From: Alphaproteobacteria bacterium
GTDB taxonomy: Bacteria > Pseudomonadota > Alphaproteobacteria > Caulobacterales > Hyphomonadaceae
Reading direction: 5' to 3'
DNA: 59,126 bases
NCBI GenBank assembly: GCA_018969425.1
Contig: JAGWYJ010000019.1
Location: 1-59,126 of the forward strand
Shown: positions 1-59,126 of the stretch, piece by piece
Layout: each line of letters begins with the position of its first letter
Numbering within the stretch: the stretch's first letter is position 1
The notes under the pieces: generated by a model
The model's database searches: none
What the model was told of the DNA's origin: nothing
Seen by the model: the letters and a program-made list of their open reading frames with translations, nothing else
Program-made: the position numbers and the translations under genes

Positions 1-603
1 GCCTCCGGTAAATCGCCATCGCAATTGGTGATCTTTTTTCACGGATACGGCCAGAAGGGCGAAGCCATGAAGCCCCTGGCGGCCGCCCTTGCAGCACGCC
101 TCCCGAATGCCGCATTCGTATTCAACAATGCTCCACTCACTCAGGGAAACGGCTTCAGCTGGTACGATTTCGCTGGAGAGAAGGCGGCGGCGACTCGCCA
201 GTCTGCTCAGGAAAGCTCTGCCGCTCTCGTGGCCTCCCTTAGCAAGACCTACAATGTGTCCCCTCAAAACGTCGTCACCGTGGGTTTCAGCCAGGGAGGA
301 GGCGTCGCCGTCATGGCGGGGACATGCGGCGGACCAGACGTGAAGGCGATTGTTTCTCTCGCCGGCGTCGTCCCGGTGACCTGCGACAAAGAGGGAACCG
401 GCGCGGCATCAAGTGTCTTCATCGCCTGGAACGAAGGCGACCCGACGGTCAAGCGTGAGAGAATAGACGCGGGCATCGCCACGATGAAAAAGGCAGGCTA
501 CGAGCCGACCCTCGAAATCTTTCAGGGAACGACGCATTGGCCAGCCGAGGCTGGACTGAAGGCTGCGGAAAACTTCATTGTCGCCCAGCTCGGCGGGAAG
601 TGA
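1..603 (+). CDS. Alpha/beta hydrolase, phospholipase/carboxylesterase family (5' truncated by window)
   Basis: The reading frame is open from base 1, so the true start lies outside the window; the TTG at 25 is only the first start-like codon. The protein is a small serine hydrolase of the Abhydrolase_2 (phospholipase/carboxylesterase, YpfH-like) type. An HGYGQ segment near the visible N-terminus should form the oxyanion loop. The nucleophile motif GFSQGG is at about 284-301, an acidic residue follows in NEGDP (about 430-444), and the catalytic His is in TTHWP (about 529-543). The roughly 200 visible residues match the usual 200-220 of the family, so little is missing. Substrate is not predictable; small acyl esters are typical. 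A strong inverted repeat follows the stop codon. Confidence 0.85.
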   Translation, partial: ASGKSPSQLVIFFHGYGQKGEAMKPLAAALAARLPNAAFVFNNAPLTQGNGFSWYDFAGEKAAATRQSAQESSAALVASLSKTYNVSPQNVVTVGFSQGGGVAVMAGTCGGPDVKAIVSLAGVVPVTCDKEGTGAASSVFIAWNEGDPTVKRERIDAGIATMKKAGYEPTLEIFQGTTHWPAEAGLKAAENFIVAQLGGK

Positions 604-609
604 ACGACA

Positions 610-646
610 GCGGCTGCATCATGGCCGTACGCCCTGATGCAGCCGC
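610..646 (+). terminator. Inverted repeat just after the hydrolase stop, likely terminator
   Basis: A perfect 12-bp stem (610-621 with 635-646) and a 13-nt loop begin 7 nt after the stop codon at 603. It is GC-rich but not followed by a U tract, so it is either a weak intrinsic terminator or an mRNA 3'-end stabilising hairpin. Confidence 0.5.
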
Positions 647-953
647 CTTCTGGCTCAATCAAAGAGAGAAGAAGAGCATCAAGTGCTTGGCCGGGGAAGA
701 ACCTGAAGCCGACACTATTTACGTCTATGAGCTGATCCCACGGTCCCATTAGGACGCAGGGTTCTTTGCAAACATCAAGCACCTCCGCCGCTGAGGCTCG
801 AAAGACCCGGTCACGGTGATCGCTCCGGACCAACCAGTGATGCTCAATGCTGTCAAGACGATCCTTCAAGGCAAGCGGGCCATTAACTGGGCCCATACAT
901 CTGGTGCAGCCCGACGCAGGGCCGCGAGGCCGCGTCGTAGCGTTTGCTGTTGA
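621..953 (+). pseudogene. Possible degenerate ORF in an otherwise gene-free stretch
   Basis: Between 604 and 1133 no intact convincing gene is visible. One plus-strand frame starting at ATG 621 reads as plausible protein (segments such as FWLNQREKKSIKCLAGEE and DPVTVIAPDQPVMLNAVKT) but is interrupted by TAG at 750 and TGA at 792 before a final TGA at 951. This could be a decayed gene of unknown family. A 155-codon frame is open on the opposite strand over the same bases but looks like a shadow. I do not recognise a family, so this is a weak call. Confidence 0.22.
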
Positions 954-1133
954 ATGGATTGGGCTCGCAGAAGCTCTTGTAACAATCACTCCCGACAGGT
1001 GAAACGGCCAAGTGAGTCCAATCGCCTGTCCTATCGACAGTCCAAGAGCGTCTCTCTCACCCGGAGATAAACCGCGGGCGCGAAATCGACATCCGACCCC
1101 GCGCCCGCCCTGACGATCAATCTGAGTGACGGT

Positions 1134-2405
1134 CTATTTCTTCAGAGCGTCATAGATCCATGCCCTGTTCTTGCGCTGATACTCCGCCAGCAGAGCACGG
1201 TCCTGGATAAGGAAGATCATGAACAGATCATTCTTGGGGTCCACCCAGAACTCTGTCCCCGCGATACCGTTCCAGGAAAAAGTTCCATTGCCCGGACGCT
1301 GACGCGTGTCGTCAAGCACAAGGCTGAAACCCAACCCGAAACCCATTCCCGGTCCCGGGAAAAAAAGTCCTTTGCCGCGGATAGCTGGGTCCGTCTGATC
1401 CACCCGCATGGCGGCGAGGGTCTCCGGCTTGAGGATACGCACGCCCTTGTACTCGCCGTCTCCGGCCAGCATCAGAGTGAAACGAAGATAATCTTCAGCC
1501 GTTGAGGACAGACCGCCGCCGCCAGACAGGAACGGGGTTGCGGCTGCATAATCATAGTAAAGACTATCCTTGGTCTTGGACTCGGCAAAGCGCGCGCGGT
1601 TGGCCTCCGGCTGAAAGAACGCCGTATCCGTCATACCTAACGGCCCGGTCACGCGCTCACGTACTGCGACGTCAAGCGATTGACCGCTGGCGACCTCAAT
1701 GACCGCGCCAAGGACATCGGTGGAACGAGAGTAATTCCATGCGACTCCAGGATCGGCCTTAAGCGGCAGCGCAGCAATCACTTTGGCGTACTCTCGAGGA
1801 GAGAGATCCGTTCGATTCTCTCCGCCTGCCGCATACGTCTTCCCGAGGGCCGATGCCGGCTCGATAAAGCCATAAATCAGTCCTGAGGTATGGCTCATCA
1901 GATGACGAACAAGCATCGGAGAAGAGGACGGACGCGTGGATCCGTCCGCCTGGAGAACGCGCATATTCGCGAACTCAGGCAGATACTTCGAGACCGGATC
2001 ATCAACGCTTAGCTTCCCCTCCTCGACGAGCGTCATCGCCGTCACGCTGACGATCGGCTTGGTCATCGAGAAAACGCGAAAAATGGTCTCCTCTGTCATC
2101 GGCGCCGTTTGTCCGGGACCCTGGACCCCGAAGCCTTTCTGATAGGCAACCTGTCCGTCTCGGCCGATCAGGAGGTAGGCCCCGGGAATTTTGCCGCTCG
2201 CCACATCGCCTTCAAGTGCGGTCGTAATCTGCTCAAGTTTGGCGGGGTCGAACCCCAGAGCCGCCGGATCGCCTTTGAGAAGGGAGGACTGGGCAGGATT
2301 GAGCCCGGCCTGAGGGGAGGTCATCACGCAACCGGAAAGCGACAGCGCGATGACGAACGCCGCCCCTCCGGTCAGCATCTGCCTGATCATTCGGTTCCCC
2401 GTCAT
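1134..2405 (-). CDS. Secreted lipoprotein serine hydrolase, beta-lactamase/family VIII esterase fold
   Basis: A class C beta-lactamase-like serine hydrolase (PBP4*/EstB type), probably an esterase or D-amino-acid peptidase. The SxxK nucleophile motif appears as SMTK at about residue 113. A YSR motif lies where the YxN tyrosine is expected, and there is a Gly-rich LSGGGG segment later. The start is placed at ATG 2405 because AGGGAG sits 7 nt upstream and the protein then opens with a lipoprotein signal ending LSLSGC; a longer frame up to 2444 lacks this logic. It is predicted to be anchored in the outer membrane or periplasm. It is transcribed divergently from the cytochrome c gene at 2818. 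True beta-lactamase activity is not implied by the fold. Confidence 0.85.
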   Translation of the reverse strand: MTGNRMIRQMLTGGAAFVIALSLSGCVMTSPQAGLNPAQSSLLKGDPAALGFDPAKLEQITTALEGDVASGKIPGAYLLIGRDGQVAYQKGFGVQGPGQTAPMTEETIFRVFSMTKPIVSVTAMTLVEEGKLSVDDPVSKYLPEFANMRVLQADGSTRPSSSPMLVRHLMSHTSGLIYGFIEPASALGKTYAAGGENRTDLSPREYAKVIAALPLKADPGVAWNYSRSTDVLGAVIEVASGQSLDVAVRERVTGPLGMTDTAFFQPEANRARFAESKTKDSLYYDYAAATPFLSGGGGLSSTAEDYLRFTLMLAGDGEYKGVRILKPETLAAMRVDQTDPAIRGKGLFFPGPGMGFGLGFSLVLDDTRQRPGNGTFSWNGIAGTEFWVDPKNDLFMIFLIQDRALLAEYQRKNRAWIYDALKK

Positions 2406-2817
2406 GGTGTCTCTCCCTAATTCTCTGATGGTCGTCGACGACAAAGATTACCCCCTTCTGATAGTGCATCTCGAAGCCCCTCGCCAGTTGAACGAGGAAG
2501 AAGGGAAAGTACCCCCCAGAAGGCTGGTCCCGCCACCTCACAGCCTGGAGGACTTTGACCTGGATCAAGAACCCTCCAGACGCGAAGAGCACGCAGCAGA
2601 GGTTAAAACGGGCTGAAGTCCAGCAACAAATCCGGGAGATCCCCGCCTGTTCAGACGCTGCGATCTGGTCAAGTCGCCGTGACGGAGGACAAGCGCTCTT
2701 GCAGATGTCCGCAGGAGGAATAGCCTCTCCATTGAGGAAATGTCGCTGGAGGGAGTGATGAGGCGCGAAATTCGCGGATTCGCTGATCAATGCGACGATC
2801 AAAATAGGAAAGACACC
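2406..2817. other. 410-bp divergent intergenic region
   Basis: This region separates the minus-strand serine hydrolase from the plus-strand cytochrome c gene and must hold promoters for both. The one recognisable element is the FNR-type palindrome at 2555-2568, listed separately. Short open frames here have no signal sequence, no family resemblance and no convincing ribosome binding site. Confidence 0.5.
2555..2568. promoter_or_regulatory. FNR/FixK-type operator TTGACCTGGATCAA
   Basis: The 14-mer TTGAC-CTGG-ATCAA fits the TTGAY-N4-RTCAA pattern used for CRP/FNR superfamily regulators such as FnrL and FixK of alphaproteobacteria. It lies about 150 bp upstream of the serine hydrolase start and about 250 bp upstream of the cytochrome c start. 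With equal base frequencies this pattern occurs about once in 262,000 positions, so roughly 0.2 hits are expected in this window by chance. Its position beside a cytochrome c gene is sensible for oxygen-responsive control, but no regulator gene is in the window. Confidence 0.5.
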
Positions 2818-3342
2818 ATGACAAGAGGCCGAATGAACGTCGCAGTGCTGGCGGCGGCGTTGATCGGAAGCACTCTCAGCGGATGTGCTCCGTCTTCAGA
2901 ACCCGAGACGGAAGCAGATGTCGCTTCGGCGGGATCCGAAGGCGCCTACCGCACCGAGCTTACGACGGCGGAACTCATGGCGCACGTCCTGGACCACGCT
3001 GCTGACGGGGTCTGGCTCAATCAGGGCTGGGTTGTCGACGATAAGGGAGAAAGAGAGCTTTTTCCGACGACGGACGAAGGCTGGCTTGCTGCGGAAAACT
3101 CTGCGGCGACGGTTGCGGAAACCGCCAACCTTCTCCTCCTGCCAGGCCGGCGGGTCGATGAAGAGCATTGGACCGATCACGCGCACGCGCTTCATAAAGC
3201 CTCGCTGGAAGCGATGAAGGCGGCTGAAGCGCGCGACAAGCAGGCGTTTTTTGACGCCGGCGGCGCGATGTACGTCGCCTGTCGCGATTGTCATCAGGAG
3301 TACATTCTCGGCGAGGAACCGATGAACGGGCCGCAGCGATGA
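2818..3342 (+). CDS. Lipoprotein cytochrome c, class II (c'/c556-like)
   Basis: A small monoheme cytochrome predicted to be lipid-anchored in the periplasm. ATG 2818 is chosen over the longer frame from 2740 because AGGAAAG precedes it and the product then begins with a lipoprotein signal ending STLSGC. The heme motif CRDCH lies only about 15-20 residues from the C-terminus, the position expected in four-helix-bundle class II cytochromes. The body is helical and charged, and the mature length of about 150 residues fits that family. An internal Met as sixth ligand cannot be assigned reliably. About 150 bp downstream begin two membrane proteins on the same strand, so it may donate or accept electrons for them. 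Confidence 0.8.
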   Translation: MTRGRMNVAVLAAALIGSTLSGCAPSSEPETEADVASAGSEGAYRTELTTAELMAHVLDHAADGVWLNQGWVVDDKGERELFPTTDEGWLAAENSAATVAETANLLLLPGRRVDEEHWTDHAHALHKASLEAMKAAEARDKQAFFDAGGAMYVACRDCHQEYILGEEPMNGPQR

Positions 3343-3494
3343 CGGGAAGGTATTGAAAAGAAGAGCTCGACCCGATTGAACTTTGGGGCGATCCTGTCGC
3401 ATTGCCCCAGCGTTCGCGGGGGGCTTACCGTTACGACATGAATGAAGCTGACGGCTAAACAATCGCCGCAGCGCCGCAGGGGAGGCTAGTAGAC

Positions 3495-4202
3495 GTGTTC
3501 CACGAATTTTTCAGATGGCTTCAGGAGGACCTCGGGTTCGACCCCGAGCAGGGAGCCTCCTGGAGTCAGCAGTTTCTAGGTTCATTCAATCTCTGGTCAA
3601 TACTTGAGGGAACGCACGTTCTGACCCTCATGCTGTTCGCTGGGACCATCTGGATTGTCGACCTGAGAATGCTGGGCGTCGCTTTCAAGAACGTCCCGTT
3701 CTCCAAGATCAACGACAAAGTTCTTCCCTATACGGCGGTCGGTTTCGCGGCCATGCTGATCACGGGCTTCATCCTGTTCCTCGCCAAACCGATGGACTAC
3801 TACCACAACGTGTGGTTCCGGGCAAAACTCATCTTCCTCATCATCGCCTCGATCAATATCTTCTGGTTCCACCACAAGGTTCAGAAAAATCAGGAGGAGT
3901 GGGATGCCAATCCCAATCCTCCCCTGCCCGTGAAGATGTCTGCTGTCATTTCTATGACATCGTGGATTCTCATCATCATCTTTGGACGCTTCATCGCCTA
4001 CAACTGGTTTGAGTGCGGCAAGCCTCAGCCAGCATTCGTGAACGTTTTCGCGGAGTGCGCCTCGACATCAGCCGGGGTTGTCCGCGCCGACGCCATTCTC
4101 GAAGATGGAGCGATGGAGACCGCGCCCCTGGAGGCGCAGGCACCGTCTACTGAAGATGCTCCCGAAAGCGCGCCCGCCGCAACTTCGGAAGAGGGGAATT
4201 GA
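3495..4202 (+). CDS. DUF6644-type multi-spanning membrane protein
   Basis: An inner-membrane protein of unknown function with about five to six hydrophobic helices. It carries the motif ILEGTHVLTLML followed by DLRMLGV, which I associate with the DUF6644 family. The conserved Glu-x-x-His-x-Leu-Thr-Leu and the HH in WFHHK could ligate heme or a quinone, but this is inference. The roughly 50-residue C-terminal tail is Ala/Pro/Glu-rich, low-complexity and probably cytoplasmic or periplasmic linker-like. It sits downstream of the cytochrome c gene and 3 nt upstream of a second protein of the same type, with which it is presumably co-translated and may form a heteromer. The start at 3495 could also be a nearby alternative codon. 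Confidence 0.75.
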   Translation: MFHEFFRWLQEDLGFDPEQGASWSQQFLGSFNLWSILEGTHVLTLMLFAGTIWIVDLRMLGVAFKNVPFSKINDKVLPYTAVGFAAMLITGFILFLAKPMDYYHNVWFRAKLIFLIIASINIFWFHHKVQKNQEEWDANPNPPLPVKMSAVISMTSWILIIIFGRFIAYNWFECGKPQPAFVNVFAECASTSAGVVRADAILEDGAMETAPLEAQAPSTEDAPESAPAATSEEGN

Positions 4203-4205
4203 ATC

Positions 4206-5039
4206 ATGGACTTCTATACTCTTTTTCCCAACCTCGAACCCTGGGTTCAAAACCTCGCCGGCGTCTGGCCAGCCTCTGTCATTAAGCCGTCGATCTGGAT
4301 GTTCGCAGCGATTGAGGCGGTGCATCTGTTGACGCTCGGCCTCCTGGGCGGCTGCGTCATTCTTCTCAATTTCAGGCTATTGGGTATCGGTCTTACGACT
4401 GAGCCGATTTCGGTCGTAGAGAAAAACCTGCGTCTTTGGCTTTGGGTGGGCGTCGGAGGCGTTCTTCTGACGGGCGTCGCCATCGGCATGTCTAATGCAG
4501 AAAAGCTCTACACCAGCCCGGCCTTTTTCGTAAAAATGGTAAGTCTCGCCGCGGGCCTGATCTTCTCATTTGGCGTCACCAACGCCATAGCGAAGTCCGA
4601 AGGCTCAATCTCCACCGGGACCAAGATCGCTGCTGTCATAGCCTTTGTGCTGTGGCTCGCTTCGATCGGCGTCTTCGGCGCAGCAAGCGGAGCGAACCCT
4701 GGAACGGTGCATCTAGTTTGCGCAGGCTACGCCATCCTCTTCGCCTTCGGATCCAAGCTGCCGAAAATTATCGGCGCAGCCGCTCTCGCCAGTCTGGTTC
4801 TGGTCGGCTGGATACTCACCTACGGCGTGTGGAATGTATGGGACAATTACGAGACCGTCACTCAGATCAACATCTGGTTTGTTAGGGCGGCCGCGGTCAT
4901 TCTTGTCGGCCTCCTGGGATATGACATCTTCACGTCCCGCTCGACCGAGACCTCGCCGGTTGTGAAACTCGTGGCGCTGTTCTCGATACTGTCATGGGTC
5001 ACGATTGCAGCGGCAGGCAGGTGGATCGGACTGAGCTGA
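4206..5039 (+). CDS. DUF6644-like membrane protein, paralogue of the preceding gene
   Basis: A second multi-spanning membrane protein of the same type. It has the matching motif AIEAVHLLTLGLLGG followed by NFRLLGIG, then further hydrophobic segments, about eight helices in all. It is longer than its neighbour in the membrane part and lacks the low-complexity tail. The gene begins 3 nt after the preceding stop codon, so the two are translationally coupled. The shared Glu-x-x-His-x-Leu-Thr-Leu in the first helix is the only polar pair that both keep inside the membrane. A strong terminator follows at 5064. Function is unknown; a membrane electron-transfer or quinone-binding role is suggested only by context. 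Confidence 0.72.
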   Translation: MDFYTLFPNLEPWVQNLAGVWPASVIKPSIWMFAAIEAVHLLTLGLLGGCVILLNFRLLGIGLTTEPISVVEKNLRLWLWVGVGGVLLTGVAIGMSNAEKLYTSPAFFVKMVSLAAGLIFSFGVTNAIAKSEGSISTGTKIAAVIAFVLWLASIGVFGAASGANPGTVHLVCAGYAILFAFGSKLPKIIGAAALASLVLVGWILTYGVWNVWDNYETVTQINIWFVRAAAVILVGLLGYDIFTSRSTETSPVVKLVALFSILSWVTIAAAGRWIGLS

Positions 5040-5063
5040 TCGAGCCCTCCTCACTCTAAAAAG

Positions 5064-5096
5064 AAGCCCCTCCCGGTTATCGGGAGGGGCTTTTTT
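5064..5096. terminator. Intrinsic terminator, probably bidirectional
   Basis: A perfect GC-rich stem (core 5066-5075 with 5081-5090, loop 5076-5080) is followed by six T residues on the plus strand. An A-rich run on the left side gives a T-rich tail on the minus strand. It ends the DUF6644 pair and also suits the converging gene that ends at 5129. Confidence 0.93.
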
Positions 5097-5128
5097 GATC
5101 ACCGCATCTGAAATCGGCGGAGGGACTT

Positions 5129-6151
5129 CTATTCTGCATCCCCTGCTACGACGGTTTTTCGACCCAGACGCTCGTCCTGACGAGCTCCCGCGAGGATGCC
5201 GGGTAGCGAGTAGTTACCCTCATGACAGGCATACTCGTAAATCTTTGCGGGAGTTGCCGTGAGAGACATCTCCGCCCGCCAAGGCTGCGTGAAGGCCGTC
5301 GGATCCTCGACCTGAAACTCGTAATGAATCGTCCCGTCTGCAACACGCGTAAATCGCTCAACAACCTTGGCCCTGTCGCCGAGGAAAAACGATTGATCCA
5401 TATTCGGACGAAGAGCGATATCGGGATGGAAGTTCACCGTTTCCACGACAAGAGTGTCGCCCTCCCACCAACCGATAGAATCTCCGAGCCATTTCCGAAA
5501 CGAGTCCGGAGCGTGTTTGCTATTGATAGGAATGATCCGGGCGTCGTGGTTCATCTCAACCATGATGACGACATGATCGGGCGTCTGAACGATCTGATAG
5601 TGGTTGTTATAAAGCACATTGACCATCGGCGGGCCTCCGGTTGAACCGAACCCGACGATGCAGCGTTCGCCCTGCGGACGGATCTCGGGACCATCGAATG
5701 TTCCACGAACCCGAGCGAGGCGCGTCTCGTATGTCTTGCGTCCGGCATCCGAATAAGGGATCCGCCCATCCTGAGGGTCGACGATCCACGAGGTCCGACG
5801 CTCCCCCTTAACAAGACCATAGGTCGTTCCCGGATCGATCCAGAACGCGTTGTAACCGCCGACATCCTGTCCGGCTCGCGGCGCACCTTCCGCCGGATTG
5901 GTGGCGCTGTTCTGGGCGGCCATCATCCGTGCGCGCTGTCCTTCCGCACGCAAGGCTTGTTCTTCAGAGATCACCGGGCCCTTGACCGAGCGCGGGCGCT
6001 CAAGCGGCGTGAGGCTCGCATTGGTCCAAACGCCCTGAAGATCGGGGCGCCCATCAGGTGTCCGGGGAGGCGCATATGGCGCCTGCGCCTGAGCGGCTCC
6101 AAGAAAAACAGAGAATGCGAAACCCGTCAGAACAAAACCCGCTAGCTTCAT
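5129..6151 (-). CDS. Secreted protein of the 'PDLQGVW' family, paralogue 1 of 3
   Basis: A periplasmic or secreted protein of unknown function. ATG 6151 is chosen because AGGGAG lies 7 nt upstream and a signal peptide ending AAQAQA follows directly. The mature N-terminus carries PPRTPDGRPDLQGVW. Further landmarks are a Cys in GERCIVGFGST, the core motif GWWEGDTLVVE, and a C-terminal Cys-His segment YACHEGNYSLPG. The two cysteines are conserved in the neighbour at 6224, so a disulfide or metal site is possible. I know this family only as 'hypothetical protein' commonly found near DUF6152, DUF6644 and PQQ-dehydrogenase-like genes; no activity is established to my knowledge. It is 72 nt downstream of its paralogue and probably co-transcribed. 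Confidence 0.75.
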   Translation of the reverse strand: MKLAGFVLTGFAFSVFLGAAQAQAPYAPPRTPDGRPDLQGVWTNASLTPLERPRSVKGPVISEEQALRAEGQRARMMAAQNSATNPAEGAPRAGQDVGGYNAFWIDPGTTYGLVKGERRTSWIVDPQDGRIPYSDAGRKTYETRLARVRGTFDGPEIRPQGERCIVGFGSTGGPPMVNVLYNNHYQIVQTPDHVVIMVEMNHDARIIPINSKHAPDSFRKWLGDSIGWWEGDTLVVETVNFHPDIALRPNMDQSFFLGDRAKVVERFTRVADGTIHYEFQVEDPTAFTQPWRAEMSLTATPAKIYEYACHEGNYSLPGILAGARQDERLGRKTVVAGDAE

Positions 6152-6223
6152 TTTCATTCTCCCTGATTTCGTCGTTGTCTTAATGCAGTCTCGAACAAGC
6201 GGCATGGGCGACACTTCGAGCCG

Positions 6224-7282
6224 TCACTCTCCATCGCTATCGACCAGAGTCTGAACGCCTCGTCTTTCATCAGCCCGCGCACCGGCGAGAATTCCTGGGA
6301 GGGAGTAGTTCCCTTCATGGCAGGCATACTCGTACACCGCCCCCGAGGCGCGGGTCATGACCATCTCCGCACGCCAGACTCGGGAGAAGATTTTTGGATC
6401 ATCGACAGAGAACTCGTAAAGGATCTCGCCATCAGCCACACGCGTGAAACGCTCGATAATCTTGGCGTCCGGAGAAATGTAGAATGTGATGCCCGTATTG
6501 GTGCGAAGACTTTCCTGGGGATGCATGTTCACCGTCTCAACCACCAGCGTCTCTCCCTCCCACCATCCGATCGAATCCCCCATCCATGGCCGGATCGCAT
6601 CGCTGCGATGGGGGCGACCGATGGGAATCACTCTCGCGTCATGATTCATCTCCACAAGGATCACGATGTGCTCGGGCGTCTGAACAATCTGATAGTTGTT
6701 GTTATAAAGGACGTTCATCATCGGAGGTCCGGCAGTTGAGCCGTAACCGACGACACATCTTTCTCCGAGAGGACGGATTTCCGGCCCATCGAAAGTCGTG
6801 CGACGCCGCATGAGATCTGTCTCGTATATCGCCCGGCCTTCTGGAGTGTACGGGAGACGTCCATCAGGCGGATCGACCACCCAGGAGGTCCGGATCTCGC
6901 CTTTAACAACCGCCATTCTGGAACCGCTGTCGATATAGACATTGTTATAGCCGCCAACATCCCTTCCTTTCGGGGGCGCCCCTGTCGTCGGATCTGTCGG
7001 TCGAGCTCCGACCGCGGTTCTTTCGGCAATGCGACGGGCAATAGTGTCCGCTTCCTCAGGGGTCAGGGTCGGTCCCTTAAACTGAGAACTCCGCTCAAGA
7101 GTGGTAAGCGAGGTGTTGGTCCACACCCCTTGAAGATCTGGACGACCATCGGGTGTTCGAGGCGCGGTCCATGTGGGGGCGCCCTGAGCGTGCGAAAGAA
7201 GAGCCCCTGTCGTTGCGCTGATCAGACAAGCCGAAGCAGTCGCTGCTCGAACGATCACCCCAATTCGCGCGATCTTGATCAT
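6224..7282 (-). CDS. Secreted protein of the 'PDLQGVW' family, paralogue 2 of 3
   Basis: A close paralogue of the gene at 5129, sharing nearly every landmark in the same order: APRTPDGRPDLQGVW after the signal peptide, GERCVVGYGST, YQIVQTPEHIV, GWWEGETLVVETVN and YACHEGNYSLPGILAGAR near the end. ATG 7282 has GAGGAG 10 nt upstream and gives a plausible signal peptide; a TTG at 7291 is too close to that site. The tandem pair looks like an old duplication, since the signal peptides and termini have diverged while the cores stay similar. Function is unknown. The upstream terminator at 7368 suggests it has its own promoter or relies on readthrough from the DUF6152 gene. Confidence 0.75.
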   Translation of the reverse strand: MIKIARIGVIVRAATASACLISATTGALLSHAQGAPTWTAPRTPDGRPDLQGVWTNTSLTTLERSSQFKGPTLTPEEADTIARRIAERTAVGARPTDPTTGAPPKGRDVGGYNNVYIDSGSRMAVVKGEIRTSWVVDPPDGRLPYTPEGRAIYETDLMRRRTTFDGPEIRPLGERCVVGYGSTAGPPMMNVLYNNNYQIVQTPEHIVILVEMNHDARVIPIGRPHRSDAIRPWMGDSIGWWEGETLVVETVNMHPQESLRTNTGITFYISPDAKIIERFTRVADGEILYEFSVDDPKIFSRVWRAEMVMTRASGAVYEYACHEGNYSLPGILAGARADERRGVQTLVDSDGE

Positions 7283-7367
7283 GATGAGCAATCTCCTCTC
7301 CCCATCGCGCGGATACTTCGACCCGTCGCCGACACAATTCTCAGACGTCTGAACAGCGCCTGAGGTT

Positions 7368-7404
7368 AAAAAAAAACCGCCGCCTGCAACACTGCAGGCG
7401 GCGG
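7368..7404 (-). terminator. Intrinsic terminator of the DUF6152 gene
   Basis: A perfect 12-bp stem (7377-7388 with 7393-7404) and a 4-nt loop are followed on the minus strand by nine consecutive T residues (A run at 7368-7376). It ends the minus-strand transcript from 7972. Confidence 0.93.
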
Positions 7405-7444
7405 TCCTGTCACACAGTCGCTGGACCTGATCAGGTCGAAGACC

Positions 7445-7972
7445 TCAGGCCGCGCCAGCCGCGCACTTGGAGGCCTGACCGCCTTCGGAGGCGTCGGAGC
7501 CATCACGCGGAGCGCCGGTTCCCGACGATCCGACGAAGAGCTTGCAGCCGTTGGGGAACGTCACGTCTCGTCCGTTGGCCTTGCAGGTCTTCACTTTAGT
7601 CTTTGGATGAGTCTCACAGAGCGCGTCCTTGGACTGATAGCCGCGCACCACGATTTCGGTGCCGACAGGCAAGGACGACTTATTGATGCCAGTCCTCAGA
7701 AGGGTGTTGGGGGTGCCGCCCTCAACAGCCCAGTTGAACGTCGTCCCCTGAGCAGCTTTACCCTTGGCGTCGGTATTCGGAACATTGATATGGATCCATG
7801 TGTGCGGATTCACCCACTCAACCGTCACCACCTTGCCCTTGAGAAGCACCGGAGCGTTCGCATCAAACTCCGCCGCGAAGGCATGGTGCGCGTAAGCCGC
7901 CGAACCCACACCCACTGCTCCCACCAGGGGAAGAACCGCTGCCATCAAGGCGAAACGCACTTTCTTGTTCAT
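7445..7972 (-). CDS. DUF6152 family secreted protein
   Basis: A small exported protein of unknown function. An ideal AGGAGG lies 7 nt before ATG 7972. The signal peptide is followed at the mature N-terminus by HHAFAAEFDANAPV, then KGKVVTVEWVNPHTWIHINV, which is the DUF6152 hallmark. The two adjacent histidines at the predicted mature end could bind metal. The C-terminal third contains several Cys residues (in ALCETH, KTCKA, NGCKL and the terminal SKCAAG), more than I would expect from the core domain, and may form disulfides. In many genomes DUF6152 genes sit beside 'PDLQGVW' family genes, as here. It is monocistronic, judged from the terminator at 7368. Confidence 0.8.
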   Translation of the reverse strand: MNKKVRFALMAAVLPLVGAVGVGSAAYAHHAFAAEFDANAPVLLKGKVVTVEWVNPHTWIHINVPNTDAKGKAAQGTTFNWAVEGGTPNTLLRTGINKSSLPVGTEIVVRGYQSKDALCETHPKTKVKTCKANGRDVTFPNGCKLFVGSSGTGAPRDGSDASEGGQASKCAAGAA

Positions 7973-8078
7973 CTGACTTCCTCCTGCACTCGCCAGGGGT
8001 GCCCCTCTGACGCCGCTGATTGCCGACCTTTCCCCGCCCGAGCTCGAACCCGGAAACAGGAAGGCCTTTTCCTGCTAC

Positions 8079-8105
8079 TTAATAATCAAGAATTCCCGAT
8101 ATCAA
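8079..8105 (-). promoter_or_regulatory. Candidate promoter for the DUF6152 gene
   Basis: The 7973-8267 stretch has no gene. Its AT-rich centre reads on the minus strand TTGATA (8105-8100), a 15-nt spacer, then TATTAA (8084-8079), about 105 nt before the start codon. The spacer is short for a sigma-70-type promoter, so this is only a candidate. Confidence 0.3.
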
Positions 8106-8267
8106 GTAGAACATCTCATCAAACTTCAGTCTTCGTCCCGCCCAGACAATCGCTCGTTAAGAACGCTCATCCGACGAGTAACCTAGCCGAGGCTCCGCTT
8201 CACTTCGATCCGTAAAACACAGTCGTTACAGTCACGACTTCGTCAAAACGCGAGGCAAGAAGCGAAA

Positions 8268-8295
8268 CCGCCAGGTCGGACAACCGACCTGGCGG
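8268..8295 (-). terminator. Hairpin terminator after the third 'PDLxGVW' gene
   Basis: A perfect 12-bp stem (8268-8279 with 8284-8295) and a 4-nt loop, 12 nt after the stop of the minus-strand gene at 8307. The minus-strand tail is TTTCGCTTCTT, a moderate U tract. Confidence 0.75.
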
Positions 8296-8306
8296 GGGTA
8301 GGCCTG

Positions 8307-9227
8307 TTACTCAAGCGGCTGCTTGCTCTTTTCAAGAGCGGGCCCGGGAAGCGGGTTCGCCCGAAGGTGGCCGTACATCAGCTCTTCGACGAACTCGACG
8401 CACTTGAATTGCTGAAGTTGAGCGTCCTCTCCGACGCGACGGTAGAGATTGTAAGCGATTTTCCAGGGCTTCGTGTAGGTTTCCGGATCCTCGATTGTCG
8501 CCTCATACCTCATCGTATTCGGGCTGGTAGGCGTGTAACGCTCTACGACCTTGGTCGTTGAGCCGTGGTGGTTGCCCGCCCGATCCAGCCAGGTATCAGA
8601 CAGCAGACCCGTCACCTCTACAACGAACGTGTCGCCCTCCCAGCGGCCGTAGGACTGCCCCATCCAGCTATCGATTGGAGCTTCACCCGGATCTTCCAGG
8701 AAGACGTTCCGGACCGCGCCGGCATATTCATAGGCGAAAAACACCGCCTTATCCGAATGGAAGATCTGGAAGGGGTAGGGCATGTAATTGGCCCTGGGAA
8801 CGCCCGGCAGGTAGCACTTGATCTCAGGGTCGCGATTGATCCAGTCGGCCTTGTTTTCATTACGAAGAGCCAGGGCTTCCGGGGTGTAAGGGATCTTACC
8901 GTCGCCCTGCACGATGCCTACGCCGGCCGGAACAGCTCCGACGGCGCCCAAAGCCACCACACGGGCGTCAGGAACCGGAACATAGGGACCAGGGCGGAGC
9001 TGCATCGCCGCGCTCGCCGGATGAGCTTCAATATTGTAATTTGCGGTGTTGAGCACCTGCCAGACCCCGTTCAGGTCCGGATGTTTGCCGTCAGGCCCCC
9101 TGGGGGCGACATAAGCTGCAGCCGCAGCCGGAGCCGCAGCAGCCTGAGTGGACGCTCCTTCAGTCGGCGCGGTCTGACACCCCGCCAGCGCGACTCCCAG
9201 AACCAGTGTAGAAACAAGCTTCTTCAT
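8307..9227 (-). CDS. Lipoprotein of the 'PDLxGVW' family, diverged paralogue 3 of 3
   Basis: A third, more distant member of the family found at 5129 and 6224. ATG 9227 follows GGGAGGAG and begins a lipoprotein signal ending VALAGC, so unlike its paralogues this one is membrane-anchored. After an Ala-rich linker come APRGPDGKHPDLNGVW, a Cys in EIKCYLPGVP, YGRWEGDTFVVEV, and a C-terminal Cys in FKCVEFVEELMYGH. The two-cysteine layout and the 'trp-glu-gly-asp' core are kept, while the GERC and CHEGNY contexts are replaced. It is probably a separate transcript ending at the hairpin at 8268. Function is unknown. Confidence 0.72.
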   Translation of the reverse strand: MKKLVSTLVLGVALAGCQTAPTEGASTQAAAAPAAAAAYVAPRGPDGKHPDLNGVWQVLNTANYNIEAHPASAAMQLRPGPYVPVPDARVVALGAVGAVPAGVGIVQGDGKIPYTPEALALRNENKADWINRDPEIKCYLPGVPRANYMPYPFQIFHSDKAVFFAYEYAGAVRNVFLEDPGEAPIDSWMGQSYGRWEGDTFVVEVTGLLSDTWLDRAGNHHGSTTKVVERYTPTSPNTMRYEATIEDPETYTKPWKIAYNLYRRVGEDAQLQQFKCVEFVEELMYGHLRANPLPGPALEKSKQPLE

Positions 9228-9370
9228 AACTCCTCCCCGTACGCCCAACACTTATGACCTGTCCCCGTTCTAGGACCTACCGCTTCCGCCTTCTGATTTG
9301 TTTGGCGGCGAGCGATACGAACGGGATGAAGCGCGAAGGGCCGACGCTGCGGTAAGGAACATACCGACCT

Positions 9371-11917
9371 TCAGGCTGAGCGCAAGACGTGAGCGGGCCG
9401 ATGGGACAAAGTCGCCCAACCCACCGCAAGACCTCCCAAAGCCGCAGAAGCCACGGAAATCGATGAAACAAGCAGGACTGGCTCCCAGGCAAAGCGCCAC
9501 TGAGCCTCGAACACGTTTATCACAATCGGGTGAGAAGCCGCGATCCCCAGACCGGCCCCAAGCATCACAGCGACGCTCCCCGCCAGAGCGAACTCGAGGG
9601 CGTAAAGACCAAGTATCGCGGCGCGAGACGCCCCAAACGTCTTAAGCAGGGCGGAGTCCTGCCGACGCCGCCGCGCCGCCGCTGCGAACGCCCCGAACAA
9701 AACCAGCACCCCAGCCAGGGTGACGACACTGGCGAGAACCGTGACGATCAGCGAAACCTCATCAAAAAGGTCCGCCGCCGTCTCAAGCGTCCGCCTCAGC
9801 TGGAAGACCAGCACCCCCGGCCATCGATCCGAGATAGCGGTCACGACCTCCGTCTCCCGCGAGGGGTCCAGTCTGACGATCGCGGTATGAAAAGGTCGGG
9901 CCGCCTCCAGCACGCCTGGAGACAGAATGAAAGCCATATTGGGACCAAACCCTCCCCAGTCGACCTTCCGGATAGAGGCGACCGTCGCCTCCAGATCCCG
10001 ACCGAAGATCCTGAAACCGATCTGATCCCCGACCATCAGACCCAGCCCTTGGGCCGCGCCCTCCTCAACGGAGACCAGCAGAGGCCCCGAATAATCCGCC
10101 TTCCACCAGGCGCCTGCCTTCAGTCGAAGATCCTGAGGCGGCGCCGCCATGAAGCTCATGGCGGTTTCACCCCGAACAACCCAACGCTCTTCAGGAGAGA
10201 CAGCCTCCTCTCGAAGCGTTTCTCCATCGATCGTCGTCACGCGCCCCAGGATGAAAGGAGCGCGCTGATAGACACGCCCGTTCGAGACATCAATGCCCTG
10301 AGCGGTCATCAGTTCATCAAATGCGGCGACATCATCGTGCGGGATCTGCCGAATGATCAACGCTGGAGCGTTGGCTGGCGCCGTGTCGCGTATCTGACCG
10401 AGCAGATTTGTCTGAACAACAGCGACGAGCGTCAGAAGCGACAATCCCAATCCCAGAGCGGGAGCAAGGGTGGGAGCAAGCGATCCGGGACCTCCCAGAT
10501 TGGCCAGCACAAGGCGCATAAATCCTCGTGATCGGTCCGCGAGACGCAAAGCCAGTCTCCGGATCAACTGCGCCGCTCCAGCCATGATCAGATAGACGGC
10601 CGCAGCGCCTGCCAGCAATGAAAGCGTGACAAGCGGCCTGACAGAGCCGAGGACAGCCAGGAGCGTCAATACAGCCGCCGCGGACGCCGAAACGGAAAGC
10701 TCTGACGTCGGAACAGGTCCGGACAGCCCCTCCCCTGCGCGCCTGAACAGCCGGGCTGGCGGAGTCGATCGGGCCCGGCCAAGTGCGGGAGCGGCGAAGA
10801 CGACCGCAGCGAGCACGCCAAGAGTGAACCCCTTGGCCAATGGCCACGGAAAGACCCCGAGGCTCGATGGAAGGGGTATTCTATCGCCCGCCAAAGCTGT
10901 CAGAATCCAGGGTGAAACGGCGCCAGCCAGCGTTCCGACCCCGGACCCAAGCATTGCCAAAGCTCCCAGCTGCAAAGCATAGGCGGCCCGGATATGGCCA
11001 GCGTCCGCCCCGAGGGCCTTGAGAGCTGCTATCGAATCCACTCGGGATTCAAGGAAGGAGACGGTAGCCTGAGCGACGCCTACGCCTCCGGCGACAAGCG
11101 CTGCAATGCCAATGACGGTCATAAACGTGTCGAGCATATCCAGAAGATCACGCAGACCGTCCACGGCGTCGTCGGGACCGCGATATCGTATGCCGACATC
11201 GGGCCAGTCCCTTTCGATTTCGGCTTCAATGTCGCGATCGGAGGACGGTTCAAGAAGAAGACGATAGGACGTTCGGAACAGACGGCCGGGATCAAGCTCA
11301 CCTATTTCTCGCAGCGCCTCGATCGCCATAAGGACACTCGGTTGAAAGGCTCCCGGGACACCGAGCCGATCCGGCTGCGACATAAGCACGGCGCGGATCT
11401 GAAACGAATTCCCGCCCAATTCTACGGAATCGCCGACAGATAGAGCCAAGGCGTCGAGAAAGGACTGGCTGACCGCCACACCCCAAATCCCGCCTGCAGA
11501 GCGGACGACCTCCGACAGCTCGAGATCCGGCTTCAGCGTGACCCGCCCAAGAAGGGGATAGGCCCCATCGACGCCTCGCACATCGGCCTGACGCACGACA
11601 TCTCCATGACGCGCCATCATGTCCACGTCGGCCATCTGAGAGACGCGTCCACGGGTCGCCATCCACTCAAGTTCAGCCTGGCTCGCCTCCCTTTGGGAAA
11701 ACCCCAGCTGGGCATCACCCCCGAGAAGGGTGCGGGACTGCTCGGAAAGTCCTCGGGAAAAAGTCTCCGTGACCGAACCGGAGGCGGAAATGGCCCAGGC
11801 CCCAAGGGCAAGGCACGCAAAGTAAATCCAGAAGCCGCCGACGCCGCCTGCCAGCTCGCGCAGAGCGATCTTTATCCATACGCCGGCTGAGGCTGAAGAT
11901 CCTGGCGGCTGGCTCAT
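9371..11917 (-). CDS. ybbP: ABC transporter permease, FtsX-like (YbbP type)
   Basis: An inner-membrane permease of about 848 residues with the layout of YbbP/LolC-like exporters: an N-terminal helix, a large periplasmic domain, three helices, a central block of further hydrophobic helices, a second periplasmic domain, and a C-terminal FtsX module. Its start codon overlaps the stop of the ATPase gene by 4 nt (ATGA), so the two form one transporter. The pair lies divergent from a TesA-like esterase, the arrangement known from E. coli ybbAP-tesA, which supports the name. A lipid- or hydrophobic-compound-export role is plausible but unproven. The symbol rests on architecture and neighbours. Confidence 0.88.
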   Translation of the reverse strand: MSQPPGSSASAGVWIKIALRELAGGVGGFWIYFACLALGAWAISASGSVTETFSRGLSEQSRTLLGGDAQLGFSQREASQAELEWMATRGRVSQMADVDMMARHGDVVRQADVRGVDGAYPLLGRVTLKPDLELSEVVRSAGGIWGVAVSQSFLDALALSVGDSVELGGNSFQIRAVLMSQPDRLGVPGAFQPSVLMAIEALREIGELDPGRLFRTSYRLLLEPSSDRDIEAEIERDWPDVGIRYRGPDDAVDGLRDLLDMLDTFMTVIGIAALVAGGVGVAQATVSFLESRVDSIAALKALGADAGHIRAAYALQLGALAMLGSGVGTLAGAVSPWILTALAGDRIPLPSSLGVFPWPLAKGFTLGVLAAVVFAAPALGRARSTPPARLFRRAGEGLSGPVPTSELSVSASAAAVLTLLAVLGSVRPLVTLSLLAGAAAVYLIMAGAAQLIRRLALRLADRSRGFMRLVLANLGGPGSLAPTLAPALGLGLSLLTLVAVVQTNLLGQIRDTAPANAPALIIRQIPHDDVAAFDELMTAQGIDVSNGRVYQRAPFILGRVTTIDGETLREEAVSPEERWVVRGETAMSFMAAPPQDLRLKAGAWWKADYSGPLLVSVEEGAAQGLGLMVGDQIGFRIFGRDLEATVASIRKVDWGGFGPNMAFILSPGVLEAARPFHTAIVRLDPSRETEVVTAISDRWPGVLVFQLRRTLETAADLFDEVSLIVTVLASVVTLAGVLVLFGAFAAAARRRRQDSALLKTFGASRAAILGLYALEFALAGSVAVMLGAGLGIAASHPIVINVFEAQWRFAWEPVLLVSSISVASAALGGLAVGWATLSHRPAHVLRSA

Positions 11918-12579
11918 CGAATGAGACCGTCGGACATCTCGATGACACGGTCCGCACGCCTCGCAAGGTCCAGATCGTGGGTCACCACCACCAGACTGGC
12001 GCCTCGATCGCGTGCGATTGAAAACAGCATGTCAGCGACCACCAGTCCGGACGCTCTGTCCAGATTTCCCGTCGGCTCATCAGCGAAAACCAGGCTCGGC
12101 CGGCTCGCCAGCGCGCGAGCGACAGCCACCCTCTGCCTCTCCCCTCCCGACAACTGCCCGGGATAGTGGTCCAATCGCCCCGCAAGGCCGACCGCAGAGA
12201 GGGCTGAACGGGCGAGTTCGTCGACGCCCTCGAGTCCGGCGATTTCGAGGGGAATGCGCACATTATCCAGAGCAGACATGGTCTGCAGCAAATGGAAAGA
12301 CTGAAACACGAGACTGACGCGCCCACGCCGCAAACGGGCGAGGGCGTCTTCATCAAGCCCCGTCAGCGACCGCCCGAGGAGGCGAACCTCGCCGCCGGTC
12401 GCCGCCTCAATGCCGGAGGCGACAGAAATGAGTGAGGACTTTCCAGAGCCGGAGGGTCCAATAACGGCGACGCATTCAGCGGGGTCGACCCTGAAGGAGA
12501 CCCCCTTGAGAATCTCAACTGGCCCCGACGAGGCGGGAAGAGTGAGACGGACGTCATTGAGCTCGAGAGCTGCTTCCAC
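11914..12579 (-). CDS. ybbA: ABC transporter ATP-binding protein (YbbA type)
   Basis: A cytoplasmic ATPase that powers the adjacent FtsX-like permease. All nucleotide-binding motifs are present: Walker A GPSGSGKSS, signature LSGGERQRVA, Walker B LVFADEPTGNLD and the switch histidine in VVTHD. At 221 residues it has the standard size for LolD/YbbA/MacB-type subunits. The start is a GTG with GAGG 7 nt upstream. Translation is coupled to the permease through an ATGA overlap. It is divergent from the esterase at 12716 across a 136-bp intergenic region. Confidence 0.92.
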   Translation of the reverse strand: MEAALELNDVRLTLPASSGPVEILKGVSFRVDPAECVAVIGPSGSGKSSLISVASGIEAATGGEVRLLGRSLTGLDEDALARLRRGRVSLVFQSFHLLQTMSALDNVRIPLEIAGLEGVDELARSALSAVGLAGRLDHYPGQLSGGERQRVAVARALASRPSLVFADEPTGNLDRASGLVVADMLFSIARDRGASLVVVTHDLDLARRADRVIEMSDGLIR

Positions 12580-12715
12580 GATCGACCTCGTAACGACGAA
12601 TACCTGTTGCTCTTGATACTCTTCAGGCGATTTTACGATAGATTGGACTTATCGGCTCACTCCGGACAGACCCGGCGATGCCGATCCGTGATCATCAGCG
12701 AAGGACCATCTGGTA

Positions 12716-13474
12716 ATGTTCAGACCACATGATGAAAGGACAGGCCGGACAGGCGCGCTGATCGCCACCGTCATCCTCCTTTTCGCCGCATGCGCGCCTG
12801 CCGACCCAGATCGCGACACCCCGCCAGGACCCGCCGCCGCTGATACCGCCGCGACGACCGTCTCGGGACAAACCGGCCAGCAATCGACCATGGTCATCAT
12901 GCTGGGCGATAGCCTGACAGCAGGATATCGGCTTACGCCGGACGAGGCGCTGCCCTCGGCTCTGGAACGACGGCTACGGGAGCTTGGTCTATCCGTGACC
13001 ATGGTGAACGCCGGCGTGTCAGGCGACACAACTGCAGACGCGCTGAACCGATATGAATTCAGCGTTGCAGCGTCGAACCCGGATCTTCTGGTGATCGCAA
13101 TTGGCGCCAACGACTTCCTGAATGGACTGGACCCGCGTCAGGCCCGGGAGAACATTGCCCGGCTGCTCGAAAAAGCTCAAGAAGACGGCATACCCGCCGC
13201 ACTCGTCGGGCTGACGCCGCCCGAGACATCCGAACCGCGCGGGGCCCTCCTCTCACAGGACTTCGACTACAGCGAGATCTATCCTGAGCTCGCCCGCTCT
13301 TATGGCGCACCTCTTTTCCCAAACATGCTGGCTCGGGTTGCGGGCCGACCTGAACTTCTGCAGGACGATGGTCTTCATCCGACCGCTGAGGGCGTTGAGG
13401 CGATAGCCGAGGACATGACGCCGTTTCTGGAGCCGCTCGTCAGAGGAGCCGCCGCCTCGCCCGCCCCAGAGTAA
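12716..13474 (+). CDS. tesA: TesA-like SGNH esterase/acyl-thioesterase (arylesterase), lipoprotein
   Basis: A GDSL/SGNH hydrolase. Block I is LGDSLTAGY with nucleophile Ser66, block II is AGVSGDTT, block III is GANDF, and block V is DGLHPT with the catalytic Asp-His. The N-terminus reads as a lipoprotein signal ending LLFAAC, so the enzyme is probably anchored in the periplasm; the Thr/Pro-rich stretch before the catalytic domain is a linker. It faces the ybbAP-type transporter, as in E. coli, where TesA is a periplasmic multifunctional thioesterase/lysophospholipase. The natural substrate here is unknown. Confidence 0.88.
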   Translation: MFRPHDERTGRTGALIATVILLFAACAPADPDRDTPPGPAAADTAATTVSGQTGQQSTMVIMLGDSLTAGYRLTPDEALPSALERRLRELGLSVTMVNAGVSGDTTADALNRYEFSVAASNPDLLVIAIGANDFLNGLDPRQARENIARLLEKAQEDGIPAALVGLTPPETSEPRGALLSQDFDYSEIYPELARSYGAPLFPNMLARVAGRPELLQDDGLHPTAEGVEAIAEDMTPFLEPLVRGAAASPAPE

Positions 13475-13664
13475 AACTGAGGCGAGACGCTCTCCCTTCC
13501 GCGCTGGTGCGGGACATTTCCAGAGACCGCCTCACGGGGACCAGACCCCCCGTAAGATCCAGACGGCTCACCATGGCCTATCAGCAGAGATTTTCATTTG
13601 CCGCAGATATCCCTGGCCTTAGAACTAGAGGAAACTAGCGAGTTATCGTGCTGAGGGTGTGACA

Positions 13665-15065
13665 ATGATGAGACCAGCTCTCCTCATCGCAGGGTTAGTG
13701 TCCCTGGTCTCAGGCGCCTCCTGGGGCCAGGGCGTCGGAGACGCTCCTTCCGACGCGAAATCGGGCGACGGCCGGTTTATTACCTGGAAAGAGCATATCA
13801 TCGATGACCGTCTCGCCGACGGAACCCCACTCTCGGGAGGCGACGGTCTGATCATGGTCGATCTGGACCTGGACGGATTTGGGGACATCGTGTCCGTGCA
13901 TGAGTCGGATGTCGTCTACGACGGGGAGCCAGACGGCTTCGTTCGAATCGCATTCGGAACCGACAATCCAGATCGCTGGATTAATGTCACGCTTGTGGAA
14001 GGATCTGAAGCGGGCGCTCCGGAAGACGCCGCCGCAGCGGATGTGAACGGCGACGGCTATCCTGACATTGTGATTGCGAGCGAGCTGGCTCACCTTCTTT
14101 ATCTACAGAACCCGGGCCGGGACGCCCGAAAAACGCCGTGGAGACGGACCCTTCTGAAAGACACGGTGAACCGCGGATCCTTCATTCGTGTCTTTCTCGG
14201 GGATCTCGACGGCGATGGGCGCCCTGAGGCGACAGCCGCAAATAAAGGCGTTCAGGATCCGCCCGCTGGATGGGACAAACTGACGCCAGTGTCCGTCTTC
14301 AAACCTGGGGGGAACCCCCTCGACGGAGCGGCTTGGCGCGAAAAAGAGTTGATGAGGGCGGTTATCCCGCAAAACGCCCAGATGATCGATATCGACAGCG
14401 ACGGAGATATCGATGTGATCGCTGGCGAGAGAACACGCGCCCGTCTCACGCTGTTTGAAAACACAGACGGCAGAGGAGGACTGGTAGGCGATGAGATCAG
14501 GATCGACCAGGCCCGCGCCGGAGGATTCAATCTGGACTATGCCGACTTCAACCATGACGGCCGCCTCGACATCGTCGCTGCGACTGACCGAGGCCTGGGT
14601 TGGCTTGAACAGCCGGCTTCGATCAGAGACATCTGGAAATTTCATGCAATAGGGGATTTCGGCCCCGACGCCCTGACCGGCATAGCCGCATCCGATATCG
14701 ACGGCGACGGCGATATCGACGTGATCTCAGGAGGCTATAGTCGGGGCGATCGCGCGACAGATTCGAACATGCCGATTTCCGCGTCTCTGGGACGCCTGGG
14801 ATGGTTCGCCAACCCCGGAAGGGCGGATCTTCCCTGGACGAGGCATGATATATCTCGACGGGTCCGCGGGATGTTCGACAAATTCATTGCCCGGGACATG
14901 GATGCGGACGGAGATATCGATTTCGCAGGCACTCGGGGAAACAGCACGCCTTATGACGGGGTATTCTGGCTGGAGCAGGTACGTGAGGAGACGCCTCAGC
15001 AGCGCTTCAAACGGGCTCGCGAATTGGATAGCCCGGAAGTTCCCCTTCCCCCTGCCGCGAAATAA
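13665..15065 (+). CDS. Secreted FG-GAP/VCBS repeat beta-propeller protein
   Basis: An exported protein with at least seven calcium-loop repeats of the D-x-[DN]-x-D-G-x-x-D type. Examples are DLDLDGFGDIV, DVNGDGYPDIV, DLDGDGRPEAT, DIDSDGDIDVI, DFNHDGRLDIV, DIDGDGDIDVI and DMDADGDIDFA. Together these predict a calcium-binding seven-bladed propeller resembling integrin-alpha-like proteins. ATG 13665 is preferred over the GTG at 13659 because GAGG sits 8 nt upstream; a signal peptide ending ASWGQG follows. No catalytic residues are evident, so binding or adhesion is more likely than enzymology. It is converged upon by the gene at 15132. Confidence 0.85.
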   Translation: MMRPALLIAGLVSLVSGASWGQGVGDAPSDAKSGDGRFITWKEHIIDDRLADGTPLSGGDGLIMVDLDLDGFGDIVSVHESDVVYDGEPDGFVRIAFGTDNPDRWINVTLVEGSEAGAPEDAAAADVNGDGYPDIVIASELAHLLYLQNPGRDARKTPWRRTLLKDTVNRGSFIRVFLGDLDGDGRPEATAANKGVQDPPAGWDKLTPVSVFKPGGNPLDGAAWREKELMRAVIPQNAQMIDIDSDGDIDVIAGERTRARLTLFENTDGRGGLVGDEIRIDQARAGGFNLDYADFNHDGRLDIVAATDRGLGWLEQPASIRDIWKFHAIGDFGPDALTGIAASDIDGDGDIDVISGGYSRGDRATDSNMPISASLGRLGWFANPGRADLPWTRHDISRRVRGMFDKFIARDMDADGDIDFAGTRGNSTPYDGVFWLEQVREETPQQRFKRARELDSPEVPLPPAAK

Positions 15066-15131
15066 AGGCGCTCTCAGACCCGCTGGCGTCACAGGGAACG
15101 GTCTCTCAGCATTCGAAGAAAGCGCGCAGCG

Positions 15132-15782
15132 TCAGATCCTGGGAAACATGTCCGCCCCGCTCACAGGCGGTTTCTCAAAGCCGCTTTCGGCGCGAGGGAG
15201 ATCGCAATCGGAGATATCTCTGATATGCAGGTCATCAAGAAGCCGTCGTCCAAGACCTGGGACCAGCCAGGCGCCTCGCGCGATTTGCGGAAGAGACAGC
15301 CCCATCGCAGCCAATAAGGTGCTGAAGGCGGAATTAGAATTCGGACCTAGCCCAAGGAACGGATAGGGCAGCCCCCCTCCGCCTGACGGGCCCGGACTGC
15401 CAGCGTTGATTCGCTTCATCGCCTCTCTCGCGGCCGAGAGATAGAGGGCCAGATCTGACGCATCTAGGCGGTCGGCGATCATCGCAGCCTCGCCCCTTCG
15501 AACGACATCCAAAAGCCCGGAAACGCCCTTGACGGCGCCGTGGATGGACAGGGCGGTGTAGGGGTGCTCCGCCGTGTCGTAAACGCGCAACCGGTCAGAT
15601 GGCAGAAATCCGATAGGCTTACATCGCCAGTCTCCGCTGTCAGGGTCGAGGCTCGAAGCCAGTCCGTTGAACTGTCGGACGCATCGGCCATAACCGTCCG
15701 CCACGGCGAGCACACGGTGGGCGGCGAAGGCCGTTCCGCGCGGCAGGCGATGTTCAGCTGCGATGATCATCCATTTGGACAT
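15132..15782 (-). CDS. Conserved-looking protein of unknown function
   Basis: I do not recognise a named family. The 216-residue protein has no signal peptide or membrane helix. It contains an early His (AAHRVLAV), RQFNGLASS, KPIGFLPSDRLRVY, and the segment LPYPFLGLGPNSNSAFSTLLAAMGL, whose NSNS lies where permuted papain-like (NlpC/P60, LRAT-type) folds have a catalytic loop, though no Cys is there. A cysteine-less relative of that fold is one speculative reading. It sits alone, converging on the FG-GAP gene and divergent from the quinoprotein at 15936. Codon use and composition look like the surroundings, so the gene is probably real. Confidence 0.6.
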   Translation of the reverse strand: MSKWMIIAAEHRLPRGTAFAAHRVLAVADGYGRCVRQFNGLASSLDPDSGDWRCKPIGFLPSDRLRVYDTAEHPYTALSIHGAVKGVSGLLDVVRRGEAAMIADRLDASDLALYLSAAREAMKRINAGSPGPSGGGGLPYPFLGLGPNSNSAFSTLLAAMGLSLPQIARGAWLVPGLGRRLLDDLHIRDISDCDLPRAESGFEKPPVSGADMFPRI

Positions 15783-15935
15783 GACAAGAAAAATACCCCT
15801 GTCCGCCGCGTAGAAGAAGAGCGGGTCATGCGAGAAAGCTTTTCATTGACGCTTCCTTAGGGCAGGTTCGGCGATGTCACGACAAAAGACGTCGGACAGC
15901 CGCAAAAGAAGGCGGCATCACGGGGAGTTGAACGG

Positions 15936-17942
15936 ATGGCTTTGAAACTGGCGGCTCGCACCACCCGATCGACGCTTGGTGCGCTTTTAATGGCGGCTAC
16001 GACTTTAGGCGTTTCAGCATGCAGATCGCCGGACAGCGTCGCCCTTGGCTCGCCCCCCGCGCAACTGGCGGCGAATGAGGCGGCGCCCCGTCCGGCCGAA
16101 CCCGTTGCGATGACGTCAGCTAACGGGCCCCACCCGGGGGAAGCGATTTACAAAGCCAACTGCGCCGCATGCCATGACAACGCCGAAGCCACCCGCTCGC
16201 CGTCGAAGGAAACGCTCGGCAAGATGAGCTTCCAGTTGATCAATTACGCGCTCACAATGGGCAAGATGCAGGTTCAGGGACAGGCTCTGAGCGACGACAA
16301 GCGCGCGACCCTCATCAACTACCTGATCGGCCGAAACGCGTCGACGGGCGACGCGTGGGCTCAGTCCATGATGTGCCCGACCGAACGCAGGAAGATTTCC
16401 CTCGAAGGCGGCGCGAAAGTCTCGACGTTCGGCTTTGACAGGTCGAACACCCGGTCTCTGACCGAGGCCCAGGCAGGGCTGTCGCGCTCTCAGCTGGCCA
16501 ATCTCGAGCTGGCCTGGTCGCTCGCCATCCCTGACGCCACCACAATGAGATCTCAGGGGGCGATTGTAGGAAACACCCTTTTCCTGCCCGTGGCGGACGC
16601 CTCGGCCATGTATGCGATCGATATATCGGCCCGGCAGCCGTGCATTCAGTGGATTTACCGAACGCCCGGCGGGGCGCCCCTCAGAACAAGCGCAGCCTAT
16701 GGTGTGATTGCTGACGGAACGCCCCTGCTGGTCTTCTCCGGGCTCGATTCGACCGTCCATGCCGTGGATGCGAGAACGGGAAAAGCCGTCTGGACAAAAG
16801 GAGTCGGAAGCTTCCGCTTTTCCCTGACGACCGGGACGCCGACTGTGATGCGGGATCGGATCATCGTCCCTGTCGCACAGTACGAGATCTCCGTCGCGGC
16901 GGCCAATGAAGAGCTTTGCTGCACCAATCATGGGTATGTGTTGTCCCTTGACGCAAAGACGGGCGAGCAGAAGTGGCGCTACGACACAATGCCGGAGGCC
17001 AAGCCTGTCAGAGACCGCGGAGACGGGAAGATGCTGTGGGGTCCATCAGGCGCCCCAATCTGGAACTCCCCAGTTGTGGATGAAAAGCGGCGACTTATCT
17101 ATTTCGGAACGGGCGAAGCGAACTCGGCCCCCACTCACCGCAACACCAATGCGATCATAGCCATCAATCTGGACACTGGACGTGAAGTCTGGAGCCATCA
17201 GGCGACCGACCGGGATATCTTCCTCTCGGGCTGCGGGCCGCGCCCTGGCCCCGAAAAACTCAATTGCGAAACCGAAACAGTCTACCGGGACGTGGACTTC
17301 GGAGCATCGGTGATCCTCGGCAAGCTCACGTCAGGACGGGAGGTTCTGTTCGCAGGGCAGAAATCCGGCACCGTCTGGGCCCTGGAGCCGGACACTGGAA
17401 AGGTCATCTTTCAGCGAGACATCGGAACAGGCGGGCCTCTGGGAGGCATTCACTGGGGCATAGCGTTCGCTGACGACACGATTTATGCGCCGATCAGCAA
17501 CCCTGGGCGCCCCCTTCCGGGTCAGCCGCCCCTCGATCCCAGCATTAAGGCAGGAGTTTATGCAGTGGATGCCGAAACTGGCGAGATCAAATGGAGATTC
17601 ACGCCGACGCCTGAGTGCGGCGGACTGTCGCCGTCGGAAGCGCGAGTGTGCGCGCGGGGTGCGGCTTTCTCAGGCGCGCCGACCGTTATCGGCGACACGT
17701 TGGTGTCCGGAACGCTCAGCGGAGACCTTTATGTTCTGGACCGAAAGACGGGCGAACCGATCTGGAAAACAAGCACCCTGAAATCCTATGCGGCCAGCAA
17801 CGGACTAACGGGTCAGGGCGGAGCGATCGACGGAGCCTCGATTGTCGCCTCGAACGGCCTCCTGTTTGTCAATTCAGGATATGGAATGTTCGGCCAGCAG
17901 GCTGGGAACATGGTTCTCGCATTCAGACCCGCCCAGAACTGA
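15936..17942 (+). CDS. Quinohemoprotein dehydrogenase, polyvinyl-alcohol-dehydrogenase-like (cytochrome c + PQQ propeller), copy 1
   Basis: A periplasmic lipoprotein (signal ending LGVSAC, Cys29). It has an N-terminal cytochrome c domain (CAACH, Cys76-His80, likely Met ligand in GKMQV) followed by a PQQ-binding beta-propeller of about 500 residues rich in 'ALDAxTGxxxW'-type blades. Adjacent Cys328-Cys329 (in ELCCTNHG) match the vicinal disulfide of quinoprotein alcohol dehydrogenases. Heme-first order plus this motif resembles PVA dehydrogenase (cytochrome), which oxidises secondary alcohols and passes electrons to the heme. The actual substrate may be any polyol or secondary alcohol. GGGGAG precedes ATG 15936. 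A paralogue follows 147 bp downstream. No PQQ-biosynthesis gene is in the window. Confidence 0.85.
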   Translation: MALKLAARTTRSTLGALLMAATTLGVSACRSPDSVALGSPPAQLAANEAAPRPAEPVAMTSANGPHPGEAIYKANCAACHDNAEATRSPSKETLGKMSFQLINYALTMGKMQVQGQALSDDKRATLINYLIGRNASTGDAWAQSMMCPTERRKISLEGGAKVSTFGFDRSNTRSLTEAQAGLSRSQLANLELAWSLAIPDATTMRSQGAIVGNTLFLPVADASAMYAIDISARQPCIQWIYRTPGGAPLRTSAAYGVIADGTPLLVFSGLDSTVHAVDARTGKAVWTKGVGSFRFSLTTGTPTVMRDRIIVPVAQYEISVAAANEELCCTNHGYVLSLDAKTGEQKWRYDTMPEAKPVRDRGDGKMLWGPSGAPIWNSPVVDEKRRLIYFGTGEANSAPTHRNTNAIIAINLDTGREVWSHQATDRDIFLSGCGPRPGPEKLNCETETVYRDVDFGASVILGKLTSGREVLFAGQKSGTVWALEPDTGKVIFQRDIGTGGPLGGIHWGIAFADDTIYAPISNPGRPLPGQPPLDPSIKAGVYAVDAETGEIKWRFTPTPECGGLSPSEARVCARGAAFSGAPTVIGDTLVSGTLSGDLYVLDRKTGEPIWKTSTLKSYAASNGLTGQGGAIDGASIVASNGLLFVNSGYGMFGQQAGNMVLAFRPAQN

Positions 17943-17996
17943 GCGGCTCAACTTGACGTGATAGAGAGCCTGGCGAACTGACCTAAGGGCATGAGT

Positions 17997-18010
17997 TGAC
18001 GTATACGTCA
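17997..18010. promoter_or_regulatory. Perfect 14-bp palindrome TGACGTATACGTCA, candidate operator
   Basis: It lies 80 bp before the start codon of the second quinoprotein, in a 147-bp gap between two like-oriented paralogues. A perfect 14-bp palindrome with further TTGAC half-sites on both sides (17953 and 18018 areas) suggests a dimeric regulator. It resembles MerR-family LiuR-type boxes from memory; that assignment is tentative. Confidence 0.45.
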
Positions 18011-18089
18011 GGCAGAGTTGACTATGCCGTTGAAGTTACGGGCGCCCCGACAGGTCATGACGGGGGAAAGACTCGAAGGAGAAGCGACG

Positions 18090-20063
18090 ATGCAGCGACA
18101 CGACAACCCTAATCGATCAGATCCGACGCCCGTGACGAAACGCCTTGGCGTTGCGCCGATCTTCGCGATGGCTGCGGCTCTGGCCCTTGCCGGATGCTCG
18201 ACTAGCGACGCTCCCGCCCAGCAGGCCGCGACGACGATTGCGGCGGCAGCGCCGCAGCCCCATCCGGGCGAAGCGGTTTACAAAGCCAACTGCGCGAGCT
18301 GCCACGACAATCCGGATCTGACCAAGGCGCCGACCCTGGAGAGCCTCGCCCGCCTCAATTCGGGCCAGATCGTCAATGCGTTGATCACGGGCAGGATGGC
18401 TGCTCAGGCGGCAAGCCTGACGTCAGAGCAGGTGACATTCGTCGCCGATTATCTCTCGAAGGCTGAAGAGGTCGACGACAGCTGGGTGTCGGCCATGATG
18501 TGCCCGAGCAATCGTCGAACGCCCAAACTGACCTCGGCCCCGACAGTGTCGACCTTCGGGTTCGATCTGAAGAACTCTCGCCGGCTGAGCTACGCTCAGA
18601 CAGGTCTCGACGCCGCAGATATGACCAATCTTGAAGTGGCCTGGGTGGTCGGATTCCCTGACGCAATCACCATGAGATCCCAGGCTGCGGTTGCGGGATC
18701 AACAATCTTCCTTCCGGTCGGCGAACATAAGAACCGCCTGTTTGCATTCGATATCTCGTCCGAGAAGCCATGCATTCAGTGGATCTATGAAGCGGAACGC
18801 ACGCTTCGCACGAGCGCCGGATTTGGAACTCTTCCTGACGGCCGCAAGGCGGTCGTGGTCGGCGACCTCGGCGCTTATATCCATATGATTGATGCGAAGA
18901 CAGGCAAGCGTATCTGGGAATCGCACATGGGGCTCTTCCCCGCCTCGGTCTCAACCGCGACACCGGTTATCGTGGGAGACAAGGTTTTCGCGCCCTCCTC
19001 CCAGTATGAGATCATGATGGGCTCGGTCGACAGCCACGTCTGCTGCAAGACCCATGGCGGCGTCGTCGCTCTTGACGCATTGACCGGAAAACGGGTGTGG
19101 GAAGGCCACACAATGGAAGACGCCAAGCCGGTCCGCGACCGAGGCGACGGACAGATGATCTGGGGTCCGTCCGGAGCGCCGATCTGGAATTCACCGTCGA
19201 TCGACCTGAAGCGCAATCGCCTTTATGTCGGAACGGGTGAAGCGACATCCCCGCCCGCGCACAAGAATACGGACGCTCTGATGGCGTTCGATCTATCCGA
19301 TGGTTCGGTGAAGTGGGCTCATCAGGCGACGGCGAACGATATCTTTGTCGTGGGCTGTCAGCCCGGATCCAAGGCTAAGAACTGCGTTACGGCCACAGAG
19401 ACGGTCTACCGGGATGTGGACTTCGGAGCCTCGACGATCCTGGCATCGACGCCTGCAGGACGCGAGCTCGTTCTGGCAGGGCAGAAGTCAGGAACCGTGT
19501 GGGCGATGGATCCTGATAACGGCTCAGTGGTGTGGAGAACCGACATCGGCACTGGCGGGCCCAATGGCGGCGTTCACTGGGGAATCGCGGCAGACGATAC
19601 GCATGTCTACGCCCCCATCAGCTATGCAGGCCGTTCGATACCGGGCCAGCCCGTCCCCGAGACTATCAAACCGGGACTTTACGCCCTTGATCTGAATGAC
19701 GGATCCATCGACTGGTCCTTCCATGCCACGCAGGACTGCACCGACGCTCGTAAGAAGTTTGTGCCGCGCTGCAACTCCCTGTTTGGCCTGTCAGGAGCGC
19801 CGACAATCATCGGCGATCACATTGTGACCGGGGGTCTCGACGGACGCGTCTACATGTTCGAGAGGAAGACCGGAAAGCTGGTCTGGCAATTCGACACGGC
19901 GCAGGACTTCGCGACTGTGAACGGGGTCAAGGCCAACGGAGCTTCGGTCGACAACGCCTCGATCATCGCCACCAATGGTCTGCTCATTATGAATTCGGGC
20001 TATGGCCTCTTCGGCCAGGGTGCAGGAAACGTGATGATCGCCTTTAAGCCTCGCAAGAACTGA
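18090..20063 (+). CDS. Quinohemoprotein dehydrogenase, polyvinyl-alcohol-dehydrogenase-like, copy 2
   Basis: A paralogue of the preceding gene with the same order of parts: lipoprotein signal ending LALAGC (Cys36), cytochrome c domain with CASCH (Cys68-His72, likely Met in GRM), and a PQQ propeller with adjacent Cys318-Cys319 in HVCCKTHGG. ATG 18090 is chosen because AGGAG lies about 8 nt upstream; the open frame from 18018 lacks this and would bury the signal peptide. The strings VRDRGDG, WGPSGAPIWNSP, ETVYRDVDFGAS and GQKSGTVWA are shared by both copies. The duplicate suggests either two substrates or two expression regimes; the palindrome upstream of this copy only favours the latter. A long hairpin follows at 20083. 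Confidence 0.85.
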   Translation: MQRHDNPNRSDPTPVTKRLGVAPIFAMAAALALAGCSTSDAPAQQAATTIAAAAPQPHPGEAVYKANCASCHDNPDLTKAPTLESLARLNSGQIVNALITGRMAAQAASLTSEQVTFVADYLSKAEEVDDSWVSAMMCPSNRRTPKLTSAPTVSTFGFDLKNSRRLSYAQTGLDAADMTNLEVAWVVGFPDAITMRSQAAVAGSTIFLPVGEHKNRLFAFDISSEKPCIQWIYEAERTLRTSAGFGTLPDGRKAVVVGDLGAYIHMIDAKTGKRIWESHMGLFPASVSTATPVIVGDKVFAPSSQYEIMMGSVDSHVCCKTHGGVVALDALTGKRVWEGHTMEDAKPVRDRGDGQMIWGPSGAPIWNSPSIDLKRNRLYVGTGEATSPPAHKNTDALMAFDLSDGSVKWAHQATANDIFVVGCQPGSKAKNCVTATETVYRDVDFGASTILASTPAGRELVLAGQKSGTVWAMDPDNGSVVWRTDIGTGGPNGGVHWGIAADDTHVYAPISYAGRSIPGQPVPETIKPGLYALDLNDGSIDWSFHATQDCTDARKKFVPRCNSLFGLSGAPTIIGDHIVTGGLDGRVYMFERKTGKLVWQFDTAQDFATVNGVKANGASVDNASIIATNGLLIMNSGYGLFGQGAGNVMIAFKPRKN

Positions 20064-20082
20064 GGCCTGTATTCTCCCGGGT

Positions 20083-20118
20083 CTCGCCCTTGCGTCCGGA
20101 CATGGACGCAAGGGCGAG
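20083..20118 (+). terminator. Long hairpin after the second quinoprotein gene
   Basis: A perfect 15-bp stem (20083-20097 with 20104-20118) and a 6-nt loop, 20 nt after the stop codon at 20063. No U tract follows, so termination may be inefficient or factor-assisted. It argues against translation starts inside it for the next gene. Confidence 0.6.
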
Positions 20119-20212
20119 GCTCCGGAGAAAACCTCCAGACCGCAGACGCGGACAGCGCGGCGCCAGGTCGTTCAATGGGCCCGTAGCGGGGCCATTCCCG
20201 GAAATGCTCGTA

Positions 20213-21226
20213 ATGTCCGATAGCGATGACAAGCTTGTCAGGCCCCAGCCCACCGAACAAACGCCTGAGCAGGGCCCGCTGGCGCGCTATGCGGGGGCGC
20301 AGCCCCCTGCCCCCGAGTGGTTTGATCGGGCGATCGCGACGCCGGCGCGAACGGGATACGCTTCATGCGAGGGGGCTCGCATTCATTACCGGAGCTGGGG
20401 CGATCCCTCGAAGCCCGGCCTCCTGATGGTCCACGGGAATGGGGCCCACGCCCACTGGTGGGACTTCGTCGCTCCCTACATGACTGCAGACCATCACGTC
20501 GTGGCCATGACCTTTTCTGGTATGGGCGATTCCGACTGGCGAAATAGTTACACGATGGACCTGTTCGCAAGCGAGCAGCTCGCCGTCTGCGAAGCCTCCG
20601 GGCTGTTCGCCAACGAGACGCGCCCGATCATCGTCGCCCATTCATTCGGAGGGTTTGTAACTGTCCTGACAGGAGCCGAGTACGGGGACAGATTTGAGGG
20701 GGTGGTGATCGTCGACTCGCCCATCAACCCTCCAGACAGACACGTCGACCGTCCGCCGACCAAGCGAGGCGGCAAGGTCTATCCCACGCTTGAGGCGGCG
20801 CTGGCGCGTTTCCGGCTGGCGCCCCCGCAGACGTGCGACAATCACTACATTCTGGATTACATAGCCCGACACAGTCTTCGCCGCCGCCCGCTGCCCGACG
20901 GGTCCGGCGAAGGCTGGAGCTGGAAGTTCGATCCGGACATATGGCGTCATTTCGACGTCCGTCGCCCCTCTCAGGACCTGTTACGGGAGACCCGGTGCCG
21001 AATCGCTCTCTTCAAAGGAGCCGAATCAGTGCTGTGGGACAATGACGTGGCCGATTACATGCGAGATCTGCTCAATCGTCAGGTCCCGTTTATAGAGATC
21101 CCCGAGGCGCGCCACCACATCATGCTGGATCAGCCGTTGGCCTTTGTCGCGGCCTTGCGAACGCTGCTCCAGGAATGGCGCTATTCCGCCCCCCTTCGAC
21201 CCCGCTGGGCGGGAGAAACAGGCTGA
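20213..21226 (+). CDS. Alpha/beta hydrolase, epoxide-hydrolase/esterase-like fold
   Basis: A cytoplasmic alpha/beta hydrolase with no signal peptide. The oxyanion region is LMVHGNGAHAHWW, the nucleophile is Ser in AHSFGG, and the catalytic His lies in EARHHIMLDQP. A cap region between them contains PPTKRGGK and a long helical insert. Open codons extend upstream to 20090, but those bases form the terminator-like hairpin, so the start is placed at ATG 20213 (GGAAA upstream); ATG 20204 is equally possible. Substrate cannot be inferred. It lies downstream of the quinoproteins on the same strand but behind the hairpin, so co-transcription is uncertain. Confidence 0.8.
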   Translation: MSDSDDKLVRPQPTEQTPEQGPLARYAGAQPPAPEWFDRAIATPARTGYASCEGARIHYRSWGDPSKPGLLMVHGNGAHAHWWDFVAPYMTADHHVVAMTFSGMGDSDWRNSYTMDLFASEQLAVCEASGLFANETRPIIVAHSFGGFVTVLTGAEYGDRFEGVVIVDSPINPPDRHVDRPPTKRGGKVYPTLEAALARFRLAPPQTCDNHYILDYIARHSLRRRPLPDGSGEGWSWKFDPDIWRHFDVRRPSQDLLRETRCRIALFKGAESVLWDNDVADYMRDLLNRQVPFIEIPEARHHIMLDQPLAFVAALRTLLQEWRYSAPLRPRWAGETG

Positions 21227-21346
21227 AGCGTCTGACTGACCGCCCTATTTGTCAAAATGCGGCCTTCTGCGCGCTTTTCATCTCCGCCCGCACCAGCTAG
21301 GAAACTCAGGTCTCGTTCCATCCTTCCCACTCAGGGAGCCTTGATC

Positions 21347-21685
21347 ATGGCCAGCCACGCGGAGGCCCCCAAAGGGCCGATTGAAACGCCCCCTCCCCAT
21401 ACGGACGCCTACATGGACATGGAGGCCCGGCGCGCCATGTGGCGAGGCTTCGGCAAGAATATACAGTGGCAGTCGATGATCCTGATGATCGTGCTGGGAT
21501 ATGCGACCTTCACTCTGACCATGGGCGTCCCGTGGATCGGTGCGATGATCGGCTTCGCCGCATTCGGCATCATCGGCGGCCTCCTGATGAATATGGGCGG
21601 CGCGTGGATCGCCACAGTGGTGGGACTGTGCGTCGTCGGCCTGATCATCCAGGCGCTGATCTGGCTCGGCTCCGCATTTATGTAG
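21347..21685 (+). CDS. Small membrane protein, aa3-type cytochrome oxidase subunit IV-like (COX4 bacterial type)
   Basis: A protein of about 112 residues with a soluble N-terminus, the segment YMDMEARRAMWRGF just before the first helix, and two to three hydrophobic helices. This layout resembles the bacterial COX4 family, whose genes I recall directly upstream of pntA in many alphaproteobacteria, as here (stop to pntAa start 7 nt). ATG 21347 has AGGGAG 9 nt upstream. It is larger than the typical 50-70-residue COX4 protein, carrying extra hydrophobic segments, so it could be a diverged relative or simply a transhydrogenase-linked membrane protein. No other oxidase subunit is nearby. Confidence 0.55.
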   Translation: MASHAEAPKGPIETPPPHTDAYMDMEARRAMWRGFGKNIQWQSMILMIVLGYATFTLTMGVPWIGAMIGFAAFGIIGGLLMNMGGAWIATVVGLCVVGLIIQALIWLGSAFM

Positions 21686-21692
21686 GTATCCG

Positions 21693-22823
21693 ATGCGAAT
21701 CGCCATTCTCAAAGAACGTAGGGTCGGAGATATGAGAGTGGCGGCGACGCCGGACACTGTCCGGAGAATGGTCGCGCTCGGACACTCCGTGACGATTGAG
21801 GCCGGAGCTGGTGTCGGCGCAGGCGTAAGAGACGGCGACTATGCCTCGGCAGGAGCGCAGGTCGGAGATGATGTGGCGTCGACCCTGAAGGACGCGGCGT
21901 TGATCCTGAAGGTACGCGCTCCAGGAGACGATGAGCTCAAGGCCTGCCCTTCCGGCGCCGGACTGGTCGGCCTGCTGGAACCCTATGCGGATCGGGCCTC
22001 AGCCTTGGCGTTCGCCAGGGCCGGTCTGACGGCTGTAGCGATGGAGTTCATTCCTCGCATCACCAGAGCCCAGTCGATGGACGCGCTGTCGTCCCAGGCC
22101 AATCTGGCGGGCTATCGAGCGGTGATCGAAGGGGCGGCCCTTTATGGCCGAGTTCTTCCGATGATGATGACGGCGGCCGGAACAGTGGCGGCTGCAAAAG
22201 TGTTCGTGATGGGAGCCGGGGTCGCGGGGCTGCAGGCCATCGCTACGGCGCGCCGGCTGGGAGGAGTGGTCTCAGCCACGGATGTCCGACCGGCGTCAAA
22301 AGAGCAGGTCGCCTCTCTGGGCGCAAAGTTCATCGCGGTCGAGGATGAAGAATTCAAGGCGGCTGAGACGGCGGCGGGCTACGCAAAGCCGATGTCAGTC
22401 GAGTATCAGGCCAAGCAGGCGGAACTGATCGCATCGCATATCCTCAAGCAGGACATTGTGATCACAACCGCTCTCATACCGGGTCGACCCGCGCCGACGC
22501 TGGTGACAGAGGCGATGGTTCGCTCCATGCGCCCCGGATCTGTAGTCGTCGATCTTGCATCGGCTCAGGGCGGGAACTGCCCTCTCTCAAAGCCCGACGA
22601 AGTGGTCGAGATCGACGGCGTCAAGGTTGTCGGCTTCACAAACCTTCCAAGCCGGGTTGCGGCGGACGCATCTGCGCTTTACGCTAAAAACATTCTTGCT
22701 CTGCTGCCGCTGTTAACGGGCGAAGGAGGAGTGTTTCAGCCCAAATGGGACGACGAAATCGTCAAAGCGGCTGCTTTGACGCATCAGGGAGCCGTCATTC
22801 ACCCCTCTCTTAAGGACGCATGA
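21693..22823 (+). CDS. pntAa: NAD(P) transhydrogenase subunit alpha, part 1 (NAD-binding dI domain)
   Basis: The soluble NAD(H)-binding domain of the proton-translocating transhydrogenase, which uses proton motive force to make NADPH from NADH. The N-terminus [21 protein letters not shown] is the family opening. The Rossmann motif is [19 protein letters not shown] followed by ATDVRP. At 376 residues it covers only dI, so the membrane part is encoded separately at 22969, the three-gene arrangement of many alphaproteobacteria. It is coupled to the upstream COX4-like gene. Confidence 0.95.
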
Positions 22824-22968
22824 GGCCGGGCCGCCAGGAGATGTTCGCCTGCGGGTCGGCCGTAGGCGGCTCCTGAGCTCTCCGGAAGAGAAGCGGAATG
22901 GTCGCAACGTTAGAGGGTCGGTCATTGCGAGGTCTGGGCGCATCATTCGCAACATGAGGTCGGGTATC

Positions 22969-23388
22969 ATGCTGAAGCACTCTGCAGTTCTTATTGGAGC
23001 GAGCCTGTTGTTGTCCCCGCTGGCGCACGCCTCAGGCGCCGGCGAGGCCGCTGCGGATCCGCTGATATTCCGACTGGCGATTTTCGTGCTTGCCGTTTTT
23101 GTCGGCTATTATGTCGTCTGGAGCGTGACGCCAGCGCTGCATACGCCGCTGATGGCTGTCACCAACGCTATCTCGTCGGTGATTATCGTAGGGGCGTTGG
23201 TCGCTGCGGCGGCGGGAGCTGACGCCGAACTGACCCCAGAGCTTATTGCCTCAAAGAGCTTTGGCGGCGTCGCGGTGCTCTTGGCGGCCGTCAACATCTT
23301 CGGAGGCTTCCTAGTGACCTCACGAATGCTCGCCATGTACAAGAAAAAAGACCGCGCTCCAGCCAAGAGCCCGTCCGTTAAAAGCTGA
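22969..23388 (+). CDS. pntAb: NAD(P) transhydrogenase subunit alpha, part 2 (membrane dII domain)
   Basis: The small membrane subunit that joins PntB to form the proton channel. It shows an N-terminal hydrophobic segment resembling a signal anchor, then [19 protein letters not shown], the conserved helix sequence of PntAb, and two more helices ending in a basic tail. ATG 22969 is preferred over ATG 22954 since GAGG lies 9 nt before it. The 145-bp gap after pntAa is long for this operon and has GC-rich inverted segments that could slow transcription or set subunit ratio; no clear terminator is seen there. Confidence 0.93.
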
Positions 23389-23439
23389 TCGACGTTCGCC
23401 CAAGCCCTGAAACGAAATTCCGGCGCCGGAACCCTCGAC

Positions 23440-24846
23440 ATGAACGCCAATATCGCCGCCCTCCTCTATCTCGCCTCCGGTGTCCTGTTCATTCTTTCGC
23501 TCCGCGGCTTGTCCAGTCCGGAGTCCTCAAGAGCTGGCGCGCGCAATGGCATGATCGGCATGACAATCGCGATCCTGACGACCCTTTGGCTGCTGTGGCC
23601 GCTCGACGGTCTGACGCTGGGCATCATAGGGGGGGGCCTGGGAGCTGGAGCGGGAATTGGAGCGGTGATCGCGAGACGCATTCCAATGACCGCTATGCCG
23701 CAGCTTGTGGCGTTCTTTCATTCTCTCGTGGGTCTTGCCGCAGTTCTCGTGGCGGCGGCCGCCCTTTATGCGCCCGAGAGTTACAATATCGGCGCTCCGG
23801 GAGACATCCACACCGCGTCCCTGATTGAATTGTCGTTGGGCTCCGCGATCGGAGCCATCACCTTCACCGGATCTCTCATTGCGTTTGCAAAGCTGAACGG
23901 GAACATGTCGGGAGCGCCGATCCTGCTTCCCGGCAGGCATCTCCTGAACATCGCCTTAGGGCTCGCCATCCTGCTCCTTATCATTTTGATGGTTCAGACA
24001 CGCGGAGCGGAACCCTGGATGTTCCTGGCGCTGACGGGACTGGCTCTTGTGCTCGGCGGGACGCTCATCATCCCGATAGGAGGCGCCGACATGCCGGTCG
24101 TCGTCTCCATGCTGAACTCCTATTCGGGGTGGGCGGCGGCCGCCCTCGGTTTCACGCTTGAGAACAACGCCCTGATCATCACGGGCTCGCTTGTCGGATC
24201 CTCAGGTGCGATTCTCTCCTACATCATGTGCAAGGCCATGAACCGCAGCTTCATCTCGGTGATCCTTGGCGGATTTGGGGGCGACACGGCAGCAGCGGCA
24301 GCCGGCGCCTCGGGCGGCGCCCGGCCGGTCAAGATCGGATCGGCAGATGATGCGGCCTTCATCATGAAGAACGCCTCGAAGGTTATCATTGTTCCAGGAT
24401 ATGGAATGGCGGTAGCGCAGGCTCAGCATGCCCTCAAGGAAATGGGAGAGAAACTGAAGGCCGAAGGTGTCGAAGTCACATACGCTATCCATCCGGTCGC
24501 GGGCCGCATGCCGGGCCATATGAACGTCCTGCTGGCGGAAGCGCAGGTTCCCTACGATGAGGTTCATGAACTGGAGGACATCAATTCTTCGTTCGCCCAG
24601 GCCGACGTCGCATTCGTCATCGGCGCCAACGATGTCACCAATCCTGACGCCGAGACGAACCCCGCCTCTCCGATTTACGGCATGCCGGTTCTGAAAGTCT
24701 GGAACGCAAAGACAGTGTTCTTTATCAAACGCTCTCTGGCGTCCGGCTATGCAGGTGTGGAAAATCCGCTCTTCTATCGCGACAACACCATGATGCTTCT
24801 CGCGGATGCGAAGAAAATGGTCGAGGACATCGTCAAGTCGCTTTGA
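23440..24846 (+). CDS. pntB: NAD(P) transhydrogenase subunit beta (membrane dII and NADP-binding dIII domains)
   Basis: The last subunit of the transhydrogenase. About nine N-terminal membrane helices include the conserved MPVVVSMLNSYSGWAAA stretch. The NADP-binding domain follows with GYGMAVAQAQHAL, HPVAGRMPGHMNVLLAEA, GANDVTNPDA, and the C-terminal SLASGYAGVENPLFY. Full length (468 residues). It follows pntAb by 51 bp and closes the operon; nothing else on this strand follows until 28.2 kb. Confidence 0.96.
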   Translation: MNANIAALLYLASGVLFILSLRGLSSPESSRAGARNGMIGMTIAILTTLWLLWPLDGLTLGIIGGGLGAGAGIGAVIARRIPMTAMPQLVAFFHSLVGLAAVLVAAAALYAPESYNIGAPGDIHTASLIELSLGSAIGAITFTGSLIAFAKLNGNMSGAPILLPGRHLLNIALGLAILLLIILMVQTRGAEPWMFLALTGLALVLGGTLIIPIGGADMPVVVSMLNSYSGWAAAALGFTLENNALIITGSLVGSSGAILSYIMCKAMNRSFISVILGGFGGDTAAAAAGASGGARPVKIGSADDAAFIMKNASKVIIVPGYGMAVAQAQHALKEMGEKLKAEGVEVTYAIHPVAGRMPGHMNVLLAEAQVPYDEVHELEDINSSFAQADVAFVIGANDVTNPDAETNPASPIYGMPVLKVWNAKTVFFIKRSLASGYAGVENPLFYRDNTMMLLADAKKMVEDIVKSL

Positions 24847-24892
24847 AGGGGCTGTCGCCTCCCCAAGAATACGGAGGACGCACCGACGACGA

Positions 24893-26083
24893 TCAGCCCG
24901 CTGTCGGATTGAAACTCAAGCATTTGTCGGCATGCGCCGCGAGCTGCTCCGACTGCTTGCCAGCGACGACAAGTAATGCTGCGCTCGAGGCGGAAATCGC
25001 TCGCGCCACATCTTGAGGAGTCTTGTTCACAGCAGAGGCGAGCTGGACGGCGCGCGCTTCCAGATCAGAGCGCGCCGCCTGAATACGCTGGACATCGGCG
25101 AGACCCTTGAGCGGCCGTCCGGCTCGGGCACGATCAAAAGCGACCGAAAGATTGCCGGCGCAGCTCACGGCTCGTCCAAAAGGTTCAACCTTTGCGAGCA
25201 GATCCGCCACCGCCTCCCCCACATGCTTCTGAGGATTAGAGGGCTCAGGCCGACGCTCGCCGGCCTTTCGTGACGCAGGAAGGGCCTCATACTGAGCCAG
25301 TAAATCGGCCTCCCACTTGGCTATTAGACCGAGAGATTCATCATAAGCGCTCACAAGCCCTGAACCGCCTCGCAGGGCGTTGTTGAACAAGGCGTCGCCG
25401 AAATAAGTCCAGTCCCTCGAAGGCTCGCATCCGAACGAGGTCTTGTCAGCGGCCGCCGCGGTCAGAACCACCGTGTTGGGATCTGAGAAAGGCACAATGA
25501 AATGCCCGGAAAAACAGGCCGAAATGATCACCACTTTGGTCCGGATGCCTGCCGCGGCAAGCGAGGCGCGCAGATGCTCTGGCCGCAGACGTCCCCCCAT
25601 GCGACCCGCCTCCTGGATGGCCATGGCGCCATCCGGCGCGCCATGGGACGTCATGAACACAACGACAAGATCCTCCAGCGGATTGATGGTCCGCCCGATC
25701 TTTCCGAGGGCCGCCTGAATATTATTGGGGGTTGCAGCAGGATAGGCTCTCGGCCCGCCGCCTTTTCCTGCGGACAATACCAGCGTTCGGTCGCCAGCGT
25801 CGAAATGACGGGCCAGGATAACGCTCGCCTCACGCGCCTCATTTTCAAAGACCGGATCGTTCCAGAGGGATACTGACAGCACATAGGTATCCACGACGCC
25901 GGGGCGCTGCGCCGCCAATGCGTTCAGGTTGGATGAAAGCATCTCGGCCTGCTGCAGGGCTTCAACGGGCGACATGGCCGCTTCAATCGCACCGAAAGCC
26001 CCGCCGAGGGGATCGGCACCCTGAGCAAACGCGTCAGCAGACGCCGCCAAAGCGCTCAAAGCCAGAAAGAGCCCCTTCCACAT
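24893..26083 (-). CDS. Exported C13 (legumain-like) cysteine peptidase
   Basis: A predicted periplasmic caspase-fold peptidase of clan CD. The catalytic dyad is visible as His in VVVFMTSHGAPDG and Cys in VVIISACFSGHF, with a hydrophobic beta strand before each as in legumains. ATG 26083 gives a clean signal peptide (ALAASADAFAQG) with GGGAGG upstream; the longer frame from 26206 does not. The C-terminal 130 residues are helical and may be a regulatory or binding part. Bacterial C13 proteins are poorly studied, and Asn- or Asp-specific cleavage is only expected by homology. It lies downstream of a basic unknown protein and gapR on the same strand. Confidence 0.8.
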   Translation of the reverse strand: MWKGLFLALSALAASADAFAQGADPLGGAFGAIEAAMSPVEALQQAEMLSSNLNALAAQRPGVVDTYVLSVSLWNDPVFENEAREASVILARHFDAGDRTLVLSAGKGGGPRAYPAATPNNIQAALGKIGRTINPLEDLVVVFMTSHGAPDGAMAIQEAGRMGGRLRPEHLRASLAAAGIRTKVVIISACFSGHFIVPFSDPNTVVLTAAAADKTSFGCEPSRDWTYFGDALFNNALRGGSGLVSAYDESLGLIAKWEADLLAQYEALPASRKAGERRPEPSNPQKHVGEAVADLLAKVEPFGRAVSCAGNLSVAFDRARAGRPLKGLADVQRIQAARSDLEARAVQLASAVNKTPQDVARAISASSAALLVVAGKQSEQLAAHADKCLSFNPTAG

Positions 26084-26202
26084 GGCCGCCCGCCTCCCGA
26101 TCGCGTCTCCAGAGGCCAGCTTCCTGCGGCGCGGGATCCATGGCAAGACGGCGGGAGTTGGAAAAGATCGACCCCTCAGGGCCAGGAAGCCGCCAGGAGC
26201 GA

Positions 26203-26721
26203 TCACTTTTCCTGAGCAGCGCCGCCGACAATCAAACGAAGACCAGCGCGTCTCTGGTCCGGCGTCGCTGGAGCATCGGGGGGCGCCAGCGCCTCAGCCT
26301 CCGCTTCAGACCCGCGAGGGTCAGCCATAGAACGCCTGGCTGGACGTTTAGAGCGCATCTTGCCTTTCACCCAGGCCCCTCGCGAACTGTGGTCGACCGC
26401 CTCGACAATCTCCGCACTCGAAACCTCGCCGACCTCGCCTTCAGCAGCCCTCGGCCTGATGCGCTCCTTCTTCTTTCGCGCTTTGCGATCAATGGCTCTG
26501 ACGATCTCTTCTTGACGCAATGACAATGCATCATCGAGCCGACCTTTCCCAGGATCGCGGAATGCGGATCCATAGGTCTCAAGGCGCTGGCTAACGCCTT
26601 CGACAAATTCCTTTTCCCAATCACTGAGACCGGGTCCGTCAGGCCCCGCAGCCAGATCGGCCGCACGCTTCAGCTTCCGCAGCGCCTTTCGGGTCTTTTT
26701 CTTGTCAATCTGACGGGGCAT
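26203..26721 (-). CDS. Basic, charged protein of unknown function next to gapR
   Basis: A 172-residue protein without signal peptide or membrane helix. The N-terminus is Lys/Arg-rich (DKKKTRKALRKLKRA) and predicted helical, followed by LSDWEKEFVEGVSQRLETYGSAF and a second basic patch, AIDRKARKKKER. The C-terminal third is Ala/Pro/Glu-rich and probably disordered. Nucleic-acid binding is suggested by charge alone. The start ATG 26721 has a modest CAGG upstream. It lies between gapR (75 bp upstream) and the C13 peptidase gene, all on the minus strand and possibly one transcript. Confidence 0.6.
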   Translation of the reverse strand: MPRQIDKKKTRKALRKLKRAADLAAGPDGPGLSDWEKEFVEGVSQRLETYGSAFRDPGKGRLDDALSLRQEEIVRAIDRKARKKKERIRPRAAEGEVGEVSSAEIVEAVDHSSRGAWVKGKMRSKRPARRSMADPRGSEAEAEALAPPDAPATPDQRRAGLRLIVGGAAQEK

Positions 26722-26795
26722 GACCTGATAATCCGGGAATCGGCTAACGATACCGATAAATGTTCCCGGTCGCCATGCGCGAGAGTCAGATGAGA

Positions 26796-27059
26796 TCAGA
26801 TCTCGCCAAGCGCCAATAGATAAACGTCCAGAATGGACTGCTGTTCTTCACGTTCCTGACGATCCTGGCGTCTCAACCGAACGACCGCCCTGAGGGCCTT
26901 GGTATCATAGCCCATCGACTTGGCCTCGCCGTACGCATCCTTGATCTGAGCGGCGATCTCTCGCTTTTCCTCTTCAAGGCGTTCGATCTTCGCGACCACC
27001 TGTTTCAGCTTGTCTTTAGCAGCCTCGGTCAGAGCAATCGCAGCGGCGCCGTCGTCCAT
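26796..27059 (-). CDS. gapR: GapR family nucleoid-associated protein (DUF2312)
   Basis: An 87-residue all-helical protein matching DUF2312. It has the coiled segment [23 protein letters not shown], then [26 protein letters not shown], typical of GapR. In Caulobacter GapR binds overtwisted AT-rich DNA ahead of replication and transcription forks and stimulates topoisomerases; length and sequence here fit that. The start has GGAG 8 nt upstream. The family is close to restricted to alphaproteobacteria and their phages, so the gene also informs the taxonomy. Confidence 0.93.
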
Positions 27060-27211
27060 CGCTCATTCTCCGCACTGGTGCATCGCAGACCTCTTGTACG
27101 ACCTCCCTCGCACGTCTCCAACGCACGCGTCGACAAGGATCAATAATCTCTGTGCATACCTGAAGGAATTACGGAGACCGAACGTCCCGCACCCCCGGAG
27201 CCCGACATCAA

Positions 27212-27748
27212 TTAGAATGACCGTCCTTCAGTGCGAGGGATCAGACGCTTGACGGCTTCCTTCGCAGCGGAGGCGAACGGATGGATCTCGACGGCCTTAC
27301 GATAGGCGTGCAACGCCGCATCCGGCTGATCCAACGACTCAAAAATCATCGCCAGACTGATCCAAGCCCCGAAGTGCCGGGGTTCATGACGCAGAACAGC
27401 CTCGAGGTCGGCTATCGCCTCATCGTACTTACCATCTTTGAAGAACAAAAGCGCCCGACGGTTCCACGCCTCGGCGTACTGCGGCCTGATCAGAATCGCC
27501 CGGTCATACATATCGCGGGCGAGGCCCAGATCCTCGCCAGCCTCAGCGATCTCCGCGCGCTGCATGAGAAGATCAACAGTCGGACTGCCCGAGAACATCC
27601 AGGCATCCCAAACGTCCTCTTCCAAAGCGGCCGCCTCGGCCTCTCCGGTAGCTTTTCCAAGCTTGTCGAGCGCTTCCTGTGCCGCGCCGGGCGTAGCGAC
27701 GCCAGCGACAAACAGGCTCAACACTCCTATCAGGACATGACTGATCAT
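27212..27748 (-). CDS. Exported TPR repeat protein
   Basis: An exported protein of about 178 residues with a signal peptide (start ATG 27748, cleavage near TPGAAQ). Two to three tetratricopeptide repeats follow, recognisable in AEAWNRRALLFFKDGKYDEA and GAWISLAMIFESLDQPDAAL. An acidic, Ala-rich stretch precedes the repeats. A longer frame to a GTG at 27796 is possible but would hide the signal peptide. TPR domains mediate protein contacts; the partner is unknown. It is in the same direction as gapR and the L36 gene but with gaps above 100 bp on both sides. Confidence 0.8.
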   Translation of the reverse strand: MISHVLIGVLSLFVAGVATPGAAQEALDKLGKATGEAEAAALEEDVWDAWMFSGSPTVDLLMQRAEIAEAGEDLGLARDMYDRAILIRPQYAEAWNRRALLFFKDGKYDEAIADLEAVLRHEPRHFGAWISLAMIFESLDQPDAALHAYRKAVEIHPFASAAKEAVKRLIPRTEGRSF

Positions 27749-27859
27749 TCGCCGACTATCATATGACGCTTCAAACTCGGCAAGACGCCTGTTCACGTCA
27801 GTGAAGCGGAAGGTACAAGATCGGAGCGCCGGACGAACCCGCCGCTCAGGATAAAAGGC

Positions 27860-27985
27860 CTAACCCTGTTTCGCCTTGAAGCGAGGGTCGGTCTTGTTGA
27901 TCACATAGGTTCGCCCCTTCCGACGGACGACCTTGCAGTCGCGATGGCGACCCTTGAGAGATTTCAGAGAGCTTCTGACTTTCAT
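27860..27985 (-). CDS. rpmJ: 50S ribosomal protein L36 (type B, 41 residues)
   Basis: The 41-residue protein [20 protein letters not shown]... ends in [12 protein letters not shown]. This matches the alphaproteobacterial L36, including the single Cys of the C-minus form rather than the full zinc ribbon. The true start is ATG 27985; a 134-codon frame open upstream to 28264 is an artefact. No strong Shine-Dalgarno is visible. It is a stand-alone gene away from the ribosomal protein operons, as usual for this group, and divergent from the transglycosylase. Confidence 0.95.
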
Positions 27986-28196
27986 GACGTTTAGGCCGCA
28001 TCTGGTCGGAAAATTGGGAGCGCAGGCTCTACCGGCGCAGCTCCTGTATGTCAATCGCAGGAAAGTCCCAGACGAGGCAAGACGACCGGATCGTTTGAGC
28101 TGGCCGTCGTCCTCGCCTGTTCTGAAGTGCCTGACGGCGCAAGGATATCCATGGTAAACACCACGTTTAATGGAGATCCTCTCAGGAACGCTCGCT

Positions 28197-29564
28197 ATGC
28201 CCGCCGACCCTCGCCGATACGCACACCCCAGCCCGCCCCCTCCTGGGGTGCACATTTTGGCCAATAATTACAAAAACTTAGTGCTTTTTCTGTGCTTGGC
28301 ATCGTCGCTTGCCCTTTCCGCCTGCGAAAGCTTGCCTGAGCCCAGCTCCTCTCCATCGGGCGTCGTGATTCACCCGCCGCCCGCCTCTCCCTCACAGCCG
28401 CCTCTGGCGTTTGAATCATCCGGCAATCCCGAATTTGACACCTGGCGATTAGACTTCGCCAGGAGAGCCGAGGCGGAGGGCCGAAAGAGAGAGACGGTCC
28501 TCTCCGTTCTCGGCGGCCTCACGCCGCTGGAGCAGATGGTGCAGACCGCGGCCTTTGAACAGGCTGAGTTCGTCAAACCCGTATGGGATTATGCAAAGTC
28601 GGCTGCGTCTCCGACGCGGATCAGCAACGGCCGGAAGAAACTCGACGAAAATCTCGGACTGTTCGAGCGCATTGAGCAAACCTACGCAGCGCCCCGGGAA
28701 GTCGTCACGGCCATCTGGGGAATGGAGACGAGCTATGGAGGCTATATCGGAGATTTCGACGCCCCGCGAGCGCTTGCGACCCAGGCCGCGATGGGCCGCC
28801 GCAAGGCGTTCAATGAGGGCGAACTTCTCGCGATTATGACGCTGATCGAGACAGGCGCTGCGACACGGGAACAGTTCAGGAAAGGCTCTTGGGCCGGAGC
28901 GGTCGGTCAAACGCAGTTCATGCCGTCGACGTTCCTGGCGCACGGGCAGGATTTCGATCGGGATGGACGCAAGGACCTCTGGTCGAATCCAGGGGATGCG
29001 CTGGCCTCCGCCGCCCATTACCTGAGCATATCAGGCTGGAGACGAGGCGAGCCGTGGGCGGTCGAAACGGTCCTCCCTGAAAACTTCGACTACTCTCTGG
29101 GAGACGGCGTTAAAAGACCTGTGTCGACGTGGATCGAGCTGGGTCTCGCCCCTGCTGCGGCGACCGAGTTCGCCCCGTCCGCGGATCTCAAGGCAGAGCT
29201 CTTCCTGCCAGCGGGCTCCTATGGACCGGCCTTTCTCCTTTTCGACAATTTCTCGGTTATCAAACGCTACAACAACGCCGACAGCTACGCCCTGGCCGTC
29301 GGACTGCTCGCCGACCGGCTCGCCGGCAGAGCGGATCTTGTGCGCCCATGGCCCACAGATCTCCGCCTTCTGACCTCAGCGCAGGCCAAGGAACTGCAAG
29401 CCGCCCTCACCCGTCTCGGATACAGTCCCGGGCCTGTGGACGGCGTCATAGGACGCAACACACGCAAGGCGCTTCAGGCGTTTCAGAAGGATCGACAGCT
29501 GGTCGCTGACGGATTTCCCACCGCAGAGATGCTGGAAACGGTTCTCATCGCCGCCAACGGCTGA
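28197..29564 (+). CDS. Lytic murein transglycosylase, MltB type, with C-terminal peptidoglycan-binding domain
   Basis: A cell-wall hydrolase that cleaves peptidoglycan to 1,6-anhydro-muropeptides. The catalytic Glu lies in [13 protein letters not shown] (about 28717-28755). [12 protein letters not shown] follows, then [21 protein letters not shown], and a PG_binding_1 domain sits at the C-terminus ([20 protein letters not shown]). It is a probable lipoprotein: hydrophobic [13 protein letters not shown] precedes a Pro/Ser linker. The start is uncertain: ATG 28197 has AGGAA 10 nt upstream but leaves an odd Pro-rich leader; GTG 28248 or TTG 28257 would give a compact signal peptide, and ATG 28170 is a longer option. 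Confidence 0.9.
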
Positions 29565-29574
29565 CGCCAACCGA

Positions 29575-30891
29575 TTAGTCGCTGTGAATGTCCGAAACCA
29601 CTCTGCTCTCATCATCGGCAGAACGAACGCGCGCTCGCACAAGCGCATAACCGGCCATAAGAGCGGCGAGGGAAGCCACAAAAATGAACGGCGATGAACC
29701 CGATACATTCTCGTACATCCAAAGACCGAAAAGCGGGGACACCACAAATCCCATTCCGTTAGCGGCGGTCACCAATCCCGCAATATCGCCCTGCTGCTCT
29801 TTGGACGCAGCAAGGGAAGCTCCTGCGGAAAACCCTGGGCGGGCGAAGCCCTGGCCGAGCCCGAACAGCACCTGGCCCAGGGCGAACAGGGCGAAGTTTC
29901 CCGCCCAGATCATAACCGCTGAAGCCGCAAGCAGCATGATCGCGCCGTAAACCATCAGTGCGCGAATGGAGAGACGAAGTCGCGGTATGAGGACGAGCTG
30001 TGAGATCAGGGTCGCCATTGCGCCCATGGTCATCGCAGGGCCCGTGAACTGGGCTGAAGCGGCGCCCTCCACCCCCATCCGATCCATAATTGCATAGGGG
30101 AATGTCTGACTGAGCACCCCAGTCGCAAGGGAGAGCCCAACGGCGTAAACGAGATACGGGAGAATTGCGCGACTGCGCCAAAGAGCGCGATTTTCCACTG
30201 CATGAGGGGTCGGAACCGAGCTCGCCTCCCGACTTTCAGGAAGACGCGTCAGAAGAAGCCACCCGATAATGGCCGCGATGATCGTTATGACGACCACTGG
30301 AGCCAGAAAGCCGACAGCCGGTGACAGTGCGCCCCCGGCGGTGATCAGGACCGCTGCAGCGGCGGGACCCGCCATCTGCCCTAACGTAAAACCGGAGTTC
30401 AAAGTCGCAAGCTCATCGGTCCTTTCCTCACGACGGGTCCGATCGGCGACGTAAGCCTGTGCGGCGGGGTTCGTGGCGGAACCAAAAACTCCGAACAATG
30501 TCCGAGCCGACAGCAAAAGAACAAAGACAAGCACCCAACCGGAAATCCACCCGAGCAAGGCGGCCATGGAAGTCGCGGCGAAAAAAAACATGGACGCGGC
30601 GAAGCCGAACATGCCGACGGCTGCAACAGGCCGTCGACCCCATTGGTTGGACCGCCTTCCCCAGTAGGGAGCGGTGACGACCCATACGGCGGCCGAAAGC
30701 GAGAAGATGGCCCCGGCGGTCCAGTCCGGAAGCTCAAGCGCCCGCGTCAAAGGAGGGAGGACAGCCGCGGTCAACATCGTGTTTCCAGCACCAACGGCAA
30801 GGAGCGCTGCAAAAAGCAGGAGAAACGCCCCCCGGCGCTCCCTGTCCTGGGGAGGATCCAGATCTTCGGATGGTTGCAAATTCTCGGTCAT
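29575..30891 (-). CDS. Major facilitator superfamily transporter (DHA1/TetA-like)
   Basis: A twelve-helix inner-membrane transporter of about 438 residues. The loop 2-3 signature is APYWGRRSNQWGRRPV, a variant of the DHA1 G-x-x-x-D-R-x-G-R-[KR] motif. Helix 5 carries GQMAGPAAAA. A hydrophilic N-terminus of about 25 residues precedes helix 1. ATG 30891 is the best start; the frame continues to 30987 with no hydrophobic gain. The family exports drugs or metabolites such as tetracycline-like compounds or sugars; this sequence alone does not say which. It converges with the transglycosylase gene (10 bp between stops) and is divergent from the peptidase at 31085. Confidence 0.85.
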   Translation of the reverse strand: MTENLQPSEDLDPPQDRERRGAFLLLFAALLAVGAGNTMLTAAVLPPLTRALELPDWTAGAIFSLSAAVWVVTAPYWGRRSNQWGRRPVAAVGMFGFAASMFFFAATSMAALLGWISGWVLVFVLLLSARTLFGVFGSATNPAAQAYVADRTRREERTDELATLNSGFTLGQMAGPAAAAVLITAGGALSPAVGFLAPVVVITIIAAIIGWLLLTRLPESREASSVPTPHAVENRALWRSRAILPYLVYAVGLSLATGVLSQTFPYAIMDRMGVEGAASAQFTGPAMTMGAMATLISQLVLIPRLRLSIRALMVYGAIMLLAASAVMIWAGNFALFALGQVLFGLGQGFARPGFSAGASLAASKEQQGDIAGLVTAANGMGFVVSPLFGLWMYENVSGSSPFIFVASLAALMAGYALVRARVRSADDESRVVSDIHSD

Positions 30892-31084
30892 CCGGGTGCG
30901 ATAGGCCTCGGAGGGATTCGTCGTCAAGCATACGCGGGCGCCCACAGGACTTGGACAATCGAGACAAGTGAAGACTGAGGCTCGCAAACCTCTCGACCCG
31001 GGTCAGATTTCCGACATAAGTGACCCTTGTTCCGTTCAGGGCGGCGCCTCTGGGTGGGGACAATGACTAAGACAGGTGCAGGCC

Positions 31085-33211
31085 ATGGCGAAACGGCTCT
31101 CATCACATCTGAGATCTCTCATTCTCATTGGCCTGACGCTTGTGGCGACGCCCCTCGCCAGAGCTCAGGGACGCATCGGATCCATGCCCGGGTACGACAG
31201 ATGGGAAAGGCTCTCACCCCTCATTCCGGAGAGCTTCAAGACCGGAGCCATCTCGCCAACCTGGTCTCAGGACTCGCGAAGCTTTGACTTCAGCGCGGCC
31301 GGAGCGCGGTGGCGATACCGGATTGCAGGTGGCCGCCTGTCTCGAATTGGAGATGAGTCCCCTGCGCGCACGCCAGCCCTGACCCCCTCCCCGTTGGCGC
31401 CGGAAAAGCTGGTCCTCGCTCGCGGTCGAGGCACAGAAGCTGATGTGCCCTCACCCGATGGCTCTCATCGGGCCTACACGAAAGACTACAACCTCTGGAT
31501 CGAGTCGAAGACAGACCCGGACGCCCCCGTACGGATCACGAATGACGGGGGAGAGAGCGCGCGAATCCGCCACGGCGTGGGAAGCTACGTTTACCTTGAA
31601 GAATTCGGGGTCGTCTCTCCAGTATGGTGGTCCCCGGACAGTCGCAAACTGGCTTGGATGAGATACGATGAAGCAGGGGTGGACAGCTACAACCTGACAC
31701 TGGATCAGGCGCAAACGCTGAACAGGACGATCCCCCAAGCCTATCCTCACGCAGGCGGTAAAAATCCCGTAGCCGATTTGCTGGTCTACGATCTTGATGA
31801 AAAGACCACGACGGTGATGGACGTTCGCTCGGGTGCGGCGCCGACAGATGCGGGATTGGGCCATTACGTCTGGGCCGCACAATGGACAGCAGACGGACGA
31901 GAGATATTGGTCCGGCGGGCGGATCGACTGCAGAAGACAATCGAGCTTGCCGCCTGCTCACCGCGAACCGCGGTCTGCCGAACAGTCGTACGTGAAGCGC
32001 GCCCCCAGACCTGGGCCTCCGTCTCGGCGCCGACCTTCCTCGATGACGGATTGCGATTTATCTGGGCCTCTGAGGCGAGCGACCACCGTAACCTGTATTT
32101 AAGGCATCTGGACGGAGAGCTGATCACGCCCCTGACGCGACACGCCTTTGACGTGATTGACGTGCTCAGGGTCGACGAAAAAAAAGGATATGTCTGGTAC
32201 ACCGCCCGATCAGGCGACACCTATCTCAAGGCCCAGCTCCACAGGGTCAGGCTTGACGGCACCGGCGATGTCCGTCTGACCGATCCCTCGCTGCACCACC
32301 GGGTATTCATATCTCCAAACGGACGCTACGTGGTGGCGGTTTCTCAATCGCACAACAAACCGCCCGTATCTGTTCTCCTCAATGACCGGGGAGACATTCT
32401 TGATACGCTGTCGCTCAGCGACATGGCGGATTACCAGCGCCTTGAACTGAAGCCGTCAGAGCTCTTCACCTTTCTTTCCGCGGATGGCTCAACTGAGCTC
32501 TATGGCCTGATTCAGTATCCTTCGAACTTTGATCCGAAGAAGCGCTATCCAGTGCTTCTGAATGTGTACGGGGGGCCGGGATCTAACAGCCTGAGCGAAA
32601 CATTCACGACCCCGACCCCTCTCACTGAATTCGGGTTCGTGGTGGTGAGACTGGATGCGCGAACCGCAGGGGGTCGAGGCCGACGCATTCTCGACACCGT
32701 CTATAAGAAACTGGGCGTGGCGGAGGTAGACGATTTCGCGGCAGGACTGAAGGCGCTGAGAGCCCGAGACTGGTTCGACCCGGATCGCGTCGGCGTATAC
32801 GGCGTCTCCTACGGAGGAACAATCGCGGCCCTCCTCATGATGAAACATCCGGACCTTGTTCAAGCCGCCGTGAGCAACTCCCCCGTAGCCGATTATCGCC
32901 TCTACGACACAGCCTATTCGGAACGCTATCTCGGTCTGCCGGAAGAGAACGCTTCAGTCTATAATCAGGCCTCTCCCCTTCGCTTCGCAGACGCGCTGAG
33001 AGGACGCCTGATGATCTACTTCGGCACCGCCGACGACAATGTTCACCCCAAGAACGCTCTTCAGCTGATCAACCAGCTGCGTGCCGAAGGAAAGTCTTTC
33101 GAGGTTCAGGTCGGGCCCGACCGGGGGCACACCGCTGTCGATCAGATGCGTATGATGGAGTTTTTCATCGAATCTCTCGTCATTAACCCTAGTTTGAGCC
33201 CAAAAGGCTGA
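31085..33211 (+). CDS. Exported S9 peptidase, dipeptidyl-peptidase IV-like
   Basis: A periplasmic serine peptidase that removes Xaa-Pro or similar dipeptides. The signal peptide ends TPLARAQG. An eight-bladed DPP-IV N-terminal propeller follows and includes the double-Glu motif YLEEFGVVSP near residue 171, which binds the substrate amino terminus in DPP-IV. The catalytic domain has GVYGVSYGG (Ser about 574), Asp in GTADDNVHP (about 649) and His in DRGHTA (about 681). The 709-residue length is normal for the family. ATG 31085 is preferred to the in-frame GTG at 31076. Confidence 0.92.
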   Translation: MAKRLSSHLRSLILIGLTLVATPLARAQGRIGSMPGYDRWERLSPLIPESFKTGAISPTWSQDSRSFDFSAAGARWRYRIAGGRLSRIGDESPARTPALTPSPLAPEKLVLARGRGTEADVPSPDGSHRAYTKDYNLWIESKTDPDAPVRITNDGGESARIRHGVGSYVYLEEFGVVSPVWWSPDSRKLAWMRYDEAGVDSYNLTLDQAQTLNRTIPQAYPHAGGKNPVADLLVYDLDEKTTTVMDVRSGAAPTDAGLGHYVWAAQWTADGREILVRRADRLQKTIELAACSPRTAVCRTVVREARPQTWASVSAPTFLDDGLRFIWASEASDHRNLYLRHLDGELITPLTRHAFDVIDVLRVDEKKGYVWYTARSGDTYLKAQLHRVRLDGTGDVRLTDPSLHHRVFISPNGRYVVAVSQSHNKPPVSVLLNDRGDILDTLSLSDMADYQRLELKPSELFTFLSADGSTELYGLIQYPSNFDPKKRYPVLLNVYGGPGSNSLSETFTTPTPLTEFGFVVVRLDARTAGGRGRRILDTVYKKLGVAEVDDFAAGLKALRARDWFDPDRVGVYGVSYGGTIAALLMMKHPDLVQAAVSNSPVADYRLYDTAYSERYLGLPEENASVYNQASPLRFADALRGRLMIYFGTADDNVHPKNALQLINQLRAEGKSFEVQVGPDRGHTAVDQMRMMEFFIESLVINPSLSPKG

Positions 33212-33300
33212 ACTGAAGGCCTCATGAAGGGCCGCCCCGCAGGCGAGTTCTCTCGACCTCCTCACGCAGCGGGGTTAGTGATCTTGGGGCCGTCGGACCC

Positions 33301-36300
33301 ATGACGGCTCTCCTTGCGGAAAATCGCATGTCCGAACTGTCCCCTCAGCCATCTGATCAGCCCTCGACATGGATTCTGAAACGAATTCTCGAGACCTACC
33401 TGGCGCTGGGACTGTCTCAGGCAGACGCCATCTCCCGCCTTCCGGCAGAAGAGGACATCAGCGTCCTGCGGTCGACATTCGCCAAGCGGCCCCCGACGAA
33501 AATTCTTGAGGTCGGGGCCGGCCCCGGAGCCTTTCACATAGCTCTGGCGCTCGCTTTCCCTGACGCCCGCCTGCATCTGCTCGAAGCGGAAGGACCGGCG
33601 TCGGATGGACAGATATCGACCCCCGCCGCCCCGGCCCTGCCGCCCCACGCAATGTCCCCACTGGCCTTATCAGCGGCCGTAGCGCGAAAAATGGGCCTTG
33701 ATCCGCGCATGACGATTTGGACCGGGATGTTTGCAGCTCTCGATCAGAGTCATGAGCCAAGCGCACTGACCAAAGACAAGCCACGTCTCTCAGGACCCGA
33801 AATCTGTTCCTCTGAAGGGCCATTCGATCTCATCGTCATCGGCGGATCGCGATCTGCAGAAGCAAGAGCGGCCGACCTGCGTCTGGCAGTCAGCGCACTT
33901 GCCCCTGAGGGAGTCGTCGCCAACCTCGGTTCAATGGGAACGAATGGTGCGCCAGCCCGGGCGGCGGTGTTTGATCTCCTGCGCTACAACAAGGACTTCT
34001 ACTATCTGCATGCGCCAATCCGAGAGGGTCGGGGCGGAACGGGACTCCTGAGGCATAAGTCTGCCGGATGGTTTCCTGGCGTACCCCATCCGAGCCCCTC
34101 GACTGGCGAGACCGACACGCAGGAGACCAGAGAAGCTCTGGCGCGCCTTGCTGCAGCGACTTTTGGCGACCGCCCTGTTCTCGAAATCTCCGCTGGCGCG
34201 CCCGTTCTGGGTGCGAACTTCCGCGCAATCGGAGGGGCGACCCGCACTGTTCGGCTCGCGACAGCCGATTGGGAGGCTCGATTCTTCGACCCGCTGCTCA
34301 ACCAGATCATAACAGCTCTGGATCAAATGCCAGGAGCGGCGCTTTTCAGCGCTGACCTCTGCGACTTCGCCTCTGATGAGTTTCTTGCACGCCTGCTTTC
34401 GCGCGTAAGTGAGCGAGGAGGTTGCATGATGGTATGTGTGACACCGCCGGGTGAAGCAGGGATCGCAGGAGTGGCCTCAAGACCAGCGGCCCGCATCGTC
34501 GACATCGCTGCCAGCCAGGGCCTCAGGTCCTACTCGACCGCAAGCCTGGCGGCTGATGCGACCCTTGCTCACGCCCTCAGCGACAGCACACGCTATGCGA
34601 TCCGCCTCTTGATCGCCCCGACCCCTGACTGGAGAGACGGCGCAGGCCGGCCCCTTGAGGAGCTTAACCCCGTCAGCGTCGCCCGTCGCGAACAGGCTGA
34701 ACTCCAGCGTCTGCACGCAAACGCCACGCTGACCGCACGCCTGCAAACCGAGACCAGGGCTCGCAATGAAGCTGAGAGCACAAGGGACGCTCTTCGCGCT
34801 CGTCTGGAAGCGTTTCAGGAAGCCTCTGCCCAGGAAGCCGCCCGCAAAGAGGCGATGCTTGAGAGCCTGCGGTCCGAGTGTGCTCGGCTCAGCGCTCTGA
34901 ACCTCGCTCTGGCGGCGGCGCAGTCCCTGGCGGAGCAGTCGCTTCAGGACGAACGAAGCGCTTTCGAGATCAAATTGCGTGAGGAAAAGGCGCGATCTGA
35001 AGACCTGTCTGTACGCCATCAGATAGCGCTGAGGACCGTGAACGACGAAGCCGAACGACGAGTCCATGAGCTCCAGTCAACACTTGCGGCAGAGCGATCC
35101 GCCCTTGGCGCTGAACGCCAGGCCCGTGCGGAGCTGGAGATCGCCGCAGGTCTCGACCGCGCAAGGCTGGACGCCGATCTTCGGACGGAACGACAGAAAG
35201 CGCTCGAAGCCATCGCCACGATCGATGATCTCAAGCGCCTCATTTCAACACACGAGGCGGATCTGGGGGCCGCGGGCGCCCATCTTGCGGCCGTGCTGCA
35301 GGACCTGGACGCCGAGAAAGCCGAAACGGCGCGACTGAAATCTGATCTGGTCCTGAAGTCCGATCAGATCGAAAGCACATTTAGAAAGCAGCAGCAGCTC
35401 GAGGCTCGGGTTCAGGAATTGAGCGCGAAAGCCGCGGAGACCGACGACCTGATCAACTTGCTCGCAGAGCAGGAAACACAGGCCCACGAACGGATCCAGG
35501 CGCTGACTGAGGACAATAACAAGCGCCAGCGCGAGCAGGAAACGCTCGCCGAAGAACTATCCTCTCTTCGTGCGAGGCTGGAGACCGCAGAAGACAAGGA
35601 CTCAGCTGGACGATCCGCCCTTGAAGCAGAGCTCGCTCAGGCCGCCGAGACGGGTCGCGAAATCCGGTCGCGTCTGGATGCTGCGAATCTCGAACTGATC
35701 GCCGCTTCCTGTCGGGAGGAGGATGCGCGCCTCGCCCTGGACGGTTTGAGGGGTCACCTCGGGGTCATGCGTGCTGCGCTGGCGCACTGGAGCCATGCGC
35801 AGGAGACGTTTGAATCCGGACAGCTCTCTTTTCCTGAAACGCAGACACCGGCGGATGCCGGCGGACTGCCGGAACCGGGTCTACTGCCGGATGCGATCAG
35901 ATTTCTGCATGCGGAAGCCGGGGACTTGTCCATGGATCTGGTCGCACAGCTCGCAGCGATAGCGGCCCGCATGTCAGAGATCCGCGCCGAAGCGAACACG
36001 CTCCTTTCGGCGGGAGAAGCCGCACACCAGGCGGGACTTCGCCGCGCTGAACAGGACTTCGCAGACCGCCTGGGCCTTGTGGAGACGGAACTCGCAGAAG
36101 TCGCGGAAGTTGTCTGTGCGAACAGCGACGTCATTCGTTCAATCGCCGGGCTGCTCGATGAAACCGGCGAGGCGAATCAGAGAGGCGATGAAGGCATCCG
36201 GCACAAAGCCGCCGGGGAGGCGACGATCCGCGAGCGACTCCTCGATCAGGGCGCATCTCTTGGAAAACTCCGTGAAGCTCTTGAGAGACGACAAGCCGCT

Positions 36301-36963
36301 GAGCGGGCTCGAACCCACGATCGTTACGATCTGGACAGGAGCCCTGAACCGGGCATCTCGAGCGCCCCTCAGGCGCGCGGACCAAAGCGTGAAGGGGCAT
36401 TGGCCGCCGCTGCAGCCTTTGAACCGCCGGCCAAGCGCCGCTCCCGATCAGGGCCAAGGGACTTTCTTCGAGCCTACCTTGAGACTGTCCGCCTTCTCGA
36501 CGCTCAGAGACGACTGAGACGCGAACTGGCTCATCGGGGATTGAACCCGCTGGTGTTTGACACGCTCCGATACCAGTCCCGATACGACATCTCGCCCTAT
36601 TCCGACCCCCTGCGTCACTACCTGCTTGTGGGAGAGCGACAGGGCTGTTCGCCCGTGGAAGGATTCGATCCGACGTATTACGGCGCTCACATGACGGATG
36701 CTGCGGACTGGAAGGGGTCCCTCCTGTTGCACTTCCTTGAGGAGGGAGCGCGAAAGGGACTGTCGCCAAGCGCATCGCTGCACCCTATCAGCGCTCTTGC
36801 GCGCGAAAGCGGCGTGAGCCCGCTTGAGTACTTCTTTCTTGCTCAAAAAGCCGGACGCATCGCTCCCTCATCCGGTACCCGGACGCCAGGCTCGACCATG
36901 TCTCCCGAAGCGCCAGCCTCAGACGATAGCAAGACGGGAGAGGCTTGCCCTCCCTCAACCTGA
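33301..36963 (+). CDS. Large methyltransferase-like / coiled-coil protein with C-terminal polysaccharide-associated repeat domain
   Basis: A 1220-residue cytoplasmic protein with an unusual build. Residues about 60-240 resemble a SAM-dependent methyltransferase (ILEVGAGPGAFHIALAL, motif-IV-like FDLIVIGG). Residues about 265-450 look like a second Rossmann-type, possibly degenerate methyltransferase domain (VLEISAGAPVLG). Residues about 460-870 are a long Glu/Ala/Arg-rich coiled coil, followed by mixed helical sequence. Residues about 1070-1200 carry tandem segments of the type 'DPLRHYLLVGERQGCSPVEGFDPTYY', known from glycosyltransferases and surface-polysaccharide proteins. A role in polysaccharide modification or chain-length control is a reasonable inference; the substrate is unknown. 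ATG 33328 is an alternative start. Confidence 0.8.
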   Translation: MTALLAENRMSELSPQPSDQPSTWILKRILETYLALGLSQADAISRLPAEEDISVLRSTFAKRPPTKILEVGAGPGAFHIALALAFPDARLHLLEAEGPASDGQISTPAAPALPPHAMSPLALSAAVARKMGLDPRMTIWTGMFAALDQSHEPSALTKDKPRLSGPEICSSEGPFDLIVIGGSRSAEARAADLRLAVSALAPEGVVANLGSMGTNGAPARAAVFDLLRYNKDFYYLHAPIREGRGGTGLLRHKSAGWFPGVPHPSPSTGETDTQETREALARLAAATFGDRPVLEISAGAPVLGANFRAIGGATRTVRLATADWEARFFDPLLNQIITALDQMPGAALFSADLCDFASDEFLARLLSRVSERGGCMMVCVTPPGEAGIAGVASRPAARIVDIAASQGLRSYSTASLAADATLAHALSDSTRYAIRLLIAPTPDWRDGAGRPLEELNPVSVARREQAELQRLHANATLTARLQTETRARNEAESTRDALRARLEAFQEASAQEAARKEAMLESLRSECARLSALNLALAAAQSLAEQSLQDERSAFEIKLREEKARSEDLSVRHQIALRTVNDEAERRVHELQSTLAAERSALGAERQARAELEIAAGLDRARLDADLRTERQKALEAIATIDDLKRLISTHEADLGAAGAHLAAVLQDLDAEKAETARLKSDLVLKSDQIESTFRKQQQLEARVQELSAKAAETDDLINLLAEQETQAHERIQALTEDNNKRQREQETLAEELSSLRARLETAEDKDSAGRSALEAELAQAAETGREIRSRLDAANLELIAASCREEDARLALDGLRGHLGVMRAALAHWSHAQETFESGQLSFPETQTPADAGGLPEPGLLPDAIRFLHAEAGDLSMDLVAQLAAIAARMSEIRAEANTLLSAGEAAHQAGLRRAEQDFADRLGLVETELAEVAEVVCANSDVIRSIAGLLDETGEANQRGDEGIRHKAAGEATIRERLLDQGASLGKLREALERRQAAERARTHDRYDLDRSPEPGISSAPQARGPKREGALAAAAAFEPPAKRRSRSGPRDFLRAYLETVRLLDAQRRLRRELAHRGLNPLVFDTLRYQSRYDISPYSDPLRHYLLVGERQGCSPVEGFDPTYYGAHMTDAADWKGSLLLHFLEEGARKGLSPSASLHPISALARESGVSPLEYFFLAQKAGRIAPSSGTRTPGSTMSPEAPASDDSKTGEACPPST

Positions 36964-36986
36964 GCCGCGGAGGCAGGCTGGAAGCG

Positions 36987-38198
36987 TCAGGCAGCTCGCT
37001 CAAACACGGCAGCCAGTCCCTGTCCGCCGCCGATGCACATCGTCTCGAGACCGTAACGAACCTCACGACGCTTCATCTCATACATGAGATTAGCAAGAAT
37101 TCGTCCCCCCGTGGCGCCGATCGGATGGCCAAGGGAGATACCGGACCCATTCACATTGAGACGATCCCTGTCATCCCAGCCCCATCCCTTCAGAACCGCG
37201 AGAACCTGAGGTGCGAAAGCCTCATTTAGCTCCACAAGGTCGATATCGCTCCAGCCGAGACCTGTTCGCTGGAAGAGCCGGGCGACCGCTGGAACAGGCC
37301 CTATTCCCATTCGCGAGGGCTCACACCCGGCGGCGGCCCAGCCGACGAACCAGCCCATCGGCTCAAGACCCAGCTCCTCAAGCTTGTCCTCAGCCACCAC
37401 GAGACACGCGGCGGCCGCATCATTCTGCTGACTGGCGTTTCCGGCTGTGACCACACCGCCCTTCTCAATCGCCTTGAGGGCGCCAAGCGATTGGGGTGTG
37501 GCGTCTTCTCGAACTCCCTCATCTTTTCGGAAGACGATCGGATCACCCTTTTTCTGAGGTACGGAAACCGGAACCAGCTCCTGATCAAATTTTCCTTCGC
37601 GCCAGGCTGCAGCCGCCCGCTGATGGCTGGCAGCCGCGTATTCGTCGCAGGCCTCACGGGAGATCTGATAGTCCCGCGCCAGATTTTCGGCTGTCTCGAT
37701 CATCCCGGAGATCACCCCGAATCTCGATATCGGCTGAGACATGACGCGCCCCCGGGTGAGACGATCGTGCATAGTCACCGAACCGGATCGCGCCCCGCTT
37801 CTCATGTCGGTCGTATAGTACTCGACATTGCTCATGCTTTCCGCGCCTCCAGCCACGACGACGTCGGCCGCGCCCGTCTGGATCATCATCGCTGCGTCAA
37901 TCACCGACTGCAGACCGCTGCCGCATCGCCGGTCAAGCTGATAGCCGGGAACCGTTATCGGGAGATCCGCCGCAAGCGCGGACCAGCGCGCCAGACACGG
38001 CGCCTCTCCATTTGCATAGCCCTGAGCAAAGATGACGTCGTCAATGCGCTCGGGATCTATCCGGGTCCTGTCAACAAGCGCCCTGAGGGCGACGGCGCCC
38101 AGGTCGCCCGCCTGCATCGAGGACAGCCCCCCCTGAAACTTTCCAACCGCGGTGCGAAGCGGACTGACGATGGCGGCTCGGCGAAGAGAGCGGGTCAT
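36987..38198 (-). CDS. Acetyl-CoA C-acyltransferase (thiolase)
   Basis: A thiolase of 403 residues, either biosynthetic (acetoacetyl-CoA) or degradative. The nucleophile is Cys92 in DRRCGSG. The second half has NEAFAPQ, the catalytic His358 in GHPIGATG, and Cys388 in CIGGGQG. The N-terminal AAIVSPLRTAVGKFQGGL is typical of degradative thiolases that accept longer or branched acyl groups, but specificity is not readable. It is divergent from the acyl-CoA dehydrogenase operon at 38333 across 134 bp, and the shared region suggests joint regulation. Confidence 0.92.
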   Translation of the reverse strand: MTRSLRRAAIVSPLRTAVGKFQGGLSSMQAGDLGAVALRALVDRTRIDPERIDDVIFAQGYANGEAPCLARWSALAADLPITVPGYQLDRRCGSGLQSVIDAAMMIQTGAADVVVAGGAESMSNVEYYTTDMRSGARSGSVTMHDRLTRGRVMSQPISRFGVISGMIETAENLARDYQISREACDEYAAASHQRAAAAWREGKFDQELVPVSVPQKKGDPIVFRKDEGVREDATPQSLGALKAIEKGGVVTAGNASQQNDAAAACLVVAEDKLEELGLEPMGWFVGWAAAGCEPSRMGIGPVPAVARLFQRTGLGWSDIDLVELNEAFAPQVLAVLKGWGWDDRDRLNVNGSGISLGHPIGATGGRILANLMYEMKRREVRYGLETMCIGGGQGLAAVFERAA

Positions 38199-38332
38199 AT
38201 GAGTGTCTCAACGATTATGGCCGGATCGACATCGCCCGGACCGGAAATGAAGGCCTCTACATTATCGCTCAAACGAGATGACGCCAGCCCCCGCTTGATG
38301 CAGATTGAGCGCCGATCTCTCAAGGTGCCGTC

Positions 38333-39490
38333 ATGCTCCAGGAACCGTCCCACTCAGATATACGTCACGCCGTACGCCGGCTGTGCGCAAGGTTTCCCGG
38401 AGACTATTGGAGACGGCTGGACAGGGACAGGATCTATCCGACCGAGTTCGTACAGGCTCTGACTGAAGCGGGATATCTCTCTGTCCTGATCCCGGAGGCA
38501 TATGGCGGAGCCGGCCTGGGGTTGGGGGCCGCCTGCGCCGTGCTTGAGGAAATTCATCGTTCGGGGGCCAATGGAGCCGCCTGCCACGCCCAGATGTACA
38601 CAATGGGAACTCTTCTGCGTCATGGCTCACCCGAACAGAAGGATGCGATCCTCCCGAAAGTCGCCTCGGGCGAGTTGAGGCTCCAGGCGTTCGGGGTCAC
38701 CGAGCCGGGAAGCGGGACCGACACGACACGCATCCAGACTTTCGCCCGGCGTCACGGAGACCGTTACATCATCAACGGTCAGAAAATCTGGATCAGTCGG
38801 GCCGAACACTCAGACCTGATGATTCTTCTGTGCCGCACATCCCCGCGGGATGACGCTGGAAAAGCGACGGACGGAATGAGCGTGCTGCTGATTGACATGC
38901 GGGAGGCGGTAGGCCGCGGCCTGACCGTGCGGCCAGTCAGAACCATGATCAATCACGCAACGACGGAATTGTTCTTCGACAATCTCGAAGTTCCAGCGTC
39001 CAGCCTCATCGGACAGGAAGGACAGGGATTCAAGTATATCCTCGATGGCATGAACGCCGAACGCATACTCATAGCGGCCGAATGTATAGGAGATGGCCGG
39101 TTCTTCATTGATCGTGCGGCGGCCTATGCCCGCGACCGCTCCGTGTTCGGTCGTCCAATAGGTGAAAATCAGGGTGTCCAGTTTCCGATCGCACGTGCGC
39201 ATGTCCAGGTGACCGCCGCAAATCTCATGGTCGAACGAGCCGCTGATCTTTTCGAGGCAAGACAGCCGTGCGGCTCGGAGGCCAACATGGCGAAGATGAC
39301 AGCCTCCGAAGCGTCATGGATGGCGGCGGATGTCTGCCTGCAGACACATGGCGGATTCGGTTTCGCCGAGGACTACGACATCGAACGCAAGTTTCGTGAG
39401 ACCCGCCTATATCAGGTGGCCCCCATTTCAACCAACCTCATCCTCAGTCACGTGGCGACTCACGTGCTGGGCCTGCCGAAGTCATTCTGA
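38333..39490 (+). CDS. Acyl-CoA dehydrogenase, first gene of the itaconate-type operon
   Basis: A FAD flavoprotein of 385 residues. It has AFGVTEPGSGTDTTRIQT (substrate/FAD loop), GQKIWISRAEHSDLM, NMAKMTASEASWMAADVCLQTHGGFGFAEDYDIER and the C-terminal TRLYQVAPISTNLIL. The C-terminal position where many acyl-CoA dehydrogenases place the catalytic Glu (YEGTSE) reads VAPIST, so the base must lie elsewhere or the enzyme belongs to the subgroup with this tail. AAGGTG precedes ATG 38333. The stop overlaps the next start by one base (TGATG). From context, methylsuccinyl-CoA or another C5 dicarboxyl-CoA is a candidate substrate; this is inference. Confidence 0.9.
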   Translation: MLQEPSHSDIRHAVRRLCARFPGDYWRRLDRDRIYPTEFVQALTEAGYLSVLIPEAYGGAGLGLGAACAVLEEIHRSGANGAACHAQMYTMGTLLRHGSPEQKDAILPKVASGELRLQAFGVTEPGSGTDTTRIQTFARRHGDRYIINGQKIWISRAEHSDLMILLCRTSPRDDAGKATDGMSVLLIDMREAVGRGLTVRPVRTMINHATTELFFDNLEVPASSLIGQEGQGFKYILDGMNAERILIAAECIGDGRFFIDRAAAYARDRSVFGRPIGENQGVQFPIARAHVQVTAANLMVERAADLFEARQPCGSEANMAKMTASEASWMAADVCLQTHGGFGFAEDYDIERKFRETRLYQVAPISTNLILSHVATHVLGLPKSF

Positions 39491-40320
39491 TGAAAATACA
39501 GCCGGATGCGTGGATCGGTCGTCAGGAAATCCGGACCGAGAGAGTGGAGCGGGAACCGTTCCGGCGACTTCGGGCGATGTTGAATCAGGACCCTGACGAA
39601 TCAGTGGACGTCCTGCCCCCGCTAGGACACTGGCTATGCTTCCTTCCGGATGCGCGGCAATCGGCTCTAGGCCCGGACGGACATCCTGGGAACGGAAACT
39701 TCCTGCCGGATTTCGGCCTCCCGATGAGAATGTGGGCAGGCAGCCGACTGACTTATTCACACCCCATTCGCATCGGTGAGGACATCACACGCACCTCGAC
39801 ACTCGTCAGCGTCGAGGAGAAGACGGGGCGCACAGGACCTCTGGCGTTCGTGACTGTTCGAAACGAGCTCCGGGCAGGAGATCAGGGTCGGCTGACCGAA
39901 GAACTCGACATCGTGTTCCGCGACCGGAGCGGACAGGGTCGGCTGCCGCCCGGTGAGCCTAAATCGCCCGGAGAGACGGTGCGGACGGTCCAGCCGGAAA
40001 CCTCCCTCCTCTTCCGTTACTCCGCACTGACATTTAACTCGCACCGCATCCACTATGACCGAGACTACGCTGTTAAAGAGGAAGGATACCCAGGACTGGT
40101 CGTCCATGGCCCTCTTCTCGCAACACTGCTGATGGATCACTTTATCTCGGCCAAGCCGGGTGAGACGATCCGGACATTCGAGTTTCGCGCCCGCAGGCCG
40201 ATTTTCGATCAGGCCCCATTCACCCTTCACCTGACCTCCACGTCACAGGGCGCCGAACTCTGGGCTGCAGGACCTGACCAATGTCCAGCAATGACGGCGG
40301 AGGTGACGACTTGTCGTTAA
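39490..40320 (+). CDS. MaoC/HTD2-like hydratase, itaconyl-CoA or mesaconyl-C4-CoA hydratase type (RipB/Ich-like)
   Basis: A 276-residue double-hotdog hydratase. The N-terminal half has PLGHWLCFLPDARQSALGPDGHP and GLPMRMWAGSRL. The C-terminal half has the active-site run FRYSALTFNSHRIHYDRDYA followed by EGYPGLVVHGPLLATLL, diagnostic for the mesaconyl-C4-CoA/itaconyl-CoA hydratase branch of FAS1-like dehydratases. The reaction expected is hydration to citramalyl-CoA. It is embedded between an acyl-CoA dehydrogenase (1-base overlap) and a CitE-like lyase (overlapping start), and the next gene is a CoA-transferase, the set known as RipABC or Ict-Ich-Ccl. Confidence 0.85.
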   Translation: MKIQPDAWIGRQEIRTERVEREPFRRLRAMLNQDPDESVDVLPPLGHWLCFLPDARQSALGPDGHPGNGNFLPDFGLPMRMWAGSRLTYSHPIRIGEDITRTSTLVSVEEKTGRTGPLAFVTVRNELRAGDQGRLTEELDIVFRDRSGQGRLPPGEPKSPGETVRTVQPETSLLFRYSALTFNSHRIHYDRDYAVKEEGYPGLVVHGPLLATLLMDHFISAKPGETIRTFEFRARRPIFDQAPFTLHLTSTSQGAELWAAGPDQCPAMTAEVTTCR

Positions 40321-41168
40321 GAACGTGCTGGAGATCGCTTCTCTTTGTTCCGGCCAATGCGCCGCGGAGATGGGAGAAGGCCCACCTGCGGGGCGCCGAC
40401 GCGGTGATCATAGACCTCGAGGATTCGATCCAGCCGGAGGCGAAATCAGAGGCGCGCGCGCTTGTAGGGCCGGCCGTCGACCATCTTTCCCATCAGGGAA
40501 TGTCCACCCTTGTTCGGATCAACAATGATCCGCATCGGATAGAAGGCGATCTCGACGAGGCCATTCGATCTGGCCTCGCAGCGGTGATGCTCCCCAAGGC
40601 GTCCGGTCCAGAGCAGATCCGGCGGCTGGGACAGGAGATACGTCGCCGGGAACGAGATCGCGGGCTCATGAACGGTCAGATCGGCGTGCTTGCGGTGATC
40701 GAAGATCCGCTAGCGCTCGAATCAGCAAGTGCGATGGCGGCATGCGATGAGCTGGTCGGGCTTGCGCTTGGCGGTGAAGATTTCGCACTTGCTCTCGGGC
40801 GTGCGCCGACACCGGCATGCCTCGATCTTGCATGCGCCATGACGGCATACGCCGCCCGAGCGCGCGGACTCATGGCGATAGGGATGAGCTGCGGTATAGG
40901 AAACTATAAGGATCTAGACGAGTGGAGTGCGCACGCACGGAACGCTTACGCGATGGGAATGACCGGCGCGCTCGCGATTCACCCAGACCAAATTCCGCCC
41001 CTGAACGCCGCCTTCGGACCGACAGAGACGGAGCTGAGCGAGGCCGAGGACATCATCTCGGCCTGGGAGAAGCGGACATCCGACGTCTTCTCCCTCAACG
41101 GGCGAATGATCGACCAGCCTATCGTAGAACGGGCCCGGCGACTGATCCGACAGCGTAATCCTGGATGA
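40281..41168 (+). CDS. CitE-like CoA-ester lyase, (S)-citramalyl-CoA lyase type (RipC/Ccl-like)
   Basis: A HpcH/HpaI-citrate lyase beta family TIM barrel. The N-terminal RSLLFVPANAPRRWEKA, AVIIDLEDSIQPEAK and ALGGEDFALALG contain the metal-binding Glu/Asp and substrate Arg positions. Context predicts cleavage of citramalyl-CoA to acetyl-CoA and pyruvate. The start is ambiguous: ATG 40281 overlaps the previous gene by 40 nt, whereas TTG 40311 has an ideal GGAGG (40299-40303) 7 nt upstream and would begin just before the conserved RSLLFVPA. The stop overlaps the next start by 4 nt (ATGA). Confidence 0.88.
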   Translation: MSSNDGGGDDLSLRTCWRSLLFVPANAPRRWEKAHLRGADAVIIDLEDSIQPEAKSEARALVGPAVDHLSHQGMSTLVRINNDPHRIEGDLDEAIRSGLAAVMLPKASGPEQIRRLGQEIRRRERDRGLMNGQIGVLAVIEDPLALESASAMAACDELVGLALGGEDFALALGRAPTPACLDLACAMTAYAARARGLMAIGMSCGIGNYKDLDEWSAHARNAYAMGMTGALAIHPDQIPPLNAAFGPTETELSEAEDIISAWEKRTSDVFSLNGRMIDQPIVERARRLIRQRNPG

Positions 41169-42439
41169 AGTCGATCGCGCCAGACGAGGCGCTCTCCCTG
41201 CTGAAACCTGGAATGCGTATCTTTCTCCAGGGCGCGACAGGCGAACCCGAAGCATTCTCAGAGGCGATCGAGCATTATCGGGAAACGCTCGAAGGCGTGG
41301 AGATCTGGTCCTGCCTGCTCCCGGGAATCAACACGTTTGACTACGGATCGACCCGCTCACTCGTGCGCCTGGTCACCTTTATGGCGAGCCCGAGCCTACG
41401 GCGATCGGTAGAGAGTGGGCGGACCAGAGTCATTGAGCTTCCCTACTCCCAGATCGCACGGCGTTTGCAGGGTGCTTCTTTTGATCTCGCCATCCTTCAG
41501 CTGTCCCCACCCGACCATGAAGGACGATGCGGCTTCTCGATTTCGTCCGACTTCGGCCCCCTGGTCTGGAAGCAGGCCGGAAAGACCCTCGCCATTATCA
41601 ATAGAGCCGCGCCGAGGCTCGCACGATCGGCGTCCTTGCCAACTTCGGCAATCGACTACGTCTGGGATTGCGACAGACCCATGAAGACATCGCGGTCCCA
41701 GCGCCCCAGGTCGCCTGAAATAGCAACGATCGGAGCGATTTGCGCGGGCCTGATCCCAGACGGGGCAACGGTGGAATCCGGGCTTGGAGAGGTCCCGGGC
41801 GCGGCGATCGCCGCCCTGAGAAACCACCGCAACCTGATTATCCATACCGGAATGATCACGCCGGAATATCGAGATCTCGCAGAGGCCGGAGCGCTGCACG
41901 GCGAAAGCCTGCACCGCGCGGGCATCGCGTGGGGGGACGATGCCTTCTACCGGTGGCTAGAGGCGACTGATATGGTCTCGTTTCACTCTGCGGATGTGAC
42001 CCATGACGCCGCGCTGATCGGGACTCTTCCTGCCTTCCACGCTGTCAACTCGGCGGTCGAGGTTGACCTGTTCGGACAGGCCAATCTTCAGTGGCGGGAC
42101 GGTATTCGCGTTAGCAGCATCGGCGGCGCTCCGGACTTCATGGCCGGATCCCGGATCTCCCAGGGTGGGCGTTCCATCATCGCGCTCCCATCAGAGACGG
42201 AGGCGGGAGCGTCCCGGATCGTCTCGAAGCTCTCCTGCCCGACCATATCGATCCCCGCTCACGAGACTGACACCATTGTCACGGAGCATGGATACGCCCA
42301 GACGAGAGGGCTTGATCTCGAGGCCAGAGCGCGCGCCCTGATCGCGCTCGCCGCTCCACGACATAGAGAAACGCTCGAACGGGAATGGCGAGACATGACA
42401 CGCCAAGGGGCCGCGGGCCTGCCGAGACAAATCCCTTAG
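41165..42439 (+). CDS. Family I CoA-transferase/acetyl-CoA hydrolase-like (RipA/Ict-like), atypical active site
   Basis: A 424-residue homologue of 4-hydroxybutyrate/itaconate CoA-transferases. It keeps GLGEVPGAAIAALRNHRNL, VNSAVEVDLFGQ, SIGGAPDFMAGSRISQGGRSIIALP and VTEHGYAQTRGLDLEARA. The segment that normally reads H-S-E-M and carries the catalytic Glu instead reads HTGM (residues 227-230), so the usual covalent glutamyl-CoA intermediate looks impossible at that position. It may be a divergent transferase, a hydrolase, or use another Glu (Glu204 in VESGLG is nearby in sequence). It is the last gene of the operon, translation-coupled to the lyase, and its stop overlaps the convergent acylase gene by 4 bp. 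Confidence 0.82.
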   Translation: MKSIAPDEALSLLKPGMRIFLQGATGEPEAFSEAIEHYRETLEGVEIWSCLLPGINTFDYGSTRSLVRLVTFMASPSLRRSVESGRTRVIELPYSQIARRLQGASFDLAILQLSPPDHEGRCGFSISSDFGPLVWKQAGKTLAIINRAAPRLARSASLPTSAIDYVWDCDRPMKTSRSQRPRSPEIATIGAICAGLIPDGATVESGLGEVPGAAIAALRNHRNLIIHTGMITPEYRDLAEAGALHGESLHRAGIAWGDDAFYRWLEATDMVSFHSADVTHDAALIGTLPAFHAVNSAVEVDLFGQANLQWRDGIRVSSIGGAPDFMAGSRISQGGRSIIALPSETEAGASRIVSKLSCPTISIPAHETDTIVTEHGYAQTRGLDLEARARALIALAAPRHRETLEREWRDMTRQGAAGLPRQIP

Positions 42440-44856
42440 GAGGCAGGAGACAAACTGATCACCCGCTCAGCGTCACGTTCCACCGCCTCTCGCGAGAAAC
42501 GAAGGGGCGCGTGCCCGCCCTCAGCCCAGAGGGGGAAGAGGTCCCGGTAATGGGAGCTGAACGGATCAAGAGACTGTCCCGGAGTGTTGACGAAGAGGGA
42601 ATTGTCCCACGCACCTGCATCCATCACCATGCGGACAGATGCCCCGGCCGTCACCTGAAAGTCAGAGGACCGATAGCTCTGGGCTCTGGGTGTTGAAGCC
42701 GATCCGGGAACCTGCAAGGGACCGACCGTCATCTGTTCGCGGAGTTGAGGGTCAGCCAGCGAAGCGACAGCCGGTTCAAAGAAAGCGCGATGCAGACGCC
42801 CCCACTTCCAGGTTTCCATATCCTCTCCCAGACGATCACGCAGTTCAATGAGGGCGGAACGAAGGCTCTCGACGATCACCTCAGCCCGTGCGCCCACAGG
42901 ATCCTGACCCAGCCGCGTATCGGGAGCTTCAAGATAGGAAAGAACCGCCTCGAGTTGTCCGGAACCGACAATCTCACGGGCGGGCGCTGGCGTAACCCGT
43001 GAGACCACAGCACGCCCAAGATGCTTGTTCGCCCAGACTTCATAAATCGCAGCCGGAAGACTCTCCACTGTCTGCGCGCCGTCCCAGGCTCTGAGCGCAT
43101 CCAGCGCCCGATCCACGGAAGGATCGCCCGCCGACACACCCTTAAGCAGAGCGACAAGTCGCCTCGCCTGTGGACTGACGACATCCCCCTGAAGGGCGGC
43201 CGCCTCCCTGAGACTGACAGATGCGTCTCCAGCCAGAACCTCCCGAATACGATCAATTCTCGAACGATCGACCCATTCAAATGCGATCTTGTTCTGCTCG
43301 GCAGGATATCCGGCGGGAAGGTTCATCTCGTTGGCGGTCGCGAAAAATCCCTGCTCAGGATTATAGACAGACGGCAGGACGTCTTTCCCGTGGAACCCGG
43401 ACCATTCATAACGCCCATCTCCCGGAACGGGCATAAGACCGTCCCAGTTGCTCCGGACCGGCGTTCGCCCGGATGCCGACCAGCCGATATTTCCCCTGAT
43501 GTCTGCATAAACAAGGTTGAGCGGTGGGGCGCCCCAGGCCTGACTGGCTGCGCGAAAATCCTCCCATGTCCTCGCCTTCAGGAGACGGGAAGATCCGAAG
43601 TAGCCGGACAGACCCGGCTCATTCCAAACGGTTCTCAGAGCGAACGCCTGACCCGTACTCCGGTTGGTCTTCAGCACCGGACCATGCCGCGTAAATAAAA
43701 GATCCACAGTGCGAGCCGCCTCGCCTTTGACCTCGATGACTTCACGCAGGACGCGCATGGGCTCCCAGCGACCCTTATATCGATAGTGGGAATCCCCGCC
43801 AGGCTTGAGGTCGTAGACATACAGGTCCTCCTGATCGATGGCGAAAATCGTGATGCCGAAGGCGATTTCGTCGTTATGACCGATCGAGACCCCGGGCAGA
43901 GCCGGCTCGCCAGCTCCGATGATGTTCAAACCTGGGGCATTGAGGCCGACGACATATCGCAAGGATGGAACGCCAAGCGCACGATGAGGATCATTGGCGA
44001 GCATGGCGCGCCCGGTCTCTGTCCGACCCGGCGAGATCACCCAGTTGTTCGATCCCTGACCCAGACCGGTCTCCAGGGCTTCAGCAAGCTGGAGCAGAGG
44101 AGCCGTCTCAGCACGACGCTGGCGGACAAGGGCGTCAAACTCAACGTTCTGGGTCGCGAGGAAATAATCCCTCAGAACATCCTCAGGCACATCGCAGGGA
44201 TCAAGCCCCTTCGGAATAGCGCTCTGATGGGCCGGCTCCAGCTTGCGGCGCAGCATGTCAGCCTCAAGGCCGCCGACGCACGCCACGCGCGCGCGGGCCA
44301 CCTCAGAGGTGACATTCGACACCAGGGCATGGCTGCGGATACGCACCACATCTTCCGCCGTCCAGGTTTCCGGCTGGCTGTCGGTCAGAGTGAACTCGAC
44401 CGGCAGATTGCGCCGCCCGGCTCGAACCTCGTCGACAAACGTGTTGACGCCCGCGACGAAGGCCTCGACGGACGCACGCGCCTCCGGAGCGTAGGAGCCC
44501 CACTCACGCTCCATATCGCCCCGATACAGAAATAGACGGGCCGCCCGATCCTGCTCCACATAAGCCGGCCCGAACGAAGCGGCTAGGCGGCCGAGACCGC
44601 GCTTGCGCCAGAGATCGATCTGCCAGAGACGGTCTCTTGCCGCGTTATAGCCCTGGAGAAAGTAGGCGTCCCGCTCGCTTTGGGCGAAGATGTGGGCTAC
44701 ACCCCAGTGATCCACGATCAAATCAGCCGGGGCCTCAAGTCCGCGGACGTCCCAGGCCTCTCTCACGACGCCGGGCGATTGGGCGATCGCCTGAAAGGGC
44801 GCACCAGCGAGCGCCGCAAGACAGACGAAGGCCGAGAGGGCTGAAAGGACCCGCAT
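42436..44856 (-). CDS. Penicillin-acylase-family Ntn hydrolase, exported
   Basis: A large precursor (about 806 residues) of the penicillin G acylase/AHL acylase superfamily. It has a signal peptide (ATG 44856 with GGGGAG upstream, ending AIAQSP), an alpha subunit, a linker, then the beta subunit starting at the autocatalytic Ser in GQGSNNWVISPGRTETG (around residue 268). ANDPHR and PGVSIGHNDEIAFG are conserved beta-subunit motifs. Processing would yield a periplasmic heterodimer that cleaves amide bonds of acyl-amino acids, beta-lactams or acyl-homoserine lactones; the sequence does not decide. It converges with the CoA-transferase and is divergent from the MFS gene at 45015. Confidence 0.9.
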   Translation of the reverse strand: MRVLSALSAFVCLAALAGAPFQAIAQSPGVVREAWDVRGLEAPADLIVDHWGVAHIFAQSERDAYFLQGYNAARDRLWQIDLWRKRGLGRLAASFGPAYVEQDRAARLFLYRGDMEREWGSYAPEARASVEAFVAGVNTFVDEVRAGRRNLPVEFTLTDSQPETWTAEDVVRIRSHALVSNVTSEVARARVACVGGLEADMLRRKLEPAHQSAIPKGLDPCDVPEDVLRDYFLATQNVEFDALVRQRRAETAPLLQLAEALETGLGQGSNNWVISPGRTETGRAMLANDPHRALGVPSLRYVVGLNAPGLNIIGAGEPALPGVSIGHNDEIAFGITIFAIDQEDLYVYDLKPGGDSHYRYKGRWEPMRVLREVIEVKGEAARTVDLLFTRHGPVLKTNRSTGQAFALRTVWNEPGLSGYFGSSRLLKARTWEDFRAASQAWGAPPLNLVYADIRGNIGWSASGRTPVRSNWDGLMPVPGDGRYEWSGFHGKDVLPSVYNPEQGFFATANEMNLPAGYPAEQNKIAFEWVDRSRIDRIREVLAGDASVSLREAAALQGDVVSPQARRLVALLKGVSAGDPSVDRALDALRAWDGAQTVESLPAAIYEVWANKHLGRAVVSRVTPAPAREIVGSGQLEAVLSYLEAPDTRLGQDPVGARAEVIVESLRSALIELRDRLGEDMETWKWGRLHRAFFEPAVASLADPQLREQMTVGPLQVPGSASTPRAQSYRSSDFQVTAGASVRMVMDAGAWDNSLFVNTPGQSLDPFSSHYRDLFPLWAEGGHAPLRFSREAVERDAERVISLSPAS

Positions 44857-45014
44857 GATTCTCACTCCCCTGAACGTCAACTTTTCGGACCGGACCTCAG
44901 CATTCATCCTCCCTCGCCGCGTGTCAAAGGACATCCGCGCCCCCTCTTACGAACGCTTGTGACGACCGGCTGAGGCCTCTAAGGTGAAACGAGAAGGAAC
45001 TCAGGGAGCCGGAC

Positions 45015-46313
45015 ATGTCGACCCCACCCGTGTCTCCCTATACGGCGGCCGATCGCATGCGATGGGCGGCTCTCGCTCTGGTCTTCACGGCCGCGATGAT
45101 CAACTACATCGATCGACAGGCCATCGCCGTCCTTAAGCCCGCGCTCGAGACGGAATTCGGCTGGAGCGCTCAGGATTACGCCCATATCGTCTCAGGCTTC
45201 CAACTCGCCACCATCGCATCGATTCTGGCGGTCGGGTGGTTCGTGGACAGGGTCGGGCTCCGATCCGGCTACGCGATCGGGGTGGCCGCCTGGAGCCTCG
45301 CTGGAATGGCCCACGCTGTGGTCACCACCATCGCCGGCTTTATCGGGGTGCGAATCATCCTCGGCGTCACCGAAGCCGTCAACACGCCCGCGGCAGTCAA
45401 AACGGTCGCCACATGGTTCAGGGGCAGAGATCGATCGCTCGCGCTTGGCATCATGAACACTGCGCCCAACATCGGCGCTGTGGCCACGCCCCTGCTCGTT
45501 CCGGCCATAGCCCTCGCGCTGGGCTGGAAGATGGCTTTTATCATCACCGGCGCGCTGGGCTTTGTCTGGCTCGGCTTCTGGTTGCTCCTTCCGAAACCCC
45601 CGGTGACGGTGAGCGAACCTCTGAGCGTTCCGATCGAAGAGACGTCCGCTCCCAAAGCCGGGCTCAAGGCCCTTCTGCGGGATCGACGCGCATGGGCGGT
45701 CGCGCTCGCGAAACTAATGACGGACTTCGTCTTCGCATTCATGCTGTTCTGGGCCCCGGATCTGTTTGCGCGGCGCTACGGGCTCGACATGGCCGGGTTC
45801 GCCCTGCCGATCGCAACGATATTCATGATGGCCGCAGGCGGCTCTCTGTTCGGAGGCTGGCTATCATCCGCGCTTCTGCGAAGGGGCTGCAGTCTGAACG
45901 TCTCACGCAAGATCCCGATGTCGGTCTCTGCAGTATTCGCCCTTCCCGCGCCGCTGGTCATGATCACCCCTGAACCCTGGGCGGCGGTTGCGCTCGTCGG
46001 ACTGGTCCTCGCGGCCCATCAATGCTTCTCGACAAATGTATTTGGCCTGATCACGGATATCTTCCCAAGCCGCATGGTCGGTCTCGTAGCGGGTTTTGGA
46101 GCAACGTTTGGGGGATTGAGCGGCCTTGCCATGCTCGAATTCACAGGCTTCGTGCTCGATACGACGGGCTCCTACCTTCCCATGCTCCTGCTCTGCGGCT
46201 TCGCGTATGTGACAGCGCTGACGACGCTTCACCTGATGGTTCCCAATATCGACAGGGCGAGAGAGGGATCGTCAGAAACCTCGCCTCAGATCTCGGGAGA
46301 AAAGACCGGCTGA
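45015..46313 (+). CDS. MFS transporter, anion:cation symporter (ACS) family
   Basis: A twelve-helix importer resembling ExuT and galactonate permeases. The opening INYIDRQAIAVLKPAL is characteristic of the ACS family, followed by GWFVDRVGLRSGY (loop 2-3) and FRGRDRSLALGIMNTAPNIGAV. The family takes up organic anions such as hexuronates, phthalate-like aromatic acids and tartrate by proton symport. GGGAGCCGGAC precedes ATG 45015. It heads a plus-strand run of catabolic genes to 50555 and probably imports their substrate. Confidence 0.88.
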   Translation: MSTPPVSPYTAADRMRWAALALVFTAAMINYIDRQAIAVLKPALETEFGWSAQDYAHIVSGFQLATIASILAVGWFVDRVGLRSGYAIGVAAWSLAGMAHAVVTTIAGFIGVRIILGVTEAVNTPAAVKTVATWFRGRDRSLALGIMNTAPNIGAVATPLLVPAIALALGWKMAFIITGALGFVWLGFWLLLPKPPVTVSEPLSVPIEETSAPKAGLKALLRDRRAWAVALAKLMTDFVFAFMLFWAPDLFARRYGLDMAGFALPIATIFMMAAGGSLFGGWLSSALLRRGCSLNVSRKIPMSVSAVFALPAPLVMITPEPWAAVALVGLVLAAHQCFSTNVFGLITDIFPSRMVGLVAGFGATFGGLSGLAMLEFTGFVLDTTGSYLPMLLLCGFAYVTALTTLHLMVPNIDRAREGSSETSPQISGEKTG

Positions 46314-46383
46314 TCGCCATGGAGAGGATCTGCGGATCCTTCGCAGACAGACGCTGCCTCACTCCCGCCCGTACCACCCCTCG

Positions 46384-47439
46384 TTGAAAGTTGACGCTCA
46401 CGTGCCCCCTCGCCCATCCGTAATCAGACGTATCGTCCTTGCCGCGCAGGCCGATGGGCTTCCCACAGTCGAGACCTTTCGTCTTGAGGAAGCCCCCGCT
46501 CCCGACCTTTCGGATGGTCAGGTTCTGACACGAACTCTGTGTTTTTCAGTCGACCCGGGCACGCGGTCGCGACTGTCGTCCGGAGCCAGCTATGCCCCTC
46601 CGCTCAAGGTTGGAGAAACCATCGACGGCTTCTGCATCGGGCAGGTGGTTGAAAGCCTGAACCCTCGGTTCTCCGAAGGAGATTTAGTGGCCATGGGCGG
46701 GGGCTGGGCGGATCACTGTATCTTTTCCGGTCGCGGTTACATTCAGAAGATTCCCCATGACCGCCTTCCTTTATCCTACTGGATCGGGGTTCTGGGCGTC
46801 CCCGGCATGACCGCCTGGTTCGGTCTCCAACGTGTGGCGGGACTGAAGACCGGCGACCGCCTTCTGATCACGTCCGCCGCCGGTCCCGTCGGCGCCACGG
46901 CGGCGCAGATCGCACGCGTCAAGGGAGCTGGTCTCGTGGTGGGCCTCGCTCGGGGAACTGAAAAAGCCCTATGGCTGCGCTCTGAGGCGAGACTCGACGC
47001 CGTTATTGATTATGCGCTCAGTCCCGATCTGACGGCGGACCTGAAACATGCGGGACCCGAGGGATATGACTGCCTGTTCGACAACGTCGGACCGGAAATG
47101 ATCGATCGGGTCATTCCGCTGATGCGACCTGGAGGTCGCATCGTCATTTCCGGACAGCTCGCAGACTACAACGCACGACCTGGAGAAGCGCGAGGACTGA
47201 TGAACTCCCGATATTTCATCTCGTCACGTCTCAGAATGGAAGGGCTTGTGGTGTTTGACGATCTGCGCGGCTTTCCCGCAGCGCAGAGCGAACTCTCGGG
47301 GATGATCGAAGCCGGAGACGTTCATGTGCGGGAGATCCGGTATTCAGGCCTCGAGGCGGCCCCTGGGGCCTTCATCGATCTGTTCACCGGATTGGATTTT
47401 GGTCGACGGATCGTCGACATCGCCGCCCCTTCTGTCTGA
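46384..47439 (+). CDS. NADP-dependent medium-chain oxidoreductase (MDR, CurA/LTB4-dehydrogenase type)
   Basis: A zinc-free MDR enzyme of about 350 residues that reduces activated double bonds of enones. It shows SVDPGTRSRL (substrate pocket of the PTGR/CurA type), GVLGVPGMTAWFGL, the NADP motif SAAGPVGATAAQIA, and YDCLFDNVGPEMIDRVIPLMRPGGRI. There is no ATG near the beginning; the frame starts with TTG 46384 or GTG 46402, and neither has a clear Shine-Dalgarno, so the start is uncertain. It lies 70 bp after the MFS gene and 10 bp before the enoyl-CoA hydratase. Confidence 0.85.
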   Translation: MKVDAHVPPRPSVIRRIVLAAQADGLPTVETFRLEEAPAPDLSDGQVLTRTLCFSVDPGTRSRLSSGASYAPPLKVGETIDGFCIGQVVESLNPRFSEGDLVAMGGGWADHCIFSGRGYIQKIPHDRLPLSYWIGVLGVPGMTAWFGLQRVAGLKTGDRLLITSAAGPVGATAAQIARVKGAGLVVGLARGTEKALWLRSEARLDAVIDYALSPDLTADLKHAGPEGYDCLFDNVGPEMIDRVIPLMRPGGRIVISGQLADYNARPGEARGLMNSRYFISSRLRMEGLVVFDDLRGFPAAQSELSGMIEAGDVHVREIRYSGLEAAPGAFIDLFTGLDFGRRIVDIAAPSV

Positions 47440-47449
47440 GGACAAACTT

Positions 47450-48250
47450 ATGACTCCTTCGTTTTCCGCCTATCAGCGACTGAAAGCGACGCGCTCAGGA
47501 CGCATCCTGACCCTCAGCCTCACCGGTCCCACGCCCGTAAACGCCGTCGACGCACAGATGCATCATGAGCTCTCAAAAGTGTTTCTCGACGCTCAGGACG
47601 ATCCCGACAGCGATCTGATTGTTCTGACAGGGGAAGGAAAGGCCTTTTGCGGGGGCGGCGATGCGGCATGGTTCAGGACTCATATCGAGAACCCCGCAAC
47701 CTTCAGGGCGATCGGTCCTGAGGCGAAGCGGATCATCACCTCGCTGCTCGACTTGGAGAAGCCGATCATCTGCCGTCTCAATGGAGCGGCTGCCGGTCTG
47801 GGGGCGACCATCGCCCTTCTCTGCGATGTAGTGATCGCCTCTCAAAAGGCCGTCATCGGCGACCCCCATGTAAAGGTGGGTCTCACGGCTGGCGATGGAG
47901 GCGCGGTCATATGGCCGCAGCTGATCGGGTTTGCCCGGGCCAAGGAGCTTCTGATGACAGGAGAAATCCTGACAGCTGACCGCGCCTTATCGCTGGGCCT
48001 GGTCAACCACGTCGTTCCCCACAGTGATCTGGATGCCAAGGTGACAGAGGTCGCGGACCGCATTCTCGCCAATCCGCGCTGGGCAGTGCGCTGGACCAAG
48101 ACCTCCGTCAACATTCCGCTTCGGGCCCTCGCGGCGCAGATCAGCGACGCCGCCATGGCCTACGAAATGCTGTCCAATACGCTTGAAGACCGAAAGGAGG
48201 CGGTGAACGCCTTCATCGACAAGCGCCCCCCCGTTTTTAAGGGCGAATGA
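47450..48250 (+). CDS. Enoyl-CoA hydratase/isomerase (crotonase) family protein
   Basis: A 266-residue crotonase-fold enzyme acting on acyl-CoA. ATG 47450 has GAGG 8 nt upstream; the frame continues upstream in the previous gene, but that part is a shadow. The oxyanion-hole segments are GEGKAFCGGGDAAWF and NGAAAGLGATIALLCDVVIAS. The usual catalytic Glu pair cannot be matched with certainty (GDPHVKVGLTAGDGG replaces the more common E-x-x-x-G-x-x-P-x-x-G-x), so it could be an isomerase or hydrolase of the family. Its stop overlaps the next start (ATGA). Confidence 0.88.
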   Translation: MTPSFSAYQRLKATRSGRILTLSLTGPTPVNAVDAQMHHELSKVFLDAQDDPDSDLIVLTGEGKAFCGGGDAAWFRTHIENPATFRAIGPEAKRIITSLLDLEKPIICRLNGAAAGLGATIALLCDVVIASQKAVIGDPHVKVGLTAGDGGAVIWPQLIGFARAKELLMTGEILTADRALSLGLVNHVVPHSDLDAKVTEVADRILANPRWAVRWTKTSVNIPLRALAAQISDAAMAYEMLSNTLEDRKEAVNAFIDKRPPVFKGE

Positions 48251-49419
48251 TGATCGAAACGACGCTTCCGGAAGCCGCACACATCTCTGAGCTGAGGCGA
48301 CAGCTGAGACGGTTCGTGAACGAAAAAGCGCCTCGGGATCTGAGACGGGAGTGGGACAAGGCTCACACCTTTCCCCGAGATGTGTTTAAAGAACTGACTA
48401 GGATGGGAGTCTGCGGTCTCACAGTGCCTGAGGCCTATGGCGGCCTCGGTCAGGATATCGAAGCGGCGGTCGCGGTGATCGAAGAACTCTCCCGGGCTGG
48501 GCCTTTTCTCTCCGGACCCTATATCCACTGCGCCTTCTATGGCGGCATGAACATCTCCGAAAACGGATCAGACGAGCAGAAGGAAAGTCTGCTTCCGGCA
48601 CTGGCCAGGGGAGACATGTTTCTTGCCTACGGCCTCTCGGAACCGGACGTCGGAGGCGACCTGTCGAGCGTCCGCACTCGCGGCCGCATCGAGGGAGACG
48701 AAATCGTCATCAATGGCTCGAAACGATGGTGCACAGGGGCGGACTGGTCGGACTACATCTACTGCCTGATTAATACGGCGCCTGATCAGCCCAAGCGCAA
48801 CGCGCTCACTTTTGTGCTGATCCCAACCCAGTCAGCGGGCGTGTCGATGACACCCATTGAACATTCCAATCTTCGCTACACCGCTTCGTGCGACGTGCAC
48901 TTCGATGATGTTCGCATCCCTATGAGCGCCATCGTCGGCGGCCCAGCAATGCTCAACAGGGGCTGGAGCCTGCTGGCGGGTCGGGCTCTGGATGTAGAAA
49001 AACTTGAAGTCGCCGCCTGCACATTCGGTTTCGCGCAGGCCGCTGTGGAAGAAGCGTGGACCTATGCTCAGGAGCGGGTTCAGTTTGGAAAGCCGATCGC
49101 AGGCCACCAGGCTGTCAGCCATAAACTAGTGACGGCGCGCACAAAGCTCGAAGCCTGCCGACACATGCTCTACCATGCGGCGAAGCTGGCTGGAGCCGGC
49201 AGCCCGTGCGCGATCGAGACCTCGATGGCCAAACTCTTCATAGCAGACGTCGGTGTCGAAATCGCTCTGGCCTGCCAGCAGGTGATGGGCGCCTACGCCC
49301 TTTCTGACGCCTACGACATGAACCGGAATGTTCGGGACCTGTTGGGAATGCCCATTGTCGGCGGATCCTCCGACATGCAGCGCAACAATCTCGCTGGCCT
49401 GTGGAGACTTAAGGGATGA
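48247..49419 (+). CDS. Acyl-CoA dehydrogenase family protein
   Basis: A FAD flavoprotein of 390 residues with AYGLSEPDVGGDLSSVRT, NGSKRWCTGADWSDYIY and YAQERVQFGKPIAGHQAVSHKL. The C-terminal block that usually reads G-G-T-x-E-I-Q-R reads VGGSSDMQRNN, putting Asp or Ser where the catalytic Glu is common, which is seen in some ring-substrate and steroid-type enzymes. Starts overlap the upstream stop by 4 nt, with a second ATG at 48250. It lies in the middle of the operon, with the related flavoprotein at 49416 starting on its stop codon. Confidence 0.88.
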   Translation: MMIETTLPEAAHISELRRQLRRFVNEKAPRDLRREWDKAHTFPRDVFKELTRMGVCGLTVPEAYGGLGQDIEAAVAVIEELSRAGPFLSGPYIHCAFYGGMNISENGSDEQKESLLPALARGDMFLAYGLSEPDVGGDLSSVRTRGRIEGDEIVINGSKRWCTGADWSDYIYCLINTAPDQPKRNALTFVLIPTQSAGVSMTPIEHSNLRYTASCDVHFDDVRIPMSAIVGGPAMLNRGWSLLAGRALDVEKLEVAACTFGFAQAAVEEAWTYAQERVQFGKPIAGHQAVSHKLVTARTKLEACRHMLYHAAKLAGAGSPCAIETSMAKLFIADVGVEIALACQQVMGAYALSDAYDMNRNVRDLLGMPIVGGSSDMQRNNLAGLWRLKG

Positions 49420-50555
49420 CGGGCGCGACGCAACGGGCCCACGGCCTCCTGTCGGAGATTCGGGCGGCTCGTGCAGGAATGGACGAGGCGCGACAATTAC
49501 CTGCAGACCTCGCCGATCGATTTCGGGAAGAGGGACTCTTCCGTCTGTGTGTGCCCCGGGCCTATGGAGGGGAAGAGGTTGACCCCCTGACGCTTGTGTC
49601 CACGCTTGAGGCGCTTGCAGGCGCCGACGCCTCGGCGGCCTGGTGCGTCATGATCGCGGCGACCACCGGATCTCTGGCAGCCTATCTCCTCCCCGATGAG
49701 GCCCGGACCATCTTCGACGATCCGAATGCGGTGATGACAGGCGCCTACGCTCCGACAGGACGGGCGCGGGTCACGGCCAAAGGCTTCGAGGTCAGCGGGC
49801 GCTGGAAATGGAACAGCGCCGGACGCAATTCGACATGGCTGTGCGCCGGCTGCGTTCTGGAATCTCAAGCCGGTGATCCCGCATCGCCCCCACGAACCCG
49901 TCTGATGATCTTTCCAGCAAACGAAGCGACATTCATCGACACATGGAGAACAAGCGGCCTCAGGGGAACGGGAAGCGGAGACTTTGAAGTCGATCAGCTG
50001 AACGTTCCCCAGGCGCGCTCCGTTTCCCTTGTGGAGGACGAGCCGGTCTGTCCGGGACCTCTATACGCATTCCCCATCTTCGGTCTGTTAGCTATGGGAA
50101 TCGCCGCTGTTGCGTCCGGCAACGCGCTGGAAGCTCTGGAGGAATTTCGCGCTGTCGCCCGGTCCAAGCGCCTGCCCGGCGGACGAACGCTCGCGGAGCG
50201 GGGCGCAATGCAGGTCCTGTTTGCGGAAGCCTATGCGGACGTCCACAGCGCGCGGGCATTCTTTCTTCAGGAAATCGCAAGCGCCTGGTCTTCAGCAAAC
50301 TCTGACGAACCGATCTCGACGGACCAGAAAGCCCGCCTTCGTCTGTCGGCAACCCACCTTGTGCGCACAGCCGCTCTGGTCTGCAGACGGCTTCAGGACG
50401 CGGCGGGCGGCGGAAGCGTGTTCCTCGATGATCCGCTCAACCGCCGATCACTGGACGCCCAGACCATGACCGCCCACATCATGATAGCTCCATCGACCTG
50501 TGAGCTGACCGGGAGGGCTCTGATGGGACTACCCGTTTCAGCCCTCGAACTGTGA
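49416..50555 (+). CDS. Acyl-CoA dehydrogenase-fold flavoprotein, group D monooxygenase-like (HsaA/DszC/HpaB type)
   Basis: A 379-residue flavoprotein of the acyl-CoA dehydrogenase fold. It begins with a helical segment ending LPADLADRFREEGLFRLCVPRAYGG and ADASAAWCVMIAA, a pattern I associate with two-component hydroxylases such as HsaA, rather than the GSG loop of true dehydrogenases. VSGRWKWNSAGRNSTWLCAG and TWRTSGLRGTGSGDFEV fit the same branch. Such enzymes need a partner flavin reductase, which is not in the window. Alternatively it is a second-subunit dehydrogenase paired with 48247, whose stop its start overlaps (ATGA). It is the last gene of the operon. Confidence 0.8.
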   Translation: MTGATQRAHGLLSEIRAARAGMDEARQLPADLADRFREEGLFRLCVPRAYGGEEVDPLTLVSTLEALAGADASAAWCVMIAATTGSLAAYLLPDEARTIFDDPNAVMTGAYAPTGRARVTAKGFEVSGRWKWNSAGRNSTWLCAGCVLESQAGDPASPPRTRLMIFPANEATFIDTWRTSGLRGTGSGDFEVDQLNVPQARSVSLVEDEPVCPGPLYAFPIFGLLAMGIAAVASGNALEALEEFRAVARSKRLPGGRTLAERGAMQVLFAEAYADVHSARAFFLQEIASAWSSANSDEPISTDQKARLRLSATHLVRTAALVCRRLQDAAGGGSVFLDDPLNRRSLDAQTMTAHIMIAPSTCELTGRALMGLPVSALEL

Positions 50556-50610
50556 AGCCAAAGTCTCAGACGTCAGGGCTCGGACAGGCCAGACAAACGT
50601 GGACCCGGGT

Positions 50611-51054
50611 TCAGAGCATCTCCCCCATTTTCAGAGCGTCGCGAGCGATGAGCTCCCGAACATGCGGCGGCGCAGCATCACCCTCCTTCATGCGGGTGAC
50701 GCCGGACAGGTCAAAATACTCACGGAGCGCGATGATGAGACCGTCCTTGAAGAGCACCACGCCTGCATAGGGCGCAGAGACCAGACGTCCCTCGCTGGAC
50801 ACATACTCGTCGACCCCCTCGACAAACAGGGTCTCATCGCGTTCGGCGTAATCGAATATCCGCCAGCGAACTTCGCCGATGCCGGGTGCAAGACTTTCCA
50901 GAAGTCGTCTGGCCTTGGCGCGACCGATGACAGGCGGAGCGATCGCGGCGGCGTAATGCCAGACGATATCCTCATGCATGACGGACAGGACGCCATCGAT
51001 ATTCCGGTCCTTCCAGAACTCGATGAGAGACAGAAGCGTATCGAGGCGGGTCAT
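50611..51054 (-). CDS. NTF2-like (SnoaL/limonene-epoxide-hydrolase-like) protein
   Basis: A 147-residue cone-shaped alpha+beta barrel protein. It opens with the helix TLLSLIEFWKDRNIDGVLSVMHEDIVWHY, and the later strands GRLVSAPYAGVVLFKDGLIIALREYFD are the NTF2/limonene-1,2-epoxide hydrolase hallmark. The 'D-R-D' catalytic triad of epoxide hydrolases cannot be confirmed. GGGGGAA precedes ATG 51054. It lies 30 bp downstream of the FGE-like gene on the same strand. It may act on epoxide or ring intermediates of the neighbouring catabolic operon, or be a binding protein. Confidence 0.8.
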   Translation of the reverse strand: MTRLDTLLSLIEFWKDRNIDGVLSVMHEDIVWHYAAAIAPPVIGRAKARRLLESLAPGIGEVRWRIFDYAERDETLFVEGVDEYVSSEGRLVSAPYAGVVLFKDGLIIALREYFDLSGVTRMKEGDAAPPHVRELIARDALKMGEML

Positions 51055-51084
51055 AAGCGTTCCCCCGAGTTCATGTTGAACGGA

Positions 51085-52089
51085 TCAGCGCGAGGATCGG
51101 CTGACAGTCCGGAAACCGATATGAGACGATCCTGTGTCCGGCGGACCGGACTGGCGGGCGGAAGGGCGATAACGGAGGCAGAAATTATCAGCGCAGAGGA
51201 AGGATCCGCCCTTGATCAGCCGCCCCTCGCCCGGCGTCGCTCCTGGAACTTTGCCGCTGGTCCACTCCCAGACATTTCCTGTCATGTCGAACAGACCGTA
51301 TCCGTTAGCCTCATAACAGCCCACCGGCGCTGTTCGCGCCCTGTATCCGTCAGACCCGAGATCAACTGCGGGAAATAGCCCCTGCCAGGTATTCGCCCGC
51401 GGGGCATTTGCGGACGGCGGGGCGTCTCCCCATTCGAACCTTTGGTTATCGAGACCGCCACGCGCGGCAAACTCCCACTCCTCTTCAGTGGGAAGGTCAC
51501 GTCCACGCCAACGAGCGTAAGCCAGAGCATCTTCAAAGGCCACCTGAACGACCGGATGTCTCTCGCGTCCGTCGAGATCGCTACCTGGGCCTTCAGGGTG
51601 ACGCCAGCTGGCGCCGTCGACCACACGCCACCAGCCCGCCGGATCGCCGGAACCGAGGCCGGCGGCGCCGACGAAGACGAGAGAGGAGGGTTTGAGCAGC
51701 TCGGGAGGCACACCTGGGTAAAGCGCCGGATCAGGGGCTCGCTCGGCAAGGGTCACATAGCCAGTCGCATCGACAAACTCGGCGAACTGGCGGTTCGTGA
51801 CCTCAGTCCGGTCGATGGTGAACGGCTTCACCACAACCCGCCGTGTCGGCCCTTCCTCCGGATTTTCAGGCTTCGCCCCAAGAGTGAATTCCCCACCTTT
51901 GAGCTGTATCTGGGCGGGCGCCGCATCCGGACAACTGCGAGCCGCATCGTTAGAGGAGAGACCGTCAGGGGACGCCCGGCTATCCTTGGGCTCGCAACTA
52001 CCCACAGCAAGTAAGGACAGGCCAGCCAGCAGCCCAGAAAGCAGACGCGAACAGGATAAAGAACTGCAAGTCTGAGCCGCCTTAACCAT
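51085..52089 (-). CDS. Formylglycine-generating-enzyme (SUMF1) family lipoprotein
   Basis: A 334-residue protein with a lipoprotein-like signal ending LLAVGSC, then a full FGE-sulfatase domain: GGEFTLGA, KPFTIDRTEVTNRQFAEFVDATGY, HPVVQVAFEDALAYARWRGRDLPTEEEWEFAARGG, YGLFDMTGNVWEW and KGGSFLCADNFCLRYRPSAR. Both copper-binding active-site cysteines of aerobic FGEs are retained (Cys299 and Cys304, spacing C-x4-C), so genuine conversion of Cys to formylglycine in sulfatases is possible. No sulfatase gene is present in the window. A lipid-anchored periplasmic placement would be unusual for acting on unfolded sulfatase. It precedes the NTF2-like gene. Confidence 0.88.
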   Translation of the reverse strand: MVKAAQTCSSLSCSRLLSGLLAGLSLLAVGSCEPKDSRASPDGLSSNDAARSCPDAAPAQIQLKGGEFTLGAKPENPEEGPTRRVVVKPFTIDRTEVTNRQFAEFVDATGYVTLAERAPDPALYPGVPPELLKPSSLVFVGAAGLGSGDPAGWWRVVDGASWRHPEGPGSDLDGRERHPVVQVAFEDALAYARWRGRDLPTEEEWEFAARGGLDNQRFEWGDAPPSANAPRANTWQGLFPAVDLGSDGYRARTAPVGCYEANGYGLFDMTGNVWEWTSGKVPGATPGEGRLIKGGSFLCADNFCLRYRPSARQSGPPDTGSSHIGFRTVSRSSR

Positions 52090-52419
52090 ATTCTCGACCC
52101 GTCCCGATCCGAAACGACCGCCATGAGGCGTTTGATCTGAATGGTTACCGCGAGAGAATGACGACCGCCAGCCCGGGCGACAACGGAGCCGATCACCCGC
52201 CCTCTCCGACGGCGAGCAGCCAGAACGCTCGAAGCCCTGACCATCGCTCAGCGGCAGTTTTGTTAGGCATATCTGGTCCGATACTTGCTGGGAAAAGGCA
52301 TGGTCACCGAGCGACGCGTTAATAATGCCGAGCCTACCTTAAAAAGTTTCAGGCTCACCTGCGAGGAAATGGCCCGAGAGTTGCAGGATTTGAAACGACA
52401 GGTTCTAGCGAGTTTGAAT
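52090..52419. other. 330-bp divergent region between FGE-like gene and hfaA
   Basis: No gene or hairpin is evident. The right-hand part turns AT-rich near 52310-52350 (TTAATAATG, CCTTAAAAAG), where the hfaA promoter would be expected. Two TTAA boxes are 16 bp apart, which does not fit the CtrA pattern TTAA-N7-TTAA. Open codons extend upstream of hfaA to 52285 but carry no signal sequence. Confidence 0.4.
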
Positions 52420-52863
52420 ATGGCACGTCCCTTCGCCCTTCGTTCGATGATCGCCGGCTTCATCGCCCTCATTGGGACTGTGAACCTTGCGTCACCGGCG
52501 TTCGCCTGGGAGAGCCTCTCTTCGCGGATGGACCAGGCCCCGTCCTGGAGCAGCCAGCCCTATGGGTCGAACCCGGGCGACTATCAGACCCCTTACTCTG
52601 CGCCTCAGCGCGACCAGTACAACAACCGGCTGGTCGTGAACGGACGGATCATCGACCTTGGCGAATCGAACCATCCTTCGCCCTCAAGCCGCGCCGCATT
52701 CAGCTCAGGGGTCTCGACCGGTTCAGGTATGCTCCGCGGTCCCTCTCTGACCGCCATGAGCGTCGGCAACAGCGTAGAGCTCACCGCTGTCGCGAACTCC
52801 ACCATCTTCATCACTCAGCACAATAACGGCCGCCAGGACGCACGAATCGGCGCCGCGCAGTAA
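52420..52863 (+). CDS. hfaA: Holdfast anchor protein HfaA
   Basis: A 147-residue exported protein (signal peptide ending ASPAFA). The middle is Ser/Pro/Gln/Tyr-rich, then RLVVNGRI, and the C-terminus AMSVGNSVELTAVANSTIFITQHNNGRQDARIG resembles one curlin-like strand-turn unit. In Caulobacter HfaA, HfaB and HfaD hold the adhesive holdfast on the stalk tip, HfaA being a fibre-type protein exported through HfaB. The identification rests on signal, size, this C-terminal pattern and the HfaB gene 60 bp downstream. ATG 52420 is picked as the codon directly before the signal peptide; its Shine-Dalgarno is weak. Confidence 0.78.
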   Translation: MARPFALRSMIAGFIALIGTVNLASPAFAWESLSSRMDQAPSWSSQPYGSNPGDYQTPYSAPQRDQYNNRLVVNGRIIDLGESNHPSPSSRAAFSSGVSTGSGMLRGPSLTAMSVGNSVELTAVANSTIFITQHNNGRQDARIGAAQ

Positions 52864-52923
52864 CTCGAGCTAATGCCTTCGGACTGGATACGCCCGCAGT
52901 ACGTGACTTCAGGAAGTCCTCTC

Positions 52924-53919
52924 ATGTCGACCCTTAAAGTCTCAGCCGTCGTGATGGCCCTTCTGGCAGGCGGATGCGCGACCGCCCCATCCAGCCTCGA
53001 ACCCGTGGCGCCGATCAAGGGAAGCCCGAGCGAAGAGGTCGATACGGACTACTCTCCTGCCCTTGAGTGCCTCGCCAACTACGCCCGCTCGCAAGCCTAC
53101 CCGGCCCCCCGCGTCGCCATCGGCCACATCATGGACCTGACCGGAGCGCAGGACTCCTTTCTTGGCAAACGACTGACCCAGGGTGCGACACTCATGGCGA
53201 TCACGGCTGTCTCAAAAGCGGGCATGCGGGTCGTCGAGCGTTTCGACATGGGCGTCGTTCAGGTTGAGCTGGACTACGCCAACAAGGGCCTGGTTCGCGA
53301 CGCCCCGACCCGCCTGAGAGACAATGTCCAGGGCCAGATCGAGGGGACCGACCTCTACCTTGTCGGCGGAATCACAGAGTTTAACCCGAACATCCGCTCG
53401 TCAGGCGGAAACCTCTATATTGGAGGAAATGGATCGGCTGACGCCGCCGCCGCTCTCAGCAAGAGCAGCTATGTCTTCGACGTGGGTCTCGACCTCCGAC
53501 TGATCGATGTTAAATCAACCGAAGTGATCGCGGTGAAATCGCTGCGTAAGCAACTCCGGGGTTATGAATACGAAGCGGGCGTTTTCGGCTTCATGAGCAA
53601 CTCGCTGATCGACGCCGGCGGCGGCGCTCGCGGTATCGAACCCACACAATCAGCCGTTCGCAACATGATCGAGCGCGCGGTTTTCGAGTTCATGAGCAAT
53701 CTCTACAATCTGTCGGAAGGCTCATGCCTGACCAAAGCTCCGACAGAGCGCGCAGCCGCGATCGTTGAAGAACCCTCTTCACAGACGCTGCCCGGGGATA
53801 ACGCAGTATCGCCTCCGGCGGCCCAGTCATCGGGACCGCTTGCGCCGCCGATCGGAGACCAGGGCGGACCCGCTGTCGCCAAGGCCCCGGTAGCTATTCG
53901 CGGCCGATCGCTGAGCTAA
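52924..53919 (+). CDS. hfaB: Holdfast anchor secretion lipoprotein HfaB (CsgG family)
   Basis: An outer-membrane lipoprotein (signal ending LLAGGC, ATG 52924 after AGGAAG) with the CsgG fold. Visible are RVAIGHIMDLTGAQDSFLGKR, VSKAGMRVVERFDMGVVQVEL, DLYLVGGITEFNPNIRSSG, and YVFDVGLDLRLIDVKSTEVIAVKSLRKQL, the secreted-pore-forming strands of CsgG relatives. In Caulobacter HfaB multimerises and is needed to export HfaA and HfaD. The C-terminal 70 residues (Pro/Ala/Ser-rich, after NLYNLSEGSC) are an extension not seen in E. coli CsgG. Co-transcribed with hfaA. Confidence 0.92.
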   Translation: MSTLKVSAVVMALLAGGCATAPSSLEPVAPIKGSPSEEVDTDYSPALECLANYARSQAYPAPRVAIGHIMDLTGAQDSFLGKRLTQGATLMAITAVSKAGMRVVERFDMGVVQVELDYANKGLVRDAPTRLRDNVQGQIEGTDLYLVGGITEFNPNIRSSGGNLYIGGNGSADAAAALSKSSYVFDVGLDLRLIDVKSTEVIAVKSLRKQLRGYEYEAGVFGFMSNSLIDAGGGARGIEPTQSAVRNMIERAVFEFMSNLYNLSEGSCLTKAPTERAAAIVEEPSSQTLPGDNAVSPPAAQSSGPLAPPIGDQGGPAVAKAPVAIRGRSLS

Positions 53920-55054
53920 GCGAACGACCCTCGTCTTCGGAAAGGCGCAGACGGGGCCGGCGGCGACTTCGTGAATGAGATCTGACGATCAAATGGATCA
54001 GGGGCGGGTCCCCGCTTCTATGTCCCAGTATCGAAACAGATCTCGACGCCTTATCGATGCCGATAGTCGAGCAGACACGAATGGGCACAGAGAGCGTCAT
54101 CGTGAATGACGGTCCAACCATTTTAGATCACAACACTAATCCTCATCGAACGCCCTCGATAGGAAACGCATTCGCGAACAGGAAAGAACGAGAGCCTGGA
54201 TCAGAGGCAGAGACGCCTCATCTTCCGTGCGCCTCCACCAAAATCACACCTTGTGACGTCGGCCCCTCAGACTGCGATGACCTCAGGAGCGGACTCGGTC
54301 AGGAAAAACGTCATCATCCGACCACTATACGCGGGCGCCTCCAGACCCCTGGAGCAGTCGCTCGCACCTGCCTTGCATTAAATCCAACAAGGCGAAGGTC
54401 TCACGAAGATCGCTTCACTGACGGCGACCAGGGACCCACTCAACTCCAGCTGAGATTTAAGATCTCTGACAAAAACGCCGAAGACGTCCCTAGGAATAAG
54501 TCGCTCCGGAGGATCTCCTGGGAACGACAGTCCGAAGCAAATAGCCCTGATGAAGGGATGGGAACGATCCGATAGGTCGTCAGAACCCTTGAGCACACTG
54601 TCTTGAGGAGACAAGCCGGCCGCCGAAAGGAACCGACCTGCGACCGGAAATATATCTCGAAGTGCGAGGAGCGCCATTGTCTGACAACAAACGACACGAA
54701 CAAAAGTTGGAAGGCCTGACCATCAGGCCTGAGAGTGCGCCGCTCGGCAAGGTTGGATCCCCCATAAACTCTCCTCAGAGTATCTCGAGGTCCGGCAAAG
54801 CCGTCGGCCGTCGGAACGCCTCCGAATACCGCTGGTCCTTATTTCAGCAATGCAAACTGAGAGCTCCGGAACGAATAGGAGCCAATGACTGACGAGACTG
54901 AGATCAGGGGCCGAGCCCGCGAGTGTCGCCTCAATGAAGCCTTGAACGAGCGGCGACCAGGAGAGCGCTCGGGCCCAGGAGAAGCCGCGTACGTATGACG
55001 ACTTAAAGTATGCTCCGATCTATAATCCGACGAGCTTTCAAGCCTGCTGTTCGA
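53920..55054. other. 1.1-kb stretch without a convincing gene between hfaB and hfaD
   Basis: The composition is less GC-rich than the neighbours (45% in 54121-54180 by hand count). Open frames such as 54057-54575 on the plus strand and 54378-54677 on the minus strand lack family resemblance, signal sequences, good ribosome binding sites, and the third-position GC bias of the surrounding genes. This looks like decayed or non-coding DNA. It contains no recognisable insertion sequence ends or direct repeats. Confidence 0.45.
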
Positions 55055-55093
55055 AAAGGAAACGGCCCCGGATCCAGAGGATCCGGGGCCGTT
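55055..55093 (-). terminator. Intrinsic terminator of hfaD
   Basis: A perfect 15-bp stem (55061-55075 with 55079-55093, 3-nt loop), followed on the minus strand by the T-rich tail TTTCCTTTTC. It lies 44 nt after the hfaD stop codon. Confidence 0.9.
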
Positions 55094-55137
55094 CCTGATC
55101 TCATTTTGGAACAGAACGAATCTGCTCCTTTTTAAAA

Positions 55138-56136
55138 TCAGAGCTTCGGCAGGTTGTTGATCGAAACAGAGTTTCCGATCGCAGCAGCCGTCGCCGAGAC
55201 CGAACCGGTCACGTCGCCGAGGTGGATGTTGGCGGTCGCCTCGGTGTAGGCGCCGTTCATTTGCGTCGTGTTCACGTTGAGCGAAGCCGTGGCGGGCAGC
55301 GTCGAAACGCTGAGCGAGTTGGCGATCGCAGCCGTCGTGGAGTTCACGTCGCCGGTCACTTTACCCATCTGCAGGTTGGTCAGAGCGGTCGGGTCGTAAG
55401 CCATGAACTGCGTGTTGTTGATGTTGACCGTCTTGGAGTCGGTGGTCTCGAAGGAAGCCGAGTTGCCGATCGCAGCCGAGGTCAGCGTCACGTCGCCGAC
55501 GACATCGTTGACCTTCGCATTGAGAACCGAGCGAACGTCGCCGTTGAAGCGCTGGAAGTTATTGGCGTTGAGGTCGCCCTTGACGTTAACCGACAGGGAG
55601 TTGGCGATCGCCGCCGAGGTGGCGGAAATGGCGGTGACGGAGTCAGATCCGGGAGCCTTGACGCCCGAGATGTTGGACGCATCAACGTTCAGGTCGGACT
55701 TGATGACCTGGTTTGCGGCGCCCGTGAGCTGGGTGGAGTTGACGAGCGAGTTGCCGCTCGTGCTGCCGCCGGCGAGAGCGTCGATCTCAACCGAAGCCGA
55801 GTTGCCGATGGCGGCGGCGGTCATGGTGAGCGAGCCAACTGTGTCGCTGGCCTTAACATTGAGGTTGGCCAGAGCGTTCGCGGTGTTGGACTGATAGGAG
55901 TTGACCGTGGAGTTGCCGCCGAGCGACGCGGAGAAGGAGTTGCCGATGGAGGCCGAAGTCATCGCCACGTCTTCAGTGACTTTCGACACCTGGGCGTTGA
56001 TCGTCGCACGGGTTTCAGCCCAGTTCTGCTGATTGTTGTTGACGGTGTTCACTTTGGCCTGGGCGAACGCCGCAGGAGCGCAGGAAAGCAGGAGAACGGT
56101 GGCGAGACCGACAAATTTAGGAGTAGAGGAGCGCAT
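55138..56136 (-). CDS. hfaD: Holdfast anchor protein HfaD-like, IGNS-repeat protein
   Basis: A 332-residue exported protein (signal ending AAFAQA, ATG 56136). At least six repeats of about 48 residues each end in a motif like TSASIGNSFSA, TAAAIGNSASV, TSAAIANSLSV, TSAAIGNSASF, TTAAIANSLSV and TAAAIGNSVSI, preceded by Asn/Gln-rich NNTQ or STQ segments. The pattern suggests a beta-solenoid or curlin-like amyloid fibre, fitting HfaD, the anchor fibre exported by HfaB. Unlike the Caulobacter hfaABD operon, it is on the opposite strand and about 1.2 kb from hfaB. The symbol rests on the repeats, the size and the proximity to hfaAB. Confidence 0.8.
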   Translation of the reverse strand: MRSSTPKFVGLATVLLLSCAPAAFAQAKVNTVNNNQQNWAETRATINAQVSKVTEDVAMTSASIGNSFSASLGGNSTVNSYQSNTANALANLNVKASDTVGSLTMTAAAIGNSASVEIDALAGGSTSGNSLVNSTQLTGAANQVIKSDLNVDASNISGVKAPGSDSVTAISATSAAIANSLSVNVKGDLNANNFQRFNGDVRSVLNAKVNDVVGDVTLTSAAIGNSASFETTDSKTVNINNTQFMAYDPTALTNLQMGKVTGDVNSTTAAIANSLSVSTLPATASLNVNTTQMNGAYTEATANIHLGDVTGSVSATAAAIGNSVSINNLPKL

Positions 56137-56544
56137 AGGACCTGTCCTTTTTGAAAGATCCGGGATCCCCTTGACCTCCGGACCGCACCCCACGGCGGGG
56201 CGAGCCTCTCCTTCAAAGCAGGAATGGCGCCACGCCTCTCTCAAAAAGATCCAGAAATAAAGTCATATATAACAGATATTTAAAAACATGAGGGCTGGCC
56301 TGTCGGCCTGGCGCGAACCTTAACTCAGACGAATGGCCTTCGTCTGACAGGAGAAACGAAGGAGATCCTGTCCCGTGTCGAGACACATGGGACGCCAATT
56401 CGCGCAGGCAGACGCCTAAGAAAAGGAAGATCGATCGGGAGCTCGCCCCACATCGGAAGCAATCGGGTAGAAAGACGGCTCTGAACCCAAAGGTTAAAGC
56501 CTGAGGCAGCTGAGAGATCTCTCAAAGCACCGGAATTTCAGAAA
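56137..56544. other. Upstream region of hfaD
   Basis: No gene is seen. The AT-rich core at about 56255-56290 (runs such as TATATAAC and ATATTTAAAAA) is the likely hfaD promoter area on the minus strand. The left part near 56137-56150 forms the ribosome binding region. Confidence 0.35.
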
Positions 56545-56561
56545 GGGGCCGGACCGGCCCC
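56545..56561 (-). terminator. Short hairpin after the receiver gene
   Basis: A GC-rich palindrome (56545-56552 with 56554-56561) with a minus-strand tail containing TTT. It lies 9 nt after the stop of the gene at 56570. Moderate support for a terminator. Confidence 0.55.
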
Positions 56562-56569
56562 CCACGACG

Positions 56570-56953
56570 TCAGGCGGTCTTTCTGGCCTTAGCAGCCATG
56601 TGCGTGCCCATCGTCTTGAACAACGCCTTCATGGCGACGGGCTTCATCAGAAGATCATCCGCCCCTTTTGAGAGACATTCAGCCCGAAGGTCGAGAGACG
56701 TGTCAGCCGTCACCACAATGATTGGAAGCTTGGACTTCTCGTCATCCCGCTGCCGGATTTTTCCGATAGCGGTCAACCCATCCATACCTGGCATTCTGAG
56801 GTCCATCAGAACAAGCGAGTATTCGCCGGCGCCGACCATGGAGACCCCTGTCTCCCCGTCCGCCGCCTCGTCCAGCTCGACCCCAGCCACCTGCAACATG
56901 TCGCGAACGACACGGCGGTTCATGGCGTCATCATCGACGAAGAGAACCTTCAT
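56570..56953 (-). CDS. Single-domain response regulator (receiver only)
   Basis: A stand-alone receiver of 127 residues. The acidic pocket is Asp7-Asp8-Asp9, the phospho-acceptor Asp51 (LMDLRMPGMDG), Thr82 and Lys104 (LMKPV), so it is competent for phosphorylation. ATG 56953 is chosen since AGGA lies 7-8 nt upstream and KVLFVDDD follows at once. Without an output domain it would act by protein contact, as CheY-like or phosphorelay proteins do. It lies 40 bp downstream of the histidine kinase gene, which lacks a working receiver of its own, so the pair most likely forms one system. Confidence 0.92.
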   Translation of the reverse strand: MKVLFVDDDAMNRRVVRDMLQVAGVELDEAADGETGVSMVGAGEYSLVLMDLRMPGMDGLTAIGKIRQRDDEKSKLPIIVVTADTSLDLRAECLSKGADDLLMKPVAMKALFKTMGTHMAAKARKTA

Positions 56954-56992
56954 GATTAAGTCCTGCACACCATTCGACAGTCCTGAAATGGA

Positions 56993-59126
56993 TCAGGGGC
57001 CTGCCGATCCAGTCGGTCTAACGTCAATTCCTTGATATTCCGTAGCGAGAGGAGGTTCATTTAGAACGCATGCAAGGGCTCCTTCAGGGTCGAAGTCTCC
57101 CTCAAGGACATCATCTGCGCCGCAAAGCCTCACCATCGGAGCGGTTAATAAGCTCGCCTCGTCTAACCAAACGATCAGCCTTGCCTCACCTAAGAGCTCC
57201 CTAAACTTCATGAGCCGCTCCATGGCCTCCCCAGGATCAGACCCTAATACTGACGCAACAACCAACAACCCCGACACCGGCCGGCCAGCCATAGCGCTCA
57301 CGGCTTCCGCCATTGAATCGACGAGCTCAAAATCAACATCCCTCATGGCGAGAGGGATCTGCAATGAGGCAGAGACCCCTGCATCATCGCTTGCAATCAG
57401 CAATCGGCTTAAAGTCAGGCCCGACGAGGTGTCTCCACTTGCGCCGACGAGGCTGCGTCCCGCCGCCTCTGCGAGCCTAAGCGGAAGACGCAGAACAAAC
57501 GTCGACCCCTCGCCAAGACGGCTGGAGACGCTAACTGTTCCACCGAGGGCGGCCGCAAGGTTCTGACAGATTGAAAGGCCCAACCCGGTTCCGCCGTGCC
57601 GCCTTGTCTTGCCTCCATCAACCTGGTGAAAAGGTGCGAATATACGATCCAGCTCATCTTCAGGGATCCCGCATCCAGTGTCGGCGACTTTGATGACGAG
57701 GGCGCCATCGCTCTCGGCATCGACCTCAGCGCGCAGCGTGACCCGACCCTCATCAGTAAACTTAACTGCATTAGACAAGAGGTTATAAACGATCTGCCGA
57801 AGCCGCTTTTCATCGCCCATAATAAAGGACGGCGACGCCTCAAGTTCTGCAGCCAGCATCAGCCCCTTGTTCGCCGCACTATCTGCCCAGAAGCGAGAAA
57901 CCTCAGACAGCGCCGTCTGAAGATTGAAGCCCTCGTCCGCGACTTCGATCGTTCCTGACTCCATCTTCGCAACATCCAGAAGATCGTCCACGATCCCCTT
58001 CATCGCCTCTCCGGCAATTTGTATCAGTTCAACACGCTCACGAACCTCCTCCGGCATGCGAGCCGAATGAATAAGGACCTGAGTGGTGCCAAGAATACCG
58101 TTGAGAGGGGTTCGGATCTCGTGGCTGGTCGTCGCAAGGAACTCCGACTTCGCCTTTAAAGCCTTCTCCAGGAACAGGTTAGACTGACTCAGCTCGTCAT
58201 TTTTCTTGCGGATCTCGTTTCTGCTCCGAACGACGGAGCGGTAATGAATTGAGCCGCCAGTCACTCCGACCAGGACAAGCAGGATAGCCGCGGAAAAAAT
58301 GATCGTTCTCTGCTGAGCCCGCGTTCTCGCCAGCTGAACCTCTTTTTCGAGGGTATCAGTCTTAAGCTTTGAGATCTCAAGTTCCTGATTCGCAAAATCG
58401 AATTGTGCGCCCATAAGCGCTGTATTGGCATTTGCAGAAATATCTCTAGATTCATCGTCAAGGCGCTTAAAGGCAAGCAAATGCTCTAATGCCGACTTAA
58501 AATCACCACTGCGGGAATAAATCTTAAATGCAGCCTCGTGAAAATCACGAAAAGGGGCAGGGGTTGCGCCAAGAGAAACTCCTTCAAATGTTTGCTCTAA
58601 ACTTTCCCGAGCCCCGACCAAATTTCCCTTCTCGAATTCTATCTTCGCTCGCAACCCCCACAAATAAGGGCTCCAGTCATAAGACCCAAGCTTATCCGAT
58701 AAATCAAAAGCCTCGGCCACAGAGCTCTCTGCATCAGAATAACGGCCCTGCATCAAATAAATGTTTGAAAGGTTAGTAAGTATTCTTACCCTAAGGGAAT
58801 CGCTCCCCATCGAACCAGCAACCGACAGCGCAGATTTAATATTATCTTCAGCTAGATCAAGTTTTCCAGACTCTGTATATATTCTCCCAACATTATTATA
58901 ATAAGAAAGCAATAAGTTGTCATCTTTATATTTTTCGATAGACATAGTATAATAATGGAGCGCCTTGTCATAATCGCGGGCATCAATATACTCACCTCCG
59001 ATTCGACTTAAGGTCACGGCGACGTCTCTAACTCGGCCGGCCTTCAAAAACAGATCATGCGCCTTCTGATATCGCTTTAAGGCCCCCTCGTAGTCGCCAG
59101 TCGCCCGGGCAGATGTAGCGCGAGAT
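56993..59126 (-). CDS. Hybrid histidine kinase with N-terminal TPR sensor and degenerate receiver (5' end beyond window)
   Basis: The frame is open to the window edge, so the N-terminus is missing; codons upstream of the TTG at 59047 also read as TPR sequence (GDYEGALKRYQKAHDLF). In order there are several tetratricopeptide repeats, one membrane helix (about 58255-58320), a short coiled coil, HisKA with SHEIRTPLNG, and HATPase with LLSNAVKF, DTGCGIP and GGTGLGL. A C-terminal receiver-like domain follows in which the phospho-acceptor Asp is replaced (LLVVASV) and the Lys is absent, so it is probably inactive. The TPR half is notably AT-rich (28% GC in 58861-58920). The downstream receiver gene is its likely partner. 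Confidence 0.92.
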   Translation of the reverse strand, partial: SRATSARATGDYEGALKRYQKAHDLFLKAGRVRDVAVTLSRIGGEYIDARDYDKALHYYTMSIEKYKDDNLLLSYYNNVGRIYTESGKLDLAEDNIKSALSVAGSMGSDSLRVRILTNLSNIYLMQGRYSDAESSVAEAFDLSDKLGSYDWSPYLWGLRAKIEFEKGNLVGARESLEQTFEGVSLGATPAPFRDFHEAAFKIYSRSGDFKSALEHLLAFKRLDDESRDISANANTALMGAQFDFANQELEISKLKTDTLEKEVQLARTRAQQRTIIFSAAILLVLVGVTGGSIHYRSVVRSRNEIRKKNDELSQSNLFLEKALKAKSEFLATTSHEIRTPLNGILGTTQVLIHSARMPEEVRERVELIQIAGEAMKGIVDDLLDVAKMESGTIEVADEGFNLQTALSEVSRFWADSAANKGLMLAAELEASPSFIMGDEKRLRQIVYNLLSNAVKFTDEGRVTLRAEVDAESDGALVIKVADTGCGIPEDELDRIFAPFHQVDGGKTRRHGGTGLGLSICQNLAAALGGTVSVSSRLGEGSTFVLRLPLRLAEAAGRSLVGASGDTSSGLTLSRLLIASDDAGVSASLQIPLAMRDVDFELVDSMAEAVSAMAGRPVSGLLVVASVLGSDPGEAMERLMKFRELLGEARLIVWLDEASLLTAPMVRLCGADDVLEGDFDPEGALACVLNEPPLATEYQGIDVRPTGSAGP

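Follow-up and report, generated by a model that had tools for sequence, protein, structure and literature searches.

Three protein families to which no function has been assigned, namely DUF6152, DUF6644 and a family that we refer to as PDL after its PDLxGVW motif, make up one co-inherited system, first seen in a 59,126-nucleotide stretch of DNA from a member of the Hyphomonadaceae (Alphaproteobacteria), here called the window. Across 61 related genomes, the same 23 carry PDL, DUF6152 and DUF6644 proteins and the other 38 carry none of them. In 397 genomes of Pseudomonadota, all 12 PDL-positive genomes carry both DUF6152 and DUF6644, and DUF6152 is found in all 32 genomes that have DUF6644, lying within 5 kb in 30 of these. 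At an E-value of 0.001 these searches detected DUF6152 in 48 genomes and DUF6644 in 32 (47 and 23 over the family cut-offs), and the 12 PDL-positive genomes are a lower bound, as around five candidates were scored per genome. A preliminary description of the window had proposed a conserved multi-gene system of function-less families that would recur together across genomes; this system is real, its co-occurrence is very strong, and the grouping of these gene families exceeds chance.

The genes on which that proposal was built, encoding a cytochrome, a DUF6644 pair, a DUF6152 protein, three PDL proteins and two haem-PQQ proteins, all lie at the positions given for them:

1134-2444, minus strand: beta-lactamase-fold hydrolase (PF00144; Pfam, 9e-73)
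2818-3342, plus strand: CYT, class II (c'/c556-like) cytochrome c lipoprotein with lipobox LSGC and CxxCH
3495-4202, plus strand: DUF6644 protein a, four transmembrane helices, invariant His, C-terminal tail with Cys (PF20349, 1e-12)
4206-5039, plus strand: DUF6644 protein b, with an extra hydrophobic stretch inserted before the last helix (PF20349, 2.2e-18)
5129-6214, minus strand: PDL 1, long type, predicted secreted calycin-like barrel (AlphaFold2 model; likely start ATG at about 6157)
6224-7291, minus strand: PDL 2, long type (58% identity to PDL 1)
7445-7972, minus strand: DUF6152 protein, predicted mature N-terminus His-His, and Asn-Pro-His (PF19649, 4e-29)
8307-9251, minus strand: third PDL, short-type lipoprotein of the core clade (lipobox LAGC; likely start ATG at 9227)
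15936-17942, plus strand: first PQQ beta-propeller with N-terminal cytochrome c, an optional partner (Pfam)
18018-20063, plus strand: second PQQ beta-propeller with N-terminal cytochrome c, an optional partner (Pfam; 49% identical to the first)

Both DUF6644 genes score over the PF20349 family cut-off in Pfam, with protein b matching in two stretches, and the PDL proteins of the window have no matching family in Pfam or NCBIfam. The families also occur joined in single proteins, as DUF6152-PDL fusions at two loci (L131 and L184) and as DUF6152-PDL-DUF6644 fusions at two more (L174 and L175). Contigs carrying the system are assigned to the Alphaproteobacteria, the Gammaproteobacteria including SAR86, the Myxococcota, the Acidobacteriota and the Acidimicrobiia, many of them being metagenome bins for which a single taxon assignment may be wrong. 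Among cultivable bacteria, long-type PDL genes occur in Povalibacter uvarum and in isolates of Phenylobacterium. A search of plasmids with DUF6152 gave no match, and one with PDL found only three Novosphingobium plasmids (27-28%), one of which carries two DUF6644 genes, a hypothetical protein, PDL and DUF6152.

Neighbourhoods were compared between 31 core loci and 92 other PDL loci, with genes called by an ORF heuristic together with family profiles, such that some overlapping ORFs are counted twice (L188, L191 and L056 are examples). The core loci include near relatives (the window and L054; L068, L069 and L071; L125, L127 and L151), and eight of them (L183, L185 and L188-L193) had been retrieved on account of a DUF6152 or DUF6644 gene; once these eight are removed, DUF6644 is near 15 of 23 core loci and CYT near 20 of 23. 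A HupE/UreJ-like permease is near 9/31 core loci and 1/92 others, which favours the metal reading preferred below. The hydrolase family PF00144 lies within 10 kb of 10/31 core and 22/92 other PDL loci (p 0.36); it is a frequent neighbour of PDL genes and is not core-specific, its rates and those of the PQQ proteins given below being comparisons of core with other PDL loci. A gene cluster provisionally termed c5 was dismissed as antisense noise over PDL genes.

The three PDL proteins of the window had been described as paralogues, and they are homologous by sequence, the second and third being 58% and 28% identical to PDL 1. The 3.2 Mb genome encodes 19 PDL proteins (20 matches, two of which are pieces of one ORF), with 19 invariant columns that include P, G, W, two Cys, E and R. 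Diversified PDL copies number in the dozens. Eighteen of the 19 copies are of the long type, which is mostly scattered away from DUF6152, and it is the short type that sits near DUF6152; the layout is one of a single core and many copies. The short type forms a clade of 28 rows (SH-aLRT 99) in a tree built in quick mode from 188 of 196 PDL rows (at least 230 residues, no X), a tree that carries a long-branch warning and has two long branches, L183 and L185, within the short clade.

An AlphaFold2 model of PDL 1 (pLDDT 88.2, pTM 0.86) has eight consecutive strands in residues 161-276, predicted to form an eight-strand up-and-down barrel like those of solved calycins; the fold assignment derives from this one model, of a long type. 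Foldseek places it with the CRBP, CRABP and FABP proteins at a probability of 1.00, although the best E-value is only 2.1e-3 (6e6m; target TM 0.50, query TM 0.23), and a search of solved structures with the PDL profile gave no sequence relative up to E 1. As in the lipocalins and fatty-acid-binding proteins, there is a conserved G-x-W at the first strand, a lipocalin signature, whereas the long N-terminal wrap, two invariant Cys and C-terminal helix set the PDL proteins apart from other calycins. The earlier suggestion was that PDL proteins may bind or process the substrate; the predicted fold is compatible with ligand binding. The best fold matches being retinol-, retinoic-acid- and fatty-acid-binding proteins, PDL could simply be secreted lipocalin-like carriers for hydrophobic nutrients that the core only docks or recycles, with no redox chemistry on the ligand. 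The many diversified copies suit such ligand capture or transport, as does the finding that no His is invariant across both PDL types in the alignments (75 of 78 non-redundant rows plus the short PDL of the window), leaving no evident PDL metal site. A dedicated cytochrome is hard to account for in these terms, and no transporter or pathway family recurs beside PDL genes, where the maximum is 4 of 119 near neighbours (a sodium:dicarboxylate symporter and a HAD hydrolase) against 3 of 120 far ones, among the first 25 families listed for each set; we regard ligand capture as unlikely. The sample comprised 119 of the 220 genes lying no more than 1.5 kb away and 120 of the 411 at 5 kb or more, of 150 to less than 1200 residues and excluding genes already labelled by eight family profiles. 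Catabolic operons around the scattered PDL genes were rejected as an explanation on the same absence of a recurrent family among near neighbours.

The small cytochrome had been counted as part of the system, and its distribution bears this out, CYT being near 23/31 core loci and 3/92 other PDL loci. In 68 genomes searched at a limit of 0.001 it was found in 11, made up of 8/12 PDL genomes and 3/56 others, the 20 genomes without DUF6152 in this set being the first listed and not a random draw. Its match to PF01322 is weak (E 0.002, under the cut-off), and the profile of a 21-row alignment matches the solved cytochrome c' 1cpr (E 4.6e-5) over the C-terminal third only. The C-terminal CxxCH lies on a c'-like helix, as in class II cytochromes; by comparison with cytochromes c' and c556, the window protein is a lipoprotein linked to this system. 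In the alignment the CxxCH is invariant, as is a Met in the region of the first helix, a combination that would fit a low-spin electron carrier.

The distribution of CYT and its invariant Met and CxxCH suit an envelope electron chain, in which a PQQ dehydrogenase would oxidise an outer alcohol, CYT would carry the electrons, the DUF6644 pair would reduce quinone and PDL would bind the substrate. Compact clusters in SAR86 (L127) and on a gammaproteobacterial contig (L151), in the order PDL, PDL, DUF6152, CYT, DUF6644, DUF6644 with PQQ adjoining, point the same way. Each DUF6644 chain has one invariant His (77/77), which rules out a cytochrome b561 type of quinone reductase, where two pairs of transmembrane His lie in one chain. 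In SdhC/SdhD, haem b is held between two paired membrane chains with one His from each, and two DUF6644 chains may hold haem b between them in this manner. DUF6644 genes are paired, at least two matches being found in 9/12 PDL genomes against 1/20 others (G370). The first 185 residues of DUF6644 protein a are modelled as four long helices (pLDDT 83.7), for which a fold search gave no significant match (best E 1.9) and no significant match to cytochrome b, and a profile search of solved structures gave nothing usable. Furthermore, of the 32 genomes in which DUF6152 and DUF6644 occur together, 20 have neither a PDL match nor CYT at E < 1e-10, the limit at which CYT presence was counted here in place of 0.001, so the basic job of DUF6644 need not involve CYT; one of these 20, G370, has a PDL-like domain inside a triple fusion that the PDL search missed. 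PQQ dehydrogenases, finally, are near only 13/31 core loci (9/92 others). The route from quinoprotein through CYT to DUF6644 put forward in the preliminary description thus keeps its cytochrome, its quinoprotein becomes optional, and the route itself is possible; for the electron chain as a whole we see only a limited chance.

The PQQ proteins also raise the prospect of a degradation island for polymers of the polyvinyl-alcohol type or polyols, built of PQQ proteins, esterases and a cytochrome, to which PDL and the DUF proteins would be accessory. The first PQQ protein is a distant relative of a plasmid quinoprotein of the polyvinyl-alcohol degrader Sphingopyxis sp. 113P3 (30% identity over 89%, tblastn), and the genes of the window have hydrolases of the GDSL and beta-lactamase-fold types in their vicinity. 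The 113P3 gene, from the polyvinyl-alcohol dehydrogenase operon, adjoins genes for one hypothetical protein, an MFS transporter and a cytochrome of the c type; both loci place a PQQ propeller next to a small c-type cytochrome. The 113P3 stretch, however, has no annotated DUF6152 or DUF6644, and tblastn of its plasmid with the window DUF6152 and PDL found no match. In the present system PQQ is not a core part, with close relatives of the window protein (E 1e-40) in 4/12 PDL genomes; in two of the eight lacking one (G182 and G202), a looser profile does find PQQ genes within the core. Such an island appears to us very improbable.

The reading that we prefer, tentatively and at less than even confidence, is a metal and electron module of the cell envelope, resembling CopC/CopD, that serves secreted barrels. 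In all 51 distinct DUF6152 proteins an HH is followed by a PH, the residue before HH always being Ala, Gly or Ser, and five further proteins that the profile had missed agree (5/5), so that a mature N-terminal His, as in CopC, is predicted in 56/56, with the motif as the only guide to signal cleavage ahead of HH. This arrangement is like that of N-terminal-histidine copper sites. The second His belongs to an invariant P-H, usually NPH, and differs from the DxH of CopC, while the mature protein would start His-His, a pair that could instead bind nickel, cobalt, zinc or haem. No usable relative of DUF6152 was found among solved structures. Two published accounts of CopC/CopD systems report that copper use depends on the N-terminal His and on a conserved His of CopD (PMC12362106; PMC13344008).

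As in CopC/CopD (YcnJ-type) copper uptake, a small periplasmic protein with a predicted N-terminal His stands beside a partner in the membrane that has a single key His, and fusions between the partners exist. Alignment of DUF6644 with CopD by hhalign superposes the invariant His, Gly and Lys on those of CopD. The score is 25.3, whereas 200 column shuffles reach no more than 19.2, reversed profiles give 15-17 and HupE gives 14.6. The resemblance is weak, with probabilities of 3-11% (best run 11%, P 0.0028), and cyclic rotations of the CopD profile score up to 25.5; rotation keeps the same segments and is a poor control, for which reason weight was given to the shuffles, reversals and HupE. The Pfam CopC and CopD models, PF05425 included, do not match the window DUF6152 or DUF6644 up to E 0.1, and genome G000 has no CopD match. 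Around stand-alone DUF6152-DUF6644 pairs, no copper family recurs among 91 neighbour proteins (chosen from the 116 nearest in 20 loci), with no family present more than twice among 25 of 96 families listed; single copper genes may lie beside such pairs. The present system differs further from CopC/CopD in its tie to calycin barrels and, often, to a cytochrome.

In this CopC/CopD-like module, the periplasmic DUF6152 would bind a transition metal at its N-terminal-histidine site, copper being the likeliest, and would pair with the four-helix DUF6644, itself usually present as a pair where PDL occurs, as CopC does with CopD. The class II cytochrome would give or take electrons. The unit would act on the calycin-like PDL proteins, the short PDL being a constant component of the core and the many long ones, encoded across the genome, sharing that one core while binding or processing different small hydrophobic ligands. 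The metal and its delivery, the direction of electron flow and the ligands are those that we infer. A more far-reaching version, which we think quite improbable, is that DUF6152 provides an oxygen-activating copper centre of a new N-terminal-histidine kind, with PDL barrels presenting hydrophobic substrates, one fixed in the membrane-bound core and dozens exchangeable. Electrons would then be supplied by the class II cytochrome, together with the PQQ dehydrogenases in genomes that have them; quinoproteins are likewise able to drive lytic polysaccharide monooxygenases.

Because tested defining features of known systems are absent here, the novelty lies in the assembly, and no description of a layout in which one dedicated core is accompanied by numerous secreted barrels encoded across the genome was found in the open-access literature. 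The chemistry may be a variant of CopC/CopD copper handling; if DUF6152 does activate oxygen, many ranges of substrate would become open to one oxidase core. With three function-less families recognised as one co-inherited system, DUF6152, DUF6644 and PDL can now be tested together.

The window is contig C80 of a 3.25 Mb genome (G000), and the cytochrome, the DUF6644 pair, DUF6152, three 'PDLxGVW' proteins (here PDL) and two PQQ proteins were all found where the preliminary description had placed them, the PQQ pair outside and the others inside 2818-9251:

2818-3342, + strand, lipid-anchored class II cytochrome c
3495-4202 and 4206-5039, + strand, two DUF6644 genes (a and b), 3 bases apart
5129-6214 and 6224-7291, - strand, two PDL proteins, the first being PDL 1
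7445-7972, - strand, DUF6152
8307-9251, - strand, third PDL protein, lipid-anchored
15936-20063, two PQQ propellers with N-terminal haem

The stretch ahead of the PQQ pair contains a permease of FtsX type, an ORF that by eye looks ATPase-like, a GDSL lipase and an FG-GAP protein. A run of ORFs at 38333-50555, by eye resembling acyl-CoA dehydrogenase and other CoA-catabolism genes, is apparently unrelated.

PDL, DUF6152 and DUF6644 are inherited together. Among 61 related genomes searched at E 0.001, each occurs in 23, which are the same 23 genomes, and the remaining 38 are without all three; the carriers are spread over 6 of 22 genera, with a chance by genus of about 1 in 75,000 if genera are independent. 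Across 397 evenly drawn Pseudomonadota, DUF6152 was found in 48 genomes, DUF6644 in 32 and PDL in at least 12; both DUF6152 and DUF6644 are present in 12/12 PDL genomes, and DUF6152 in 32/32 DUF6644 genomes (hypergeometric p 1e-12 to 1e-35 without correction for relatedness, 1e-8 to 1e-10 by genus). DUF6152 can also stand alone: no DUF6644 match was obtained in 16 of the 48 genomes that carry it. The families are found together in both genome sets, and the co-occurrence that the preliminary description had made its main test is therefore borne out. They are also neighbours: DUF6152 and DUF6644 lie at most 5 kb apart in 30/32 genomes, and PDL at most 3.5 kb from DUF6152 in 11/12 (three of the 11 placed from separate locus data), the exception being genome G307, in which a PDL copy with stop codons is on a different contig from DUF6152.

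No Pfam or NCBIfam family was matched by the three PDL proteins of the window, which gave only a sub-threshold lipobox match and a chance-level score. The AlphaFold2 model of PDL 1 (76 sequences) is confident (pLDDT 88.2, pTM 0.86) and has eight consecutive strands, preceded by an N-terminal wrap and followed by a C-terminal helix. Among solved structures, Foldseek ranks cellular retinol-, retinoic-acid- and fatty-acid-binding proteins highest, headed by 6e6m (E 2.1e-3, probability 1.00, target TM 0.50, query TM 0.23), and no match reaches E 0.001. A G-x-W conserved at the first strand is reminiscent of the lipocalin signature. Two Cys are invariant and possibly form a disulphide.

The genome carries 19 PDL genes (20 matches, two being pieces of a single ORF), 37-58% identical to PDL 1 apart from the most distant, the third window paralogue, at 28%; all 15 searched genomes of the genus, this one included, have 20 to 37 matches. 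A scan of named genomes confirmed at least 588 PDL stretches, and the 79 loci kept, many from metagenome bins, cover Hyphomonadaceae, Phenylobacterium, Steroidobacteraceae, SAR86, other Gammaproteobacteria, Acidobacteriota, Myxococcota and Acidimicrobiia. Long PDLs have a C-terminal CHEGN motif that short ones lack. Of the short PDLs, 34/38 are no more than 3.5 kb from DUF6152, of the long ones 126/158 are away from it, and no unlabelled family recurs near PDL genes in the sampled neighbourhoods; there is therefore one core set, with a short PDL as fixed member, plus many scattered long PDLs. In a quick tree, 28 of 32 motif-less rows form one clade (SH-aLRT 99, with two long branches inside it) that holds the window lipoprotein together with Acidobacteriota, Actinomycetota, Gammaproteobacteria and Hyphomonadaceae rows. 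G000 itself has a single DUF6152 and a single pair of DUF6644 genes, not counting a sub-threshold match on contig C20; apart from its short PDL it carries 18 PDL genes. In some relatives the DUF6152 matches number as many as 6.

The main rival is the electron chain of the preliminary description, running from quinoproteins through the cytochrome to DUF6644. We compared 123 PDL loci, 31 core (DUF6152 within 3.5 kb; several near relatives, and 8 fetched for DUF6152 or DUF6644) and 92 other, counting neighbours within 10 kb of PDL. The cytochrome accompanies 23/31 core against 3/92 other loci and DUF6644 21/31 against 1/92; for PQQ the counts are 13/31 and 9/92, and the PQQ step of the chain is optional at best. 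In 68 genomes (48 with DUF6152, 20 without), the 21-row cytochrome profile matched below E 1e-10 in 7/12 PDL genomes against 1/56 others, and at E up to 1e-40 a close relative of the PQQ protein in the window is present in 4/12 against 1/56. The tightest cluster, in SAR86 (L127) and a further gammaproteobacterial contig (L151), reads PDL, PDL, DUF6152, cytochrome, DUF6644, DUF6644, with PQQ on the opposite strand. A Sphingopyxis 113P3 quinoprotein stretch, examined as annotated, is presumably the PVA operon. PMC9602593 gives background on PVA (polyvinyl alcohol).

Other neighbours within 10 kb are a HupE-like permease (9/31 core, 1/92 other), a PF00144 hydrolase (10/31, 22/92) and the unnamed family C15 (9/31, 0/92). 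C15 members (L068:5514-6104, L101:7835-8467, L122:2500-3072 and others) come after the HupE-like permease and by eye have one membrane helix and an exported domain; the single member scanned had no Pfam match. An apparent 720-aa lipoprotein with an AhpC/TSA domain and EF-hand-like end (L102:12187-14349; its cluster is in 5 loci) adjoins a core locus, and large esterase-family proteins (COesterase, Abhydrolase_10; L190:5426-7123, L183:6993-8483) are encoded inside some of the core clusters, where they separate PDL from PQQ or DUF6644 genes. The Novosphingobium humi plasmid NZ_CP103870.1 (L205, typed non-mobilizable) carries a core of two DUF6644 genes, a hypothetical protein with a GH39-like match, PDL and DUF6152, near acyl-CoA degradation genes.

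In 24 diverse aligned DUF6152 members the start Met, a His-His, a Pro-His and one Gly are invariant. His-His and a later Pro-His occur in 51/51 distinct profile-labelled proteins and in 5/5 further ones of the fetched loci, detected by Pfam and missed by the profile. In the 51, the residue before His-His is always Ala, Gly or Ser, so the pair should stand at the mature N-terminus expected after signal-peptidase cleavage. Copper held by an N-terminal His through amine and side chain is a hallmark of CopC and DUF1775 sites, according to PMC12362106. DUF6644 (77 sequences) has one invariant His, Gly and Lys and a nearly invariant Gly-Arg; for protein a the model shows four long helices (pLDDT 83.7), and its structural matches are not significant (best E 1.9). 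An hhalign alignment to an upstream-extended CopD profile places the His residues of the two families in one column, and likewise the Lys (score 25.3, P 0.0028, probability 11%), with controls at 15-17 (reversed profiles), 14.6 (HupE), at most 19.2 (200 column shuffles) and up to 25.5 (rotations, a poor control), a hint but not proof of kinship. According to PMC13344008, copper use depends on the conserved CopD His in B. subtilis YcnJ, and the paper reports the same for E. coli YebZ. Two or more DUF6644 matches were found in 9/12 PDL genomes against 1/20 others of the 397-genome draw.

DUF6152 and the PDL barrel part share one ORF in L131:4113-5195 (a Hyphomonas sp. ih12 bin; profile E 4.4e-21) and L184:6172-7320 (9e-22). 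Two loci of one genus, L174:5727-7508 and L175:5966-7678, encode DUF6152, a PDL-like barrel and DUF6644 as a single chain (best barrel stretches 8.5e-11 and 2.8e-9, DUF6644 part 5.2e-32 and 6.8e-31). These fusions argue for physical contact.

Among the open-access papers searched in full text, none was found for DUF6152, DUF6644, PF19649 or PF20349. Two results count against the metal and electron reading favoured here: among the neighbouring proteins sampled, stand-alone DUF6152-DUF6644 pairs have no recurrent copper family, and PDL has no invariant His. The parts, their co-inheritance and adjacency, the fusions, the long-PDL fold and the conserved residues are computed observations, and on our best reading the locus would be an envelope metal and electron unit serving a family of secreted barrels. 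The metal would be copper, the cytochrome would have a role in the unit, and the unit would deliver the metal to PDL, or do chemistry on PDL, whose ligands would be hydrophobic.
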